The notes under the pieces were generated by a model. It ran no database searches and was not told the origin of the DNA. It saw only the letters and a program-made list of their open reading frames with translations. 64,000 bases of DNA from Pseudanabaenaceae cyanobacterium SKYG29 (GTDB taxonomy: Bacteria > Cyanobacteriota > Cyanobacteriia > Pseudanabaenales > Pseudanabaenaceae), in contig JANWWT010000001.1 of NCBI GenBank assembly GCA_025055675.1, positions 186,001 to 250,000 of the forward strand, given 5' to 3'. This document shows positions 1 through 64,000 of the stretch, piece after piece. The translations under genes and the position numbers were made by a program. Every line of letters begins with the position of its first letter. The first letter of the stretch is position 1.

Positions 1-2284
1 CCGAGACTCCCATCATATTCAGTACCTCTGCATAGTCAGGGGCAATTTCTAAGACTTTGCTACCTTGCTCTACTGCCTCTTGATAGTTGCCTTCTTCGTA
101 AGCCTGCAATGCTTTCTGTGCTAGTTTCAATGCTTCCTGCTGCTCATTCAATGCCTCTATAATTTGGCGAATTTCTACACTCGATCGTTTTAACTTTGTA
201 CTGAATATGTAGGGTGTAGGAGTGAACGATAAAAGACTATCTTTCACTTGGGCAATTACCCCTAGCCAATCCTTAGACTGGGCTTGCCGAAACAACCTAG
301 CAGTGGGATACCAGGGTGAGTCTGTCCGATCGAGCATCCACCGCCAGTCGGGCATAAAAGGTAATAAAACCCATACTTCTTTTGCCATTGCACCTGCTAG
401 ATGTGCCACCGCTGTATCAACGGAAATTACCAAATCTAAATGTTGGATAGCAGTAGCCGTATCAGCAAAGTCCTTCAATTCTTCTCGTAAATCAACTAAA
501 TTCAAAGTCTTCAGTAACTCAGCATCCTCCTCCTTCATGTCTTTTTGGAGGCTAAAAAACTGGATGTGATCCAACTCAAATAACTCCCGCAGAAAAGTCA
601 GAGGAATCGATCGTTTAGGTGATGTTTTATGGGTGAGACTACTGGCCCAGACTATCCCTACCTTTAGTTTATTCTTGCCATGGGTTGCAATCAAATCTGG
701 GATAGGAGAGTTGGGGTCATCAAGGGGGAACAAATAGGGAACGGAATTAGGAATTGTCTCCAGGCTTGTACCAACGGCTGCGGGGACAGATTGTAGAGGA
801 ATCCAGTAATCAAATTTGGGGCGGGGAAAGCCTTCGCTAATCAAAATGTCAATATCTTTGTAGGTGGCAAAAAGACGATGCAGTATCTTGGGACATTCAT
901 ACATAACTCTGCCACCTCTAGCTTTGATCAAACTGGCATAGCGGATGAACTGAATGCGATCGCCTATCCCTTGTTCATTGAGTAATAAAACTGTTTCTCC
1001 TGACAGTTCTCTGCCGTCCCATCGTGGTTCGTCGTAGCTGGGCTTCCCATTTTTTTCTATAAATTCTTTCATCTCCCAACGATATTCGTAGTACTGAAAT
1101 CCCTCTTTTATCCGCCCCTTCAGTAAGTAGGCCATGCCCAAGTGGAATCTCGCTTCAGGATAATTAGCGTCATTCTCTGCTGCTTTTTGATAGTTTTCGA
1201 TCGCAGCATCCACATCCCCCTTGCGCAGGTAAGCATTCCCCAAGTTATTGTGAGCAAGAGCGTAACCAGGCTGCACTGCTAGGGCTTTTTTGTAGGACTC
1301 GATCGCTTCTTCTAGGGCTTCTTGTTTCTGGAGGGCATTAGCCAGGTTAGCCAAAGCTTTGGCATTGTTGGGGTCTTCTTTGAGGAGTCTGTTGTAAACA
1401 TCAATGGCTGTCTCTAATTCATTCTTATCTTGCAGAGCATTACCGAGATTGTTAAGCGCATTTAGATTATCAGGGTCTAACTCTAACGCTTTATGACATA
1501 GAGCAATTGCCTCATCTAGTTCACCCTTTTCTTTCAGCAATAGAGCCAAGTTACCATAAGCATCCGCAAGATTGGGATTAATTTCAATCGCCTTCCTACA
1601 CTGTTCTATGCCTTCATCCAGTTTACCTATTTCCCTTAGTAAAACCCCTAAGTTACTGTAGGCATGGGCAAGGTTGGGCTGAATTTCGATCGCTTTTCTG
1701 TATTGTGCAATAGCTTCCTCATGTTTACCTGCCTGAGAAAGTAGTGCTCCGTAGTTGCAAAGAGTTTGGGGATTATCAGGTTGCAAAGATAGGGATTTTT
1801 CAAAATACTTAATCGCCAGCTCTGTTTCTTTTTGCTCAGCATAAACCACTGCCAAACTAGCTAGAGTATCGGCACGATCGGGATCAATTTCCAGGGACTT
1901 AGTCAGACATGTAATTGCTTGTGAAAAGTTTTTGAGAACGTAATAGGTCACACCTAAATCTGCCCAGGCTTGATAGGATTGTGGTTGCAAGTGGGTAGCA
2001 TGCTCTAGCAAAGGCAGGGCTTCCCCATGTTTGCCTACTTTCCACAGAAGTCTACCCAGTTCATGGTTAATTTCAAAACACTGAGGTGCTAGGTCTAATG
2101 CTTGTTGGTAAGTAGCTACTGCTTGATCATTTCTACCCAATTGTTCTAGGACATTTGCTTTGAGTCTGATTCCTTCCACATGATTTGGGTTGATACTAAT
2201 TAATTGCTCTAATTGCCGCAAACATTCTAACCATTCTTGCTGTTGATGGTGCTTAATTGCCAATTCCCAGTGTTGATTACTCAT
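1..2284 (-). CDS. TPR protein with glycosyltransferase-9-like domain (3' end outside window)
   Basis: The reading frame starts at ATG 2282-2284 and stays open to the window edge (761 codons seen), so the C-terminus is missing. Residues 1 to about 400 are tandem 34-residue tetratricopeptide repeats with the usual A-x-x-x-L-G-x-x-Y/A and P-D/N signatures. From about 400 to 690 the repeats stop and a domain follows that ends in a VDTAVAHLAGAM motif and a WRWMLDRTDSPWYP segment. These are typical of the heptosyltransferase-like (GT9) C-terminal part of cyanobacterial TPR proteins. Another TPR begins at about 715. The TPR part probably scaffolds protein contacts. Glycosyl transfer is inferred only from the domain resemblance. 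It is last in a same-strand run with two methyltransferases, which would suit modification of surface glycans or lipids. Confidence 0.75.
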   Translation of the reverse strand, partial: MSNQHWELAIKHHQQQEWLECLRQLEQLISINPNHVEGIRLKANVLEQLGRNDQAVATYQQALDLAPQCFEINHELGRLLWKVGKHGEALPLLEHATHLQPQSYQAWADLGVTYYVLKNFSQAITCLTKSLEIDPDRADTLASLAVVYAEQKETELAIKYFEKSLSLQPDNPQTLCNYGALLSQAGKHEEAIAQYRKAIEIQPNLAHAYSNLGVLLREIGKLDEGIEQCRKAIEINPNLADAYGNLALLLKEKGELDEAIALCHKALELDPDNLNALNNLGNALQDKNELETAIDVYNRLLKEDPNNAKALANLANALQKQEALEEAIESYKKALAVQPGYALAHNNLGNAYLRKGDVDAAIENYQKAAENDANYPEARFHLGMAYLLKGRIKEGFQYYEYRWEMKEFIEKNGKPSYDEPRWDGRELSGETVLLLNEQGIGDRIQFIRYASLIKARGGRVMYECPKILHRLFATYKDIDILISEGFPRPKFDYWIPLQSVPAAVGTSLETIPNSVPYLFPLDDPNSPIPDLIATHGKNKLKVGIVWASSLTHKTSPKRSIPLTFLRELFELDHIQFFSLQKDMKEEDAELLKTLNLVDLREELKDFADTATAIQHLDLVISVDTAVAHLAGAMAKEVWVLLPFMPDWRWMLDRTDSPWYPTARLFRQAQSKDWLGVIAQVKDSLLSFTPTPYIFSTKLKRSSVEIRQIIEALNEQQEALKLAQKALQAYEEGNYQEAVEQGSKVLEIAPDYAEVLNMMGVS

Positions 2285-2316
2285 TGCTTATACCCCACCT
2301 AAATTTAGAACTGTAA

Positions 2317-3015
2317 CTAAGTGCATTTCTCAGTAACATATACAGATTTCCCACTAAAAATTTGGGATTTACAGTTAATGTATTCATGCCACTCTATAGA
2401 GTTGTTATCCAAATTAAAATACTCAGTAACTGTCAACCTCGGCTCATCCTCCAATTCAACGTCAGTGTAAATTTCTTCTATACCCAAAGTTATGTCTAAA
2501 GAATCGATATTCATTTTCTGTTCTCTGTCAGCAAAAGTTTTGCTTAACCATTGGTCGGCATCATGTTGGCAACATCGTTCTACTCGAATAAAGCCTTGTT
2601 CAATTAACAGATATTCCTTGAGGGTAGGTATACTTTGATAGAATTGGAACTTGTCTGACCGATCGTAATCTGCTGTTGATGGGAACAGAACTTCAGCAAC
2701 TAGAATTGGATTAACTATAGTGTCTTTTATATCTTGGTACATTTGAATCGGTTTCCTAGCAACCATAACGCCAGGATAAGTAAATTCGTTGTAGGTAGGT
2801 ATAGCTAGTCCCTGATCTGCGACAAAGACCTGATAGATTCCCTTGGGTAATTTCAGCTTTAATGATATTGCCAAATTGAGGAGAATCTGATTGTAAGTAG
2901 GTGTTCCCCCTGGCATCGGTCTAATTATGCCATTAAGATATTCATGCCGATCGAGTGCCTCCCTTTCCCAATTTAGATATGTTTCTGCAGTGCAATCTGT
3001 TCTAACCATCTGCAT
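2317..3015 (-). CDS. Uma2-family (DUF820) PD-(D/E)xK nuclease-like protein, probably inactive
   Basis: A 232-residue member of the very abundant cyanobacterial Uma2/DUF820 family. The hallmark order is visible: RHEYLNG near residue 23, MPGGT, then a YP-x-V strand near residue 79, EVLFPSTADYDR near 108 and LKEYLLI near 132. The family normally reads YPDV and EVLSPST, with the Asp and Glu serving the nuclease fold. Here the Asp is Gly (YPGV) and the Ser is Phe, so catalysis is doubtful. The protein is about 40 residues longer than usual. Its tail (LTVTEYF...WHEYINCKSQ) looks like the N-terminus of a second Uma2 copy that is cut short. It starts 3 bp after the methyltransferase stop, so it is likely co-transcribed. 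The cellular role is unknown. Confidence 0.7.
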   Translation of the reverse strand: MQMVRTDCTAETYLNWEREALDRHEYLNGIIRPMPGGTPTYNQILLNLAISLKLKLPKGIYQVFVADQGLAIPTYNEFTYPGVMVARKPIQMYQDIKDTIVNPILVAEVLFPSTADYDRSDKFQFYQSIPTLKEYLLIEQGFIRVERCCQHDADQWLSKTFADREQKMNIDSLDITLGIEEIYTDVELEDEPRLTVTEYFNLDNNSIEWHEYINCKSQIFSGKSVYVTEKCT

Positions 3016-3018
3016 CGC

Positions 3019-4530
3019 CTAAACAGTTAAATTCGGACTGATACCCATAAAAGGCAGAAGCACATTAAACTGTCTCGCACTATTTTGAATTGCCAGTTTC
3101 ATTGTTTCCTGGGGTGTCAACTCTTTTTCATCTTTGGTCTGTACCTTAAGAGCTAGATTACGCTTCTGCATAATTTCTAACGCCTTTTGGGGAGCCTCGA
3201 TACCATGGTTGACAATACTCCACAGCATAACCGCATCTACCCAACCAATACAATGACCACTGCCCATCACAGGAGAAGCTAATGTCACTGAGGGCAAAAG
3301 ATCAGGAGCAGTGGTGACTACCTGACTAAGGGCATCACGATTGTAGGCAGAAATTGATGTCACGGGGCTAGGGGGAGTAACGATCGGGATTACTCTTCTG
3401 GCTGCCACTGCGTAGGTCAGAGCTTTGCGAATTTCGTGGCGGGGATAAGCCGATAGCTCAGGATGCTGGTATAGCTTCTCCAGTGTGCTAGGTGTTTGTA
3501 AGACCCTGAGTACAGTTGCCATCGGATCAACATTTAACCTCACTGCTGTACCTGCAAAATTGATGACTTGGTTCTGGTCTTGTCCCGGTAAAGCCACCAC
3601 TAATACTGACTCCAAGGGCTTCTCACTCCCCGCCGATCGGTTGGTCTTACAAAAAACATCAGTCCTACCCCCATTGACACAAATATAGTCCTTAATTGCT
3701 TCTACGCTAGCTCTTTCTCTCACACCACGAAACAATTCCCGCGATTCGATTGGCACAACCAGCTGGAGGTGATTGTAGAAAGGCTCTGCACTCCCCGCAT
3801 AGCGCAGTCCTCTCTGCTCTAGGAGTTGATTCATGTCCGCAAAATAGTAGGCTTTTCTAACATTACTGAGATAGTCATGGAGGAAGAGAGAAGTAGAAGA
3901 GTTGATCATGTTCTGGAGAAAGTCTTTGGCTGTGGGGGAAATTTCAAAATATCGCTTTTGGGTATTCAGAAAGCCCTTCAAAAACTCTTTTGTCAAAAGC
4001 ACTTTCTCTTCTGGCTCTCCCTCTAGCTGGTTGTAGTAATCACTGGCAAGACGACAAAGGGGGGGCTGAATAGCATGACCAGGCATTACCATGTAGTGCA
4101 GGTAAGCTAATCCCCCCTCCACCAAGTTATTCCCCATAAAATCTAAAACCGCATCCCTGGGAGCATCTGCCAACCAAGATAAAGTCCCACTTATAGCAAT
4201 GAAATGAAATTGAGGTAGGTTTCTGTCTTTTAATTCTGTGAAATTACTATGAACAAGTTTGACATTCTGTAGCCCTGTTGCTTCTGCCCGTGCTTGTGCC
4301 ATGCGGATATGATTGCTATTGAAATCCACACCCACAAACTCTGCATGGGGAAAAGCTGCTGCTAGTGTCAACAGAGTCAACCCAGGACCGCATCCCAGAT
4401 CACAGTAACGGAAAGGCTGAGATAGATCGATCGGGTCAAAGCCTGCCAATGCCGCTGTGTAATTCATTACAGGAGGAGCCTGCCGCGCATTAAAAGAGGC
4501 TATGTATTCAATGTCCGTGCGGTACTGCAT
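3019..4530 (-). CDS. Class I SAM-dependent methyltransferase with methyltransferase regulatory domain
   Basis: 503 residues. Residues about 35-150 form a Rossmann methyltransferase domain with the SAM-binding motif DLGCGPGLTLL, the acidic strand FVGVDFNSNHI and a motif IV-like region. The middle (about 190-290) and the C-terminal part match the layout of proteins carrying the methyltransferase regulatory domain, which is usually found with glycan- or lipid-modifying enzymes in cyanobacteria. The substrate cannot be read from the sequence. The start lies 1 bp after the stop of the upstream methyltransferase, a sign of translational coupling, and a TPR/glycosyltransferase-like gene lies downstream. 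The family call is secure; the pathway is inferred from neighbours only. Confidence 0.8.
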   Translation of the reverse strand: MQYRTDIEYIASFNARQAPPVMNYTAALAGFDPIDLSQPFRYCDLGCGPGLTLLTLAAAFPHAEFVGVDFNSNHIRMAQARAEATGLQNVKLVHSNFTELKDRNLPQFHFIAISGTLSWLADAPRDAVLDFMGNNLVEGGLAYLHYMVMPGHAIQPPLCRLASDYYNQLEGEPEEKVLLTKEFLKGFLNTQKRYFEISPTAKDFLQNMINSSTSLFLHDYLSNVRKAYYFADMNQLLEQRGLRYAGSAEPFYNHLQLVVPIESRELFRGVRERASVEAIKDYICVNGGRTDVFCKTNRSAGSEKPLESVLVVALPGQDQNQVINFAGTAVRLNVDPMATVLRVLQTPSTLEKLYQHPELSAYPRHEIRKALTYAVAARRVIPIVTPPSPVTSISAYNRDALSQVVTTAPDLLPSVTLASPVMGSGHCIGWVDAVMLWSIVNHGIEAPQKALEIMQKRNLALKVQTKDEKELTPQETMKLAIQNSARQFNVLLPFMGISPNLTV

Positions 4531-4531
4531 A

Positions 4532-5158
4532 TCAAATTTTGGTTGCGGTGAACGCCCAGTAGGTGTCTGGTCCAGCCATTGTAGCCAGATTTACATCATA
4601 TACGTTCTTGATAACAAATCCCGATCGGTTAATCAGAGAAACCCACATAGACTTATCCAAAACACTGTAGTGGTTGGGGTTATTTTCATGGTGACAACTG
4701 GTGTTAGGAGCTGGCACTTCCACATATAGAAAGCCTTGAGGTTTTAGAACTCTGTAGAATTCACTAAGAGTAAAGAAAGGAAATATACTATGTTCTAAAC
4801 AACGGCGACACCAGATCAACTGAAATTCCCCGTCTGCAAAGTCCAAGAAGGACTGATCCATTGAGCGGACATCAAAACCTCTTTCTTGACAAACTTTTAC
4901 GTCCTCAGGATTTAAGGTTATGCCTACGGCTGTTAGCCCTTCTGCCTGAAAAATTTCTAAGGCTACCCCCTGCCCGCATCCCACGTCCAAAATCTTCCAG
5001 TCTGCTGCTACTTCAGCTTCTATCTTCACCCTCTCCCACATTTGTCTGGTAATTTGGGAGTGCAATTGTGTGGGCGGTTCTGGATAGGTTTGCTGCGCTA
5101 TCTTGTCAAGGAAACTTTCCAACTTTTGAATATCGATCGGTTTAAGTTTCATCGCCAT
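4532..5158 (-). CDS. Class I SAM-dependent methyltransferase
   Basis: 208 residues with a compact methyltransferase fold: ILDVGCGQGVALEIF (motif I, near residue 57), a short acidic motif II region, and LIWCRRCLEHS near residue 115, where the LEH signature is typical of the methyltransf_11/23 type. No extra domains are visible. Length and motifs are normal, so it is probably active on a small molecule or glycan precursor, but the substrate is not identifiable. It begins just downstream of the terminator that follows the giant adhesin gene and is tightly coupled to the second methyltransferase (1 bp gap), so the two may act in one pathway. Confidence 0.78.
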   Translation of the reverse strand: MAMKLKPIDIQKLESFLDKIAQQTYPEPPTQLHSQITRQMWERVKIEAEVAADWKILDVGCGQGVALEIFQAEGLTAVGITLNPEDVKVCQERGFDVRSMDQSFLDFADGEFQLIWCRRCLEHSIFPFFTLSEFYRVLKPQGFLYVEVPAPNTSCHHENNPNHYSVLDKSMWVSLINRSGFVIKNVYDVNLATMAGPDTYWAFTATKI

Positions 5159-5166
5159 TTTCCTAG

Positions 5167-5197
5167 GAAAAAGAGCCAGAGGTTAACCCCTGGCTCT
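5167..5197 (-). terminator. Rho-independent terminator of the giant adhesin gene
   Basis: An 8-bp perfect inverted repeat (5172-5179 with 5190-5197, arms AGAGCCAG/CTGGCTCT) with a further GTTAAC inner palindrome. It is followed on the minus strand by a run of five T residues. It lies just after the stop of the 3,695-residue gene and before the next same-strand gene. Confidence 0.8.
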
Positions 5198-5209
5198 AGT
5201 TTAACTTAC

Positions 5210-8200
5210 CTAGCTAATTCCCGTACCTCTAGTGGGAATGGTGACCCGCTCTTGGGAACGCCCAATTCTCACATAGTGATCAAAGGCACTGCGGAATTCA
5301 CCCCTAGCAATGGCTGTTGCCACATCAGGATAGAGGGAGAGATAGAATTGGGTGTCGAACATCGGTCCTGGGTCACGGTTTTCAAACTGCCCGATCTTAG
5401 TAAAGTGCTCTAACCCATTCTTGAACTCCCCTCTAGCCACAGCTGCCCTCACATCGGGGTTATTTTGCAGGTAGTAGCCCTCATCAAAAGCTGGTAGAGG
5501 TGGATTCTCTGCCTTGGGTCGCCGTTGCTCGAACATACCCTTACGGATAAAGTGCTCGAAGGGACTGCGGAAACCACCATCACGGATTTCTTGCTCTACC
5601 CCAGGATTAATGCGCAGGTACTCGCTGGCAATAAAGTTCGGGGATGGCTGCAAGCCCGCCTGTAATCCAACCTTGATGAAGTGGTCAAACGCCGATCGGA
5701 ACTGTCCAGAGGATACTGCTTGCGCTGCACTCGGATTCTGTCTCAGGTAGAATGCTGGGTCAAACAGTTCGCTGGGAGCACGGTTCTCAAATTGCCCCAC
5801 TAGGATGAAGTGTTCGAAGGCACTCTTGAACCGCCCTTGCTGAATGAGTTCCTTGACGATCGAGTTGCGATACAGGTAGTAGCCCTCATCAAACAGTAGC
5901 AGACGCGGATCAGCATTTTGGTACTGCCCCACCTTGATGAAGTGATCAAACAGGGAGCTAAACTGACCACGCTGTACTGCTGCTACCGCTTGGGGATTGT
6001 ACTGCCTGTAAACCTCCTCATCGTAGAGCAAGCTAGGCTGTAGACCTCTAAACTGCCCCACCTTCAGGTAGTGGTCTTCCGCATCGCGGAACTCACCCCT
6101 ACGAATAGCACTGGCAACATCAGGGTTGCGGCTGAGGTAGAAGGCACTGTCCACATAATCAGACACTGTGTTCAGACCACTTCTCGTACCATTCTGGAGA
6201 GCCTGATCTAGCGGGAGGATAATCGGCGGCACAATGCGCTCAGGAGCCACAGCAGTCACGATCGGGATGGAGTTATTGACAGTAACGAGAGTTGTGGTCA
6301 GCAACTGACGATTGCCAGGAGTTGTGAAGGATACCGTACCCAAGTTAGCACTGTAAGGGCCACCATAGCTAATGTTCCTTGTGTCTGTGGGGAACGGTGT
6401 AGCAAATGCCCCCGAGACAATGTTAGGTGTGCTGGGGCTAGTGAAGTTGACCGTTGCCGAGAAGATAGTCCGTGGGTTCAAGCTAGCAATCACAGGGAAC
6501 GTGACGATACCAGTGACAGGGTCATAGAACCCATTGTTAGACACCCTGACATTAGTCAAACCAGGGGGAACAATTGTTTGTACCTTCACATCCCGTGCCA
6601 CTTCATTACTGTTGTTGACTGTGGTGATGTTGTAGGTCACCTGCGTATTGGGTGGAATCACACGGAAGTCCACCTCGTTGAGTACCGTTACAGGCTGATT
6701 GGGATCAAGAGTGAGACGGTCTTCAAAGCGACCCACCCGCACAAAGTGGTCAAAGGCACTGCGATATTCCCCTCTTCTAACGGCAGCAGCAACATCGGGA
6801 TAGCGTTCCAGGTAGAACTTGGGATCGAAGAACGGACTGGGTCGTCTGCCTTCAAACTGCCCAAAGCGAGTGAAGTGCTCCAAGCCGTTGACAAATCTAC
6901 CTTGCTCTACAGCCGTCTTCACATCAGGGTTAGTCATTAGGTAGTAGCCCTCATCATAGAGCTGCAGGCGCGGTGGACGGAATTCAAACTGACCACGACG
7001 CAGGTAGTGTTCAAAGGCACTGCGGAATTTACCTTGTCTGATCAACTCAGCTACATCAGGGTTAGCAGCTAGGTACTTGCCACTATCAAACAGAGGCGTA
7101 GCATCTAGACCTGCTAGCAATCCCACCTTGATGAAGTGTTCAAAGGCAGACTTGAACCGACCTGATGCCAACTCGTCACGTACCTGTGGATTCCGTAACA
7201 AGTAGTAGTCTTGGTCAAACAACAGGCTTGGGTTGCGCCCCTCGAATTGCCCTACCTCCATGTAGTGGTCAAAGGGTGTGCGGAATTCACCTCTCTTGAT
7301 TGCCTCTTCTACCACGGAGTTGCGGAAAGTGTAGAAGCCAGGGTCAAACAGCAGCTGACGGGGATCACGCCAGTCATACTGACCCTTCTGGATGAAGAAC
7401 TCAAACAAAGATCGGAATTCACCTCTCCGCACTGCTTCTACCGCATCAGGGTTGTAGAGAGCAAAGACTTCGGGATCAAAGAGGTTGCTGGGCATTCTGT
7501 TCTGGAATTGTCCCACCTTCAAGAAGTGATCCAAGGGATCAGTGAAACGTCCATCGATCGATGCCTGCGGGAAAACAATCCCTAGCTGCCTTGCCAGATC
7601 AGGGAATAGAGCAGCCACATCAGGGTTGTTCTTCAGGTAGAACACCACATCGAAGAAGTCCACGATCGTATTCAGACCATTAGTGAGAATGCCATCCCGA
7701 TCGAACTGATTCTGCACAAAGATGTCTAGGTTCAGAAGATTGACCAGGCGGGGGTCAAAGTAGTAGTCCACAAAGGTAGCACCATTGGGAGCTGTAGTTC
7801 CTCCTTCAGGTCTGGGATCAAGTTGAAGAGCAGTAGGCGGAATATCCAACGGTGGGATAAACGGAGCAGGTGTAGGTGTAGGCGTAGCGATCGGGGTCAC
7901 TACAGTACTGGGAGTAGGTGTTGGCGTAGGCGTAGGAGTTGGTGTGGGAGTAGGAGTCGGTGTGGGAGTAGGTGCTGGGGTAGGTGCAGGAGTCGGCGCG
8001 GGAGTAGGTGTTGGCGTAGGCGTAGGAGTCGGTGTGGGAGTAGGTGTGGCTAGATCATCGTTAACAATTACACCAATCGCTTGAGTTTGTGCTGTCAAAG
8101 TAGCCTGTAAGCCAGGAACAGTTACTGGAGTACCTGTAATCCTCACGAAGAAGTTTTCGTCTGGTTCAATCTCAGTATCTCCATTCACTGTGACTGTAAT

Positions 8201-11200
8201 TGGGTTACTTGCCAGGCTTCCAGCAGGGATCACAACAGTACCGCTGTTAGCCACAAAGTCAGACCCACCTGTAGCAGAACCATTTGCCACATTGTAGGTA
8301 ATAGTAATTGGCTGAGCTGCAGTCTGAGTTAGAGTTACGGAGTAAATGAAACTAGAGGTATTGGTGCCACTATTGCCCTCAACAGCAGTAATAGAACCAC
8401 TAATACCAACTCCTACTGCATCATCATCCTGAATAACCCCAGTTGCTACTGACTGTCCTACAGGTACATTTGCTCCGGTGATGTTGACTGTGAAGTTTTC
8501 ATTCCCCTCTGGAATGCCATCATTGGTTACTGTTACGGTTACTAACGCGATCGTTTGACCAGGAGCGATCGTTACAGTGGCAGTTACAGGGGTAAAGTCA
8601 TTTGCACCTGCTGTACCTGTCTGGGTTTGATATGTTACAACCACCGGCTGAACAACTGGCCCATCCAGACTGATGGTGTAAACAAAACTACTTGTGCTTT
8701 CTGGTAAAGTCAGCACCCCAGGCACAATCGTTACACCAGCATCATCATTGATAATTACCCCTGTTGCTTGGGTTTGTAGTGTAAATGTCGGTTGCACTCC
8801 CAAACCACTGGTAGGCACACCTAGCAAGTTCACCAGGAAGTTTTCATTCGGTTCAGCAATCGTGTCTCCACTCACTGTTACCGTGATAGGCGAGCTACCA
8901 ATACTACCTGCAGGGATGACCACAGTACCACTATTTGCTACGTAGTCCTGAGTGGAGCTGGCAGGATTGCCCATGCCATCACTGGTACTGAAGCTGACAG
9001 TTACGGGTTGAGCTACCGTCTGAGTCAAGGTTACAGAGTAGATAAAGCTACTGGTATTTACTCCACTATTGCCTTCAAGAGCACTAATCAAACCGCTCAG
9101 ACCAACTCCCACAGGTATGAAGTCATTGTCTACAATCACACCCGTAGCCTGGGTTTGAGTGGTAAAGGTCACAGCCAAACCAGGAGCACTAATCGGTGTA
9201 CCAGTCAGATTGACAAAGAAGTTTTCATCAAATTCAGGCACCGTATCGCCAGAAGCAGTAACCGTCACAGGAGCACCGATCGAGCCTGCAGGAATCACTA
9301 CCGTACCAGTATTAGGCAGGAAGTCTTCACTTACCATAGCCGTACCACTTGCAGTAGTGAAGCTGACAGTTACGGGTTGGGCAGCTGTCTGGGTCAGAGT
9401 AATGGAGTAGACAAAGCTAGTGCTATCCGTGCCACTATCGAGTTCAGTAGCAGAGATCAGACCACTTAGACCAACACCCAAGGGGTCATTGTCTTGAATG
9501 ATACCAGTTGCCAAGGTTGTACCCAGCATGGCGTTAGTGCCATTGAGTTGGACTGTGAAGTTTTCTGTGCCTTCAGGGATAGAGTCATTGATAACAGTCA
9601 CAGTCACAGGTAGTACGGATTGACCAGGTGCAAAGGTAATTACTCCACTGGGAATGTCATTAAAGTCTACCCCTGCCATCGCTGTCCCAGAATTGGTCTG
9701 GTAGGTAACAACGATCGGGACGTTAGCAGTTTGACTCAGACTTACGTTGTAGACAAAGGCAGTGTTACTTTCTAGTTGCGATACAGTCCCAGGCAATAGG
9801 TTAACGATCGGTGTGTCATTATCTCTAATTACCCCCTGTGCCTGTGTAATTCCAGGCGGCACACTGGCTCCAATAATCCTGACTGTGAAGGTTTCATCTG
9901 GCTCCAGTTGGTTGTCATCAATTACAGTCACAGTGATAGGAACAGCAACCTGTCCCTGGGGAATCACAACTATCGCTAAGGGATTTGGTTCAAAGTCGGG
10001 TCCGCCAATCGCTGTACCGTTGATTACCTGATAGGTCACTGTGACATCACCAGCGGCTGGCTGGTTAAGAGTGATCGTGTAAACAAAGGCAGTGTTGCTC
10101 TCAAGCTGGGATACCGTGATAGGAATGAGATTGACCCCAGGGCTATCGTTGTCAACAATCACACCTGTAGCCTGTGTTTCAGGCGTAAAAGTAACATTCA
10201 AGCCCATTACACTTAGAGGAGTTCCAGTTAGATTCACAAAGAAGTCTTCGTTGCCTTCAATTACGTCATCTCCCAGTGCCGTAATAGTCAGCAATGTTCC
10301 GAGGTTATTAGCAGGAATCACTACTGTCCCCATACTGGTGACATAATCCATCCCTGCAGTTGCCATCCCATCAGCGGTAGAGAAGCTCACTGTTATGGGC
10401 TCTGCTGCTTGCTTGGTCAAAGTTACAGAGTAGACAAAGCTCATAGTGTCTTGAGCTGGACTGTTTAGTTCCACAGCAGATATTAGTCCGCTGAGTCCAA
10501 CACCTACAGGGTCATTGTCTTGAATGATTCCCGTTGCCGTACCCTGATTAATCATGGCATTGGAACCAATCAGGTTAATCGTGAATTCCTCATCTCCTTC
10601 AGGTAGATTGTCATCAACAACTGTAACAGTAACTAAAGCCAAGCTTTGACCAGGATCAATGGTTAGGGCGGTAGGTGGAATCACCATGAAGTCTGTGCCT
10701 GGTGTAGCACTGCCCACTGCTCCGGTTTGATAGGTAACAACTACTGGATTAGAGTTTGTTTGATCCAAAACGATCGAGTAGACAAAGGCGGTCATACTCT
10801 CTGGTTGTGTTACAGGGCTAGGCACGATCGATATGCCTGGCAAATCATCATTGATGATTACCCCTGCAGCCTGAGTTTGAGTGGTGAAGGAAACTAGCAA
10901 TCCAGGAGCACTAACTGGCATACCGATAAGCTGGACAAAGAAGTTCTCATCAGGCTCGATCATTGTGTCACCGCTGACAGTAACTGTGATCGGGTTACTT
11001 ACCAGTGCACCTGCTGGAATGACCACAGTGCCCATATTCGCGACATAGTCTTCTGTGGATAGAGCACTACCATTGGCAGTCTGGTATGTAACTGTAATCG
11101 GCTCTGAGGCTGTTTGACCAAGGGTGACGGAGTAGATGAAGCTAGTAGTATTGATACCACTGTTTCCTTCCAAAGCCGTGATGGTACCACTGATACCAAC

Positions 11201-14200
11201 TGGAACAAAGCCATCGTCATCCTCAATTGTCCCTGTAGCTGTTCCTTGCCCAATCATGGCATTGGAGGCAATCAAGTTCACTGTGAAGTCTTCGTTCCCT
11301 TCGGGATTGCTGTCATCGACTACTGTAACTGTGACAAGTGCTGTAGTTTGTCCTGCCCCGATCGCCACTACTGTTGGCGGAATGGGTGTGAAGTCCATGC
11401 CTGGTGTAGCACTGCCGCCTGTTGTTTGATAGGTAACAACTGTGGGGAAGGGAGCGGTTTGTTGCAGACTGATGGTGTAGACAAAAGCCGTCATACTCTC
11501 CATCTGACTGATATTCGGTAGGATGTCCACAGTGGGGAAGTCATCATTACCGATCGTTGCCGTTGCCTGACTCAGCTGTGGGTTGATTACAGTGTTGTTA
11601 CTCGCAGCAGTGAGTTGTACTGAGAAAGTTTCATCAGACTCGATCGTTGTATCTCCAGAAACTGTAACCGTAACAAGAGCTTGAGACTGACCAGTACCAA
11701 TAGTCACTACACCAGGAGTAGGTAACATACCACCTACAAAGTCTGTATTATCGGTAGTTCCGTTAGAGATTGCGTAGGTAACAGTAACTGGATCAGCAGC
11801 AGTTTGACCCTGACCTAGAAAGATAGTGAAAATGAAGTCAGTAGCCATTGTTGTCCCTTCAGGCAGCAACCCCGGACCAATGAGGTTTACACCCGCAAAG
11901 TCATTATCCAGTAATACTCCTGTAGCTGTGCCTTGATCGACAGTGATATTGTTGTTGCCATTGTTGTTAATTTTTACAGTAAAGTCTTCGTTGAATTCCG
12001 GAATGCCATCAGGAATTGAGGTGACTGTAATGACAGCTGTACTGGTATTCGCAGGGATCGTGACCAATCCATCATTGTCTTGGTGATCCATTCCTGCCTC
12101 AGCAGTGCCATCATTGGTGGTGTAGCTAATTGTTGTGGGAATAGGTAAAGTAGTTGACAAGGTGATCGTGAAGACGTAGTTGGTCGGTGTCATTGGACCA
12201 GCATCCTCTACAGCTACAGATTGGGCTGGTGTAATACCCACGATCGCATCATCATTGATAATCACTCCAGTGGCAACACTAGCACCAGTCACGATCGTTG
12301 CTGCCGATCCCATCGCTCCAGACGGCCCACTGACTACACTGGGTATTGTCACCGTAAAGGTTTCATCTGGTTCAACATCCGAATCAGGGTTAACAGTTAC
12401 AGTTACTACTTGAGAGGTTGTGCCAGGAGCAAAAATTAGCAAGCTACTGTTGTCTACAAAATCCATGTTGTCAGCAGGCATTGCTCCAGCACCTGCTGTT
12501 GCATAGCTAACTACAACAGGAACTTCGGAACTACTGCTCAAGCTGACGGTGTAGATGTAGGTGGTTGCCCCTGCTACGTTCTCAAGCTGGGAAATGCTTC
12601 CCATAATGGAAACACCCAGGAAGTCATCATTAACGATCGTGACAAAACCTGTAGTATTAGCGATCGGTGCATCTGAAGCATCGATAACTACATTGAATAC
12701 CTCATCGTTCTCTGGAATAGTCTCCCCAGAGACAGTAACAGGTACGGTGATACTGGTCAATCCTGGAGGAATCACAGCCGTTGCCATGTTGATCGGGGCA
12801 AAGTCATTGGTCGGTGTATCCATCGCCGTGCCCGCCTGGGTGGAATAGGTAACGGTAATAGGCAAAGTACTAGATTCTGGGATTGTGAAAGTTACGATGA
12901 AGTTGTTCGCGCTGTTACCTTCAACTTGAGATAGCCCTACCACACTGACAGGCGGACGATCGTCGTTGATCAATCTAGCGGTCGCTTGGGTGTTTGTGGA
13001 ATCCAGACTTGCCAGCATCGAGGGGCTGTCTGCACCAACCAAACGAACAAAGAAATCCTCATCATCTTCAGGATTGTTGTCTCCAATCCCCGTTACCGTA
13101 ATCAGTGCTGTCTGACTTCCCGCGGAAATTACAGTAGTGGCGTTTATGACTTGCATGTAGTCACTGTCACCAGTGGTAGCATTCATCATCGCCACCGTAC
13201 CATCTGCTGTTGAGTAAGTAACTGTGATGTCTGTGGAAGAAGTTTGATTCAGGGAAATTATGTACACGAAGAGTGGACTATCACCAGTCGTCCCCTCCGC
13301 CTGAGTAACTAACCCTTGCAACGATACCGTCACAAAATCATCATTAACGATTGTGCCCGTTGCCTCAGTCATGCCAGGACTGCCGCTGGTACCAGTAATC
13401 TGCACCAAGAAAGTCTCATTCGCTTCAGGAATGTTGTCCCCAGATACCGTTACAGTAACCAGCCCAGTTATCATCCCAGCAGGAATCACTGCTACAGCAT
13501 CCATGACTTGCTGATAATCGTTATTTCCAGTGGTAGCAGTGCCATCCATTGTGCTGTAGGTAACCGTTGTATCCACAGTGTTCGTAGCATCCAGACTCAA
13601 AGTGAAGACAAAGTTGGTGTTGCCACTAGTGGTCTCAATCTGACTGACTCCCAAAATGTTAACTTGAGAGGGGTCATCGTTAACCAGTACAGCGGTTGCC
13701 TGACTGTTGGTTGTGGAAATACTTGCCAGCATGTCAGGGCTGTCCACACCCGTCAGTTCTACAAAGAAATCTTCATTTGGCTCAGCCATCGTGTCCCCGT
13801 TGGCAGTCACCGTAATCAGTGCTGTAGACTGACCAGGGTCAAACACAACCATACCTGTCAACATGTTGTAGTCACCATCCCCAGCCATCGCTGAACCATC
13901 AGCTGTGGCATAGTTGACAGTGATAGGCTCTGCCGCTGTGTTGTTGGCACCACTGCTCAGGGAAATCGTGTAAACAAAAGTGGGAGAACCAGCAACATTG
14001 CCCTCCAAGGAAGACAACGAACCCTGCAGCGATACTGTCACAAAATCATCATTCCCGATCGTTGCCTGAATGGATGTTGTACCCAAGGTTTGGTCAGCCA
14101 TGATGGAAACACTGAAAGTTTCATTGGCTTCAGGGATCGAGTCAGTTTCAATAGTAATCGGTACTACTGCTGTTAGAGTGTTGGCAGTGATAGTAACTGT

Positions 14201-16297
14201 CTGTAAAAAGCTAGTGCTAAGATCAAAGTCCGCAGCATTTGTTGTCATGTTCGTGATGTCAAGGGTGACTAGGGTAGGACTTGACGTAGTGCCAGAAAGA
14301 CTGAGAGTATAGTTCTGCACATTCATCCCACCAGTTTGTTCCAGGAAGGAGGTGGGTCCTAACAAGGTGACGGCAGGGTTAGTGTCATCATCAACGATCG
14401 TGCCTATGGTCTGACTAGCTGTAGAATCGATAATCGCCGTAATGCCCCCAGGAATTGTGCTGGGGTTGCTCAGCTGTACCTTAAAGGTTTCGTCAGGCTC
14501 TAGGGCATTGTCACCGCTGACAACAACAGTTATCACCGTTACAGATACACCTGGAGCAAAAGAGACTGTTCCTGCGCTTGCTTGGTAGTCAACATTTCCC
14601 GTAGCAGTCACATCCATTGTGCTGAAACTTGCTGTGATTGGGAATGGAGCCGTTTGACTAAGGGTAACAGTAAATAAAAAGTTCGTCATTGTACTCGTGT
14701 TACCCTCGTTGTTACTGAAGCCGTTGGAGAAGCCAATTATAGGAGCATCATCGTTAACGATCGTGTTAGTGAAAACGGTCGGCTGACCCGTACCAAACAT
14801 GAACGTAGAGTCCATGAAGGTCACTTCAAATGTTTCATCATTTTCGGGGTCTGTGTCAGGGATGATAGTAACAGCAAAAGTAGCAGAGGTCTGATTAGCA
14901 GGAATAATTACAGTTGTTGAAGTGTTATTAAAGTCAGTGCCACCCATAGCAGTGATGTCCATGAAGCCATAGGTGATGGTAGTGGGCAGGGGGGAACTGG
15001 CGGCCATCCCATTCGAGAACGTTAACCCAACAGTGTAAATAATCACATTCGGAGGTGCCATGTTCCCTTCAGGTACGCTACCCGAATTCCCAAGTATACG
15101 AAGTTCAGGGGCATCAAACATGAACCCAGCTAAGAAGCCCACGCCGTGGGATTGGTCAGCAGGCACAGGACCATCTCTAAACTCGATCGTAAAGTCAGTT
15201 ACAATACTAGTAAAGCTGAGCGTAGCGTTGGCACCCGCACTCTCTGTCCCAGTAGGCATCACACCAGTCATAGGACTAGCAGTGTCCTCTCCAGCGAACA
15301 ATCGCACATTCATAGTGCCGGAGTTTTGAATCATTACGGCAGAATCACCTATAGCACTGATATTGGATGCTGCCTTTACCATGACATCATCTTGGAACTG
15401 TTGCAATGGGTCAGAGAGAGGCACTGTATAGTTGGCATCAATGTTGGTCAAAATGAAATTTGTCTCATTTACATTGATGGGGGTCATAGTGCCAGTAACA
15501 AAGAAACTGACTTTGATGTCCAAACCAGCAGCGGGATTCGCCACACCGTCTTGAGGTGGCAGAAAACTGGCAACAAGTGGAGTTGCGCCAATACCACCAG
15601 TAAACATCCCTGTATCATCGATCGTTGCTGCAGTTGCCCCACCAACCGCAACAATGCTGATCTCAACATCAACACCTGAACCACCTACATCCATGAAGGT
15701 CTGAGTACCTGCTCCAGGAGGGTTCCAGTCAAAGGGCATTCCCCCAAAGCCCAGATTGACAATGAACAGAGTCTCCTGGAAATTAACCACCTCGATCGCT
15801 CCTGTCTCGATCGGGCCCGTTTGATACTCCAGTACCCAGTTACCACCCAGGACAGAGTTACCCGTGAGGTCATCGGAAGCGGCTACATCAGCACCAGTGA
15901 GCCGAGCAATACTGTCAATCAGTTCCTTGCCAGAGGTAGTGCTTGCCAGATTACAGCCGTAAAACAGAATGTCAGCATCGGCACCTAAAGCCCTTGCCCA
16001 AGATTCCAGGAGGGGAGAGTAAGTTCTAATCGTGTTTGTGTTAAGAAATGTATTACCCAACTGGACGGAGCCATTATCCCCGTGGGAGAAAATATGAACA
16101 CTGTTGAGGTTGTTAAATTTGCTTAAAGCTTCCGTAATGGTGGAAATACCATTCTGGTCTGGGTCTATGTAAAGGACAGGTGCCCCAGAGGGCAGTGCTT
16201 GCACGATCGTTTGGTAATTCGCAATGCCCCGATCGATAATGTACAACTCACTACCTGTTTGGGTGTAAACCGCATTACTTTCGAGATAAAAAGACAT
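5210..16297 (-). CDS. Giant DUF4347 / multi-Calx-beta surface adhesin-like protein
   Basis: 3,695 residues. Residues about 12-180 form a DUF4347 domain ([50 protein letters not shown]). This is the usual N-terminal domain of very large cyanobacterial extracellular proteins and lacks a classical signal peptide. After a beta-rich stretch come about 20 Calx-beta units of 110-120 residues (about 400-2745), each ending in an INDD/VNDD/QDND-type calcium-binding motif. A Thr-Pro linker (about 2750-2810) follows, then seven 45-residue units of the type FDxxYYLxxNPDVxxAxxxGxFxSAFEHFxxxGQFExR, a DUF11-like beta domain, and a second set of seven such units. It is most likely a calcium-stabilised fibre secreted by a type I-like route. 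The start near 16297 has no strong ribosome site but fits the family N-terminus. Confidence 0.85.
5235..7660 (-). repeat. Two seven-unit protein repeat cassettes in the adhesin C-terminus
   Basis: Fourteen copies of a roughly 45-codon unit (core FD-x-x-YYL-x-x-NPDV ... [19 protein letters not shown]) lie in two blocks, about 6705-7660 and 5235-6160. They are separated by a DUF11-like domain. Unit n of block one matches unit n of block two better than its own neighbours, so the whole cassette was probably duplicated. Confidence 0.75.
7865..8052 (-). repeat. Low-complexity Thr-Pro/Ala-Pro coding tract
   Basis: The plus strand reads as GGTGTnGG-type hexamers that encode alternating TP and AP dipeptides for about 60 residues. 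The tract sits between the last Calx-beta unit and the C-terminal repeat cassettes and probably forms an extended, possibly glycosylated stalk. Such tracts change length easily by slippage. Confidence 0.85.
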
Positions 16298-16403
16298 AGA
16301 CCCACTACCTCAACATAGAATCTCCGATCCAAGCTTATACCAAGACTTGACCCAAAGCAACCTCTAACTCCGCGAATTTTTCGCAAAATTATCAGATTTC
16401 TGT

Positions 16404-16422
16404 CTTAACTTCCCTTTAACCT
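16404..16422 (+). promoter_or_regulatory. Possible Pho-box-like direct repeat in the divergent promoter region
   Basis: Two 8-bp elements, CTTAACTT and TTTAACCT, are separated by 3 bp. This is the spacing and consensus (YTTAAYYT, 3-bp gaps) described for cyanobacterial phosphate-response (SphR/PhoB) sites. A second set on the opposite strand lies at about 16504-16521 (CTTAACTA, ATC, CTTAACAC). The 280-bp gap separates the divergent adhesin gene and ndhD; either could be the target. This is a motif match only. Confidence 0.3.
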
Positions 16423-16577
16423 TAATATGACTGGCAGGAATCCCTTAGATTTCGTCAAGGGTATCCGAATTATTTTGAGGATTAGTTAAGTCGCAAGCTG
16501 TGTTAAGGATTAGTTAAGTTAGGGGCAAAAGGGGATAAGAATGGTTAATATTACTTAGCAGTGACAAAATTGGAATT

Positions 16578-18137
16578 ATGCAGGATTTTCCTTGGCTGAC
16601 ATTTGCCATAGTCTTTCCAGTGGTGATGGCGCTGTTTGTGCCTTTAGTGCCCGACAAAGGAGATGGCAGAACAGTACGGTGGTATGCCCTAGTCGTAGCT
16701 CTGTTAGATTTTATTGCCCTAGTTTATGGCTTCTGTCAAGAGTATGAGCTGGGCAATCCCAATCTGCAGATGGTGGAAAAGTTTGCCTGGGTACCGCAGC
16801 TGGGTCTGAATTGGTCAATGGGGGCAGATGGCTTGTCCATGCCCTTGATTTTGCTGACGGCTTTTATTACAACCCTGGCAATTATTGCCGCTTGGCCTGT
16901 CTCCCTCAAACCGAAGCTATTTTACTTTTTAATGCTGGCGATGTATGGGGGGCAGATTGGGGTGTTTGCGGTGCAGGATATGCTCCTCTTCTTTTTGATG
17001 TGGGAACTGGAATTGATTCCTGTCTATCTGCTCCTATCAATTTGGGGGGGTAAAAAACGCCAGTATGCTGCCACTAAGTTCATTCTCTATACGGCGGGGG
17101 GGTCGTTGTTTATTCTCCTGGCGGGCTTAGCCATGGCTTTTTACGGCGGTAACACTACCTTTGATTTCCAGGAGATTGCGGCTAAGGATTTCTCGCTGCC
17201 CTTCCAGTTGGTTGCCTATGGTGCGCTCCTCATTGCCTATGGGGTGAAATTGCCCATTTTTCCTCTCCATACGTGGCTGCCCGATGCCCACGGGGAAGCG
17301 ACCGCTCCTGTGCATATGCTCCTAGCAGGGATTCTCTTGAAGATGGGGGGCTATGCCCTTTTCCGCATGAATGCCGCTATGTTGCCGGAGGCGCACCGTA
17401 TCTTTGCCCCTCTACTGTTGATTCTGGGGGTAGTAAACATCATCTATGCTGCTCTCACTTCCTTTGCCCAACGGAACCTCAAGCGCAAAATTGCTTATTC
17501 CTCTATCTCCCACATGGGCTTTGTGCTGATTGGTTTGGCTGCCTATACAGACCTGGGGGCAAGTGGGGCGATGTTGCAGATGGTCTCCCACGGCTTGATT
17601 GGAGCGAGTCTGTTCTTCCTAGTAGGGGCTACCTACGATCGGACGCATACCTTGCTCCTGGATGAGATGGGGGGGGTGGGACAGCGGATGCCCAAGATTT
17701 TCTCCATGTTTACGGCTTGTTCTCTAGCTTCCCTGGCGTTACCTGGGATGAGCGGGTTCGCGGCGGAAGTAATGGTATTTGTCGGCTTTGCTACTAGTGA
17801 TGCCTACAGTGGGGCTTTCAAGCTGGTAATCATTCTACTGGCGGCGGTGGGTGTGATTCTGACTCCTATTTATCTCCTGTCTATGCTGCGGGAAATTTTC
17901 TACGGCGAGGAGAATAAGGAGTTGGTAGCCCATGAGGAGCTAGTAGATGCGGAACCCAGGGAGGTATTCATCATTGCCTGTCTGCTGGTGCCCATTATCG
18001 GCATTGGTCTCTATCCCAAACTCCTAACTCAGATGTATGACGCTACAACTACCCAAGTAGTGCGGATAATGCGGGCTGCCGTCCCCAATTTGGCGCAGGT
18101 GGGAGTAGTGACACAAAACTTTACATTGGGCAAATAG
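16578..18137 (+). CDS. ndhD: NAD(P)H-quinone oxidoreductase (NDH-1) chain 4
   Basis: 519 residues, normal for cyanobacterial NdhD. This is a proton-pumping antiporter-like membrane subunit of the NDH-1 complex in the thylakoid, used in respiration and cyclic electron flow around photosystem I. About 14 hydrophobic helices are visible. Diagnostic segments include [21 protein letters not shown] (conserved Glu in a helix), [23 protein letters not shown] and [18 protein letters not shown], which contain the conserved Lys and His of the proton channel. It stands alone as an ndh gene here and is followed by psaE on the same strand, 56 bp downstream. The sequence does not decide between the NdhD1 and NdhD2 paralogues, but the close fit to the standard NDH-1 form favours NdhD1/D2 over the CO2-uptake D3/D4 types. 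Confidence 0.93.
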
Positions 18138-18193
18138 ACACTATCACGCTGACGTATTACTCTGGAATCATTCCGTTTACTAGAGGGTGACTT

Positions 18194-18388
18194 ATGGCTA
18201 TTCAACGTGGTTCTAAGGTGCGTATTTTGCGCAAGGAGTCCTACTGGTATCGTGACATCGGTACAGTGGTTTCCGTGGACAAGAGCGGCATCATCTATCC
18301 TGTGATCGTGCGCTTTGACAAGGTCAACTACTACAACGTTGCCACCAACAATTTTGCCATTGATGAAGTAGAGGAAGTCTCTGGCTAA
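18194..18388 (+). CDS. psaE: Photosystem I reaction centre subunit IV (PsaE)
   Basis: 64 residues, normal for cyanobacterial PsaE. This SH3-like stromal (cytoplasmic-side) subunit of photosystem I supports ferredoxin docking and cyclic electron flow. The family signature is clear: [18 protein letters not shown], then [23 protein letters not shown] and [12 protein letters not shown]. The start ATG at 18194 is preceded by TAGAGGGTGAC, an adequate ribosome site. A strong terminator follows immediately, so the transcript ends here. Confidence 0.97.
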
Positions 18389-18408
18389 TCCATATTATTG
18401 CCCCAGCA

Positions 18409-18439
18409 GGAATCGGGGATACCCTCGGTTCCTTTTTTT
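18409..18439 (+). terminator. Rho-independent terminator of psaE
   Basis: A ten-pair stem (left arm GGAATCGGGG at 18409-18418, right arm at 18423-18432, with two G-T pairs) and a 4-base loop, followed directly by seven T residues (18433-18439). It lies 20 bp after the psaE stop. Confidence 0.85.
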
Positions 18440-18465
18440 GTCCTTACAGCCAACAATGATGCAAA

Positions 18466-19317
18466 ATGCCTGAATTGCCAGAAGTAGAAACTATCCGATC
18501 GGGTCTGGCGCGTACTACCACTAATTGCTCTGTAGAAAGCTGTGCGGTTTTGTTAGCAAGAACGATCGCTTTTCCCGATGTTATAACTTTTCAGGAGGCA
18601 TTAGCAGGACAGGTATTTGGTGCCTGGCGCAGGCGGGGTAAATATCTTTACTGCCAGTTATCTGCGGGGATTTTAGTTATTCACTTACGGATGACGGGAC
18701 AGTTGAAGTGGAATTGCCAAGAACAGCCAGTCTCTAAGCATACACGGGTGCGCTTTTGGTTTGTAGGCGGTAAGGAACTGCGTTTTGATGACCAGCGGAC
18801 TTTTGGGCAAATGTGGTGGGTGCCTCCCGATCGGTCGATCTCCAGTATTGTCACTGCCTGGCAGAGTTTAGGAGTAGAGCCTCTGGGCACTGATTTTACA
18901 GTTGAGTATCTCCAGCGGAAACTACAAAATAAACAACAAGCAATCAAGAGTGCTCTTCTCGATCAAACGATCGTGGCAGGGATTGGCAACATCTATGCTG
19001 ACGAATCTTTGTTTTTAGCAGGGATTCATCCCCAGCGAGCCTGTCATTCTCTCACGGCAGCAGAAATAGTTAAACTCCATCAAGCTATCATCCAATCTCT
19101 GCAGGCGGGTCTTAGGTATGGGGGGACAACTTTTAGTAGTTACCTAGACAGCAATGGAGAGCGGGGCAATTATTTAACAGTAGCTTGGGTATTTCGTCGG
19201 ACAGGACAACCCTGCCGTGTCTGTGGCACACCGATCGAGCGCTTAAAAATTGGTGGTCGTTCATCTCACCTTTGCCCTACTTGTCAGCCCATACATCAAG
19301 ACTTGTCATCTATTTGA
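18466..19317 (+). CDS. mutM: Formamidopyrimidine-DNA glycosylase (MutM/Fpg)
   Basis: 283 residues. A bifunctional DNA repair enzyme that removes 8-oxoguanine and other oxidised purines and nicks the abasic site. The N-terminus MPELPEVETIR supplies the catalytic Pro2 and Glu3. The H2TH region (LLDQTIVAGIGNIYADESLFLAGIHP) and the C-terminal zinc finger (CRVCGTPIERLKIGGRSSHLCPTCQ) are intact. The start codon is fixed by the obligatory MPELP N-terminus. The last codons overlap the convergent end of the kinase-PstS fusion by about 8 bp. Confidence 0.96.
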   Translation: MPELPEVETIRSGLARTTTNCSVESCAVLLARTIAFPDVITFQEALAGQVFGAWRRRGKYLYCQLSAGILVIHLRMTGQLKWNCQEQPVSKHTRVRFWFVGGKELRFDDQRTFGQMWWVPPDRSISSIVTAWQSLGVEPLGTDFTVEYLQRKLQNKQQAIKSALLDQTIVAGIGNIYADESLFLAGIHPQRACHSLTAAEIVKLHQAIIQSLQAGLRYGGTTFSSYLDSNGERGNYLTVAWVFRRTGQPCRVCGTPIERLKIGGRSSHLCPTCQPIHQDLSSI

Positions 19318-20211
19318 TGGCTTGACAACCCTTAGGAGTACGAATTGGCACAAATCCTGATCTGGCGATTAGTGATTGTCCTTCATCAGTGAGAAGCAAG
19401 TTACCATATCTGGGTTATTGTTACCAGGATAGTCTTTGTAGACTACATATAACTCACGATAAAAGGGATAAACCAGGTTCCGAAAAGCTTTCTCATTGGC
19501 TTGCCGCCTACAACCTTTACCGAATGTCAATTCGCCTTCATAGGGAGCAACAAACTTCCCACCATCACTCACGGGCAAAGGACGGACATCACAGCGAGGG
19601 AGAACTTGGGCAGCAGAGGCATCAAAAATTCCCCCAGGGTCAGCCGCTACCCGATCGAGGGCTGCCGGTGTCCCACTGACAAACACTACTCGCGGGTGAT
19701 GTTTTTCCGCTTGCAAAATATAATCACTGAACCAACCTGTACGGGCGCTGGGGTGGGCATAGGGAGTGATAGCCCGATCGGGACCGCCTAGTTCTTTCCA
19801 GTTTGTCACTTTGCCAGTGTAAATATCTTTAATTTGGCTGCGAGTTAGACCAGGAAGATTAGACAAGCTGGGATGGACAATAAAGACAGTGGGATCGACT
19901 GCTACTAAAGTTTGCTCCAGGTTGTAGCCTTTTTGTTGTGCAGTTATTTTTTCTATTTGTCGCAGAGGGCGACTCGACTCAGCAAAACTTAAACGATTGT
20001 TTAACAGCATTTGAATACCAGTATGGGAACCCCGTGGTCCTTCATCAGGAGTAGGGTTGGTGTAGCGAATACGAAAATCAGGAGATAGTAGGAAGGCGGG
20101 AACTTGCCATTTCCCTGCGAATGTTGTCCCAGGTTGTAGAACCACCATAGTTAAAGACTCCTGCTGGCACATTTGACACATCCGCGAAGGTTGTACAAGT
20201 CTTTCTAGCAA
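19310..20211 (-). pseudogene. PstS-like phosphate-binding domain, C-terminal part of a frameshifted kinase fusion
   Basis: A PstS-like periplasmic-binding-protein domain that belongs C-terminal to the kinase upstream. The domain begins in the kinase frame (TFADVSNVPAGVFNYGGSTTW, about 20120-20190). It continues one frame over from about 20085 (PDFRIRYTNPTPDEGPRGSHTGIQML, FAESSRPL, GLTRSQIKDIYTGKVTNWKELGG, AVDPTVFIV). It returns to the kinase frame near 19405 for its end (NLLLTDEGQSLIARSGFVPIR, stop at 19310). The two shifts cancel: 19310-21139 is exactly 610 codons. In the family this domain is thought to sense or bind phosphate-like ligands outside the membrane. The open frame at 19369-20211 is only the middle part, and its first about 40 codons are out of frame with the real protein. 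Confidence 0.7.
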
Positions 20212-21139
20212 GTAGCGACCACAGAAGAATAAAAATTACTGAAGACAAAAACAGAGATGATAACAAAACTACTTTCTCTTCTGTCCGATTTTTGGTAGAG
20301 TTATACCTATGCTGTATTTGTATATCTGTATTCCCCCCTTGCAAAGCCGACAAAACTTCCCTGGCATTCCTATAACGCTGGCGGTAATTCCGCTTGACTA
20401 TTAGACGGGGACTGATTAAGTTAGTATCAACACAGATATGCCAATGCACCTCTCCTGCTTCTGTGTCGCCAAAGTGATCGGGGGGCACACCCCTCAAGGC
20501 TTGAATTGCCACCATCCCCACCGCATAAACACCACTGGCAAATTTGGGCTTACCGATTGCCTGTTCAGGAGCAATATAACCAGGAGTACCGATCGCCACA
20601 GACAGGTGACTTTTACCCGTATCCTGCATCACTTGTTTAACTGCGCCAAAGTCGATTAACACCAATTTGCGGTCGCCCTTTCTTCTGATGATGTTATCGG
20701 GTTTAATGTCGCGGTGGATGACTCCCCGATCGTGAAGTTCTGCTAATACAGGGAGAATATTCTGTAAAAATTCAATTACCTGGGGTTCTTCCCAAGGCTG
20801 ATTTGGTACTAGTTCATTGCTGAGGGGATGTCCGTCAATAAATTCTTGCACAAGATAAAATTCCTTGTCCTCCTCAAAGTAGGCATAGAGAGTAGGTACC
20901 TGTTCTAAACTCCCCAGTCTTTCCAGGGTTTCTGCTTCAGTCTTAAAAAGACGGCGAGCAACTGCTAGGAATTCAGGGTCAGTACTTTGGGGGCGAAGAT
21001 GCTTAACCACACAGGGAGGATTGCCTGGTCTTTTGGTGTCTGTTGCCAAATAGGTATGACCGAAACCACCCCTACCCAAAAGTTTAATGACCTGATACCT
21101 ACCGTCTAGTAGTTTGCCGATCATTTTTTCCTTTTCCAC
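20078..21139 (-). CDS. Serine/threonine protein kinase (N-terminal part of a PstS-fused kinase)
   Basis: Residues about 14-270 are a eukaryotic-type protein kinase: glycine loop LLGRGGFGHTYLA, catalytic Lys in CVVKHL, HRDIKPDN catalytic loop, DFG in VLIDFGAVKQ and APE in GYIAPEQA. The Asp normally following the APE segment (SDxYAxG) is Gly here (SGVYAVG). A transmembrane helix lies at about 295-315. The extracellular part then starts as a PstS-like domain but meets a stop at 20078 because of a frameshift. Cyanobacterial kinases of this build sense external signals and phosphorylate cytoplasmic targets. With the frame as given, the protein would keep the kinase and membrane anchor but lose its sensor. 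Confidence 0.8.
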   Translation of the reverse strand: MEKEKMIGKLLDGRYQVIKLLGRGGFGHTYLATDTKRPGNPPCVVKHLRPQSTDPEFLAVARRLFKTEAETLERLGSLEQVPTLYAYFEEDKEFYLVQEFIDGHPLSNELVPNQPWEEPQVIEFLQNILPVLAELHDRGVIHRDIKPDNIIRRKGDRKLVLIDFGAVKQVMQDTGKSHLSVAIGTPGYIAPEQAIGKPKFASGVYAVGMVAIQALRGVPPDHFGDTEAGEVHWHICVDTNLISPRLIVKRNYRQRYRNAREVLSALQGGNTDIQIQHRYNSTKNRTEEKVVLLSSLFLSSVIFILLWSLLARKTCTTFADVSNVPAGVFNYGGSTTWDNIRREMASSRLPTIS

Positions 21140-21544
21140 TTTAGTTTAATAATAGCTAATTTGTGTCGAGGCATAGCGTTTGAGCTGTGGGTTAGAGTCC
21201 CCTATTTTTGTTAGCCAAACCTTGAACAGTAAAGCAAGTCCACTCGACAGAACGGCACCGAAAATGAGTTAATAAATTTTGGCACTGACAGAGATGGATT
21301 TCGCAGTAGAAATTGTTGGTAATTCAAATATGTAATTCTTCCGTTGCAGCACCCCACTGCCAAGGATTTTGTGACATTATTGTATTAATTTTAACCATTT
21401 TGCTACTTTCTAAGATAATTGGCTATAATTTGCCCCCAGCAGTCTGGTTCCAGGAAAGTAGATACCATGACTTGCCCAGGCACCTAGAGCTGTGTATCAA
21501 TGGGAACCTCTAATGGGCAACTTAGTTTCAGGTCACACAATCTA
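21140..21544. other. 405-bp intergenic region with one promoter-like element, no gene recognised
   Basis: No frame here looks like a real protein. A plus-strand promoter-like pair is visible (TTGCTA at 21400-21405 and TATAAT at 21424-21429, 18-bp spacing) with nothing obvious downstream before the opposite-strand tRNA-Thr. A small untranslated RNA between about 21437 and 21540 is possible but unproven. Confidence 0.3.
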
Positions 21545-21616
21545 AGCTGGTGAAGGGATTCGAACCCCCGACCGGCTGATTACAAATCAGCAGCTCTACC
21601 CCTGAGCTACACCAGC
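21545..21616 (-). tRNA. tRNA-Thr (anticodon TGT)
   Basis: A cloverleaf on the minus strand: acceptor GCTGGTG/CACCAGC, D-arm GCTC...GAGC, anticodon stem GCTGA/TCAGC with loop TTTGTAA (anticodon TGT), and T-arm GGGGG-TTCGAAT-CCC. No CCA is encoded. Confidence 0.95.
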
Positions 21617-21733
21617 ACCCAGTAACACATACTAGCATACGGACAGGAGTTGGTAAACCGAATTCCCCCCTAAGAACGTTGCTGCCACTAGGCGCAGACG
21701 ACAACATACAGCTAAACAGATGCAGACGGAAAC

Positions 21734-22624
21734 ATGACTCTAACCCAACCACTTCTTAACAAGTCCTTTTGGCACTGGCATGGGCACAAAATCGCTTACA
21801 CAGTGCAAGGTTGTGCAACCGCAGAATTACCGATCGTTCTTTTGCATGGTTTCGGAGCCTCGATCGGGCATTGGCGCAAGAATATACCCGTTTTAGCTAG
21901 GCACGGTTATCGTGTTTACGCCTTGGATTTACTGGGATTTGGGGCTTCAGCAAAACCCGATGTACCCTACTCCATGGAACTATGGCAGGAGCTAGTACAG
22001 GATTTTTGGGCAGCACACATTCACACACCGGCGGTATGGATAGGCAACTCGATCGGAGCTCTTCTAGCGCTGATGGTAGTAACCCAAAACCCCAGCATGG
22101 CGATGGGGGGAGTTTTACTAAATGCTGCAGGGGGCTTGAACCATCGTCCTGAGGAGTTACACTTTCCTTTGAAGCAAATAATGGCAGTTTTTACCTATTT
22201 GGTTAGCTCTCCCACCACAGGGGAATGGGTATTTAACTGGGTGAGGCAAAAGCACCGCATTCGTGCAACTCTGGCACAAGTTTATTGTCACAAACAGGCA
22301 ATTACAGACGAACTGGTAGAAATGCTTCATACTCCTAGCTTAGACCCAGGGGCAAGAATAGTATTCAGCCGTGTTTTGACCGCCCCGCCCGGTCCCCGCC
22401 CCGAAGCATTATTACCTAATCTCCGCGTACCCCTACTTGTACTTTGGGGAGAAGCTGACCCCTGGACTCCCCTCAAAGGCGCACAGGTTTATCGCCAGTG
22501 GGCAAAGAGCAAAGACATTACAGTAATTCCCTTACCGCAAACAGGTCATTGCCCCCACGACGAACGTCCAGAACTAGTGAATCCCCTCCTTTTAGATTGG
22601 CTACAGAAATTTTCTCCTGCTTGA
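21734..22624 (+). CDS. Alpha/beta-fold hydrolase
   Basis: 296 residues with a standard alpha/beta hydrolase fold: oxyanion-hole motif LLHGFGASIGHW near residue 38, nucleophile elbow WIGNSIGALLAL (Ser in GNSIG) near residue 101, and a C-terminal WGEADPWTPL (Asp) and TGHCPHDERPE (His) completing the triad. It resembles the many cyanobacterial hydrolases whose substrates are not known. No signal peptide, so it is cytosolic. The start ATG lies 117 bp from the divergent tRNA-Thr; no strong ribosome site is seen. Confidence 0.85.
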   Translation: MTLTQPLLNKSFWHWHGHKIAYTVQGCATAELPIVLLHGFGASIGHWRKNIPVLARHGYRVYALDLLGFGASAKPDVPYSMELWQELVQDFWAAHIHTPAVWIGNSIGALLALMVVTQNPSMAMGGVLLNAAGGLNHRPEELHFPLKQIMAVFTYLVSSPTTGEWVFNWVRQKHRIRATLAQVYCHKQAITDELVEMLHTPSLDPGARIVFSRVLTAPPGPRPEALLPNLRVPLLVLWGEADPWTPLKGAQVYRQWAKSKDITVIPLPQTGHCPHDERPELVNPLLLDWLQKFSPA

Positions 22625-22679
22625 GAGACTGAGGTGCTATATTCTCAAACATTAGATGTAGGGGTAAGGGGGGGAGGCT

Positions 22680-24140
22680 TTGGCAGAACCAGAGGTATTA
22701 CAGGAAATTGTTAACGCTCTCTCGGATCAAATATTCATTCTCAATCGGGAAGGCAGGATCACGGATGTGGTCAGTTGTTACGGTAATTTTTGTCCAGGTA
22801 GTCCCCAAGAGCTGCTAGGGCATTCCCTGACCAGCCTATTGCCTGTGGGGCAGGAGGTAGAAACAACAATTGCTAGAGTTGTGGATGAACAAAAAGTAGC
22901 AGTATGGCGCTATCAACTGCGGGACAAATGGTTTGAAGCGAAGATAACTCCCTTGCAAAGTGAGCAGGTACTGTGGACAGCGCGGGATGTGACAGGGGAA
23001 ATGCTGACAGAATTAGAACACCAGCAGGAAAAACAGGCGCGGGCAGTCCTAGAACAAGAGCTAAGAGCAGTCTTTAATGCCATGACCGACTTAATTGTAA
23101 TTGTCGATCAAAAAGGTAGCTATCTACAGATTGCACCGACTCTCAGTAGCAAAGAGTTTCATTATTTGCTGGGTATGAATGTAAGGGATGTCTATACCGC
23201 TCCCCATGCCCAAAATATTATTGCAGCTATTCGCAGGGCGTTAAGTACAAGGGAGACAGTGATAATTGACTACCAAACTCCGGGGCAGGATAGTTGGTAT
23301 AGCGGCTATTTTTCTGCTCTTGATGAGGAGAGAGTAGTATGGGTAAGTCGGGATATTACGCTGGCCAAAGTAGCGGAAATGGAGTTGAGGGAAGCCAAAG
23401 AGAAAGCAGAAGCTGCCAGTCAAGTTAAGAGTCGATTTGTGTCTAATATGAGCCATGAGTTGCGCACTCCCCTCAATGCCATTATTGGTTATAGTGAAAT
23501 TTTAGAAGAGGAAGCCACAGAGTGGGGTTATGAAGAATTCAAACAGGATTTAGCTAAGATTAAAAATGCCGGCAAGCAACTATTGGGCATTATTAATGAT
23601 ATTTTAGACTTTGCCCGTTTGGAAAATCAAAGGATTCCAGTTTATTGGGAAAATGTTGATATACCACAGTTGATCAAAGAAGTTGTAGAAATTAACAGAC
23701 CACTGCTGGCAGCTAACAGGAATGAGTTTATTCTCTATTGCTCTAGCGAAATCAAGTATATCCGCTCGGACTTATACAAACTGCGCCAAATTTTGGTTAA
23801 CCTCCTCAACAACGCTAGCAAATTTACCTACAAGGGAATAGTGAGACTAACTGTGCGGCGAGAAGAAAAGTTCTGTTTCAACAATGAAGTTAGACCCACT
23901 ATGTTATTCTCTGTTGCCGATACGGGAGTTGGGATGTCAGCAGAGCAGATACAATGGATTTTTCAGCCCTTTACAATGGTAGATGAATCAACTACTCGCA
24001 AACATGGTGGCATTGGTTTAGGTTTGGCGATTTCCCAGAGATTCAGTGAAATGTTAGGGGGCAAAATTGTGGTTGAAAGTGAATTGGGCAAGGGGTCTAT
24101 CTTTACTTTGTTACTACCGATTATCGATGCAGAATCATGA
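22680..24140 (+). CDS. PAS-domain sensor histidine kinase
   Basis: 486 residues starting at TTG 22680, chosen because GGGGGGAGG lies 5-6 bp upstream. Two PAS-type sensor domains (about 1-110 and 120-235) are followed by a short coiled coil and a histidine kinase core. The H-box [14 protein letters not shown] (His near residue 259), N-box [17 protein letters not shown]1 DTGVGM and G2 GGIGLGLAI are all intact, so it should autophosphorylate. No membrane helix is seen, so it is a cytosolic sensor. No response regulator is adjacent, and its stop overlaps folC by 4 bp (ATGA), which suggests co-transcription. Confidence 0.88.
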
Positions 24141-25345
24141 ACGTTGTGGACAATTTGTTGGCGACCTATGCCCGCTTTGGTATTGATCTCACCCTCGATC
24201 GAGTTCTTTATCTCCTGAAAAAAATAGGCAATCCCCAAAATATAGTTCCCATTATCCACGTGGCGGGTACCAATGGTAAGGGGTCAGTCTGCGCTTTTTT
24301 GAGTACAATTTTGACAAAAGCAGGTTACCGCACAGGCAGATATACGTCGCCCCATTTGGTTGACTGGTGTGAACGCATTTCTATTAACAATAGATTGATT
24401 ACGCCAGCGGATTTACTGGAAGCAATTCAGGTTGTTCAAGCAGTTATTGAGCCTCAATGTATGCCCACCCAATTTGAAGTGATTACCTGTGCTATGTGGT
24501 GGTATTTTGCCCAACAACGGGTAGATATTGCTGTCATAGAAACAGGCTTAGGAGGAAGGTTAGATGCTACTAATGTTTGTGATACGCCACTAGTAGCAGC
24601 AATTACTTCTATTAGTCGCGATCACTGGCAAAGATTAGGGGATAGTTTAGCTCAAATTGCTACAGAAAAAGCAGGTATTATTAAAGCCAATTGCCCCGTT
24701 GTAATTGGTAAATTACCGGAGGTAGCCCGGTCTGTCATCCTTGCCCGTGCCCAAGCCCTTCTATGTCCGATTACAGAAGTTACCGTTCCATTACCAGATA
24801 CTTATGATGTGGCTTTGCCTGGTGTTCACCAACGCTTAAATGCTGCTATTGCCGTGGCTGTAGTACAACAATTGAGGGGTTGGCATATCACAGAAGCAGC
24901 TATCTATCAAGGTCTGGCACATACAAAATGGCAGGGCAGACTAGAATGGACAACTTACAAAGGTAAACAAATATTATTAGATGGAGCACATAACGTGGCA
25001 GGAGCAGAAACATTGCGCCATTACCTAGACCAAATTTACTGCCAGCGATCTGTTGCTTGGATTATTGGCATTCTTGCAACCAAGGATTATAGTAGTATTT
25101 TACACACTTTAGTGCGGTCAGGAGACTACTTATTCCCTATAGAAATTCCAGGGCATCATAGTGTTAGTCCCGCCGAATTAGTTGCTGCCGTATCTGTACC
25201 AATTCAATATGAAATCCAAGCAAACTTATGGGCAAGTCTCGATCGGGCAATCACTCTAGATTTTCCTATTGTAATTTGTGGTTCTTTGTATCTGTTGGGA
25301 GAGTTTAAGCGTGAAAGCGATCGGGGTGTTAGGCACGGCTTCTAA
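24137..25345 (+). CDS. folC: Bifunctional dihydrofolate synthase / folylpolyglutamate synthase
   Basis: 402 residues. It adds glutamate to dihydropteroate and extends the gamma-glutamyl tail of folates in the cytosol. The Mur-ligase-type P-loop is clear ([21 protein letters not shown], near residue 40), followed by [14 protein letters not shown] (folate loop), [38 protein letters not shown], and a C-terminal domain with [14 protein letters not shown]. The 3' end overlaps the start of cobQ by about 35 bp. Length is slightly short but the domain set is complete. Confidence 0.92.
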
Positions 25346-26750
25346 TGTAGGCAAAAGTTGGTTAGTGACAGCTTTGGCAGCCTGGTTGCGGCGACAGGGC
25401 ATTAGAGTTGCTCCCTTCAAAGCGCAAAATATGTCCAATAATTCCTATGTCACACTAGAAGGAGGAGAAATTGGCAGAGCACAAGCTGTACAAGCCCAAG
25501 CCTGTGGATTAAGACCGATCGTGGCGATGAATCCTATCCTACTAAAACCCAGTCAGGGCAAGTCCCAATTGGTAGTTTTAGGGTCAGCCCAGGGTCATTT
25601 CACAGCGGTTGATTATTACGCACAAATTCCTGAACTATGGCAAGTTGTAGTGGATTGCTTAGAGTTTTGGCGACAAGAATGCGATGTTTTACTGTTAGAG
25701 GGAGCAGGCAGTCCTGTGGAGTTAAATTTGATGACAAGGGATATTGTCAACCTACGCCCGATCGTTTACTTACAGGGAAAATGGCTATTGGTAGGGGATA
25801 TTGAAAGGGGAGGAGTATTTGCCCAGCTAATTGGGACATATTACTTGTTGCCTGCTCGTGTCCAAGCTGAGGGATTGGGTGTAGTTGTCAATAAGTTTAG
25901 GGGTGATCTCAGATTATTTAGGGAAGCAAAAGACTACTTTGCCCAATATATCCCTACCAAGTATTTAGGCGTTATACCCTTTGCTAAGGATTTGCAGCCA
26001 GAAAGTGAAGATAGTCTATGTTATGACCAGGAAGTGGGAGGGAATGGAGAAATCATCGCCTGTGTGCGGTTTCCTTATCTTTCTAATTCCCAAGATATTT
26101 TGCCCTGGCGACAAGATCAGGGAGTAAAAACTGTTTGGGTACAATCACCAAACCAACTGCAAAATGCTAAAGTAATAATTCTGCCAGGAACAAAAGACAC
26201 GATCGCTGATTTACTGTGGCTGCGGGCAACAAACTTAGACCAAGCAATTATGGCAGCCTATCAGAATGGTGCGGTAATTATTGGTATCTGTGGTGGCTAT
26301 CAAATGTTGGGACAGATAATATCCGACCCCACAGGCAATGGCGGTGTAGCAGGAGAAATAGCAGGGTTGGGGTTACTACCAGTACGCACTGTATTTCACA
26401 AACATAAAATAGTCAAACAAGTGGAAATAGAGTATAAATCTGATCACTGGCAAGCTTATGAAATTCACATGGGAGAAACTTACCCATTAGCGGATATGGA
26501 ATGTCTGCGGGAGTGCAATCAAAAAATCTACACCCATAATCAGCGAGTCTGGGGTACCTACATCCATGGCTTATTTGAATCTCCGCATTTGCGTACTACT
26601 ATTGCTCATTTAGCTCACCTTGAGAACTATCGAGCGCACCCCCAGCCTTGGCAAAAACAACAGGCAGAACTTTACGATCGGATGGCAAGTTTTATAGAAT
26701 ACTATTTAGACCTAGAACCGATTTGGGCTTACGTAGAAAATTGCCATTGA
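25311..26750 (+). CDS. cobQ: Cobyric acid synthase (adenosylcobyric acid synthase)
   Basis: It amidates the b, d, e and g side chains of adenosylcobyrinate a,c-diamide with glutamine and ATP in cobalamin (or pseudocobalamin) synthesis. An open frame reaches back to 25278, but GTG 25311 ([16 protein letters not shown]) is preferred because the family starts right at this P-loop and GGGAGAG lies 8 bp upstream. N-terminal dethiobiotin-synthase-like ATPase: [38 protein letters not shown]-terminal glutaminase: ILPGTKDTIADL, the nucleophile Cys in IIGICGGYQMLGQ, and the His in GTYIHGLFE. It overlaps folC. Confidence 0.94.
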   Translation: MKAIGVLGTASNVGKSWLVTALAAWLRRQGIRVAPFKAQNMSNNSYVTLEGGEIGRAQAVQAQACGLRPIVAMNPILLKPSQGKSQLVVLGSAQGHFTAVDYYAQIPELWQVVVDCLEFWRQECDVLLLEGAGSPVELNLMTRDIVNLRPIVYLQGKWLLVGDIERGGVFAQLIGTYYLLPARVQAEGLGVVVNKFRGDLRLFREAKDYFAQYIPTKYLGVIPFAKDLQPESEDSLCYDQEVGGNGEIIACVRFPYLSNSQDILPWRQDQGVKTVWVQSPNQLQNAKVIILPGTKDTIADLLWLRATNLDQAIMAAYQNGAVIIGICGGYQMLGQIISDPTGNGGVAGEIAGLGLLPVRTVFHKHKIVKQVEIEYKSDHWQAYEIHMGETYPLADMECLRECNQKIYTHNQRVWGTYIHGLFESPHLRTTIAHLAHLENYRAHPQPWQKQQAELYDRMASFIEYYLDLEPIWAYVENCH

Positions 26751-26996
26751 CTTGACTATCATAGAATAACGCTAGCTGGTTGTTGGAGCTATCCAGTTCT
26801 CCCCTGTTCAGGTTTTTACTCCCAGAAAATGTTGGCAGAAACACCGTGCCACAAGGCTACCCCCAACATAACCTATTTGTCTTCCGCAGCAGCTAAACTA
26901 GTTATGTAATCGTTTTGGGCTCTACAGTTGCATAAACGATCGAGGCTAACTTCCACTATCCCATCTGGCTAGGGTTTGTTACTTTGAGGAGAACTA

Positions 26997-28361
26997 ATGT
27001 TAAAACCCGGAGACAAAATCCAACTTACTATCTCTGATCTAGCTGATAATGGTTGCGGTGTAGGGCGCGATCGGGGTTTTGTTATTTTTGTCCCCAATGC
27101 TGTACCAGGGGATGAAGTATTAGTGCAAGTTATTTTATTGAAGCGTAATTGGGCCGAGGCTAGGTTAGTAGAAATTATTACTCCCTCCCCCCACCGTGTG
27201 CGTCCTCGTTGTATTGTAGCGGATAAATGTGGCGGTTGTCAATGGCAGTTTGCTTCTTATAACTATCAGTTACAGGCGAAACAAAATCAAGTTTTACAAG
27301 CTCTCGTCAGGATAGGTAAGTTCCCCGAATCCCAAGTCATAGCAAAGTTACAACCTATTATCCCTGCTCCCCAAGCTTTTCATTATCGTAATAAAGTAAT
27401 CTACCCTATCACTACTAATCAAGCAGGTAAAATTAAGGTCGGTTATTATCAGCGCAATACCCACAAAGTCATCAATCTAAACCAGTGTCCTGTCCAGGAT
27501 GAACGCCTTGACGCTCTATTGAAAACTGTCAAACAGGATTTAGACCGATCGGGCTGGTCAATTTATAATGAGGCGACCCACCAAGGTAATTTACGCCACA
27601 TAGGATTTCGGATTGGTAGACATACAGGGGAGATTTTAATCACCATTGTGACGCAGTCTTGGGCTTTGCCGGGGGTAGAACAGGTAGGACAATCATGGTT
27701 AGAATTACCAGGGGTAGTGGGGGTAGTTTTGAATCGCAATGCCCAGCATAATAATGTGATTTTAGGGGAAGCATCCCGCTGTATAGCTGGCAGGGACTAT
27801 GTGCGAGAAAAATTTACTAATTTGGAGTTACATCTAACTGCTGATACTTTTTTCCAAATTTACACTGAGCAAGCTGAGCAGCTAGTAAAAATCCTGTTAG
27901 ATACCCTGCAGTTACAGGGGACAGAAATCATTGTGGATGCCTACTGCGGTATTGGTACGTTTACTCTGCCCCTAGCTCAACTTGTGCGTCAGTGCTATGG
28001 TATCGAAATTCAGCCCCAAGCTGTGCAACAGGCGCAAAGAAATGCTACCATCAACAATCTAACCGATCGGGTAAAATTCATCCCAGGCAAAGTGGAAGCA
28101 GTATTGCCACAGTTGCAAATTAATCCCGACATTCTCCTGCTTGACCCCCCCCGCAAAGGTTGTGAGCCAGAAGTGATTCAATTCATAGAGGAAAGTAGGA
28201 TCGAGCGTATCATTTACATCAGTTGTAACCCCGCTACTTTAGCACGAGATTTACAGTTGTTGTGTAGTAGTGGCAGTTATTCCCTAGAAAAAATTCAACC
28301 GATCGATTTCTTTCCCCAGACGGCCCATGTCGAGACGATGGTTTTGTTAGTCCGATCGTAA
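26997..28361 (+). CDS. rlmD: 23S rRNA (uracil-C5)-methyltransferase, RlmD/RumA family
   Basis: 454 residues. It methylates a uracil of 23S rRNA (or tRNA in some paralogues) at C5 using SAM. An N-terminal TRAM domain (about 1-60) is followed by the [4Fe-4S] cysteine cluster region (C-x5-C-x2-C in CIVADKCGGCQWQF). The C-terminal Rossmann domain has VDAYCGIGTFTLPLA, LLDPPRKGCEPEV and the catalytic Cys in YISCNPATLARDL. The start ATG follows GAGGAG at a good distance. The 3' end overlaps the convergent pyk stop by 15 bp. The exact target base is uncertain because cyanobacterial members are not assigned from sequence alone. Confidence 0.88.
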   Translation: MLKPGDKIQLTISDLADNGCGVGRDRGFVIFVPNAVPGDEVLVQVILLKRNWAEARLVEIITPSPHRVRPRCIVADKCGGCQWQFASYNYQLQAKQNQVLQALVRIGKFPESQVIAKLQPIIPAPQAFHYRNKVIYPITTNQAGKIKVGYYQRNTHKVINLNQCPVQDERLDALLKTVKQDLDRSGWSIYNEATHQGNLRHIGFRIGRHTGEILITIVTQSWALPGVEQVGQSWLELPGVVGVVLNRNAQHNNVILGEASRCIAGRDYVREKFTNLELHLTADTFFQIYTEQAEQLVKILLDTLQLQGTEIIVDAYCGIGTFTLPLAQLVRQCYGIEIQPQAVQQAQRNATINNLTDRVKFIPGKVEAVLPQLQINPDILLLDPPRKGCEPEVIQFIEESRIERIIYISCNPATLARDLQLLCSSGSYSLEKIQPIDFFPQTAHVETMVLLVRS

Positions 28362-30101
28362 CCCCGCATAGACAATACCCCGATCGAAATTGACAGTGAG
28401 GGGGTCACCATCACGGATTTGCTTGGTTGCTTCTTTCACGCCAATTAACAGAGGAATATTTAACTTCCTGCCAATTATGACAGCATGGGAATCGAGACGG
28501 TCCTCTTCGGTCACCACCGCAGCAGCTTTGCGCATAATCTCCACAAAATCCGCATTCGTCTGTTCTACAACCAAAATTTCGCCCGCATGAAAATCCTTCA
28601 CATCCAAGAAATGCTTAGCGACTCTGGCTCTACCTGTGACTAAACCTTGCCCGATTGCCAATCCTTTGCCCACCTCTGCTGACACACATTCCACCTTGAT
28701 CAAATCCGTAGAACCGGCTACGCCTTGTACTGTACCTGCTGTCATCACCACAATGTCTCCTGGTGCAACTAGATTGTGTTCTTGGGCCAGATTGATAGCT
28801 GCTTCAAAATTCTGTTTTGCTGAGGGTAAATCCAATAGAGTCAAAGGCTGCACCCCCCACACTAACTGTAACTGACGGGCTACGCCCACAGAAGAAGTCA
28901 CCGCTAAAATAGGCGTAGAATGACGAAATTTTGACACATTGCGGGCAGTGGCTCCCGTCTTAGTCAAGGTGATAATGGCACTGGCATTGAGTTGTTCGGC
29001 AATTGTCCCCACCGCTTGACTAATAGCATTGGGAATAGAGCGGCTAGGAGCAAAATTTCTAGTGTATTTGTATTCCTGTTCAATGCGCATAGCAATTCTT
29101 GCCATCGTTTCTACTGCTTCGATCGGATACTTGCCTACCGCTGTTTCGTTAGAGAGCATGACGGCATCCGTACCATCTAAAATTGCATTTGCTACATCAG
29201 AAATTTCTGCACGGGTTGGTCGGGGATTGTTAACCATGCTGTCTAACATCTGGGTAGCAGTAATGACGGGAATACCCAAGCGGTTGGCAGTTTGAATGAG
29301 TTTTTTCTGCACGATCGGTACATCTTCAGCAGGGATTTCTACCCCCAAGTCCCCCCTGGCTACCATTACCCCATCGCAGACTGACAAAATTTCCTCCATG
29401 TTGGCAACTGCCTCGTGCTTTTCAATTTTGGCAATTACCCCTACATTTCTGCCTGACTGAGCAATCAATTCCTTTAACTCTAAAATATCTTCCCGATAGC
29501 AGACAAAACTTAAAGCCACCCAGTCTACCCCCTCGGACAGTCCGAATTTGAGGTCTTCTTTATCCTTTTCCGTCATGGCTTTAACGGACAGATGCACATT
29601 GGGGAAATTCACACCTTTGCTGTTCGATAAAACCCCAGGAATGACTACGCGGCACTCCAGGGCATCCTCAGCCCGATTTACTGCTTCTACCAGCAGCTCC
29701 ACCTTGCCATCATCCAGTAAGATAGTGGCTCCCTCTGGTACGTCCTCTGCCAACTTGTCATAGGATACGTAACAAATTTCCTGGGTACATTCCTGGGGGC
29801 GGCTAGTGAGAATCAAGCGATCGCCGCGACGCAACTGTACTGACCCATTGGCAAATTTACCCAAGCGGATTTTTGGCCCCTGCAGGTCTTGGAGAATACC
29901 CACTGGCTGGTTCAACTCGGTAGAGATTTGGCGAATATTGCAGATATTGCGGTGGTGGTCAGCGTGGGTGCCGTGGGAAAAGTTCAGGCGTAAGGTAGTA
30001 GCTCCCGCTTCAATCAACTTACGGATCATGTCGGGGCTGCTAGTGGCAGGACCAAGGGTGGCAACAATTTTAGCGCGACGAAATTGCTTCAGCTTAGTCA
30101 T
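28347..30101 (-). CDS. pyk: Pyruvate kinase
   Basis: It converts phosphoenolpyruvate and ADP to pyruvate and ATP. The open frame extends to 30200, but that part runs into tRNA-Arg, so the start is set at the ATG 30101 (MTKLKQFRRAKIVATLGPA), the usual family N-terminus; this gives 584 residues. Visible landmarks are RLNFSHGTHADH, LQDLQGPKIRLG, DKEDLKFGLSEGVDWVALSF, the catalytic Lys in IAKIEKHEAV, MVARGDLGVEIP and the ATQMLDSM segment. The C-terminal extra domain (about 480-584, GLAIGQGLVTGRARVA ... DSHAVIIGRKLNIPLLIG) is the PEP-mobilising-like domain found in the longer cyanobacterial isoform. Confidence 0.93.
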   Translation of the reverse strand: MTKLKQFRRAKIVATLGPATSSPDMIRKLIEAGATTLRLNFSHGTHADHHRNICNIRQISTELNQPVGILQDLQGPKIRLGKFANGSVQLRRGDRLILTSRPQECTQEICYVSYDKLAEDVPEGATILLDDGKVELLVEAVNRAEDALECRVVIPGVLSNSKGVNFPNVHLSVKAMTEKDKEDLKFGLSEGVDWVALSFVCYREDILELKELIAQSGRNVGVIAKIEKHEAVANMEEILSVCDGVMVARGDLGVEIPAEDVPIVQKKLIQTANRLGIPVITATQMLDSMVNNPRPTRAEISDVANAILDGTDAVMLSNETAVGKYPIEAVETMARIAMRIEQEYKYTRNFAPSRSIPNAISQAVGTIAEQLNASAIITLTKTGATARNVSKFRHSTPILAVTSSVGVARQLQLVWGVQPLTLLDLPSAKQNFEAAINLAQEHNLVAPGDIVVMTAGTVQGVAGSTDLIKVECVSAEVGKGLAIGQGLVTGRARVAKHFLDVKDFHAGEILVVEQTNADFVEIMRKAAAVVTEEDRLDSHAVIIGRKLNIPLLIGVKEATKQIRDGDPLTVNFDRGIVYAGLRSD

Positions 30102-30172
30102 AGTGGGACATGGAGGGTGTAGGGGGCATTTTAACATCTTCTGTGTTATGATGAAAATTTGTGTGGGGACGG

Positions 30173-30246
30173 GTCTCTGTAGCTCAATTGGATAGAGCAT
30201 TCGCCTTCTAAGCGAACGGTTGCAGGTTCGAGCCCTGCCAGAGACG
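30173..30246 (+). tRNA. tRNA-Arg (anticodon TCT)
   Basis: Cloverleaf: acceptor GTCTCTG/CAGAGAC, D-arm GCTC...GAGC, anticodon stem TTCGC/GCGAA with loop CTTCTAA (anticodon TCT), T-arm GCAGG-TTCGAGC-CCTGC, discriminator G. No CCA is encoded. Confidence 0.96.
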
Positions 30247-30309
30247 TTAAAGAATCTTAATGATTGTGCTATCCCAGGCGGACATCCTTTAAGCTGGAGG
30301 GAATAGCAA

Positions 30310-31038
30310 ATGTTTTTTAGTATGTACCAGCCCTTTTTAGCTTTTTTAGAATCCTCTCTGTTTAGTCGATTCCAGTTACGCCAACGTCCTATTCCCCCTG
30401 GGTTGGAGGAAAAAAGGAGCGAGCGGGGTCGCCACCCGGCTACGATTAAAAGCTGGTGCTACACGTGTGACCAGTTGCGCAAAATTCGCTATACCTATAT
30501 TGATGCGGGGGCAAGCGCCCAAATTTTTAACAGTGTCATCTATCCTGATTATCGCTACGACCTCCCTCTTTTAGGAATTGATTTCCTCTCCTTTGGGCAG
30601 GTAAAAAACTTAGTGGTGATGGATTTTCAACCCCTTTTTCAAACCCCCGAATACCTGGAAAAATATATCTCTCCCCTCAAAACCCTCCACGATCGCTATC
30701 CCGACCTGTGCCAAAATTTAGAGATGAAGTTCTACGATGCCAATCAGTACTTTTCTAAGTACTTGTTGTTTGCCAAAACCGATCGGGAAACGGTGCAGAG
30801 CAGAGTGTTTCAAGCATTCCAGGACTACTTAGCTCTCTACTGGGAATTAGTTGAGCGGGCAGAACCAGTCCCCAACCCCGCCGTTGTGATGCAAGCCCAG
30901 AGAGATTACGACCAATACAGCGCCGATCGGGACCCTGCCTCTGGGCTATTTAGTAGTTATTTTGGGCACGAGTGGGCAGAAAGGTTCCTCTACGAATTTT
31001 TGTTCGAAGATGCCAGAGCCTTATCTGTCTCCCGCTGA
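30310..31038 (+). CDS. pebA: Ferredoxin-dependent bilin reductase, PebA-like (15,16-dihydrobiliverdin:ferredoxin oxidoreductase)
   Basis: 242 residues. PebA reduces biliverdin IXa to 15,16-dihydrobiliverdin with electrons from ferredoxin, the first step to phycoerythrobilin. The sequence follows the family from end to end: PPGLEE, IKSW, DAGASAQIFNSVIYPDYRYDLPLLGID, VVMDFQPLFQ, YDANQYFSKYLLF, and the C-terminal YSADRDPASGLFSSYFGHEWAERFLYEFLF. These features fit PebA better than PcyA or PebB; the YPDY and DxNQYFS segments are the deciding ones. The start has GGAGGG 9-10 bp upstream. A pebB gene is usually next to pebA, but none is seen here; the neighbours are unrelated. Confidence 0.82.
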   Translation: MFFSMYQPFLAFLESSLFSRFQLRQRPIPPGLEEKRSERGRHPATIKSWCYTCDQLRKIRYTYIDAGASAQIFNSVIYPDYRYDLPLLGIDFLSFGQVKNLVVMDFQPLFQTPEYLEKYISPLKTLHDRYPDLCQNLEMKFYDANQYFSKYLLFAKTDRETVQSRVFQAFQDYLALYWELVERAEPVPNPAVVMQAQRDYDQYSADRDPASGLFSSYFGHEWAERFLYEFLFEDARALSVSR

Positions 31039-31083
31039 TTAGCTGCAGGGGTTGTAATTAACGGACTTTTGCCCCAAGCTAGC

Positions 31084-31485
31084 CTACAGAGAGATCACTT
31101 GATCGGGGGGATTAGCCGCCAATGCTGTGTATAGATCGGGAAAACAACCCACTGTCACCCCCTCCACCACGTCTTTGACTGTACAAGTAGCTGGTTCTTG
31201 GCGCCCCGTCCCATCAGGATTACACCAACGGGGTTCACCCACTGCTAATTTGCGCTCTAAAGCACACATATCGCACATCATCAACAGGATGTTTTGCTCC
31301 TTAGCCACTTTAGCCAGACGCTCCCCGATCGGGTCTCCCCGGCGCAGGACAAAGCAGTTGTCATCAAAGAAAAACATCCCCACCACCTGCACCCCATGCA
31401 CCCCTGCCTCTAACTGAGGTAGGATCATCTGCCCCAACTTGTATGTCCCACAGCGGGGGTGAGTGAAGACATAGGCTACTTTCAT
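31084..31485 (-). CDS. DsrE-like small sulfur-relay family protein
   Basis: 133 residues. The N-terminal MKVAYVFTHPRCGTYKLGQMILPQLEAG, VVGMFFFDDNCFVLRRGDPIGERLA and LLMMCDMCALERKLA segments resemble the DsrE/TusD fold. It holds several conserved-looking cysteines (CGTY, DDNCFVL, MCDMCAL, GCFPD) that could carry a persulfide or bind metal. It lies immediately downstream of moeB-rhodanese on the same strand (39 bp), which supports a role in sulfur transfer for molybdopterin or thiamine-type cofactors. The function is inferred from fold and neighbour only. Confidence 0.65.
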   Translation of the reverse strand: MKVAYVFTHPRCGTYKLGQMILPQLEAGVHGVQVVGMFFFDDNCFVLRRGDPIGERLAKVAKEQNILLMMCDMCALERKLAVGEPRWCNPDGTGRQEPATCTVKDVVEGVTVGCFPDLYTALAANPPDQVISL

Positions 31486-31524
31486 CCCTACCTTTCCTCA
31501 AGAGGATGATAATCGTTATCAATT

Positions 31525-32670
31525 TTAGTAGCGGGGTACAGAGGGGTCAATCTCTTGCGCCCAAGCTAGGATACCACCTTTGACATTTATGCCTGGGATG
31601 CCTGCCTGTTGCAGGATTTTAACTGCCTTAGCCGATCGTCCTCCTGCTTTGCAATGGACGAGCAATTTGTGACCCGCAGCGAGGGAGCGGATTTTTTCGA
31701 TGCCAGGACCCTGTTCAATTTCTGGCAGAGGGACAAGAATGGCACCAGGAATCGCCGCAATTTCATATTCATTGGGATTACGGACATCCACTAGGACATA
31801 TTCGCCCGTATTGCGATCGAGAATCTCCTTGAGTTCCCGCACCGTTATTTCAGGGACATCGCTAGAGGACTGTTGCATTTGGGGAATACCGCAGAACTGT
31901 TCATAATCTATCAGTTTTTCTATCACGGGGCGGACAGGGTTGGGACGCAATTTTAGCTCGCGGAACTTCATCTGCAGCGCATCGTAGAGGAGGAGGCGAC
32001 CGCTCAGGGTTGTACCTTTGCCTAGAATGATTTTGATCGTTTCCGTAGCTTGGATAGTACCAATTACTCCAGGCAGCACGCCCAACACGCCACCTTCGGC
32101 ACAGGAAGGCACAAGACCAGGGGGGGGTGGATCGGGATAGAGATCGCGGTAGTTAGGTCCGTCCTGGTAGTTAAAGACTGTAGCCTGCCCCTCGAAGCGG
32201 AAGATAGAGCCGTAGACATTTGGTTTACCCAGGAGCACACAGGCATCGTTAACCAGATAGCGGGTGGGGAAGTTATCAGTGCCATCGACTACAATGTCGT
32301 AGGGAGCAATAATATCGAGGGCATTAGCAGCAGTAAGGCGAGTTTCGTAGAGGTCAACTTGACAATAGGGATTGATGTCCAGGATACGTTGCTTAGCCGA
32401 TTGAATCTTAGGTTTACCCACCCAGGAAGTGCCATGAATAATCTGCCTTTGCAGGTTGGAAGCATCGACAACATCAAAATCGACAATGCCTATGCGCCCC
32501 ACCCCAGCCGCTGCCAGGTAGAGCAAGAGGGGAGAACCCAGCCCCCCTGTGCCAATACACAAAACTTTAGCTGCTTTCAGTTGCTTCTGTCCTTCTAAAC
32601 CAACTTCGGGCAGGATGATGTGGCGGGAATACCTTTCGTACTCGTCTTTGCTGAGGGTTACTGCGTCCAT
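31525..32670 (-). CDS. moeB: Molybdopterin-synthase adenylyltransferase / sulfurtransferase (MoeB-rhodanese fusion)
   Basis: 381 residues. The E1-like N-terminal domain (about 1-250) carries LSKDEYERYSRHIILPEVG, the nucleotide-binding GTGGLGSPLLLYLAAAGVG and the VDGTDNFPTRYLVND segment. It adenylates the C-terminus of MoaD/ThiS-like proteins. The C-terminal rhodanese domain (about 275-381) has the active-site Cys loop LLVHCKAGGRSAKA and supplies persulfide sulfur. This fused form (MoeZ-like) is the normal cyanobacterial type. One zinc-binding CxxC pair usual for the family is not obvious here. It is followed by the DsrE-like gene on the same strand. Confidence 0.9.
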   Translation of the reverse strand: MDAVTLSKDEYERYSRHIILPEVGLEGQKQLKAAKVLCIGTGGLGSPLLLYLAAAGVGRIGIVDFDVVDASNLQRQIIHGTSWVGKPKIQSAKQRILDINPYCQVDLYETRLTAANALDIIAPYDIVVDGTDNFPTRYLVNDACVLLGKPNVYGSIFRFEGQATVFNYQDGPNYRDLYPDPPPPGLVPSCAEGGVLGVLPGVIGTIQATETIKIILGKGTTLSGRLLLYDALQMKFRELKLRPNPVRPVIEKLIDYEQFCGIPQMQQSSSDVPEITVRELKEILDRNTGEYVLVDVRNPNEYEIAAIPGAILVPLPEIEQGPGIEKIRSLAAGHKLLVHCKAGGRSAKAVKILQQAGIPGINVKGGILAWAQEIDPSVPRY

Positions 32671-32826
32671 TACTTAATAACTGTAATAATTGCTGGTGTT
32701 TTAGTTTAACCGATTGGCAGGGTGAGTAGACTTAACTACAGATAAACTTTGGCATTGTCCCCCTGGAGGTGTAAGGGCAGCTGCGGATTATTCGTTATCC
32801 TAGAAGTGTAGGCAAGAGGGAAATGT

Positions 32827-33486
32827 ATGGGCTTGTTTGGCTTTGGTAAAAAATTAACTATGCCTTCTCCCCAGGAGGCGCTACCTGGTAGACCAAACCC
32901 AATTCCCGTTACTGATTTTCATTATGTCAATGGCAATCGCATCAAGCCCCCCTTCCCCCCCCAGATGGAGCAAGCTATGTTCGGTATGGGTTGTTTCTGG
33001 GGTGCAGAACGCAAGTTTTGGCAGTTGGCTGGTGTCTATGTGACGGCGGTTGGCTACGCAGGGGGTTATACCCCTAATCCTCTCTATGAGGAAGTCTGCA
33101 CGGGTTTGACTGGTCACAATGAAGTTGTGTTAGTGGTGTTTGACCCGCAAAAGATTGCCTATGGGCAGTTGCTGAAAGTATTCTGGGAAAATCATAACCC
33201 CACCCAGGGTATGCGCCAAGGAAATGACGTGGGCACGCAATATCGATCGGGTATCTACTACTATTCGGAGGCGCAGCGAGAACTAGCAGAAAAAACAAAA
33301 GATGCCTATCAAGCAGTTCTCACCCAGGCTGGTTACGGGAAAATTACGACGGAGATTCTGCCTGCACCTGAGTTTTACTACGCCGAAACCTACCATCAGC
33401 AATATCTTGCCAAGCATCCCAATGGCTACTGTGGGTTAGGGGGGTGTGGTGTTGGTTTGCCAGAGGAGGCTGTAGTGGTCTCCTAG
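32827..33486 (+). CDS. msrA: Peptide-methionine (S)-S-oxide reductase
   Basis: 219 residues. It repairs methionine-S-sulfoxide in proteins with thioredoxin as reductant. The catalytic motif [13 protein letters not shown] holds the nucleophile Cys. [61 protein letters not shown] and [12 protein letters not shown] are the standard blocks. A Cys-containing tail ([14 protein letters not shown]) can serve as the resolving cysteine. The N-terminal about 45 residues are longer than in E. coli but usual in cyanobacteria. It is cytosolic. Confidence 0.95.
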
Positions 33487-33491
33487 AGGTG

Positions 33492-33938
33492 CTAATCACT
33501 CGCAGCAGGAACTACTTCCAAGACGGGTGTTTTGCCCTCTTTCTTGGGAAAGTTTATTAGAAAGCCAACTTTGCAGGATTGCAGTTGGGGGTCGGCAGAG
33601 TGCTTCATAGAAACAAGATAGGCTTTGACCTGGTTTCTGTGGTTCTCAGATAAAGAGTCCACCGTCTTTAACTCTAGTACGATGGGAGTAGATAAAACTA
33701 TTTCCCCTAACTTACAGGGTCTGATGACGAAATCAGGTCGGTCTAAACCAAGGGCTACCCCCTTGTAAACAATTTCGATATTAATCTCTCTTTGAAAACT
33801 CACCTGTCTTTTTCTCATTTCGTACGCCAGAGCGCTCTGGTAAATAGCTTCATCAAAACCTGCTCCTAGATGACTGTAAACCTCATTTGCCAGTTCCTGT
33901 ATTAGGTCTCGCCAAGCAGCTATTTCTGTACTATCCAC
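33492..33938 (-). CDS. GxxExxY family protein
   Basis: 148 residues beginning at GTG 33938, two bases after the tsaD stop. The family landmarks are present: NEVYSHLGAGFDEAIYQSALAYEMRKR (the G-x-x-E-x-x-Y block), DFVIR, IVLELKTVDSLSENHRNQVKAYL and VGFLINF. The IVLELK strand looks like the core of a PD-(D/E)xK nuclease fold. The biochemical role of the family is not established; it is frequent in cyanobacterial genomes. It is probably expressed with tsaD. Confidence 0.8.
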   Translation of the reverse strand: MDSTEIAAWRDLIQELANEVYSHLGAGFDEAIYQSALAYEMRKRQVSFQREINIEIVYKGVALGLDRPDFVIRPCKLGEIVLSTPIVLELKTVDSLSENHRNQVKAYLVSMKHSADPQLQSCKVGFLINFPKKEGKTPVLEVVPAASD

Positions 33939-33940
33939 AG

Positions 33941-34984
33941 CTATGCCTCTAGTACTTCTTCCGCCCCATTATAGTAAAGTTGTTCGCATTCCTCTAAACT
34001 AAGGCGAGAACGTGCCTCGATCGTCAGTGGGGAAAGGCATCCTTGGCGCAATCTTATACCACCAGCACAGGCAATCATAGCGGCATTATCAGTGCAATAG
34101 CGAAGGGGAGGGAATATTACCTTAATCTGGTGTTGTTGCCCCTGGCTGATCAAACGCTGGCGTAGGAGACTGTTAGCAGCTACTCCCCCCACTGCTACAA
34201 TTGTTTTCATACCGTATTCCAGGGCACAGGCAAGGGTGCGGGAAACCAGGGTTTCAGCCACTGTGAGTTGAAAACTAGCAGCAATGTTAGGAATGGGCAG
34301 AGGAGCAGGCAGTTTTTCCACTAGACGCAGGACAGCTGTTTTTAGTCCGCTGAAACTAAAATCGTAGGGAGCATCACTAATTTTGCCCTGGGGTAGAGTG
34401 TAGGCATGGGGATTACCTGTTTGGGCTACACGATCGATAATTGGTCCACCGGGGTAACCGAGGTTGAGCAGTCGTGCTACCTTGTCAAAGGCTTCCCCTG
34501 CCGCATCATCCCTAGTTCTGCCCACAATTTGGTAGTTGCTATAGTTTTGCACTACAATCAAGCTGCTGTGTCCGCCCGAAACCATCAAACATAAAAACGG
34601 TGGTTCTAAATTTGGTTCCTCCAAAAAACAGGAACAAATGTGCCCTTCCAGGTGATGAATACCAATTAGGGGTTTTCTATAGATCAGAGCCAGAGTCTTG
34701 GCGCAAGTTACCCCCACCATAAGAGCGCCAATTAACCCCGGCGCAACGGTAACAGCAATAGCATCAATGGCTGACCACGGCAACCCACTTTGTGCCAGGG
34801 CTTGGTCCAAAACGGGGTTGATTAACTCTAGGTGACGGCGAGAAGCTAACTCCGGCACCACTCCCCCAAACTCGCGGTGGATGTCAATCTGGGATGCTAC
34901 TACATTGCTAAGGCAAACCCGATCGCTAACCACAGCTACAGCGGTTTCGTCACAACTGGTTTCTATACCCAATATGACTGCCAT
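33941..34984 (-). CDS. tsaD: tRNA N6-adenosine threonylcarbamoyltransferase
   Basis: 347 residues. It transfers the threonylcarbamoyl group to A37 of ANN-decoding tRNAs, together with TsaB and TsaE. Landmarks: [16 protein letters not shown] at the start, the metal-binding HLEGHICSC (HxExH), [44 protein letters not shown] and the late [11 protein letters not shown] and [13 protein letters not shown]. The start is set at ATG 34984; a TTG one codon earlier is also possible. It borders the CRISPR-Cas island, whose last gene ends about 45 bp upstream on the same strand. Confidence 0.95.
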
Positions 34985-35029
34985 CAAAACTTCTGCAAGG
35001 GTCGTACCTTATATTATCAAGACGGACAA

Positions 35030-36673
35030 CTATCCCCACAATTTTTGGAACTCCCGCCGATCGGTCAGAAACTGCAAAAAATCACGGCATTCAGGCGAGT
35101 TATCAGGGAAAATAGTTAGGAGTTCGATGTATTCCACGCTCTGACCATTCAACTTGAGGGTTTGTCGTTTGCCGTCCACCATGTCTATAACCGGAAACAT
35201 CCGATGCCACAGCCGCCCGATCGTGCCCATCCTGCCAGTAAGAAAAGTTCTTTTAATTGACTTGCCTCTGGCATACTCTCTATGCAGCCAATCAATAGCC
35301 AGAGAATCTTCTCTATTTTCTGCCAATCTACCCCAAACCCGCACATTGCCCCTACGCCATGCTTCCCGCCAATTGCAACTGTTACTAAACTGGACATTGT
35401 ACATACTCAACCATTCCCTCGCTGTGTTTTGTAATGTGTCCAAAAAGTTAGTGATTGTCGCCAGACCCGATCTAGCTAACTTACTTTTGAGGGGATTTTC
35501 CAACCACTGCCAATGACAACCGATTAGAGGTCTATTGTTAGCTTGATAGTATTCTTTGTAAAACAAGCGATGGTCAGCTCTGCGCCAGGACTTGCCAAAT
35601 CCACCAAAGGTTACAGCAAATATATTGAGCTGTTCAATTAGTTGTTGCAAGACGTTTCTCTTCCTAGGATCATCCACCGACTTAGCTAACAACCATTCCA
35701 GGTCACCTTCTACCTTGTAGGTAGGGACTTCCCAATTACCACTGCCAAATCTCCCCATCTCTAATCTATGAGTTGTGAAGTTCATCAGTAGGAGTCCCAC
35801 CGTCCCATGACCGCTGACACCGCCAAAGAGTCTTTCCACTTCCCTGGTAGCAGTTCTTTCATCTGTTAGCCCACCAAATATGCGCATGGCATGACCCCGC
35901 AGAGCTGCACGGAACATGTTGGGACGAAATTCTCCCTCTCCACTTAGCAACTTACTGGCCATCCCCTGACCCTTAAGTGAATGCACAACATACAGCCTCT
36001 CTCCTGCCACGGCTTTAGCATGACCATAACCTGCACTGACACGACAACCAATTCCTTTAGCAAAAGCTTTTTCCCATATCTTCCAAATAGTTTCCCATTC
36101 TTCATCACTCAGAGGTTCTGTGCTAGAGATAGCAAACCGTAACTCTGGTTGATAAAGAGAGATTTGGACAAAAGCTGAACTCCCTTGACTTTGATTCCTG
36201 CTAATTACTTGTCTCTGTTGTTGAGGATGGACAATATCAACTAACTTATTTCTCCAATTATTACTGGTAGGATAGCCCCCGTGAAATCGCAAAATACCTG
36301 GATGCAACTCTCTACTATTGGCTGGACTACCACAATAACGCACTGCTTGTTCCCTAGTACAAGCTCTTCTGAACGCCCCTTTCATACTACTGCCAGGGTA
36401 GAAAGGATAGCCCCGCGCACCAAGCACAGGACGAATAACACCTTCGTCTTGCCCTGAATTAGTTACAAATCGCCAGGTAATCTGATACGTACGGGTTTGT
36501 AGGTTTGGGAACGCTGGCGGTTGCGGATGTATTTCCCTTATCAGTTCCTCTGCCCACAATTCTGCATCTTGTTTACCCTGGCGGTGGGGGTCAAGGCGCT
36601 GAATTTGACATCTACCTTGCACTTGGGCTCGGTAAGCCATCGGGATTTTGTTCAAGGGATCAGGTACTGGCAT
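35030..36673 (-). CDS. Two-domain RAMP protein: Cmr6-like fused to Cmr1-like, type III CRISPR effector
   Basis: An open frame reaches 36706, but the start is set at ATG 36673 because GGAGG lies 5 bp upstream, giving 547 residues. The N-terminal RAMP half has GYPFYPGSSMKGAFRRA (PGSS loop) and the glycine-rich GIGCRVSAGYGHAKA. These fit Cmr6, the end-cap subunit of the type III-B complex. The second half has a second RAMP pattern, FRPNMFRAALRGHAMRIFGG...VERLFGG, and another glycine-rich loop, FGGFGKSWRRADHRLF, closest in style to Cmr1. A Cmr1 function would be target 3'-end recognition. No separate Cmr1 or Cmr6 gene is present, so this protein may cover both. It is the last gene of the effector operon. 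The domain calls rest on motif pattern alone. Confidence 0.68.
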   Translation of the reverse strand: MPVPDPLNKIPMAYRAQVQGRCQIQRLDPHRQGKQDAELWAEELIREIHPQPPAFPNLQTRTYQITWRFVTNSGQDEGVIRPVLGARGYPFYPGSSMKGAFRRACTREQAVRYCGSPANSRELHPGILRFHGGYPTSNNWRNKLVDIVHPQQQRQVISRNQSQGSSAFVQISLYQPELRFAISSTEPLSDEEWETIWKIWEKAFAKGIGCRVSAGYGHAKAVAGERLYVVHSLKGQGMASKLLSGEGEFRPNMFRAALRGHAMRIFGGLTDERTATREVERLFGGVSGHGTVGLLLMNFTTHRLEMGRFGSGNWEVPTYKVEGDLEWLLAKSVDDPRKRNVLQQLIEQLNIFAVTFGGFGKSWRRADHRLFYKEYYQANNRPLIGCHWQWLENPLKSKLARSGLATITNFLDTLQNTAREWLSMYNVQFSNSCNWREAWRRGNVRVWGRLAENREDSLAIDWLHREYARGKSIKRTFLTGRMGTIGRLWHRMFPVIDMVDGKRQTLKLNGQSVEYIELLTIFPDNSPECRDFLQFLTDRREFQKLWG

Positions 36674-36689
36674 ATTGCCTCCACATTTA

Positions 36690-37793
36690 CTACAAGTGTT
36701 TATCAAGTCTGTCTAGGACAAAAACGTTATCTTCAAAGTGTCCATATAGACGCTTAGCATCTAGGTCTGACCAAGCATCCATTTCATGGGTAGAAGGGGG
36801 ATAGGGATTTTTGATAAGTTTGAAATCCAAAGAATTTGGATTAGGCTGATCTGGTCTTTCTAAATAACAAGCTAGTTGATCTATCCTGCAATTGAGAATG
36901 ACATACCGATCGGTCATCAAACCTTTTGTACTGTCTAAAAATCTATCTCCATACCTGATCTTGGGACTGGGTGAAGGTAGTATTTCTTGACTGTAAATAG
37001 AATCTTTGATTTGTCGCCATTGTAGCTCCCCCCACGCAGAGAAACCATACCTGCCGTCTATTTCTAATAGAAGTATATCGGGGATACTGCTTACCTCCTG
37101 TTCTGTCACTGGTAAATTTTCTGCTAAGCGTCTGAAAGTCTGCAGGTTGTTTTTTATCTCTTCCTCAACGATCATTCGTACAGGCATGCGCGGTATGCGC
37201 AGGAGTTCAGTGGCATTCTCAAAAATGTAGATTGTCTCGTCGGCATAGAAGTTTGCTAAAGCCTGGAGAAATCCTTGTACACTCTTGAACCCACCTGTAA
37301 GATTAAAGACTATCTGATAATTACTGTTTCTATAGCCTGTGACCGTTTCATCTATCCATCCCACTAACTCAGACAGTGCAAATTGAAACTCTAGTAGATT
37401 GGCAGTGCGTAAATCCTTTTGGCGATAAATCTGCACTTGGGATGTAACTTTATCCAACAGCCATGTCTGTACAAGTTCTGCTGTAACTTCCCCTAGCCAT
37501 GTGTCAGTACAGACTAAGTAGTGAAAGTCTTGCTTTTGCTCTACCTTTCTGCTGTAGAAAGTGATGATACCATTTAATTCAGCTGACATTTTTGCTGCTG
37601 TCTCTACATCTGCTCCAATCAACTTCTGTTGCACTTCGTCTATTCTACTGAGGAGAACCTGCCGATCGGTTTCTGATACTTCTTCTGGTTTCCTAACATT
37701 GGCATGGCAAATACATAGTCGTCTTTGTTCTTCTGTAGCACCATTTGTGAGGATGCTAGTACCACAGGGAGAAATTATAAACCTTGGTTTCAT
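36690..37793 (-). CDS. CARF-domain CRISPR effector with RelE-like C-terminus (Cami1-like candidate)
   Basis: 367 residues. The N-terminal CARF Rossmann-like part has the nucleotide-site loops SPCGTSILTNG (residues 8-18) and FNLTGGFKSVQGFLQAL followed by DETIYIFE. These are usual in proteins that bind cyclic oligoadenylates made by Cas10. The C-terminal about 100 residues (YGDRFLDSTKGL, ILNCRIDQLACYLE, SLDFKLI, STHEMDAWSDLDAKRLYGHFE, FVLDRLDKHL) look like a RelE-type ribosome-dependent mRNA interferase. That is the build of the known CARF-RelE effector Cami1. No HEPN R-x4-6-H motif is visible. On activation it would cut mRNA and stop translation. Assignment of the RelE part is from pattern only. 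Confidence 0.6.
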   Translation of the reverse strand: MKPRFIISPCGTSILTNGATEEQRRLCICHANVRKPEEVSETDRQVLLSRIDEVQQKLIGADVETAAKMSAELNGIITFYSRKVEQKQDFHYLVCTDTWLGEVTAELVQTWLLDKVTSQVQIYRQKDLRTANLLEFQFALSELVGWIDETVTGYRNSNYQIVFNLTGGFKSVQGFLQALANFYADETIYIFENATELLRIPRMPVRMIVEEEIKNNLQTFRRLAENLPVTEQEVSSIPDILLLEIDGRYGFSAWGELQWRQIKDSIYSQEILPSPSPKIRYGDRFLDSTKGLMTDRYVILNCRIDQLACYLERPDQPNPNSLDFKLIKNPYPPSTHEMDAWSDLDAKRLYGHFEDNVFVLDRLDKHL

Positions 37794-37811
37794 ACTAATT
37801 TCCTCCTCCTG

Positions 37812-37883
37812 TTATTTACCCTGATGGTGAGAGTTGAGGCGTTGAATTTGAAATCTGACCTGTAGTTTGGTTCGGCAAGTCAT
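37812..37883 (-). pseudogene. 23-codon remnant matching the start of the cmr6-like gene
   Basis: The minus strand reads ATG, then TCRTKLQVRFQIQRLNSHHQGK and a stop. The intact gene at 36640 downward reads MAYRAQVQGRCQIQRLDPHRQGKQD at the same place. The nucleotide match runs over about 70 bp. It sits exactly between the PD-(D/E)xK gene and the CARF-RelE-like gene. Confidence 0.75.
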
Positions 37884-37887
37884 TGAA

Positions 37888-38493
37888 TCATGCTCCCTCC
37901 AAAATACCGACCAGAATTTTTACTAACTCTATCACATTATCGGGCACGGTGTAAATAGAGATATCCTCTGTAATTGTTTGATTGTGGGCATCTAAAATTC
38001 CGAATAGCCAGGCACTACCTAGTGTTACTGCTCCATATATCACTCTATTATTCTCTTCCCACATGGATAAGGCAATCATTTCCACTGCTAATTGAGTAAA
38101 CCCCCGTGTTAAATCATCCCGCTTTGCCTCCACTACAATCAAGGTGTTCTCACCCCTGAGCAAATAATCTAAACTACCTTGTAAAAGGTTATTAACTTTT
38201 AGGGGATATTCTATACGCAGTATCTTTTGACAAATTACAGCTACTCGACTCAGTATGGGAGCGACTAAAATTTCCCTCCTTGCTAATTCACTGTTGAGCA
38301 TTACATAGGGCAAAGTTTCCTCCAGATTATGTTTAAGTTGCTCAATATTCTCAAGATGTCGATTAGTTTTAGGCAGCTTCACTCTAGTTTTCACTAGCCT
38401 GTAATTAAACTCTGCCAAAATTTCATCGGTGTCGTTTGGCAGTTCAAAGTAGGAGCGAAAAGTGTAGGTACTGTTTTGGTCAAGAATCTTCAT
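37888..38493 (-). CDS. PD-(D/E)xK nuclease-like protein inside the CRISPR effector operon
   Basis: 201 residues. The motif pattern LLQGSLDYLL ... TLIVVEAKRDDLTRGFTQLAVEMIAL (Asp, then E-x-K, then a Gln-containing helix) is the signature of the PD-(D/E)xK nuclease fold. It resembles type I restriction HsdR N-terminal and cyanobacterial hypothetical nucleases. It lies 6 bp after the gene for the small helical protein, in the same direction, so it is co-expressed with the type III complex. It could add DNA cleavage to an effector whose Cas10 lacks the HD domain. That is inference; no family with a known CRISPR role is recognised. Confidence 0.6.
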   Translation of the reverse strand: MKILDQNSTYTFRSYFELPNDTDEILAEFNYRLVKTRVKLPKTNRHLENIEQLKHNLEETLPYVMLNSELARREILVAPILSRVAVICQKILRIEYPLKVNNLLQGSLDYLLRGENTLIVVEAKRDDLTRGFTQLAVEMIALSMWEENNRVIYGAVTLGSAWLFGILDAHNQTITEDISIYTVPDNVIELVKILVGILEGA

Positions 38494-38499
38494 ATCTAG

Positions 38500-38898
38500 C
38501 TACTTATATCTTTGCGTCCACCACACGATCGCATCACACAGTTGGGTAAGCACTGCCAAAGTTACTCGCTGGTCATCTAAACTTAAAGACCACAACCTTT
38601 GTGCCATATTCCTGATACTTGTAGTGTTGTTTGGTTGTACTTGGTCATTCGGAACAGTGATCCCAGCTTGTCTCATAATTTCCACTAAGGCTGTCCATGT
38701 TTCCCTCCAAAAAGTGGCTTTTGCTTGCGTCCCATGATGCCCCTGCAAACGCAAATGTTCACCCCAAAACCTTTCTAAGCCATAGGCAGTGGTCATCCGC
38801 ATCTTGTAGGCTTGATTAAGACTGTCAGGGTCTCTCTGCTTGGCATCCAAAACCAGTTTTTGTGCCCTCCGATCGAGTTCGTAACTACGCCATGCCAT
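38500..38898 (-). CDS. Small helical protein, probable Cmr5/Cas11-type subunit
   Basis: 132 residues, almost entirely helical by composition (MAWRSYELDRRAQKLVLDAKQRD..., WRETWTALVEIMRQAGI, MAQRLWSLSLDDQRVTLAVLTQLCDAIVWWTQRYK). The size, helix content and position next to the Cmr4-like gene fit the small subunit (Cmr5) that lines the belly of type III-B complexes. No direct sequence match is recognised. The start ATG 38898 overlaps the upstream gene by 14 bp and has GGAGGAG upstream, so translation is coupled. Confidence 0.5.
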   Translation of the reverse strand: MAWRSYELDRRAQKLVLDAKQRDPDSLNQAYKMRMTTAYGLERFWGEHLRLQGHHGTQAKATFWRETWTALVEIMRQAGITVPNDQVQPNNTTSIRNMAQRLWSLSLDDQRVTLAVLTQLCDAIVWWTQRYK

Positions 38899-39712
38899 TG
38901 TAGTATTCTCCTCCTAGAGTAACTTTACATCTACCAAAACCGACTGACTCTAAACCACCGAAGTACATTTCACAGGTATTGGTGTCAATGAACGGTTCCC
39001 ATCCCTTTTCTTTGATAGCTATAGGGAAAACAAAGACGCTCCCTTCGGGAATTGCTTCCACATTGAAAAATGCTCCCCCTTCCACTTTTTTCTCACTGTC
39101 TGCTAATTTCACTCGACTCTGGCGATAAAGAGCCATGTCATGGAGCAAAGCGATGTCATTGTCTCCTACTACAACCAGGCTACCTTCTGCTAGGTTTGTG
39201 CCTGGGGGAATCCATTCTTGTAGAGAACTTTCGTGCTCAATTTCCAGGAAGCCCAAGTTAAAAAAGAGAATTTTTCTTCTGTTTTGACCTTGGGTATCGA
39301 TCTGTCTTGCCCTTAAGCTACGTGCGGCACAGTAGGGTGGGGGAATTTCTGCTCTAATACCCACGATCGCTTTATATCTTGCTAGCAACCGAGGACAGGA
39401 AATCCACACCACAGGTTGACCAGGACAAAACACAGGTAACCACACCAAAGATGCATATTCAAACTTCACCAGTGCTTCCGTAGTTTGCTCATTCCCTGCC
39501 TCGCTGCCATACCATTTGTTGACATGACCTTTGTTATCCCCATTGCGCATATCAGCCCTAAATCTACCGCGAATAGAACTGCCAGGAATAATCCCCGTGC
39601 GTGTAAATTGATCACAAAAGATGAGATTAAGGTTGCCTGTTTCCTCCCCTGCGCTTGCTCCCACGTGCAAAGGGGCGAGAGTTTCAATGATACCGTAGGC
39701 TTTGTAATACAT
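38885..39712 (-). CDS. cmr4: Cmr4/Csm3-like RAMP backbone subunit of the type III complex
   Basis: 275 residues. LAPLHVGASAGEETGN near residue 15, IIPGSSIRGRFR near residue 41 and the C-terminal glycine-rich FGGLESVGFGRCKV match the Cmr4/Csm3 backbone that coats crRNA and normally cuts target RNA every 6 nt. Counting back from PGSS, the place of the catalytic Asp (Asp33 in Streptococcus thermophilus Csm3) holds Leu28. The only Asp in this loop is Asp34 in CDQF, which aligns with a later, non-catalytic Asp. It may therefore bind but not slice target RNA. The ribosome site GGGAGG lies 5 bp before ATG 39712. Confidence 0.7.
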   Translation of the reverse strand: MYYKAYGIIETLAPLHVGASAGEETGNLNLIFCDQFTRTGIIPGSSIRGRFRADMRNGDNKGHVNKWYGSEAGNEQTTEALVKFEYASLVWLPVFCPGQPVVWISCPRLLARYKAIVGIRAEIPPPYCAARSLRARQIDTQGQNRRKILFFNLGFLEIEHESSLQEWIPPGTNLAEGSLVVVGDNDIALLHDMALYRQSRVKLADSEKKVEGGAFFNVEAIPEGSVFVFPIAIKEKGWEPFIDTNTCEMYFGGLESVGFGRCKVTLGGEYYNGMA

Positions 39713-39725
39713 ACGTACCTCCCAA

Positions 39726-39976
39726 CTAATTTACAAACTGATGTAAGATGTCCAGAATTTTGTCAACTTCGTTAACATAGTATTCGTCCCATCCGATCGG
39801 GCTCTTTCCCTATCACTGGCAAGAGCTAGGGGTGTAGTTTCTGCTAATAAATTGCCTAGAAATTGACTGGATGCTTTGGGTGGTGTTTCCCGTAGCAGGT
39901 GGGGGCGATCGTTTAGTTCTAACTCAAATTTATTAATCACCATCTCCAAGGTAAAATCACTATAAACCATAATCAT
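39726..39976 (-). CDS. Truncated nuclease-like (PDDEXK N-terminal) small protein in the cas operon
   Basis: The open frame 39731-39976 gives 81 residues. SQFLGNLLAETTPLALASDRERARSD resembles the region just before the catalytic core in cyanobacterial restriction-like proteins (usually ...LAIATNSEKARSEWIISPIL). The core itself is absent. In the next frame, after a stop near 39813, lies a plausible ending (GWDEYYVNEVDKILDILHQFVN, stop at 39726, 14 bp before cmr4), so one frameshift near 39805 may have changed the C-terminus. It could be a decayed gene or a real small subunit. Function unknown. Confidence 0.4.
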
Positions 39977-39982
39977 CTCCCC

Positions 39983-40930
39983 CTAAACTGCCAATGCCAA
40001 TCCGCAGCCCCATCGCTTGTAACTATAAGCAGATTTGGGGAAAATATTCTCATCCCATGCATACCAACTTTCTAACCCTTCATTTAATACATACACAGTG
40101 CCTGGAGGTGTGGCGTAATGCCCCCTAGATAATCTACCTCCTAAGCGGTAACGAAAAGGGATAGGACGAGCGGTTAGCAAAGCTTCCAACTTTCTTTCCC
40201 ATTCTTCAGGATAGCGTAAAGATTGGCGGTTAGACCCCCACACAGCCGCAGTAATCAGAGCAAAATTACCACCCACAGGACGATCGAGAATTGCTTGCAC
40301 AGCGGCAGAAATTTCCACACATTCTACATTTACTAGATGTCCTTCTCCCCCAAACCGATACCAGCCATTGTCTAGCCTGTCCGTAGCAAGGTAAATTAAA
40401 CGACAATTAGGGGGCATTTGCACTGCATTTTCTAAAAATAAACTTCCCTCTTCATTATCTTGCCTAACAGTTCTCTCCTCTTCTGCCAAGCGAGGATGGA
40501 GATGAGGGATGAATTTCCAGGGAGCTGCTTCTACTGTTTGTGGATTTTGCCATTGTTTGATTGGTAGCCATGTATTTTCTGTAAATTTACCACTGATTTT
40601 TGCCCCTTCACTGTCAACCCATTTAGTACCATTCCAGACCAAGCGATGGACTACCTTGTTGCCTTCAACCAATAAATGGAAAGGGGTGGGCACAAAGAAA
40701 TTCTGTAAATCATTATCGTATGCCCAAAATGGACCTGCCACTGCAAAATTACTATCTTTTAGAGCCATAGACTCCCTGTGGGCAAATAGACCTGTAATGG
40801 CTACAGCAAGGGGGGGAAAGGCAGCCCCTGACCTCCCTACCAAATTTTCAGGTGAGAGAAATCGTCCCCGACTACCATAGAGGAAGCCTAGGGGATTTAT
40901 TGAGATTATGTATCTGAACATAGATGCCAC
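39983..40930 (-). CDS. cmr3: Cmr3, type III-B CRISPR RAMP protein
   Basis: 315 residues. The N-terminus FRYIISINPLGFLYGSRGRFLSPENLVGRSGAAFPPLAVAITGLFA is diagnostic of Cmr3, the subunit that sits next to Cmr2 and helps hold the crRNA 5' tag. Later blocks LYLATDRL-like (LIYLATDRLDNGWYRFGGEGHLVNVE) and KRWGCGLALAV close the fold. The start may be ATG 40930 or 40921 (MFRYII); both overlap the end of cas10 by 16-25 bp. The downstream gene begins 7 bp after its stop. Confidence 0.85.
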   Translation of the reverse strand: MASMFRYIISINPLGFLYGSRGRFLSPENLVGRSGAAFPPLAVAITGLFAHRESMALKDSNFAVAGPFWAYDNDLQNFFVPTPFHLLVEGNKVVHRLVWNGTKWVDSEGAKISGKFTENTWLPIKQWQNPQTVEAAPWKFIPHLHPRLAEEERTVRQDNEEGSLFLENAVQMPPNCRLIYLATDRLDNGWYRFGGEGHLVNVECVEISAAVQAILDRPVGGNFALITAAVWGSNRQSLRYPEEWERKLEALLTARPIPFRYRLGGRLSRGHYATPPGTVYVLNEGLESWYAWDENIFPKSAYSYKRWGCGLALAV

Positions 40931-42387
40931 CCTACCTTTGCCAGATTAATTGTCCAATCAGTCAAATCTGCTGGTTTAATTTGCTTTTCTACTCGTGACA
41001 GAATATCTGTATTAGGGAAATAGACAGAAAGTAGTGCCTTGCTGATTTGCTCCCCTCCCCGTTGGAAGGCATGACGACTCTCCAAAGTTGCAATGTCTTC
41101 ATATACATGGTTCCAGTTCTTTCCCCCCTGTCTGTCCCTATAACTGGTGAGTGTAGATTGCAGCAAGTTCCAAGGGCAATGCCACTGTAAATAGTTTCCC
41201 CCATTGAATAACACCCTGATTCCTAGGCGGTCTTTCCCCTTGTCTTTGGCATATTTTTCTGTTTCTCGGCAATGTTGGATAATATCTCTTTGGGGTACTC
41301 CTCCCGCTGCTACTACTAAACCCACACTGACAGTAATATCCTTTCCGTGTTTGCGCCAGAGGTTAGGAAATTCGTAGAACCAAGTCAAAGCAACTTTACC
41401 AATATCTGTGGATTTACTTTCCTTTTTATTTGTCTTTTCTGGGAAGATAACTCCTAGAAAATCATCTCCACCGGCGTAAATAATTCTCCCCTGGTCTTCA
41501 GCCAAGCTAGGACGTAGAACTTTATCCCCCCAATCCATCAAGGCTTGACTAAATTCATGTAATCCTTCTGCTTCCCTATCTTTTGGTATCCCTTTCTGCA
41601 AAAACTCACCGATGCGATCGCCATCTCCCTGAAACCATCCTGTCCAAACATTCTCTTCCCAACGACTTAAATCAGCAAAAGAACTGGGTATATCTAATCT
41701 GTCAATTCCTAATTTGTTAGCGATCGGATAATAAGTTACCATGCGTTTAATCAATTCGGGAATACTCAGTTGTTCTCTCCCCTCTGGTTCAATAAATGAC
41801 TCCCCTAGCGCAGTCTCTGCCAATCTTTTGTAGAAAACCACAACCTTGTCATTTATTTCTCCTAATCTGCTTGTCGGAGACACACTCCCCATACCGTACC
41901 AAGCGATCGCGTCTGCTCCCGAGAGAGTTGAACTCTCCCCCTTCCAGTTAATCCCTACCCAATCTCTTTTTCTCTTGTTATCTGTGAGGTTTTGTCGTGC
42001 TTGACTGATTGTATCCCCCTGTCCCCAGAAAAATTCCCAGGCATAATTTCCCCACAAGTCCCAGTCCCGCTTCCAGGAATAAGTATACTGCGGTAGACGC
42101 GCCTCAATCCATTCCCGACAGACACGACAGATAGTCTTCCATGTGTTGATGAATTCTTCCTTTGCTAATTGACGGGGATAATTACCGCGCAAGATAATTT
42201 GATTGGGCGTTCCCTGTACCACATTTAGCAAGGCGGGGGAAACAACTTCACATCCCCTTTCTTTTGCCTTTTCACAAATCGACTTAGCTAGATAGGAGAG
42301 AATAAATGAACCACCGTATAAGTCCCGCAGCTTCCGCGACCTTTCGATAAATCCTTGGACAGGTGCAAAACTAATTGCCGTGAACAT
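40906..42387 (-). CDS. cas10: Cas10/Cmr2, small type III-B large subunit without HD domain
   Basis: An open frame begins at TTG 42408, but ATG 42387 (MFTAISFAPVQGFIERSRKLRDLYGGSFILSYL) is the usual Cmr2 start; this gives 493 residues, about half the normal Cmr2 size. The HD nuclease domain is absent. The first Palm domain starts at once, GDGDRIGEFL at about 254 and YAGGDDFLGV at about 304 (GGDD cyclase motif at 306-309). It should therefore be able to make cyclic oligoadenylates when target RNA is bound. It overlaps the upstream CARF gene by 17 bp. A CRVC pair near residue 88 may be part of a metal site. Confidence 0.88.
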   Translation of the reverse strand: MFTAISFAPVQGFIERSRKLRDLYGGSFILSYLAKSICEKAKERGCEVVSPALLNVVQGTPNQIILRGNYPRQLAKEEFINTWKTICRVCREWIEARLPQYTYSWKRDWDLWGNYAWEFFWGQGDTISQARQNLTDNKRKRDWVGINWKGESSTLSGADAIAWYGMGSVSPTSRLGEINDKVVVFYKRLAETALGESFIEPEGREQLSIPELIKRMVTYYPIANKLGIDRLDIPSSFADLSRWEENVWTGWFQGDGDRIGEFLQKGIPKDREAEGLHEFSQALMDWGDKVLRPSLAEDQGRIIYAGGDDFLGVIFPEKTNKKESKSTDIGKVALTWFYEFPNLWRKHGKDITVSVGLVVAAGGVPQRDIIQHCRETEKYAKDKGKDRLGIRVLFNGGNYLQWHCPWNLLQSTLTSYRDRQGGKNWNHVYEDIATLESRHAFQRGGEQISKALLSVYFPNTDILSRVEKQIKPADLTDWTINLAKVGWHLCSDT

Positions 42388-43501
42388 AGTCCTGTAAGTA
42401 CTCCTCAACTAATAAGCGAGCGATCGCTCCCGTTTCTGCTTTATTTTTTCCTGTTGTTTGTACACATAAACCTAAGCCTTGATCTGTTCTAGTTAGAACT
42501 AATTCCAACTTACCATTGTCATAAATTCTTCTAATTGGATTAACCCACCTGGTATTAAATGGTAAAGAGTTAATAATCTCTTTGACATAGGGTGATTGAC
42601 ATAATTTTCTTGCTACTTGCCCCAGGATTTCCTCTCCGTGATCATGCCTAATACAAATTCTCTTTTGGCTCGGTTTAGTATAGTCTTTGTGGATATGTTG
42701 GATGAGTACAGACTGGTCTCTTTGAAAGTGTAAATTACATCGCTCATGGAATAACAGTCCTATGGGAGTTAGGCTAACTAAAGATTTGCCATCTACTACT
42801 ACTTCATCAACTAAAGCATCATAATATTCGCCTTGGTAGGGATCAACTAAGTCATCTTTTGCTATGGTTTCTTCCTCATACAATTGTTCAAAGAAGGGAT
42901 AGTGTTCAAACCAAAAAGTAAGATTCAAATCTACAGGCTGGGCAGGTAAAGCAATAATTTCAGGAAATTCTTCAAACATGTAATAGACAGGGATGTCTAA
43001 CGCCTGTCCGATGATCCCTGCAAAGGAAATCTGCGCCTTGTAGCCCCCAGTAGCATTGATGGCAATAGTTTCAGGGGTAAAAATTCTTGCTTTATTGCTA
43101 ATTTCTTTAACCAGACTCTTCAGACCCCTAACCTGAAATTCTCTGAAACTTTTGCCGTTTAGACCTGCTAGAGTAATTACCTCTACGTTATCAAATCTAA
43201 TGGGATTTACTTGATTTTCATAGTATAGCTTCAGAATTTGTCCCGTAACTTTTCCTTCCTCTGTGTCTGACACTAAAAAAGTCAGTTCTGTTAATCTATC
43301 CAAGAAACCTTTTTGGCATATACTAGCGATCGAGTTAATCTCTGCCCCACAAACTTTATCCTTATTAGATTTCTCCAGTAGAAAAAGAGATACGTTTCGC
43401 CAACTCTCTGGCTGCTTAATTGACCCAGTTTCTAGTCCTACTTTATTGTTTAAGTTACTTAACAAGCTTGTACCAACAGTACATATAAGTCGCTGTCGCA
43501 T
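42371..43501 (-). CDS. CARF-domain CRISPR ancillary protein (C-terminal domain unassigned)
   Basis: 376 residues. CTVGTSLLSNLNN near residue 8 and INATGGYKAQISFAGIIGQALDIPVYYMFEEFPEIIALP near residue 150 are the two nucleotide-site loops of a CARF domain, as in the APE2256/Csx1-type family. The C-terminal half (about 210-376, with LVSLTPIGLLFHERCN, RICIRHDHGEEILGQVARKL, LELVLTRTDQGLGLCVQTTG) is not recognised and shows no clear HEPN R-x4-6-H motif. It may be a cyclic-oligoadenylate-activated effector or a ring nuclease that turns the signal off. It is first in the effector operon, so its expression is tied to Cas10. Confidence 0.7.
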   Translation of the reverse strand: MRQRLICTVGTSLLSNLNNKVGLETGSIKQPESWRNVSLFLLEKSNKDKVCGAEINSIASICQKGFLDRLTELTFLVSDTEEGKVTGQILKLYYENQVNPIRFDNVEVITLAGLNGKSFREFQVRGLKSLVKEISNKARIFTPETIAINATGGYKAQISFAGIIGQALDIPVYYMFEEFPEIIALPAQPVDLNLTFWFEHYPFFEQLYEEETIAKDDLVDPYQGEYYDALVDEVVVDGKSLVSLTPIGLLFHERCNLHFQRDQSVLIQHIHKDYTKPSQKRICIRHDHGEEILGQVARKLCQSPYVKEIINSLPFNTRWVNPIRRIYDNGKLELVLTRTDQGLGLCVQTTGKNKAETGAIARLLVEEYLQDYVHGN

Positions 43502-43597
43502 AAGCTCTCACTTCTCTATAACTTAATAATACTGATTTTGCTGTATAATTTAGTGGAAGAAAATCTTAAATTACTTCACTTCCACCCCTTTATTTCT
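43502..43597. promoter_or_regulatory. Divergent promoter region between effector and adaptation genes
   Basis: A 96-bp AT-rich gap. On the plus strand TATAAT at 43544-43549 could drive the membrane protein-cas1-cas2 unit. The minus-strand effector operon must start its transcription here as well. Confidence 0.4.
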
Positions 43598-43900
43598 ATG
43601 ACTCGATCGAACTTTCTCTATGCGGTTACTGCCAAGCAGTGTTTGTTAAGAAACATTACGCTTGCTATTTGTAACGGGGCTGTCAGTCTAGTCATATTGC
43701 TGATTGCTCCACTGGGTCTAGCGGCTGTAATTACCAACACGTTTTTAATTATGGTTGCCACCTACGGAGTAAGTGTGATGTTTGACAGAATTTTTACCTG
43801 GTTGCAATCTCCCCCGAAGGGTTTGCACTCTAGCAGAGACAGCGCGTCCCTCTACAGGCAGGAAGATGTCCGAGAAATAGAACGCGATCGGGGTGTGTGA
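43598..43900 (+). CDS. Small two-helix membrane protein coupled to cas1
   Basis: An open frame starts at 43538, but ATG 43598 (MTRSNFLYAVTAKQCLLRNITLA) is a better start, giving 100 residues. Two hydrophobic helices are visible (about 20-40 and 42-62: AVSLVILLIAPLGLAAVITNTFLIMVA), followed by a charged, Ser-rich tail of about 30 residues facing the cytosol or periplasm. The stop overlaps the cas1 start (GTGA, 4 bp), so translation is coupled. No family is recognised. A role in the adaptation module is possible from position only. Confidence 0.6.
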   Translation: MTRSNFLYAVTAKQCLLRNITLAICNGAVSLVILLIAPLGLAAVITNTFLIMVATYGVSVMFDRIFTWLQSPPKGLHSSRDSASLYRQEDVREIERDRGV

Positions 43901-44865
43901 GGACTCTCTACCTGATTGAGCAGGGGACGACAGTGTTGCTGCGGGGGGAGAATCTGTATGTAAAAGACGAGGCCATTCCCCTTCCCTATTTGGAATGCAT
44001 CTTGGTCTTCGGGATTGTCCAAATTACTACGCAGGTGGTACGGGCTTGCTTAGAGCGGGGTATTCCCATTGCCTATTTGTCCCGATCGGGTTTTTGTTAT
44101 GGCAGGACCTTACCTCTGGGTTGGTACGATTGGCGAGTAAGCGCCCACCAGCAAGCTGTCAGTGAGGAAGTACTACTGAACATAGCCCGTCAGATGGTAG
44201 CTGCCAAGATAGCCAACGGTCGTGTGCTCCTGCAAAGGCAACAACGTAAGCGCAATGTCCCTGACCTGGCGCTGGCTATTGACTCTCTGGGGCATTTTGT
44301 GGGCCAAACCCGATTTGCTACTTCCAACGCCCAGCTGATGGGGTTAGAGGGGGCAGGGGCATCTGTTTATTTTTCTGCTTGGGAACACTTGCTAACTAAT
44401 CCTGACTTTATTTTCATAGCGCGCTCTCGCCGCCCTCCTACTAACCCAGTTAATGCCATGCTCAGTTTTGGCTACCAAGTTTTGTGGAATCATCTACTGT
44501 TTGCTATAGAACTGCAACAGCTCAACCCCTTCTATGGATGTTTGCATTCCTCTCACCATGGGCATGCGGCTCTGGCTTCTGATTTACTAGAGGAATTTCG
44601 TGCTCCCATCATAGATTCATTAGTAATTTGGCTGGTCAACAATCGGGTTATGCAGCCTGCCAACCACTTTGAGTATCGGGATGGGGGGTGCTACCTCAAT
44701 CAAGCTGGGAAAAAGAAATTTCTACAACATTTTGTTAGCCGCATGGAAGGTAGACTAAAATTAGACGAGCAAGACCAACCCCGTTGGGCACTAATCCATC
44801 GTCAGGTAAAGCTTTATCGTGAAGCTCTCCAGACAGGAGTCTATCACCCCTACCGCATAGATTGA
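43897..44865 (+). CDS. cas1: CRISPR-associated endonuclease Cas1
   Basis: 322 residues from GTG 43897. Cas1 with Cas2 captures and integrates spacers. Landmarks: TLYLIEQGTTVLLRGENLYV and the N-terminal beta part to about 90. The helical catalytic part has the metal-binding Glu in LMGLEGAGASVYFSAWEHLL, the His in PFYGCLHSSHHGHAALASDLLEEFRAPI (GxLH and DLxEEFR signature), and the acidic end. All three metal ligands appear present, so it should be active. It is not fused to reverse transcriptase. It is followed by cas2 with a 2-bp gap to the chosen ATG. Confidence 0.95.
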   Translation: MRTLYLIEQGTTVLLRGENLYVKDEAIPLPYLECILVFGIVQITTQVVRACLERGIPIAYLSRSGFCYGRTLPLGWYDWRVSAHQQAVSEEVLLNIARQMVAAKIANGRVLLQRQQRKRNVPDLALAIDSLGHFVGQTRFATSNAQLMGLEGAGASVYFSAWEHLLTNPDFIFIARSRRPPTNPVNAMLSFGYQVLWNHLLFAIELQQLNPFYGCLHSSHHGHAALASDLLEEFRAPIIDSLVIWLVNNRVMQPANHFEYRDGGCYLNQAGKKKFLQHFVSRMEGRLKLDEQDQPRWALIHRQVKLYREALQTGVYHPYRID

Positions 44866-44867
44866 AT

Positions 44868-45140
44868 ATGCTCTATGTTGTCTCCTACGACATTCCTTGT
44901 GATAAGCGTCGTCGCAAGGTAGCGGAATTACTAGAGGGATACGGACAGAGGGTGCAGTATAGTGTTTTTGAATGTGACCTCTCGGAAAAGCAGTTAGAGG
45001 CTCTCAAAAAGCGCCTAAGTCGTCGCATCAACCAACAAGATAGTGTTCGTATTTACCCTATCTCCGCTTATGCTCGCCAGAGAATTGAAGTGTGGAACGG
45101 GGTGGATGTGTTTACTGCCCCAGGATCATTTATTGTCTAA
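44868..45140 (+). CDS. cas2: CRISPR-associated protein Cas2
   Basis: 90 residues with start at ATG 44868 (MLYVVSYDIPCDKRRRKVAELLEGYGQRVQYSVFECDLSEKQLEALKKRL...). A TTG six bases earlier is also in frame. The VVSYDI strand with its conserved Asp, the KVAELLEGYGQRVQYSVFE block and the IRIYPIS-like VRIYPISA strand are typical. Cas2 forms the dimer core of the Cas1-Cas2 integrase. It is immediately upstream of the leader and array. Confidence 0.94.
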   Translation: MLYVVSYDIPCDKRRRKVAELLEGYGQRVQYSVFECDLSEKQLEALKKRLSRRINQQDSVRIYPISAYARQRIEVWNGVDVFTAPGSFIV

Positions 45141-45320
45141 CCGATCGCCCCTGGGGAAACCCCAAAATCCTGTTTTTCTCTTGGCAGTGCTCGGTTGTCC
45201 CTGGCATCAGGGTTTCAGGGGTAGGAAGAACCTAAAAACGATCGGGGAAACTTTACTTACCAAGAGGTGTTCGGGATCAGTCCCTGGAAGCTATACTAAA
45301 AGCTGCTCCCACAAGGAGGA
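45141..45320 (+). promoter_or_regulatory. CRISPR leader with probable pre-crRNA promoter
   Basis: 180 bp between cas2 and the first repeat with no gene. A TATACT hexamer at 45292-45297 lies 23 bp before the first repeat and could be the -10 element; a clear -35 is not visible. The degenerate repeat at the other end of the array supports this side as the leader. Confidence 0.65.
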
Positions 45321-46607
45321 GGCTTTCCGTGTGCCTAACACGGACTTGTTGGAAACCCTACCGCGCGGCATTGGCACTGCTCAGGGCGATTTAGGAAAGG
45401 CTTTCCGTGTGCCTAACACGGACTTGTTGGAAACTGGGGCCACGCCGCCCGGTCCGTGGACGGTTGGGGTCGGGCTTTCCGTGTGCCTAACACGGACTTG
45501 TTGGAAACTTCATACTCCCCTCTAGGGAGCTGTCCTCTTCTGGGGCTTTCCGTGTGCCTAACACGGACTTGTTGGAAACCAATGATTTTCTCTAGCATGA
45601 TTGAATCTAGCCGCGGCTTTCCGTGTGCCTAACACGGACTTGTTGGAAACTACGCAGTTGCCTTCCCTATTGGGCTGTTATTTCTTAGCGGCTTTCCGTG
45701 TGCCTAACACGGACTTGTTGGAAACCCACCAGGTGGGTGGCAGCTATCTCCTCCGCGTAGAGGCTTTCCGTGTGCCTAACACGGACTTGTTGGAAACCTG
45801 GTTTCTTTCTCATGCTCTTCCTCCTGGGGTCTCGGCTTTCCGTGTGCCTAACACGGACTTGTTGGAAACACGATCGCGCCCTGGAGTATGGGCTGACGAT
45901 CGAACGGGCTTTCCGTGTGCCTAACACGGACTTGTTGGAAACCCTGGGCTGCTGGCGGTGGAATCCCCTATTTCTACGGCTTTCCGTGTGCCTAACACGG
46001 ACTTGTTGGAAACCGGAAAGCCGTGGAACCTCCGGGAGGCGGCTCGGCGCCTGGCTTTCCGTGTGCCTAACACGGACTTGTTGGAAACTTTTGGAGCTCT
46101 CTTTAGTTAGAGAGTAGCTACGAGTCGGGCTTTCCGTGTGCCTAACACGGACTTGTTGGAAACTTTTCGGGAGGTTAGTACCTCTTGGACTATCTGCAGG
46201 GCTTTCCGTGTGCCTAACACGGACTTGTTGGAAACTACTATGACCAACTACTTGCTCAATGCCCTCCCCAACTGGCTTTCCGTGTGCCTAACACGGACTT
46301 GTTGGAAACACCTTTCTTTTTAATTTCTCTAGTGTTTCCATACTTTCGGCTTTCCGTGTGCCTAACACGGACTTGTTGGAAACTGGCGGCTTCGACCTTA
46401 GCCGCTTTGGTGAGACTTTCTGGGCTTTCCGTGTGCCTAACACGGACTTGTTGGAAACTTTCAAACGAGCGGCCTTGTTTTCCCGTGTGGTTCTGGGGCT
46501 TTCCGTGTGCCTAACACGGACTTGTTGGAAACACTACGGCGGCCCTCCTCGATGGACTTCCAGTCAATTTTGGCTTTCCGTGTGCCTAACACGGACTTGT
46601 TGGAAAC
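45321..46607 (+). CRISPR. CRISPR array, 18 identical 36-bp repeats and 17 spacers
   Basis: The repeat begins GGCTTTCCGTGTGCC and ends ACTTGTTGGAAAC (36 bp) and is identical in all 18 copies. Repeat starts are 45321, 45399, 45473, 45544, 45615, 45690, 45762, 45834, 45907, 45978, 46053, 46128, 46200, 46274, 46348, 46423, 46497 and 46572. The spacers are 35 to 42 bp. The repeat holds a 6-bp stem (CCGTGT / ACACGG) with loop GCCTA. No two spacers look alike, and none obviously matches other parts of the window. Perfect repeat identity and the adjacent cas1-cas2 suggest a recently active array. Confidence 0.98.
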
Positions 46608-46777
46608 CCAATAGGGACTACCTGTCTTTAGCTGACTTTTATCCCGTGCAGGGGTTGGGCCGTGCAATGAGGAGAGCAGCTCAAAGATGGGTAGTAACAC
46701 CACTTCTTACCCAACTAGGAAGTGGGATTGGGTATCTCTGTCGCTATAAGCAACTACCCACAGCATCAATAATTCTC
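46608..46777 (+). other. 170-bp structured interval between array end and a degenerate repeat
   Basis: No protein frame. Nested inverted repeats: TGGGTAGT (46688-46695) with ACTACCCA (46753-46760), CCACTTC (46700-46706) with GAAGTGG (46719-46725), and an alternative pair TACCCAA (46708-46714) with TTGGGTA (46728-46734). It is longer than four spacers and unlike them. Confidence 0.5.
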
Positions 46778-46813
46778 GGCTCTCAGTGTGCCTAACACGG
46801 ACTCGTTGAAAAC
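46778..46813 (+). repeat. Degenerate terminal CRISPR repeat
   Basis: 36 bp with four mismatches to the array repeat (positions 5, 8, 27 and 32). It marks the old, leader-distal end of the array. The 3' end reads CGTTGAAAAC instead of TGTTGGAAAC. Confidence 0.85.
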
Positions 46814-47003
46814 CACAAACAACAGTTGCGCTGGCTCTCTGTCTACCTGTACCTATTTCATTTCAAATAAGACTAAGACACTAACTTGCGCAATAGGTTG
46901 CAGATTCAATAGTACTCCCTCGTTGATAAAAGCAACTACTGTTATTTTCTACGCCTGATTTTTGGCATAATTTTTGTCAACGTATATAGTCGGCGGGAGC
47001 AAT

Positions 47004-47030
47004 AGGGGTTCAAGTCCCCTTACCCCCACT
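47004..47030 (+). other. tRNA 3'-end fragment (T-arm and acceptor strand)
   Basis: A perfect T-arm AGGGG-TTCAAGT-CCCCT (47004-47020) followed by TACCCCCAC, like a tRNA 3' acceptor strand. No matching 5' half, D-arm or anticodon arm is found upstream. It looks like a leftover of a tRNA (Leu-type sequence style) at the edge of the CRISPR island. Confidence 0.5.
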
Positions 47031-47034
47031 GTAG

Positions 47035-47727
47035 CTACTTAACTAAACCCGATCGGAGCGCTCTGACAGCCGCTTGGGTACGGTCATCCGCACAGAGCTT
47101 GTTGAGAATATTACGTACATGAGTCTTCACTGTGCCGACGGTAATGTAGAGACGTTCAGCAATCTGAGCATTGCTATAACCGTTGACAATTTCCGTTAAA
47201 ACCTCCAGTTCTCTTTCTGTAAGGGGGGTAGAGGCTAAGATTTGCTTATATTCGGGGTCAGAAGCCTCGATCTGAACAGTTTTTACATCCGCTACCTTAC
47301 GAACCTGATTGAGGACAATCTTAGCAATAGCAGGATCGACCCAGGAATTACCCTCTGCTGTCAGTCTAATTGCTTGGAGGAGGTTCTCTGAACTGGTATC
47401 CTTAATACAGTAGGAATCTGCCCCCGCTGCAAAGGCTGCTAGTACTGTCTCCTCTGTATCCGTCAGGGTCAAGATCAGTACTCTAGGAACCTTTTCTGGC
47501 GGTAACCCCTTAAGACGCCTAGTTACTTCCACACCATCAGCATCGGGCAGACCCAGATCAACAATTACTACATCGGGTTGGAGGGACTCTACTAAACTGA
47601 CACCTTCCGCGGCGGTAGTGGCTTCACCAATAACCTCAATCCCCTGCTGTTGCAACGTAATTTTCATACCGACGCGGGTCAGGTCGTGGTCTTCGATTAG
47701 AACTACACGAATGGGACTCATAGCCAC
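47035..47727 (-). CDS. NarL/FixJ-family response regulator
   Basis: 230 residues. The receiver domain (1-120) has the acidic pair in IEDHD, the phosphoacceptor Asp in VIVDLGLPDADGVEV, the Thr in LILTLTD and the Lys in SYCIKD. The C-terminal LuxR-type helix-turn-helix (about 165-225) reads LTERELEVLTEIVNGYSNAQIAERLYITVGTVKTHVRNILNKL. It should be a DNA-binding transcription regulator controlled by a histidine kinase encoded elsewhere. The next same-strand gene upstream encodes a small conserved protein, 27 bp away. Confidence 0.92.
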   Translation of the reverse strand: MAMSPIRVVLIEDHDLTRVGMKITLQQQGIEVIGEATTAAEGVSLVESLQPDVVIVDLGLPDADGVEVTRRLKGLPPEKVPRVLILTLTDTEETVLAAFAAGADSYCIKDTSSENLLQAIRLTAEGNSWVDPAIAKIVLNQVRKVADVKTVQIEASDPEYKQILASTPLTERELEVLTEIVNGYSNAQIAERLYITVGTVKTHVRNILNKLCADDRTQAAVRALRSGLVK

Positions 47728-47754
47728 AAAACTAGCTTTAGACTAGTATACTAC

Positions 47755-47955
47755 CTAACATTCATCGTAGGGTTCATTATCTAACAAATAGACGTATGGC
47801 TCTACCAGTTCAGGACGCTGGAGGAAAATTGCCCGCAGGAGGTGCCAGTCTTGCAAACTCTCAAACGGGTTGTCGTACTCATCCCGTTCTAGCCGGGCGG
47901 CAAGCTCTGCTACATCCCTGGCTGTGATTTTAGAGATGTCCACAGCTTTCTTCAT
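47755..47955 (-). CDS. Small conserved cyanobacterial protein of unknown function
   Basis: 66 residues, acidic, without membrane helix or signal peptide. The sequence MKKAVDISKITARDVAELAARLERDEY is followed by NPFESLQDWHLLRAIFLQRPELVEPYVYLLD. It looks like a helical protein of the kind seen throughout cyanobacteria, without an assigned function. It lies 27 bp upstream of the response regulator gene, so the two are probably co-transcribed. Confidence 0.7.
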   Translation of the reverse strand: MKKAVDISKITARDVAELAARLERDEYDNPFESLQDWHLLRAIFLQRPELVEPYVYLLDNEPYDEC

Positions 47956-47986
47956 AGCACGCTATGCCCTTCTAGCTACTTAGGAG

Positions 47987-48078
47987 CGGAGAGAGAGGGA
48001 TTCGAACCCTCGGTACGGACTTTCGAACCGTACAACAGATTAGCAATCTGCCGCTTTCGACCACTCAGCCACCTCTCC
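47987..48078 (-). tRNA. tRNA-Ser (anticodon GCT)
   Basis: A class II cloverleaf with long variable arm: acceptor GGAGAGG/TCTCTCC, anticodon stem CAGAT/ATCTG around GCT, variable arm with GTACGG/CCGTAC pairing, T-arm GAGGG-TTCGAAT-CCCTC. 92 nt, no CCA encoded. Confidence 0.95.
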
Positions 48079-48133
48079 CTATCCAGGACTTTTATCATAG
48101 CAGATTTTTTAGAGGAGGAAAATTTTTGTTAGG

Positions 48134-48937
48134 ATGATTAGCATGCGCAGGCTCTACGCTTACTGGGATTTACTGTGGACTCTGGTCAGCCGTGATTTGG
48201 CGGTGAAGTATCAGGGGGCAGTGTTAGGGAATTTGTGGTCTCTGCTGAACCATTTATCTCAACTACTTATTTTTACGTATGTGTTTTCGGTAGTGCTGCA
48301 AGTCAAGTTGAATTTGCCGACATTGCCAGAAAATCGATTCACCTTTGGTTTGTGGTTATTTGCGGGTTTAGTGCCCTGGACGGCATTTACGACGGGCATA
48401 GTGCAAGCAGCGGGTTCTGTAGTCAATCAGCCTAACTTAGTCAAAAAAGTGGTATTCCCCTTAATGTTGCTCCCCCTGGTACCAGTCTTAGCAGCCTTCT
48501 TGGAAAGTCTGTTAGGGTTAGCGCTTCTCTGGGTGGCGACGATCTTCACTACGTCAGTGGTGCATGGTGCTCTGCTTTTACTGCCTTTTGTGTGGCTAAC
48601 CCAGCTGGCGTTAACCGTCGGGATTGCTTATTTCGTCGCTGGTTTGACTGTGTTTTTACGAGATATTCCCCAAACGGTGTCGGTAGTGTTGAACTTGTGG
48701 TTTTACTTGACTCCCATCGTTTACCCCGTTGCTAAGGTACCAGTAGAATTTCAGCAGTGGATTTTGTGGCTAAATCCTCTAGCAACGATCGTGGAGGTCT
48801 ACCGTGACATTATCTTGGTAGGAAAGGTACTACATGGAGGAGAATGGCTAGTGGCGACTTTATTGTCTGTGACAGCCCTGTATGGAGGAGTGCGGTTATA
48901 CCGCCATTTGCGTCCTGCTTTTGCTGATGTTCTCTAG
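48134..48937 (+). CDS. ABC-2 type transporter permease (polysaccharide export type)
   Basis: 267 residues with six predicted membrane helices. The N-terminal MRRLYAYWDLLWTLVSRDLAVKYQGAVLGNLWSLLNHL is the usual start of Wzm/TagG-type permeases (RDLKxRYxxSxLGxLWxxLxPL). Later segments include FGLWLFAGLVPWTAFTTGI, PVYPVAKVP-like TPIVYPVAKVP and LNPLATIVEVYRD. It would export O-antigen-, teichoic- or polysaccharide-type lipid-linked chains with an ATPase partner. No ATPase gene is next to it, which is unusual; bolA follows after 15 bp. Confidence 0.85.
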   Translation: MISMRRLYAYWDLLWTLVSRDLAVKYQGAVLGNLWSLLNHLSQLLIFTYVFSVVLQVKLNLPTLPENRFTFGLWLFAGLVPWTAFTTGIVQAAGSVVNQPNLVKKVVFPLMLLPLVPVLAAFLESLLGLALLWVATIFTTSVVHGALLLLPFVWLTQLALTVGIAYFVAGLTVFLRDIPQTVSVVLNLWFYLTPIVYPVAKVPVEFQQWILWLNPLATIVEVYRDIILVGKVLHGGEWLVATLLSVTALYGGVRLYRHLRPAFADVL

Positions 48938-48952
48938 GGGGAGGGCGAAAGT

Positions 48953-49243
48953 ATGCATAACTGGGAACAGATACTGCAACAAAAGCTAGAAGCTACCTAC
49001 ATTCATATACAAGATCAAAGTCAGCAACACCGTCATCATCCAGAAGGGGGTAGTGGGCACTATGCAGTAACGATCGTTTCTCCTCTCTTTCGTGGCAAAA
49101 CCCTCCTACAAAAACATCGTTTAGTGTATGAATCCCTGGGATCAGAGTTGGGGACAGTAATTCATGCCCTCGCTATTCGTGCCTACACTCCAGAGGAGTG
49201 GGAAAACAGGGAGAAAACCGATCGGGTAGGGAATATGTCTTAA
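48953..49243 (+). CDS. BolA family protein
   Basis: 96 residues. WEQILQQKLEATYIHIQDQSQQHRHHPEGGSGHYAVTIVSPLFRGKTLLQKHRLVYESLGSEL is the BolA/IbaG fold with the His-rich loop and the final conserved His in VIHALAIRAYTPEEW. BolA proteins work with monothiol glutaredoxins in Fe-S cluster handling. ATG 48953 has GGGGGAGGGCG upstream. It is close behind the ABC permease gene on the same strand, but a functional link is not expected. Confidence 0.9.
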   Translation: MHNWEQILQQKLEATYIHIQDQSQQHRHHPEGGSGHYAVTIVSPLFRGKTLLQKHRLVYESLGSELGTVIHALAIRAYTPEEWENREKTDRVGNMS

Positions 49244-49479
49244 CTCGTCTTAGACCAGAACTCAAATTAGTCCAGGTTAGCATCGCCTTTACAGAGAGTC
49301 GTTTCATGTATTTGCAAACGTTACTCTTGGGCTGTCCAATAATTAGACCCAGTTACAAGTGCCTCACAGGGGGGTACCCAGATTTACATGGACATTACTT
49401 CTGGTAACTTTGCCCCTACTTTCTCTTTACCTATTAGCAGAGAAGGTAGTCAAGATTCGCCAAGGTTGCAAAAAGCAAA
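49244..49479. other. Intergenic region, no gene recognised
   Basis: Between bolA and the transposase remnant. No frame has coding character, and no clear promoter, terminator or RNA structure is seen. Confidence 0.4.
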
Positions 49480-49800
49480 AAGAGTAAATATTATTCTTAC
49501 TTTTATGATTACTTGTTTTGAGAGTTTCAGGTAATCTGAATTTGCAAATAACCCCATAGTTAACTCCGCCATTTCCTTACTCTTTGATACTACCTTGCTC
49601 TTCCGTCCGAACCTCCCAAACCAATGATGGTTATCCTCTTTGTCTCCACTTTTGTGTGGACAGGATGAGCTTCAGGGTGTTTTTCCACTTCTGGTGAGCA
49701 TGTCACTTCCCATCGAGATAGTCGCTTCATCATTCTCTTGAGAGGTTGACTATCACAACCTCCCACTTCCCCGTCAACGGGTCTCCCATTATCACGGTCA
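49480..49800 (-). mobile_element. Decayed transposase remnant
   Basis: The minus strand, over two frames and with stops, gives fragments such as HHWFGRFGRKSKVVSKSKEMAELTMGLF and, one frame over, LKRMMKRLSRWEVTC. The first resembles the end of IS1-like transposases (the ...ARFRRRTKVVSKSKEMV... block). No terminal repeats or target duplications were found, so the element is old and broken. Confidence 0.4.
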
Positions 49801-49915
49801 TAAATTTGAGGCTACAAGGGCTAGAGTATAGTAACAGCACGACAAGGGTGAGATAAATGAGCTTTGAGATAAGTTAAGATTTTGGTGCTTTTTCAAGTAT
49901 CAGTTGACTTTTGTA

Positions 49916-49988
49916 CGCGCCCTGGAGGACTCGAACCCCCGACATCCGGTTTTGGAGACCGACGTTCTACCAACTGAACTAAGGACGC
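49916..49988 (-). tRNA. tRNA-Trp (anticodon CCA)
   Basis: Cloverleaf: acceptor GCGTCCT/AGGGCGC, anticodon stem TCGGT/ACCGG with loop CTCCAAA (anticodon CCA), T-arm GGGGG-TTCGAGT-CC with a weak outer pair, discriminator G. It lies 16 bp downstream of rplS, same strand. Confidence 0.93.
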
Positions 49989-50004
49989 TCATACCTTTAT
50001 CTTA

Positions 50005-50394
50005 TCACTGCTTGGTACCTTTGCCACTACTTTCTATGGGACGATCGAAGCGCTGCTTGATTCTGGTTGCTTTACCCACTCGTTTGCGCAGATAGAATAA
50101 CTTAGCCCGTCTTACCTTACCTCGCTTGAGAACATTGATATAAGCCACCTTAGGGGAATGGAGTAAAAATACCCGCTCAACTCCTATACCCTGGAATACT
50201 TTTCTGACGGTAATTGTGGCATTGACCCCTGAATGCCGCTTAGCAATCACCACTCCCTCATAGGGCTGGACCCTTTCCTTTCCCCCTTCAATAATTTTTA
50301 CCCCTACCTTCACTGTATCCCCCACATATATCTGGGGTACATCTGACTTGAGATATTTTGCTTCTATCTGCCTGATAATTGTGGCGGCATCCAT
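50005..50394 (-). CDS. rplS: 50S ribosomal protein L19
   Basis: An open frame starts at 50415, but ATG 50394 ([30 protein letters not shown]) is the usual start, giving 129 residues. The L19 signature is clear: [82 protein letters not shown]. It lies at the 30S-50S interface. Neighbours are tRNA-Trp downstream and a lipoyl-like secreted protein gene upstream. Confidence 0.96.
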
Positions 50395-50418
50395 AACCGT
50401 GAAAATAAGCGACAATCC

Positions 50419-51045
50419 TTAATTGTAGGAAACCAGAGAACCACTGTCAACCACCTTTACTTTGAAACTGTGGTCTAGGAGTGCCAGTATTTTGTTGGGT
50501 TCAGCCAATTCTATAATCACATAGTCAGCCGCTGTACCCACTACTGTCCCCTGCATTTCCTGGCTTTGAGACAAAATGAGTACAGTTTGACCAACTTTTA
50601 CCTCAGCGGGGTTGAGGAAAGCAATCACTTGCAGGTCATTTATATTTCCAATTTCTACTACGGAGTTGAGACGGAGAATTTGTCCCCCGATCGGTGCTCG
50701 AACTTTTGTTTGCGGTAACTGGGGACTAATCTGTTCCCACCGATGTGGTGCTGCCTGTAGTTCTGCCATTAGCTGCTGGTACTTCTCCCTCAAAAAAATT
50801 ACTTGCCCCGCTTCTACCTGATCCCCTACTCGCACTAGGGTACGACTAATATCAGTAGGGGGGACGAGAGTAACGGTTTTGCCGCTACTGCGAATTTCCC
50901 CTGGAGCACTGACGTTCTTGGTACTTTTGCGAATGATAGGAATGTTGTTGGAGTTAGCAGGCGAGGGCTGTTCAATAGAGAGAGCAAGGCTACCCAGTCC
51001 TACCAGTCCCAACACGATCGATGTCTGCCAGCTTAGTTTGACCAT
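50419..51045 (-). CDS. Exported HlyD/biotin-lipoyl-like protein of unknown function
   Basis: The start is set at ATG 51045 (MVKLSWQTSIVLGLVGLGSLALS), 1 bp after the lipA stop, giving 208 residues; the longer open frame would overlap lipA. An N-terminal hydrophobic helix (about 6-25) is a signal or membrane anchor. VSAPGEIRSSGKTVTLVPPTDISRTLVRVGDQVEAGQVIFL and TKVRAPIGGQILRLNSVVEIGNINDLQVIAFLNPAEVKVGQTV form the two lipoyl-like halves and beta-barrel of a membrane-fusion-type protein, with only a short linker between them. It is much shorter than HlyD. It may be a periplasmic adaptor or a cell-wall-associated protein. Confidence 0.65.
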   Translation of the reverse strand: MVKLSWQTSIVLGLVGLGSLALSIEQPSPANSNNIPIIRKSTKNVSAPGEIRSSGKTVTLVPPTDISRTLVRVGDQVEAGQVIFLREKYQQLMAELQAAPHRWEQISPQLPQTKVRAPIGGQILRLNSVVEIGNINDLQVIAFLNPAEVKVGQTVLILSQSQEMQGTVVGTAADYVIIELAEPNKILALLDHSFKVKVVDSGSLVSYN

Positions 51046-51046
51046 A

Positions 51047-51919
51047 CTAACGGGGGTGTGTAGACATAAGATGTTGCACTTCAGCGGCATGATAGGAACT
51101 GCGGGTCAGGGGGGAAGCCACCACTTGTAGAAACCCCAGCGACTCCCCGATTGCACGCCACCGATCGAACCGAGACGGCGGGATAAATTCCACTACCGCT
51201 AGATGTTTAGGGGAAGGTTGGAGATACTGCCCGATCGTGAGAATATCACAACTTACACTTCTAAGATCAGCCATAACCGCTATAATTTCTGATTCGGTTT
51301 CACCTAAACCCACCATAAGCCCAGACTTAGTATAGAGTTTGGGTGCCATTTCCCGTGCAGTTTTAAGCAAATTTAAGGATCGCTGGTAGTTCCCCTGTGG
51401 GCGCACTTTACGATACAAACGCGGTACTGTTTCTGTGTTATGATTAAGAACCTCGGGCTGGGCAGCAACAACAGCTCCTAGGGCATCCATATTGCCACAG
51501 AAGTCTGGGATCAAGACTTCAATAGTGGTTTGAGGCATCCTCTGGCGAATAGCTTGGATACATTTGACAAACTGACTAGCTCCACCGTCGGGCAGGTCAT
51601 CCCGATTGACGGAAGTAATCACCACATGGCGCAAATTGAGACGGTAAACTGCCTCAGCTAGACGATCGGGCTCTGTGGGGTCAAGTCCTCTGGGAGTCTT
51701 ATCAAATTCAATGTCGCAGTAGGGGCAAGCGCGGGTACAGGCAGGACCCATGATCAAAAAAGTAGCAGTGCCAGCGTGGAAGCACTCCCCGATGTTGGGG
51801 CAAGAAGCCTCTTCGCAGACTGTATTGAGGTGCAAATCCCGCAGAATCTCTTTGACTGCTCCTACTCGCTCTCGTTGGGGAGCTTTTACCCGTAACCAGT
51901 CTGGCTTAACAGTGGACAT
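51047..51919 (-). CDS. lipA: Lipoyl synthase
   Basis: 290 residues. A radical-SAM enzyme that inserts two sulfurs into octanoyl groups on lipoyl-dependent enzymes. Both Fe-S sites are visible: the auxiliary cluster cysteines in [12 protein letters not shown] and the radical-SAM C-x3-C-x2-C in [51 protein letters not shown] and [10 protein letters not shown] are family blocks, and the C-terminal R-S-SYHA region ([11 protein letters not shown]) supplies the last cluster ligand Ser. Normal length. Confidence 0.96.
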
Positions 51920-51965
51920 TTAGGTAAATTAACTTAATTATTTACAAATTTTAACCCAAACATCT

Positions 51966-54398
51966 CTAGCCTGCCAAGATTTGCAAGAGCCAGTAGGAGG
52001 GCATGTAGCTGAGGAGGGCATCGATCGCTTTCGCCATGGGTACTTCCAGGTCTCGGTTCTGCACTGCCACAATCAATTCATAGCACAGGTCAAACCGCAC
52101 GCGGTCTTGGCGGTCCATAACAATAAATTTACCCTGGTTACTTTGGTTGAGCTTAGTAATTTCTGCCCGTCCTACCTTAGCTGTCTGTCTGATTTGGGGT
52201 TCCCGCACATCACGGATTAGGATAAATTGAGTATTGGGAAATTCAGGTAACAATTGGTTCCAGTTCTTGATGCGGTTGGTGAAATTACTGACATTGCCAT
52301 AGAGAAAACCAATGGCATATGCTTTCTGCTCCCACTGCAGCAAAATATTTTCAGGCAGACTTTTCTTGCGGATAGGTAGAACGGAAATAGTAAAACCAGA
52401 TTGCTCCTGGAAAGTTTCAGCGATCGTGCGTAGTCTACCAATATCATTTGCCTCAGTAATAATAGCATGGGGATTGTAGTTTGCTTCTAATTTTTGCTCT
52501 AAATCCTGCAGAAATTCCTTGATTTCTATTTCTATATCTTTGGTTGCTGCTACAGGTGGAGGGGAAATAATGATGTTTTCTGTATCTCCTTCATCTACTG
52601 CTGTACGGACCTGGGGTGTAAATATCTTATCCAGCGGCTCTTCTTCATCATCAGGTATCACTAGGGGCAAATTTGCTTGCATCTCTCTGACAGTATTTTC
52701 TAGGTTCGTCAGTCGTTCTTCAATTTCTGCTAACTTACTAGATGGTTCTGTATCAATCCCCTGGGTAAAAGTAACCTCTAGGGGGGGTAAAGGTAATTGG
52801 TGAACTTTGTGTTGAAAATACTGAGAAGCCCGTTTTAACACCGATCGGATGGACTTTTGGCTGAGGATTTCTGCGCGCTCCCCAGGTGTAAATAGTTCTT
52901 CTAGGTTAATGCCCGTTCCCTGATTGCGCAGTTGTAAAATTGCCCACATTTGTTCATCCGAGGGACGATTGAGTATCACTGTATCGGTAATTCTCTCCGT
53001 AACTGAAGGGTCAAACTTGTGTTGGAAGGACTGCCAGCGATCGGGGAATAAATTGAGAATCACTAAACAGTTAGGCACCTGGGTGAGAAATTCCTTAATG
53101 ACATGCCCAAAAGAGAGGAGTAAAGCTTGATGATGACTGAGCCACAAACCTTCTAACTGGTCAAAGACAAAAATGAGGGGTTCATCTAATATGGACAAAC
53201 GTCCAATCACCTGGAGAGCCTGAGTAGCAAAACTTTCTTGACTGAGTTCCTCTTCCCAATTAGGTAAGTCCACATCTGTTAATTCCTCCGGCAACATCAC
53301 TTGTCCCGACAACCAACGTCTAACTACCTCCCGTTTTTGTACGTCCCGATAGCGACAGAATTTGACAATACCGCGCAAAATACTTAAACCAAATCCCCCT
53401 GCTCCATAGGTCTCACTCCACCAATTTAGGGTTTTGGTCTCGATGTATTGCCAAGTTCTAGCATTTTGCACTGTATCCCGCGAAATTTTGCTATACATAC
53501 TGAGGGGGTCATGGAGTAGTTCTTGTAGAATAGACTGTCCTACTTTGGTCTGCTTATTCTTTTCTGAAGCTGCCACAATGTGAATGAAAGCATTTGCCAA
53601 CAGATATTCTATCTGGGTATAGTTGGTGTCCAAAACTTTGCGAAACAGCGATTCCAATGTACAGCAGTAAATGTGATAAAAAATTGTCTCGTGGTTGTTG
53701 GGCTGGGGAATAAACAATAGACGATTTGTTTTAATGTAGGTCTGGGCAAGGCGCATCATCAAGTGGGTTTTACCCGAACCCGCTTCCCCAACAACAACTA
53801 CCCCCCGACTCTGTTGGTTACTATCCGACCGCACTGCCTGCAATAGATTAGCCAACTGCTGGAATTCAGTAGCATAAACTGCACTGAGGTCAGCGTGTTG
53901 TTGGAAGGGATTATCGACCCTGGTGCTACTAAAAGGATTGATCGCAATCATAGACAACAAATGGGTGTAAAGTTGATAGGTGAATAGGGCATCATACTTA
54001 GCAGTGTGGGCTAGTTGGGGATTAAAATAACGACCGTTGACTTTGAGGTTGAGATGCTTGCTCAAATACTCTAGCGAAAAATCCGGCAGATAGGGTAATA
54101 AATTTTTGGCTTTGGCACGGGTACAAGCAGTTTGGTGAGGAGGATAGGGCAATTGCCAAAATTGAAAACTCCGCCGTAAAACTTGCAAATCGTGCTCAGC
54201 GGAGTGAAACACTAACAGCTGATTCCTAATGATGGCGCTGACTTCCTGTAAAATTTGCCCTAGCCCATTGGGGCTACCCACTTGTTTGTTGTAAATGACT
54301 TCCCCCCGATCGTTGACAATGGCAATATCAGTGAGATGGGGATGCCCTTCGGTATCAATTACGAGGAAACTACTCTCCATTTGTGTAACTAATGTCAC
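51966..54398 (-). CDS. DEDDh exonuclease fused to a P-loop ATPase
   Basis: 810 residues. Residues about 10-175 are a DnaQ-like 3'-5' exonuclease: FLVIDTEGHPHLTDIAIV (Exo I, D and E), HSAEHDLQVLRRSF (Exo II) and AHTAKYDALFTYQLY (Exo III, H-x4-D), with all acidic residues present. Residues about 190-470 are an ATPase with Walker A VVGEAGSGKTHLMMRL and Walker B PLIFVFDQLEGLW, of the ExeA/STAND-like kind. A helical region (about 490-600), an acidic linker and a C-terminal alpha/beta domain (about 630-780, with KIKNWNQLLPEFPNTQFILIRDVRE) follow. It could be a DNA repair or defence enzyme in which the ATPase gates the nuclease. I do not recognise a named family for the full combination. Confidence 0.7.
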   Translation of the reverse strand: MTLVTQMESSFLVIDTEGHPHLTDIAIVNDRGEVIYNKQVGSPNGLGQILQEVSAIIRNQLLVFHSAEHDLQVLRRSFQFWQLPYPPHQTACTRAKAKNLLPYLPDFSLEYLSKHLNLKVNGRYFNPQLAHTAKYDALFTYQLYTHLLSMIAINPFSSTRVDNPFQQHADLSAVYATEFQQLANLLQAVRSDSNQQSRGVVVVGEAGSGKTHLMMRLAQTYIKTNRLLFIPQPNNHETIFYHIYCCTLESLFRKVLDTNYTQIEYLLANAFIHIVAASEKNKQTKVGQSILQELLHDPLSMYSKISRDTVQNARTWQYIETKTLNWWSETYGAGGFGLSILRGIVKFCRYRDVQKREVVRRWLSGQVMLPEELTDVDLPNWEEELSQESFATQALQVIGRLSILDEPLIFVFDQLEGLWLSHHQALLLSFGHVIKEFLTQVPNCLVILNLFPDRWQSFQHKFDPSVTERITDTVILNRPSDEQMWAILQLRNQGTGINLEELFTPGERAEILSQKSIRSVLKRASQYFQHKVHQLPLPPLEVTFTQGIDTEPSSKLAEIEERLTNLENTVREMQANLPLVIPDDEEEPLDKIFTPQVRTAVDEGDTENIIISPPPVAATKDIEIEIKEFLQDLEQKLEANYNPHAIITEANDIGRLRTIAETFQEQSGFTISVLPIRKKSLPENILLQWEQKAYAIGFLYGNVSNFTNRIKNWNQLLPEFPNTQFILIRDVREPQIRQTAKVGRAEITKLNQSNQGKFIVMDRQDRVRFDLCYELIVAVQNRDLEVPMAKAIDALLSYMPSYWLLQILAG

Positions 54399-54460
54399 TT
54401 GGTGCTAACGGCAACCTGTGGCTTATAATATAGGGACTGTGGCGAATTCAAGGCAAGGGT

Positions 54461-55918
54461 GTGCGCGAAAAGTACGAAGCGGTAATCGGTCTGGAAATTC
54501 ACTGCCAACTGACAACGGCGACGAAAATCTTTTGTAACTGCCCCAATACTTTCGGTGCCCACCCCAACCAAAATGTCTGTCCCGTGTGCTTGGGCATGCC
54601 GGGAGTGCTACCTGTCCTCAATGGCAAAGCCCTGGAATATGCGATCAAGGCAGCTCTAGCCCTCAACTGCACGATCGCTCCCTTTAGCAAGTTCGACCGC
54701 AAACAGTATTTCTATCCCGACCTACCGAAAAACTACCAAATTTCCCAGTATGACCTGCCCCTAGCTACTAATGGCTGGCTGACCATCTACACGGAGGAAG
54801 GGGGGGAAAAGCGTATCGGTATTACCAGGTTGCACATGGAAGAGGATGCTGGGAAGTTAGTTCATGCTGGCTCAGACCGCCTGGCAGGCTCTAGTTACTC
54901 CCTGGTGGATTATAACCGCGCTGGTGTGCCGCTCTGTGAAATCGTCTCTGAACCGGATATGCGATCGGGGGCGGAAGCGGCTGCCTATGCCCAGGAACTG
55001 CGGCGAATTTTGCGCTACTTGGGAGTTTGTGATGGCAACATGCAGGAAGGGTCCCTGCGCTGTGATGTCAATGTCTCTGTGCGTCCCAAGGGCAGTACCA
55101 AATTGGGGACAAAGGTGGAAATTAAAAATATGAATTCCTTTAATGCCATCCAAAGAGCAATTGACTATGAAATCGACCGCCAAGTGGCAGCGATCGAGGC
55201 AGGAGAGAGAATTGTGCAGGAAACACGCCTGTGGGAGGAAAACAGCCAACGCACTATCACCATGCGCGTCAAGGAGGGGTCAAGTGACTACCGTTATTTC
55301 CCCGAACCGGACCTACCCCCCATTGTTGTGACCGCTGACCAAATTGCGGAATACCGCGCTTCTCTCCCTGAACTGCCCCGCCAAAAACGCCAACGCTACC
55401 AACTAGAGTACGGCCTCAGTGCCTACGAAGCCAACTTAATTGCTGACGATCGGGCGGTGGCGGAATTTTTTGAAGCAGTAGTGGCCACGGGAGCGGAACC
55501 CAAACCAGCTTTTAACTGGATTATGGGGGACATCACCGCCTACCTCAATGAAAACAAGCGCAAGATCACTGATATTCCCCTCACCCCCGCTGCCCTCGGG
55601 GAGATGATCCAACTGATTGCCGACCAGACGATTAGCACTAAGATTGCCAAGGACCTCTTGCCTGAACTTCTGAGTCAGCCACTGCAGGGAACAGTGAAGG
55701 ATTTGGTAGCAGCTAAGGGACTAAAGGTAATGACAGGGGCAGAATTAGAAGCGATCGTGACGGAGGTGATCAACAGTCATCCCAAGGAGGTAGAGCAATA
55801 TCGGGCGGGTAAAACGAAATTACTGGGTTTCTTTGTGGGTCAGGTGATGAAGCGCACCCAGGGCAAGGCAGAACCCCAAACCACCAATGACCTCATCAAA
55901 GCTAAGTTAGAAAACTAA
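54461..55918 (+). CDS. gatB: Aspartyl/glutamyl-tRNA(Asn/Gln) amidotransferase subunit B
   Basis: 485 residues from GTG 54461 (VREKYEAVIGLEIHCQLTTATKIFC). GatB binds misacylated tRNA and transamidates Glu-tRNA(Gln) in the GatCAB complex. The family blocks CPVCLGMPGVLPVLN, KYFYPDLPKNYQISQYD, RLHMEEDAGKLVHAG, DYNRAGVPLCEIVSEPD, MQEGSLRCDVNVSVRP and EIKNMNSF are intact. A C-terminal YqeY-like tail for tRNA recognition is present. It converges with proA and shares 4 bp at the stop. gatA and gatC are not in the window. Confidence 0.96.
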   Translation: MREKYEAVIGLEIHCQLTTATKIFCNCPNTFGAHPNQNVCPVCLGMPGVLPVLNGKALEYAIKAALALNCTIAPFSKFDRKQYFYPDLPKNYQISQYDLPLATNGWLTIYTEEGGEKRIGITRLHMEEDAGKLVHAGSDRLAGSSYSLVDYNRAGVPLCEIVSEPDMRSGAEAAAYAQELRRILRYLGVCDGNMQEGSLRCDVNVSVRPKGSTKLGTKVEIKNMNSFNAIQRAIDYEIDRQVAAIEAGERIVQETRLWEENSQRTITMRVKEGSSDYRYFPEPDLPPIVVTADQIAEYRASLPELPRQKRQRYQLEYGLSAYEANLIADDRAVAEFFEAVVATGAEPKPAFNWIMGDITAYLNENKRKITDIPLTPAALGEMIQLIADQTISTKIAKDLLPELLSQPLQGTVKDLVAAKGLKVMTGAELEAIVTEVINSHPKEVEQYRAGKTKLLGFFVGQVMKRTQGKAEPQTTNDLIKAKLEN

Positions 55919-57144
55919 TCCACAAACACTCGTTTAGTGAGGGTGAGAGCTTCCACATCGATCAATCCAGGGGAACGGGAGCCACCCCTTGCTTTAATAC
56001 TACTCATGCCCAAAGCTACAGAGAAGTAAGCGTTTTGGTGGGAGCGCTGGAAAGGAATGAAATGGTTGATATAGACAATGCCGCTGTTGACCTGACTGGC
56101 AAATACTTGGCTTTCTTTGAGGGAATCCGTCAAGATGCAATCACAGTGCCCGCTACTGTTTAAGTTAATCCAAGCGATCGCTTCTTCTAGTTCATCCACC
56201 ACCTTAATCGCCAGAGTATTGTCCAGATAGGCTTCATGCCACTTGGTTTCTTCCTTGATCAAATTGTCAAAGGGGTCACCCAAATTCCAGGTCGCCGCCC
56301 GTACAATTTCACAGCCCCGTAGAGCAATGCCCTTATGATGTAGCTGCAACAGGAACCTGAAAAAGTCTTGATTGCCCAACCACGATCGGTGTACTATCAC
56401 TTTTTCAATAGCACTGACGGGGTCTGGGCAACGCACCCGACTGTCTAGGATGATGCTTATGGCTTTATTGAGATTGCCAGTGGGGGCGATATAGAGATAG
56501 CAGTTCCCCATAGCGGCAGGCAGTACCGCCACGGTTGCCTGTTTCATAATCTGCTGGACATAACTAGGGCGACCATAGGGGATCACCAAGCGCAGATACT
56601 TATCCTGGGTGAGAAAATCTTTGAGCGCTGTTCCCTTGGGTACTTCCTGCAGTACAGCTGTCGGCAATTCGTACTTAGGCAAGACTTCCTGCAAAATACT
56701 CACCACTGCTTGCTGCGTCTGAGACACTTCACTGCCACCCCGCAGGAGGAGAGCATTGCCCACCTTCCAGCACATTCCCGCCGCCACAATACTCAATTCC
56801 GGAATCGCTTCATAGACCAAAGCCACTGTACCTACGGGAATACGGCGATAGCCGGAAGGACTCGATCGTTGGGAAATCGGACTGGGCAAATCCGCCAATT
56901 CGTAGAGGCAGTCGATCGCAGCTTGCAGCCGCTCGGGTGTGAGTTTCAGCCATCCCGTAATCAGCTCAGGGACCGACATTTCACGGCTGGCTTCTAAATC
57001 AAGAGTGTTAGCTTCCAGGATGTCAAGGCGATATTTTTTAAGGGCATCCGCTGCCGATCGGAGCAACTGGACATGGTTAGTAAACTTGGTGAATTCTTGC
57101 ACACTGTTATAGGCACTTGCCAGACAAGAAGCTAAGTCCACCAT
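55915..57144 (-). CDS. proA: Gamma-glutamyl phosphate reductase
   Basis: The start is set at ATG 57144 (MVDLASCLASAYNSVQEF), just after the upstream stop; this gives 409 residues. It reduces gamma-glutamyl phosphate to glutamate semialdehyde in proline synthesis. Landmarks are RIPVGTVALVYEAIPELSIVAAGMCWKVGNALLLRGGSE, LVIPYGRPSYVQQIM, a nucleophile-region block GNCYLYIAPTGNL (the catalytic Cys in GNCY) and NSSGHCDCILT, HFIPFQRSHQNA and GRSRSPGLIDVEALT-like ARGGSRSPGLIDVEALT. The N-terminus is usual for cyanobacterial ProA. It converges on gatB with a 4-bp overlap. Confidence 0.88.
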   Translation of the reverse strand: MVDLASCLASAYNSVQEFTKFTNHVQLLRSAADALKKYRLDILEANTLDLEASREMSVPELITGWLKLTPERLQAAIDCLYELADLPSPISQRSSPSGYRRIPVGTVALVYEAIPELSIVAAGMCWKVGNALLLRGGSEVSQTQQAVVSILQEVLPKYELPTAVLQEVPKGTALKDFLTQDKYLRLVIPYGRPSYVQQIMKQATVAVLPAAMGNCYLYIAPTGNLNKAISIILDSRVRCPDPVSAIEKVIVHRSWLGNQDFFRFLLQLHHKGIALRGCEIVRAATWNLGDPFDNLIKEETKWHEAYLDNTLAIKVVDELEEAIAWINLNSSGHCDCILTDSLKESQVFASQVNSGIVYINHFIPFQRSHQNAYFSVALGMSSIKARGGSRSPGLIDVEALTLTKRVFVD

Positions 57145-57145
57145 A

Positions 57146-57547
57146 TTACCAGCGCACCTGTGCCAGCATGTAGGTAAACAGAACAAATACCATGAGCATC
57201 ATCATCGCTACAACAATCGGGGTCAACTTGGGGGCGATAGGCAGGAGGAGGATAACAAACAACAACGCCATAGCCAAGGCAATCTTCCCCGCTGTGTAAA
57301 ATCTCAGCCCCCCTTTTCCCCCTTTAACCCGCTGCGCCCGCCAACATTTGCCATCCCAGTGCCAACAGCCTTGAAAGGGGTCAATGGCATCCAACTGCAC
57401 TAAACTATTGCCATCCTCTGCCACCGTAAAAATGGAAGCACACTTATCGCAACCGAGGGCATCAGTGAGCATGATGGGATTTAGTCTGCCTTTGCGGGGA
57501 CAAACACAGGGATAGGATTGTTGTAGGTCAATCTTCTGGGGAGGCAC
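57146..57547 (-). CDS. Cyanobacterial zinc-ribbon-like membrane protein of unknown function
   Basis: The conserved body is PPQKIDLQQSYPCVCPRKGRLNPIMLTDALGCDKCASIFTVAEDG, with C-x-C and C-x2-C pairs that may bind zinc. It then has DPFQGCWHWDGKCWRA and two membrane helices (about 95-133). An open frame runs to 57697, but that part crosses tRNA-Leu. No ATG lies between the tRNA and the conserved body; GTG 57547 is the only usual start and gives 133 residues, without a good ribosome site. It is just upstream of proA on the same strand. Confidence 0.6.
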   Translation of the reverse strand: MPPQKIDLQQSYPCVCPRKGRLNPIMLTDALGCDKCASIFTVAEDGNSLVQLDAIDPFQGCWHWDGKCWRAQRVKGGKGGLRFYTAGKIALAMALLFVILLLPIAPKLTPIVVAMMMLMVFVLFTYMLAQVRW

Positions 57548-57615
57548 AGCAGCATTAACTCTATCTTTGGTTATTCTAACACTGCTAAAATGGACTATAA
57601 TAAAAACTCTGTTAA

Positions 57616-57696
<81 letters not shown>

Positions 57697-57768
57697 TCCT
57701 AGGGGGGGAGGCAAATCCTAATACCCTTGATGCTACTATGAACCTAGCCTGATTCAGGGGAGCTAGCT

Positions 57769-60000
57769 ATGTATCGGTTTCAAGTGCGCGCCCATACTCA
57801 ACCAGGGGAGTATATTGCCATAGTCGGTTCTGTACCCAAGCTAGGTATGTGGTCACCTGCCCAAGCCCTTCCCCTCGCCACTAATCCTGATATATACCCC
57901 CTCTGGCAGATCGAACTTGACCCCGCGCACCTTGTCCACGCAGAAAATCGCCTCGAGTACCAATATCTCCATGTCAAATCCCCAACTAAGGTGGAATGGG
58001 AATCAAAGTTAAAAAATCGCGCTGTGCCCATCGAGCCTACGCCTGAGATGCTGGTGATTGATAACGGCTATTGGGGCACGATCGAGCCCTACGCCTATAG
58101 CTATTACGAGTATGGCACTGCCCCTGTAATTTTGCCCCAAAGGGAAGGGAGTCTGAGGATTGTGATTGTGGGTAGCTCGGTGGCAGCGGGCTGCAGTGCT
58201 TGGAAGTTGCGGGGATGGGCATGGCTATTACAACAGGAATTACACAGGCGGTTTGGGCATCAGGTCTTACTACACGCCAAGTTAGGGGCAAACGTTACGA
58301 ATATTATTGACTGGTTTCCCGACTTGGTGGCTAATCACCGTCCGGACATCGTCATCATTGCTCTATCTTTGGGGAATGAAGGTTTAGCTAGCGCGCCTAA
58401 CTATGAATACAAAGCTATCCAAAGGCGGTTTGAGAGTGGCTTGCAGAAGTTGCTGGATATGACTAGAGCGATCGGAGCTTTGCCGATGTTAGGGGGTGTT
58501 TATCCCAACGGCCACTATAACCAGGATCACTACAACATTTTGTTGGAAACTCACCATCGCATGCTCTGTTGGGAAGTACCTGTGTTTAACTGGCTCAGCG
58601 CTTTAGATAATGGTCAGGGACGTTGGAAGCCAGGTATCTGCTTTGATCACGCCCACCCCAACAGTGAAGGTCATCGCTTGATGTTTGCTGCTATCCCTTT
58701 AGAGCTATTTGACCTCAATCGCCAACAGTTGCAAGACAAACAAAAACAGCTACAACTGCCGGACAAAGTGCCAGTTTTCTCGGATGAACAGGGCTTCCAC
58801 ATTATGGTCAATCCCCAGACTAAAGCCCTCCGCCTTATCAACGCTACTCGCTATCCCTACATCGTTTCCCCTAGTTGGCGAGAGTTACAGGAGGCAGTGC
58901 GCACAAAAGCTAATCTCTTACCAGGGATTTACACCCTCAACCACCCCAAAGGCAATACTCCTTTGTCTTTCTTTGTCAAAGTGGATAGAACGATCGAGAC
59001 TGTTTTGGAAATTCCCCCCGGCAGTGACAGTGAATATACAGCAACTTTCCATCTCTTTGCCCCCAAAGCCTGTCAAATTCTCTACTACGATGGACAATTG
59101 GGCTTACTGAAAGAGAGTGATCAACGCCTGCGTATCCTCAACGAAACAGACCACGAATATAACATCCATCCCATGTGGCAGGAAGTGCGCAGCGCCCTCA
59201 AAGCCATGCCCCCTGGTGTCTATAAAGATACGCTCGAGCCGGAAGCCCAGTTCCGTACTATGATGATCGGTAAAGATGGCTTAGAAAGTCGCATCAAAGC
59301 TAGACCCAAGTCTTCCATCGTCTATGAATACCGATCGCCTTTATCTGCTATCTCGCGGGTGGGAATTATTCCCTTGGGGGACAGATGCGCCGTGCGGATG
59401 TTGTTGTACAAACTGGAGTGGGACGGTCCTGCCTATCCCTTTGACCTGACACGGACAACAATTTTGAGTGATGTGGCAGATATTATTGCCAATCGGTTTG
59501 AAAATATGTGGAACCCCGACTATCTGCGCTATAACCCCCACGAAAAGAGAATCTATCACACGAAATGGTCGGGTCTGTCCTTTGCCCATGAAGTGGAAGA
59601 GAATGACCAAAATATGTACCCTGTCTTTGAACGGATGAAGATGCGCTATTCTAGCCGCGCTGCTCGCTTCTGGTACACTATCAAACACGCTAACGAGTTG
59701 TTGTTCATTCGCACAGGGGTAGCCGATCGCAATAGTGTTATAGACATGGTGCAAAAACTAGAACAAATCTGTCAAAATAAACCCTTCCGCTTTATGCTCA
59801 TCTCTCTCCAGGATGCCAGGGATATAGTTGATATTCCTCACGTTTTGCATTATTGCTTTGACTTCAATCCCGATCGGATGTACAACGACGAGCACTACTG
59901 GCGGGAATGCGCTAAGACCATGGGGAGCATTTTAGAATCGATCGGAGTTTCCAGCAAAAATCTGTTCTGGTGTCCCCCCAAAGTGCCCAAAGAAGATTAA
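57769..60000 (+). CDS. CBM20 - SGNH hydrolase - DUF1796 multidomain protein
   Basis: 743 residues. The N-terminal about 100 residues look like a CBM20 starch-binding domain (FQVRAHTQPGEYIAIVGSVPKLGMWSPAQALPL). Residues about 125-320 are an SGNH/GDSL hydrolase: nucleophile Ser in IVIVGSSVAAGCSAWK, Gly/Asn blocks in HAKLGANVTNII and LSLGNEG, and the Asp-His pair in FDHAHPNSEGHRL. Two similar modules follow (LRLINATRYPYIVSPSWRELQEAV and LRILNETDHEYNIHPMWQEVRSAL). Residues about 540-740 are DUF1796 (PLGDRCAVRMLLYKLEWDGPAYPFDLTRTT), a putative papain-like peptidase domain. It could deacylate or modify a storage or surface glucan. No signal peptide is seen. A GGGG ribosome site precedes ATG 57769. 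Confidence 0.72.
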   Translation: MYRFQVRAHTQPGEYIAIVGSVPKLGMWSPAQALPLATNPDIYPLWQIELDPAHLVHAENRLEYQYLHVKSPTKVEWESKLKNRAVPIEPTPEMLVIDNGYWGTIEPYAYSYYEYGTAPVILPQREGSLRIVIVGSSVAAGCSAWKLRGWAWLLQQELHRRFGHQVLLHAKLGANVTNIIDWFPDLVANHRPDIVIIALSLGNEGLASAPNYEYKAIQRRFESGLQKLLDMTRAIGALPMLGGVYPNGHYNQDHYNILLETHHRMLCWEVPVFNWLSALDNGQGRWKPGICFDHAHPNSEGHRLMFAAIPLELFDLNRQQLQDKQKQLQLPDKVPVFSDEQGFHIMVNPQTKALRLINATRYPYIVSPSWRELQEAVRTKANLLPGIYTLNHPKGNTPLSFFVKVDRTIETVLEIPPGSDSEYTATFHLFAPKACQILYYDGQLGLLKESDQRLRILNETDHEYNIHPMWQEVRSALKAMPPGVYKDTLEPEAQFRTMMIGKDGLESRIKARPKSSIVYEYRSPLSAISRVGIIPLGDRCAVRMLLYKLEWDGPAYPFDLTRTTILSDVADIIANRFENMWNPDYLRYNPHEKRIYHTKWSGLSFAHEVEENDQNMYPVFERMKMRYSSRAARFWYTIKHANELLFIRTGVADRNSVIDMVQKLEQICQNKPFRFMLISLQDARDIVDIPHVLHYCFDFNPDRMYNDEHYWRECAKTMGSILESIGVSSKNLFWCPPKVPKED

Positions 60001-60260
60001 CGTGCCAGAGTGCGAACGGCAAGGAAAGCAAAAATGAGGGCGGCAAGAGCTTTTAACGGACGGTCTGGTAGGAGGTAGGCGACCCCATCCCCTAGAAGAA
60101 CACCTAAGCCACTGGTTAGCAGCAAGGCACTGGCAGAACCAAGGAAGATATACCAGGGAAAGCGAGAATTACTAGTCATGGTGAACGTCACCAACTGACT
60201 TTTGTCCCCCAATTCTGAAATGAAGATAGTGATAAAACAGGCGAAAAATAATTCCCAGTT
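59997..60260 (-). CDS. GDT1/UPF0016 family half-protein (manganese/calcium exporter type)
   Basis: The start is set at ATG 60260 (MNWELFFACFITIFISELGDKSQLVTFTMTS), giving 87 residues; a longer frame begins at 60299. The E-x-G-D-K-S/T motif (ELGDKSQ) is diagnostic of the family, whose cyanobacterial members export manganese across the plasma or thylakoid membrane. This is only one of the two motif-bearing halves. In cyanobacteria the two halves are usually adjacent small genes or one fused gene; no partner is seen within the window. Three hydrophobic helices. It converges on the CBM20-SGNH gene with a 4-bp overlap. Confidence 0.72.
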   Translation of the reverse strand, partial: NWELFFACFITIFISELGDKSQLVTFTMTSNSRFPWYIFLGSASALLLTSGLGVLLGDGVAYLLPDRPLKALAALIFAFLAVRTLAR

Positions 60261-60299
60261 CATCAAAAATAAATGTCTAAAATTCTGTCGCTGATCCAA

Positions 60300-60598
60300 G
60301 AATTACTATACACAGCCATGGCAGCCTGTAGCAAGACTGGCAAGTATTTTGGGAACAGCAGTTTTTGACATGCTCGCTGGGTTGAAGCCCAAGAATTTTT
60401 TCTCAGGTGATCACGTGAGCTACACCGAATATGCAGCAGTCGGCAAAGAAGGATGGCACAGTAGCGCCTGCACTATTGCACTACCCGCCGGAAGTACACC
60501 ACGGTTTGGGAAAACTCTCCAACCTCCGAGGGACACTGAAGGGCGGGGCTTTTCCTGGTCAGCCAAAAAGAAACCCGCCTCTGCATCCATTAAATTAA
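60300..60598. other. Intergenic region, possible decayed coding sequence
   Basis: About 300 bp between two minus-strand genes. A plus-strand frame (GTAVFDMLAGLKPKNFFSGDHVSYTEYAAV...) is open to 60666 but has no usual start context and overlaps the RTX-GDPD gene, so it is probably not a gene. The region is more GC-rich than the AT-rich intergenic parts elsewhere. No riboswitch was recognised. Confidence 0.3.
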
Positions 60599-62161
60599 TT
60601 AGCGCCCAGACAGTTGCCCAATACCAGCCAAGGGAGCTACAGGAGAGAAAGGATAAAGAATATTAACTACATCCAGGGCAGTGCCAGGGTAATCGGTGAA
60701 CAAGCCATCTACTCCCAAACCGTAAAATTGGACATACTCCAGCTGGGGGTCACGGTTATAGTCTTCTAGGAGGGTGCTTGCCTCGTTGCGGAAGGTGTAG
60801 GGATGTACCAATAGCCCAGCACGGTGGGCATCAGCAATGACATTGGTAGGCGGCAGACCCCGATTATCCGCCGCTCCGACAATCAAACGCTTCGAGGGTC
60901 CAATGCCATCAGCATAGGTGGCAATTTCGGCTAAGCCCTGGGGCGTGAGTAAATCAGCATAGGTACGTCGATCGCCACTGACAACAAAGTCAAAGGGACG
61001 GTCTCCCACTACCCGTCCGTCAGGTAAGGTGGTACCCACGCCAATCAGTTGTACTAGCGGCAGCTCGGTTAGACGATTGAGTTCTTTGAGGATGCCCACT
61101 TCAAAAGATTGAATGAACACAGGGTCAGTGCGACGGGTATAGCCATTGCGACTGAGAACATCCACCAATCTCTGCTCCATCGCCAAACCCAAATTGCGAA
61201 AGTAAGTGGGATGCTTGGTTTCGGGGTAAATACCGATCGTTCTGCCTGTCTCGGCACTCTTACGTTTCACCAAGTCGATAATTTCCTGCAGGGTGGGCAC
61301 CTGAAACAGTCCATCGAAGGCCTTACTCCGATCGGCACGGGGTTCAATTGCCCGCAGGGTTTTCAATTCTGCTAGGGTAAAATCTTCCACGAACCATTCA
61401 TTTGCCACTGTCACACCGTCAATCACTTTGGTCGTACGGCGATTGGCAAATTCTGGACGGCGAGCCACATCTGTAGTTGTGCCCAAGAACGGCTCATGGC
61501 GAGCTACCAGCACCCCATCTTTCGTCACCACCAAGTCTGGCTCCACATAGTCCGCACCCAAATCGATCGCTAATTCATAGGCTGCCAAGGTATGCTCCGG
61601 TCGTTGACCGCTAGCACCCCGGTGGGCAATCACGATCGGTCTGGGGGGAATGACAAAGAAATCATTGGCAGTAGGCACAGCATTTTGCACCGTCGCCAAG
61701 ACCGCACCGCCTCTGATCGCGATGGTAGTGTTGTTACCCGTTGTGGTGATTGTTAAATCAGCAAAAGTGAGACCTTTGCCTAGGGCAAATTTATCGGTAC
61801 CGGGGGTGAAATCGGTGATGATGTCATTACTGGCAGTTTCGCGTCTGAGGACAAAGGTATCTCTCCCAGGACCACCAGTGAGGGTGTCGTTGCCCAAGTC
61901 ACCACTCAACCAGTCGTCTCCCTCCCCACCGATTAAGATGTCATCCCCCTTGCCGCCGAAGAGGGTATCATTACCGCCTAAACCAGAAATGGAGTCATTG
62001 CCTTGGTTGCCGTTGACCCGATCGTTGGCAGCGCTGCCCGTGATTGTGTCATTGCCATCGAGGGCAATTAGTCCGCCGAATTTACCAGAGAGAGTGGTAG
62101 GTTGAATAGTAAAGCTGTTGTTGCCGTTGTCGAGGGGAAAGAAGGGATTGTTAATTGTCAT
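60599..62161 (-). CDS. RTX-repeat glycerophosphodiester phosphodiesterase, secreted
   Basis: The start is set at ATG 62161 ([15 protein letters not shown]), giving 520 residues. N-terminal RTX-type calcium-binding nonapeptides ([28 protein letters not shown], about 30-110) end in an RTX-style [17 protein letters not shown] block. From about 180 a glycerophosphodiester phosphodiesterase domain follows: [50 protein letters not shown] (catalytic His in HRGA and metal-binding E/D), then [10 protein letters not shown]. It would hydrolyse glycerophosphodiesters outside the cell and, as an RTX protein, is probably exported by a type I system. The adjacent HlyD-like adaptor is in the same direction upstream. 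Confidence 0.88.
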
Positions 62162-62243
62162 ACGAGACCCAATGCAGACAATAAACCCAATTTCCCACAC
62201 TGAGGTTAAGGCAAGATTTAGGGTAGGTTAACAAGGGGTTACC

Positions 62244-63494
62244 CTACCGGCGGGGTAGTTCTAAATAGATGCGTTCTCCTCCCGTCAAGCCGCTGAGAAT
62301 TTGGGTTTGTTGATTAAAGGTACTCCCGATCGTCACTGGTCTAAACTCTGGCTTGCCGCCTTGATCGACATACACTCCCGTTTGTCCCCCTTCTGTGACA
62401 ATGGCGACGGTGGGCACAACGATCGCTTGGGGAATCTCCCTGCCCTTGAGTTTTAGTTCCACGTTCATACCCGATCGGAGTTGGTCCTGCCCCGTGAGTA
62501 AGTCGATGCGCACCTGGAAGGAAGTGACATTTTGCTGGACAACCGCTTCAGGAGCAATCAGACGGACTTTACCTTGATAGACCCGATCGGGATAGGCATC
62601 AGCAATGATCTCTACGGCTTGACCCACTTGCACCTGGCTAATATCAACTTCCGGGATTTCTGCCAGAATTTCTAAACCCCTAGCAAGGGCAACGATCGAG
62701 GTGGATGTCGCAGAAGAGGTAAGAGTTGCCGTAGTCGTAGGAGTGACAAACGCACCAACATTGGCGTATTTCTGAGTGATAATGCCAGCAAAGGGAGCAC
62801 GAATGATAGTATCTTCCAGCTGCACTTTCACTGCCGCCAGGCGAGCTTGGGCTTCCTGTAGTTGGGCTTCCGCTTGGGCGATTTCTTCTGGACGCGCACC
62901 ATTGAGCAACCTTTCCAACTGCTTCTGTCTATCCCGCAAATTCGCCTGGGCACTGTTGGCTTCCGCAATAATTTCATCCATCCGATCGGTAGGAATCACT
63001 CCCTCTTTGGCAAGGGCGACAAACCGATCGAGTCTTTTTTGCGCTAACTCCGCTCTAGCCTGGGCAGCTGCCACTTGCGCTTTGGCGGCATTAATTTCCT
63101 CCGGGCGGGCACCATTTCGCAAGCGCGCTAAATTAGCTTGGGCACTGGCAACTAGGGCGGCTGCCTGCTGCAGTTGCGGTTCAATACTACTGCTGTCCAT
63201 CCTGGCCACAATTTGCCCTTCTACAACCCTGTCTCCCTGGTCTACCAAGAGTTCAACTAGCTTTCCCCCCACTTTGGGACTGAGATTGACCGTCTGACTA
63301 GGGACAACTTTGCCACTGGCACCAAGGGTGACTGGCAGGGTAATCCGCTCCACCACTGCTGTTTTTGCTAAACTGACCGCCGGTTCTCGATTGGGGCGCA
63401 AAGACAGAAGGGCTATTGCTCCTAAACAAACGACGCTACCCCCTAGCCACCATAGCCAGTAAGGAGTTCTACCCTTAGAAATAGTGACTGCCAT
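62244..63494 (-). CDS. HlyD-family / RND periplasmic adaptor (membrane fusion) protein
   Basis: 416 residues. An N-terminal membrane helix (about 13-31, WLWWLGGSVVCLGAIALL) is followed by GKVVPSQTVNLSPKVGGKLVELLVDQGDRVVEGQIVARMDSS (lipoyl half). A long Ala/Gln/Glu-rich coiled coil (about 85-215, with two AQARAELAQKRL-type runs) comes next, then APFAGIITQKYANVGAFV (second lipoyl half) and a beta-barrel with AEIPEVDISQVQVGQAVEI. The adaptor would link an inner-membrane ABC (MacB/DevC type) or RND pump to TolC. No pump gene is seen next to it. It is 83 bp upstream of the RTX-GDPD gene. Confidence 0.88.
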   Translation of the reverse strand: MAVTISKGRTPYWLWWLGGSVVCLGAIALLSLRPNREPAVSLAKTAVVERITLPVTLGASGKVVPSQTVNLSPKVGGKLVELLVDQGDRVVEGQIVARMDSSSIEPQLQQAAALVASAQANLARLRNGARPEEINAAKAQVAAAQARAELAQKRLDRFVALAKEGVIPTDRMDEIIAEANSAQANLRDRQKQLERLLNGARPEEIAQAEAQLQEAQARLAAVKVQLEDTIIRAPFAGIITQKYANVGAFVTPTTTATLTSSATSTSIVALARGLEILAEIPEVDISQVQVGQAVEIIADAYPDRVYQGKVRLIAPEAVVQQNVTSFQVRIDLLTGQDQLRSGMNVELKLKGREIPQAIVVPTVAIVTEGGQTGVYVDQGGKPEFRPVTIGSTFNQQTQILSGLTGGERIYLELPRR

Positions 63495-63665
63495 GAGTGT
63501 TCCCCAATGTAGGGCTACTTTATATTAACATTTGTTTCTAGCAGCAACCCAATACCCATAAAGTTTATATTTTCCCTCGGTTAATAACAACTGTAGGAAA
63601 CTTAAACAATTGTTTAACTATCTCTGCGGGATTACAATAAACATTAGTCATAACAAATTATTTTT

Positions 63666-64000
63666 ATGAAGCATTGGAAAGCTAAAGGGCAGACAAACAG
63701 TAACCGCCGCCCTGCAAAAGAGCTGTGCAGTGAATGTGGTCTTTGTGATACATACTACATCCACTATGTGAAAGAGGCTTGTGCATTCTTACATCAACAA
63801 TTTGATCATTTGGAAGCAAATACCCACGGTAGACCAAGGGATTTAGCCAATGACCAGGAACTATACTTCGGTGTGCACCAGGAAATGTGGATGGCAAAAA
63901 AGATAGACCCCATCCCAGGCGCACAGTGGACAGGCATCGTCACTACGATCGCTACTGCCATGCTCACCCAGGGCAAGGTGGAAGGGGTAATCTGTGTGCA
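63666..64000 (+). CDS. bciB: 3,8-divinyl chlorophyllide 8-vinyl reductase, BciB type (5' part; gene continues past window)
   Basis: 111 codons visible from ATG 63666 to the edge. RRPAKELCSECGLCDTYYIHYVKEACAFL, followed by THGRPRDL, ELYFGVHQEMWMAKKIDPIPGAQWTGIVTTIATAMLTQGKVEGVICV, matches the N-terminus of cyanobacterial BciB (slr1923-like). This is an Fe-S/FAD enzyme of the F420-hydrogenase beta-subunit family that reduces the 8-vinyl group of divinyl chlorophyllide with ferredoxin. The CSECGLC motif binds an iron-sulfur cluster. The 3' part is not in the window. No strong ribosome site is seen. Confidence 0.85.
   Translation, partial: MKHWKAKGQTNSNRRPAKELCSECGLCDTYYIHYVKEACAFLHQQFDHLEANTHGRPRDLANDQELYFGVHQEMWMAKKIDPIPGAQWTGIVTTIATAMLTQGKVEGVICV

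Follow-up and report, generated by a model that had tools for sequence, protein, structure and literature searches.

The window, by which we mean the whole 64,000-nucleotide stretch of DNA analyzed here (contig JANWWT010000001.1, positions 186,001 to 250,000, of Pseudanabaenaceae cyanobacterium SKYG29), carries on its minus strand a broken gene that joins a serine/threonine kinase domain to a PstS-like periplasmic-binding (PBP) domain. The genome (G000) comprises 2.56 Mb in 18 contigs, with a completeness of 97.2. The gene runs from 21139 down to 19310, a span of 1830 nt, or 610 codons including the stop; all three of its forward frames were examined. The features of the locus are as follows:

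18466 to 19317, plus strand: mutM/fpg, the flanking convergent gene, with an overlap of 8 bases at the end of the broken gene
19310 to 19408, minus strand: the last 33 codons including the stop, YGNLLLTDEGQSLIARSGFVPIRTPKGCQAIK*, again in the kinase frame and not reached by reading in that frame
19408 to 19413, minus strand: site 2, a net loss of 10 nt between CCA (19413-19411) and TAT (19408), where the kinase frame resumes
19369 to 20082, minus strand: the PstS-like periplasmic-binding domain in the +1 frame, with no internal stops, closed by TAA 19371-19369
20077 to 20083, minus strand: TCC TGA T, the end of the kinase frame, which resembles the eukaryotic antizyme +1 site (UCC_UGA)
20083 to 20128, minus strand: site 1, a gain of 1 nt between a conserved Trp (20131-20129) and a conserved Pro (20082-20080, PBP frame)
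20210 to 20272, minus strand: a likely membrane helix, VVLLSSLFLSSVIFILLWSLL, read by eye
20399 to 20407, minus strand: the junction of an in-frame loss of six residues (LVAILEKMV in the paralogue, LIV in the window)
20531 to 20533, minus strand: Asp to Gly (GGT) at DxYxxG, where all 35 other kinases in the alignment have Asp
20078 to 21139, minus strand: the kinase-frame ORF of 353 aa (GTG 21139, TGA 20080-20078), with the kinase domain and the likely membrane helix
21545 to 21616, minus strand: tRNA-Thr(UGU), upstream of the broken gene

The first piece matches the kinase family PF00069 (Pkinase; E 1.6e-32, 113.4 bits versus a gathering cut-off of 31.7); its start in the ORF list is the GTG at 21139, and the starts of its relatives align with an ATG at 21124. 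After the likely membrane helix the kinase frame continues for 43 residues and ends at TGA. The ORF of the PBP frame, 280 aa from 20211 to 19369, lies one base off the kinase frame, and the off-frame piece, read in its own frame, matches PF12849 (PBP_like_2; E 3e-21, 76.8 bits versus a cut-off of 27), although by itself it misses the NCBIfam PstS cut-offs (TIGR02136, 80.4 of 206.6 bits; TIGR00975, 21.8 of 205 bits). Over the off-frame stretch the kinase frame meets 18 stops and the other two forward frames meet none and 14, so the open PBP frame is not a product of chance. When trained on 13,358 codons from other genes of the window, a codon-usage model with no input from homology and with one switch penalty tried changes frame twice, at 20167 and 19407; homology places the changes more sharply, the first within 20128-20083 and the second within 19413-19408.

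The first-pass annotation had described a kinase-PstS fusion of 610 codons with two compensating frameshifts. The ORF limits, the tail in the kinase frame and the codon-usage model agree with its frames, coordinates and total length; the two frame changes appear both in that model and in the homologue alignment, and the two Pfam matches bear out the fusion. Its view that the kinase would lose its external sensor also stands. The shifts do not compensate, however: the TGA falls within 17 codons of the conserved Trp, and since the kinase frame ends there and meets 18 stops before site 2, the equal total length restores nothing and is a matter of arithmetic only. Equal total length should thus not be equated with compensating frameshifts. 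A separate restart of the PBP frame is unlikely, because its ORF starts with TTG at 20211 and shows no export signal by eye, and because the product would be without the FNYGGSTTW stretch, which is itself encoded in the kinase frame.

Lesions in the kinase and sensor domains

The window kinase was compared with 35 others, 13 of them from its own genome, after six duplicate or partial rows had been dropped and one further kinase of this genome (L030) had been left out by the motif filter. It keeps the Hanks-type hallmarks, namely the catalytic Lys, HRD, DFG and APE, and the presence of GRGGFG, VVKHL, FKTEAE, HRDIKPDN, DFGAV and GTPGYIAPEQ counts against a pseudogene. So does its overall conservation: it breaks 2 of 41 columns that are at least 90% constant, compared with a median of 1 over 36 rows, and is no outlier. 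It departs from the Hanks type in subdomain IX, where the conserved Asp of DxYxxG, which in PKA anchors the regulatory spine to helix F (PMC5130182), is replaced by Gly. In addition, a C-lobe segment that is nine residues long in all 35 of the other kinases is reduced to three. The first-pass annotation had recorded both frame changes and was silent on these two in-frame lesions of the kinase domain.

The two frame changes were measured against homologues, a set of best hits and as such biased to intact genes, of which 36 were left after a motif filter that excluded G001:C28, L062, L063 and L064; for the PBP counts, row L098_2, which is cut by the end of its locus and whose full gene has no stop, was dropped. 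The comparison with intact relatives that had been proposed as a check gave a uniform result in that all 36 keep one frame across both sites. At site 1, the interval from the Trp/Phe after the GGST-type motif to the Phe/Leu of PxFxLRY is 17 residues in 36 of 36 homologues and 52 nt, that is, 17 codons plus one base, in the window gene. In the window gene the codon for the Pro that 35 of 36 homologues share lies in the +1 frame and overlaps TCC TGA, and the extra base must therefore lie upstream of it, within 20128-20083, an interval in which the longest runs are of three bases (GGG, AAA, CCC). At site 2, the distance measured was that from YPx to the last LL[T/S]. Of the 35 homologues parsed, 34 have 25 residues (75 nt) there and the remaining one has 24; L041, which the script did not parse, shows the common length by eye. 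In the window gene the distance is 65 nt. The front of the [AV][GA]xxY motif, kept in 36 of 36 homologues, is missing. The return to the kinase frame near 19405 had been placed correctly, but it is not a one-base shift, and the net loss of 10 bases may represent one event or several. Two lower-listed matches (G370 and G153) carry an internal stop.

The PBP domain shows a three-residue alignment gap at the GGTVEFF loop of the homologues. It deviates in 16 of the 73 columns with at least 90% constancy, where the median over 37 rows is 2, and sits on the longest end branch flagged in the tree (1.44 versus a median of 0.17); both values favor a pseudogene, although the branch exceeds what recent decay alone could give. 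By itself this divergence proves nothing, because the branch is too long and because the intact rows of the paralogue C7 and of its relatives in G001 and G002, described below, break 24 to 32 columns, more than the window does. The loss of frame is recent, as had been proposed, because the PBP frame is still without a stop over the off-frame stretch. Neither the kinase frame nor the PBP frame carries a nonsense substitution, which counts against a pseudogene; the absence of nonsense changes in about 610 codons suggests, as a rough estimate, that few neutral changes, a few percent at most, have accumulated since the break.

The intact paralogue and the history of the copy

The genome of the window encodes an intact paralogue (G000:C7, L040 3563-5422, 619 aa), which keeps the DxYxxG Asp and the C-lobe segment. 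It shares neighbors with its orthologue in one congener (G002:C4, 614 aa), and the orthologue in the other (G001:C7, 608 aa) lies beside other genes. These three proteins resemble the intact form of the window gene in consisting of a kinase, a membrane helix and a PstS-like domain, and their kinase domains are 77% identical to that of the window over 265 columns. Their PBP domains, in contrast, belong to another, diverged branch, with RFSSG in place of YGGST and 36% identity to the window. Between the window kinase and that of C7, pN is 0.15 and pS is about 0.75, with silent sites saturated, and for this reason no omega is given; the kinase stretch was long under constraint, so the window kinase was once a working gene. 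Among 264 positions in the four sequences, the odd one out is the window at 36, C7 at 2, G001 at 16 and G002 at 4.

In the kinase tree the four sequences group together (SH-aLRT 100), with the window copy outermost and C7, G002 and G001 joined (SH-aLRT 86), a position that may be affected by its fast branch. The PBP tree separates window-type from C7-type domains. A recent duplication of C7 is unsupported, as the window kinase falls outside the C7/G002/G001 group and the PBP branches differ. The positions of the copy in the two trees therefore indicate that it probably arose before the three genomes diverged, and the sensor would have been changing fast for a long time. The copy was not found in the congeners G001 (90% complete) or G002 (98%), each of which yielded one strong match, the C7 orthologue. 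Among the matches listed from 38 genomes of the family, which were ranked by E-value, identity above 57% is confined to the window gene, C7 and its orthologues in G001 and G002, and at least 13 of the listed kinase matches hold one stop. A search of genome contigs with the kinase returned eight loci, the two nearest of which are the C7 orthologues in G002 and G001, and plasmid records returned three weak kinase matches; with the PBP frame, no relative was found in the search of genome contigs.

The broken gene lies between an ndhD-psaE-mutM block, which supplies its downstream genes (NAD(P)H-quinone oxidoreductase subunit 4, photosystem I subunit IV and formamidopyrimidine-DNA glycosylase), and a tRNA-Thr-hydrolase-histidine kinase block, with the breakpoint in synteny at 19317/21545. 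The two blocks are on different contigs in G002, and in the stretches fetched no trace of the broken gene was found beside either. Promoter-like sites are fewer than the shuffle mean, and terminator-like sites are above it, within one standard deviation. As a separate observation, mutM/fpg of the congener G001 (L078 1853-2676, G001:C18) is split into two frames at about codon 38, which may be an error of a draft assembly.

The architecture is not peculiar to this locus. Bacterial serine/threonine kinases joined to periplasmic solute-binding domains have been described before, in Streptomyces coelicolor and Nostoc (PMC1262709), although the binding domains in those kinases are of other types (Glu/Gln, ANF receptor like) and the available text of that paper makes no mention of PstS. 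The words phosphate-binding, periplasmic, PstS and PBP are likewise absent from the available text of PMC2176072, and no paper on kinase-PstS-type fusions was found in the literature searched. Such fusions exist intact in this genus and in two further cyanobacteria among those searched: L109 (G214, 640 aa), in which a kinase is followed by a PBP start of the YGGSTTW type in one open frame, as in the intact form of the window gene, and L112 (G317, 768 aa), which has a kinase domain and a YGGS motif in one open frame. Their frames are intact, unlike that of the window gene, and their kinase domains are distant from it. The stand-alone cyanobacterial PstS family (a tandem pair on G000:C4 and L080-L108) is 40-47% identical to the off-frame domain; these proteins have open frames of 338-433 aa with no internal stop, too short to hold a kinase too.

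Two minor observations concern the same domain. The pair on G000:C4 (L073 3529-5625) consists of two tandem stand-alone PstS-like genes where G002 has one, with similar neighbors. A further type of cyanobacterial PBP fusion occurs in L110, L113, L115 and L116 (open frames of 563-593 aa), where the PstS-like domain follows an N-terminal part that, judged by eye, resembles the receiver of a response regulator.

Interpretation of the broken gene

Frame-breaking lesions in a gene that is intact in relatives are what marks a pseudogene, and we consider it likely that the window gene is a recently disabled, redundant paralogue of a membrane serine/threonine kinase with an external PstS-type domain; an ordinary pseudogene is its most likely identity. 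Other one-pass sensor kinases are thought to work by coupling an outer ligand-binding domain to an inner kinase, and on that model the outer domain of the intact form would bind a ligand, possibly phosphate or another oxyanion, and set the activity of the kinase inside. At least four lesions would then have disabled the copy: the replacement of the DxYxxG Asp by Gly, the six-residue loss in the C-lobe, the base gained shortly past the sensor's first conserved strand, and the net loss of 10 bases near the sensor's end. Normal translation would now yield only a 353-residue membrane kinase fragment, sensorless and with two damaged kinase elements, which is predicted to be catalytically inactive. 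The intact C7 paralogue may have made the copy dispensable. The frames, the lesions and the paralogue are observed, as is the failure to find a second copy in the two congeners searched; the loss of activity, the order of the lesions and redundancy as their cause we infer.

The truncated product might alternatively be a working membrane kinase, constitutive or otherwise regulated, that has lost its sensor. Its frame is fully open, it retains the catalytic motifs and the likely membrane helix, and its codons were long constrained; moreover, short kinases occur in cyanobacteria, with 35 of fewer than 400 residues recorded (PMC2176072), and some of the listed kinase matches have open frames of 297-380 aa, although part of these may be cut by contig ends. 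Among the 36 aligned kinases, however, only that of the window has Gly at the DxYxxG Asp and only that of the window is without the six C-lobe residues, and we regard a working fragment as unlikely. An error of assembly or sequencing, with one or both frame changes absent from the organism, is also improbable. It is suggested by site 1, a single extra base, and by the provenance of the sequences, G001 and G002 matching metagenome assemblies and the window genome, with its 18 contigs, perhaps being one too. Yet the net loss of 10 bases from a near-constant motif is not what a base-calling slip produces, the runs at site 1 are of three bases at most, and the Asp-to-Gly change and the six-residue loss are not errors of frame. 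Poor assembly as the cause is unlikely: outside the finding, 35 ORFs of 200 aa or more are listed for the window (17,470 codons, with one of 3,695 aa). A split gene would not show up in a list of this kind, so 20 neighboring ORFs were also scanned with Pfam; no adjacent pair matches consecutive parts of a single family, and 4 of the 20 have no family match. The first-pass annotation had left open whether the shifts were recent or errors; for the second site, error is unlikely given the loss of 10 nt, and for the first, a gain of 1 nt, it is possible. Two one-base errors are accordingly rejected for site 2 and kept as a rival for site 1, and were site 1 alone an error, the lesions near the end of the gene and in its kinase would remain. 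Where reads are lacking, the length of homologues across each break, here +1 and -10, can help to tell mutation from a base-calling error.

That ribosomes shift by +1 at TCC TGA T, in a programmed or leaky manner, and so join kinase and sensor in a fraction of the product is far less plausible. UCC_UGA is the shift site of most antizyme genes (PMC5009743), and the stop context of the window gene shares it; the direction of the shift fits, and the PBP frame is open. TCC TGA T occurs 10 times in the window on both strands, and of the 265 stop-to-stop frames with 60 or more codons one closes with it, a match spotted after the fact. The U that follows UCC_UGA we take to be part of the antizyme site as well. 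The signal is nevertheless eukaryotic, and the bacterial and bacterial-phage examples in the available text of PMC5009743 use CCC_UGA. Further points weigh against it: no frame change is kept in the homologues, 36 of 36 of which have one frame across both sites, an orthologue of the window copy itself not having been found; no stable structure lies downstream of the stop (z -0.08); a shift at TCC would skip the Pro that 35 of 36 homologues keep and that is encoded in the +1 frame; and the second change is left unexplained, with no in-register XXXYYYZ heptamer of the -1 type near it, and a frameshift product would still be without the motif lost at site 2. Apart from a stop context like that of the antizyme site, nothing found speaks for programmed frameshifting. 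We attach even less weight to the idea that an antizyme-like UCC UGA U site lets one mRNA yield sensor-bearing and sensor-free forms of the kinase, which is extremely unlikely.

A recently disabled paralogue, the reading we prefer, matters little when taken alone, adding one more decaying member to a cyanobacterial signaling family. A better target, for the question whether cyanobacteria sense external oxyanions through serine/threonine kinases, is provided by the intact kinase-PstS fusions of this group.

Other features of the window

Three observations away from the locus are recorded here. On the minus strand at 35030-43501 lies a Type III-B-like CRISPR set comprising Cas10/Cmr2, Cmr3, RAMP proteins and two separate Cas_APE2256 genes, which we take to be of the Csx1 type. 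Also on the minus strand, an ORF of 3,695 aa (5210-16297) has an N-terminal DUF4347 and 18 Calx-beta stretches, and its product is probably a giant surface or secreted repeat protein. Finally, a match to the Rfam family Plastid-psbl-rps4 on the plus strand at 47987-48043, just over threshold, lies antisense on a tRNA-Ser gene and is probably only that gene seen from the other strand.
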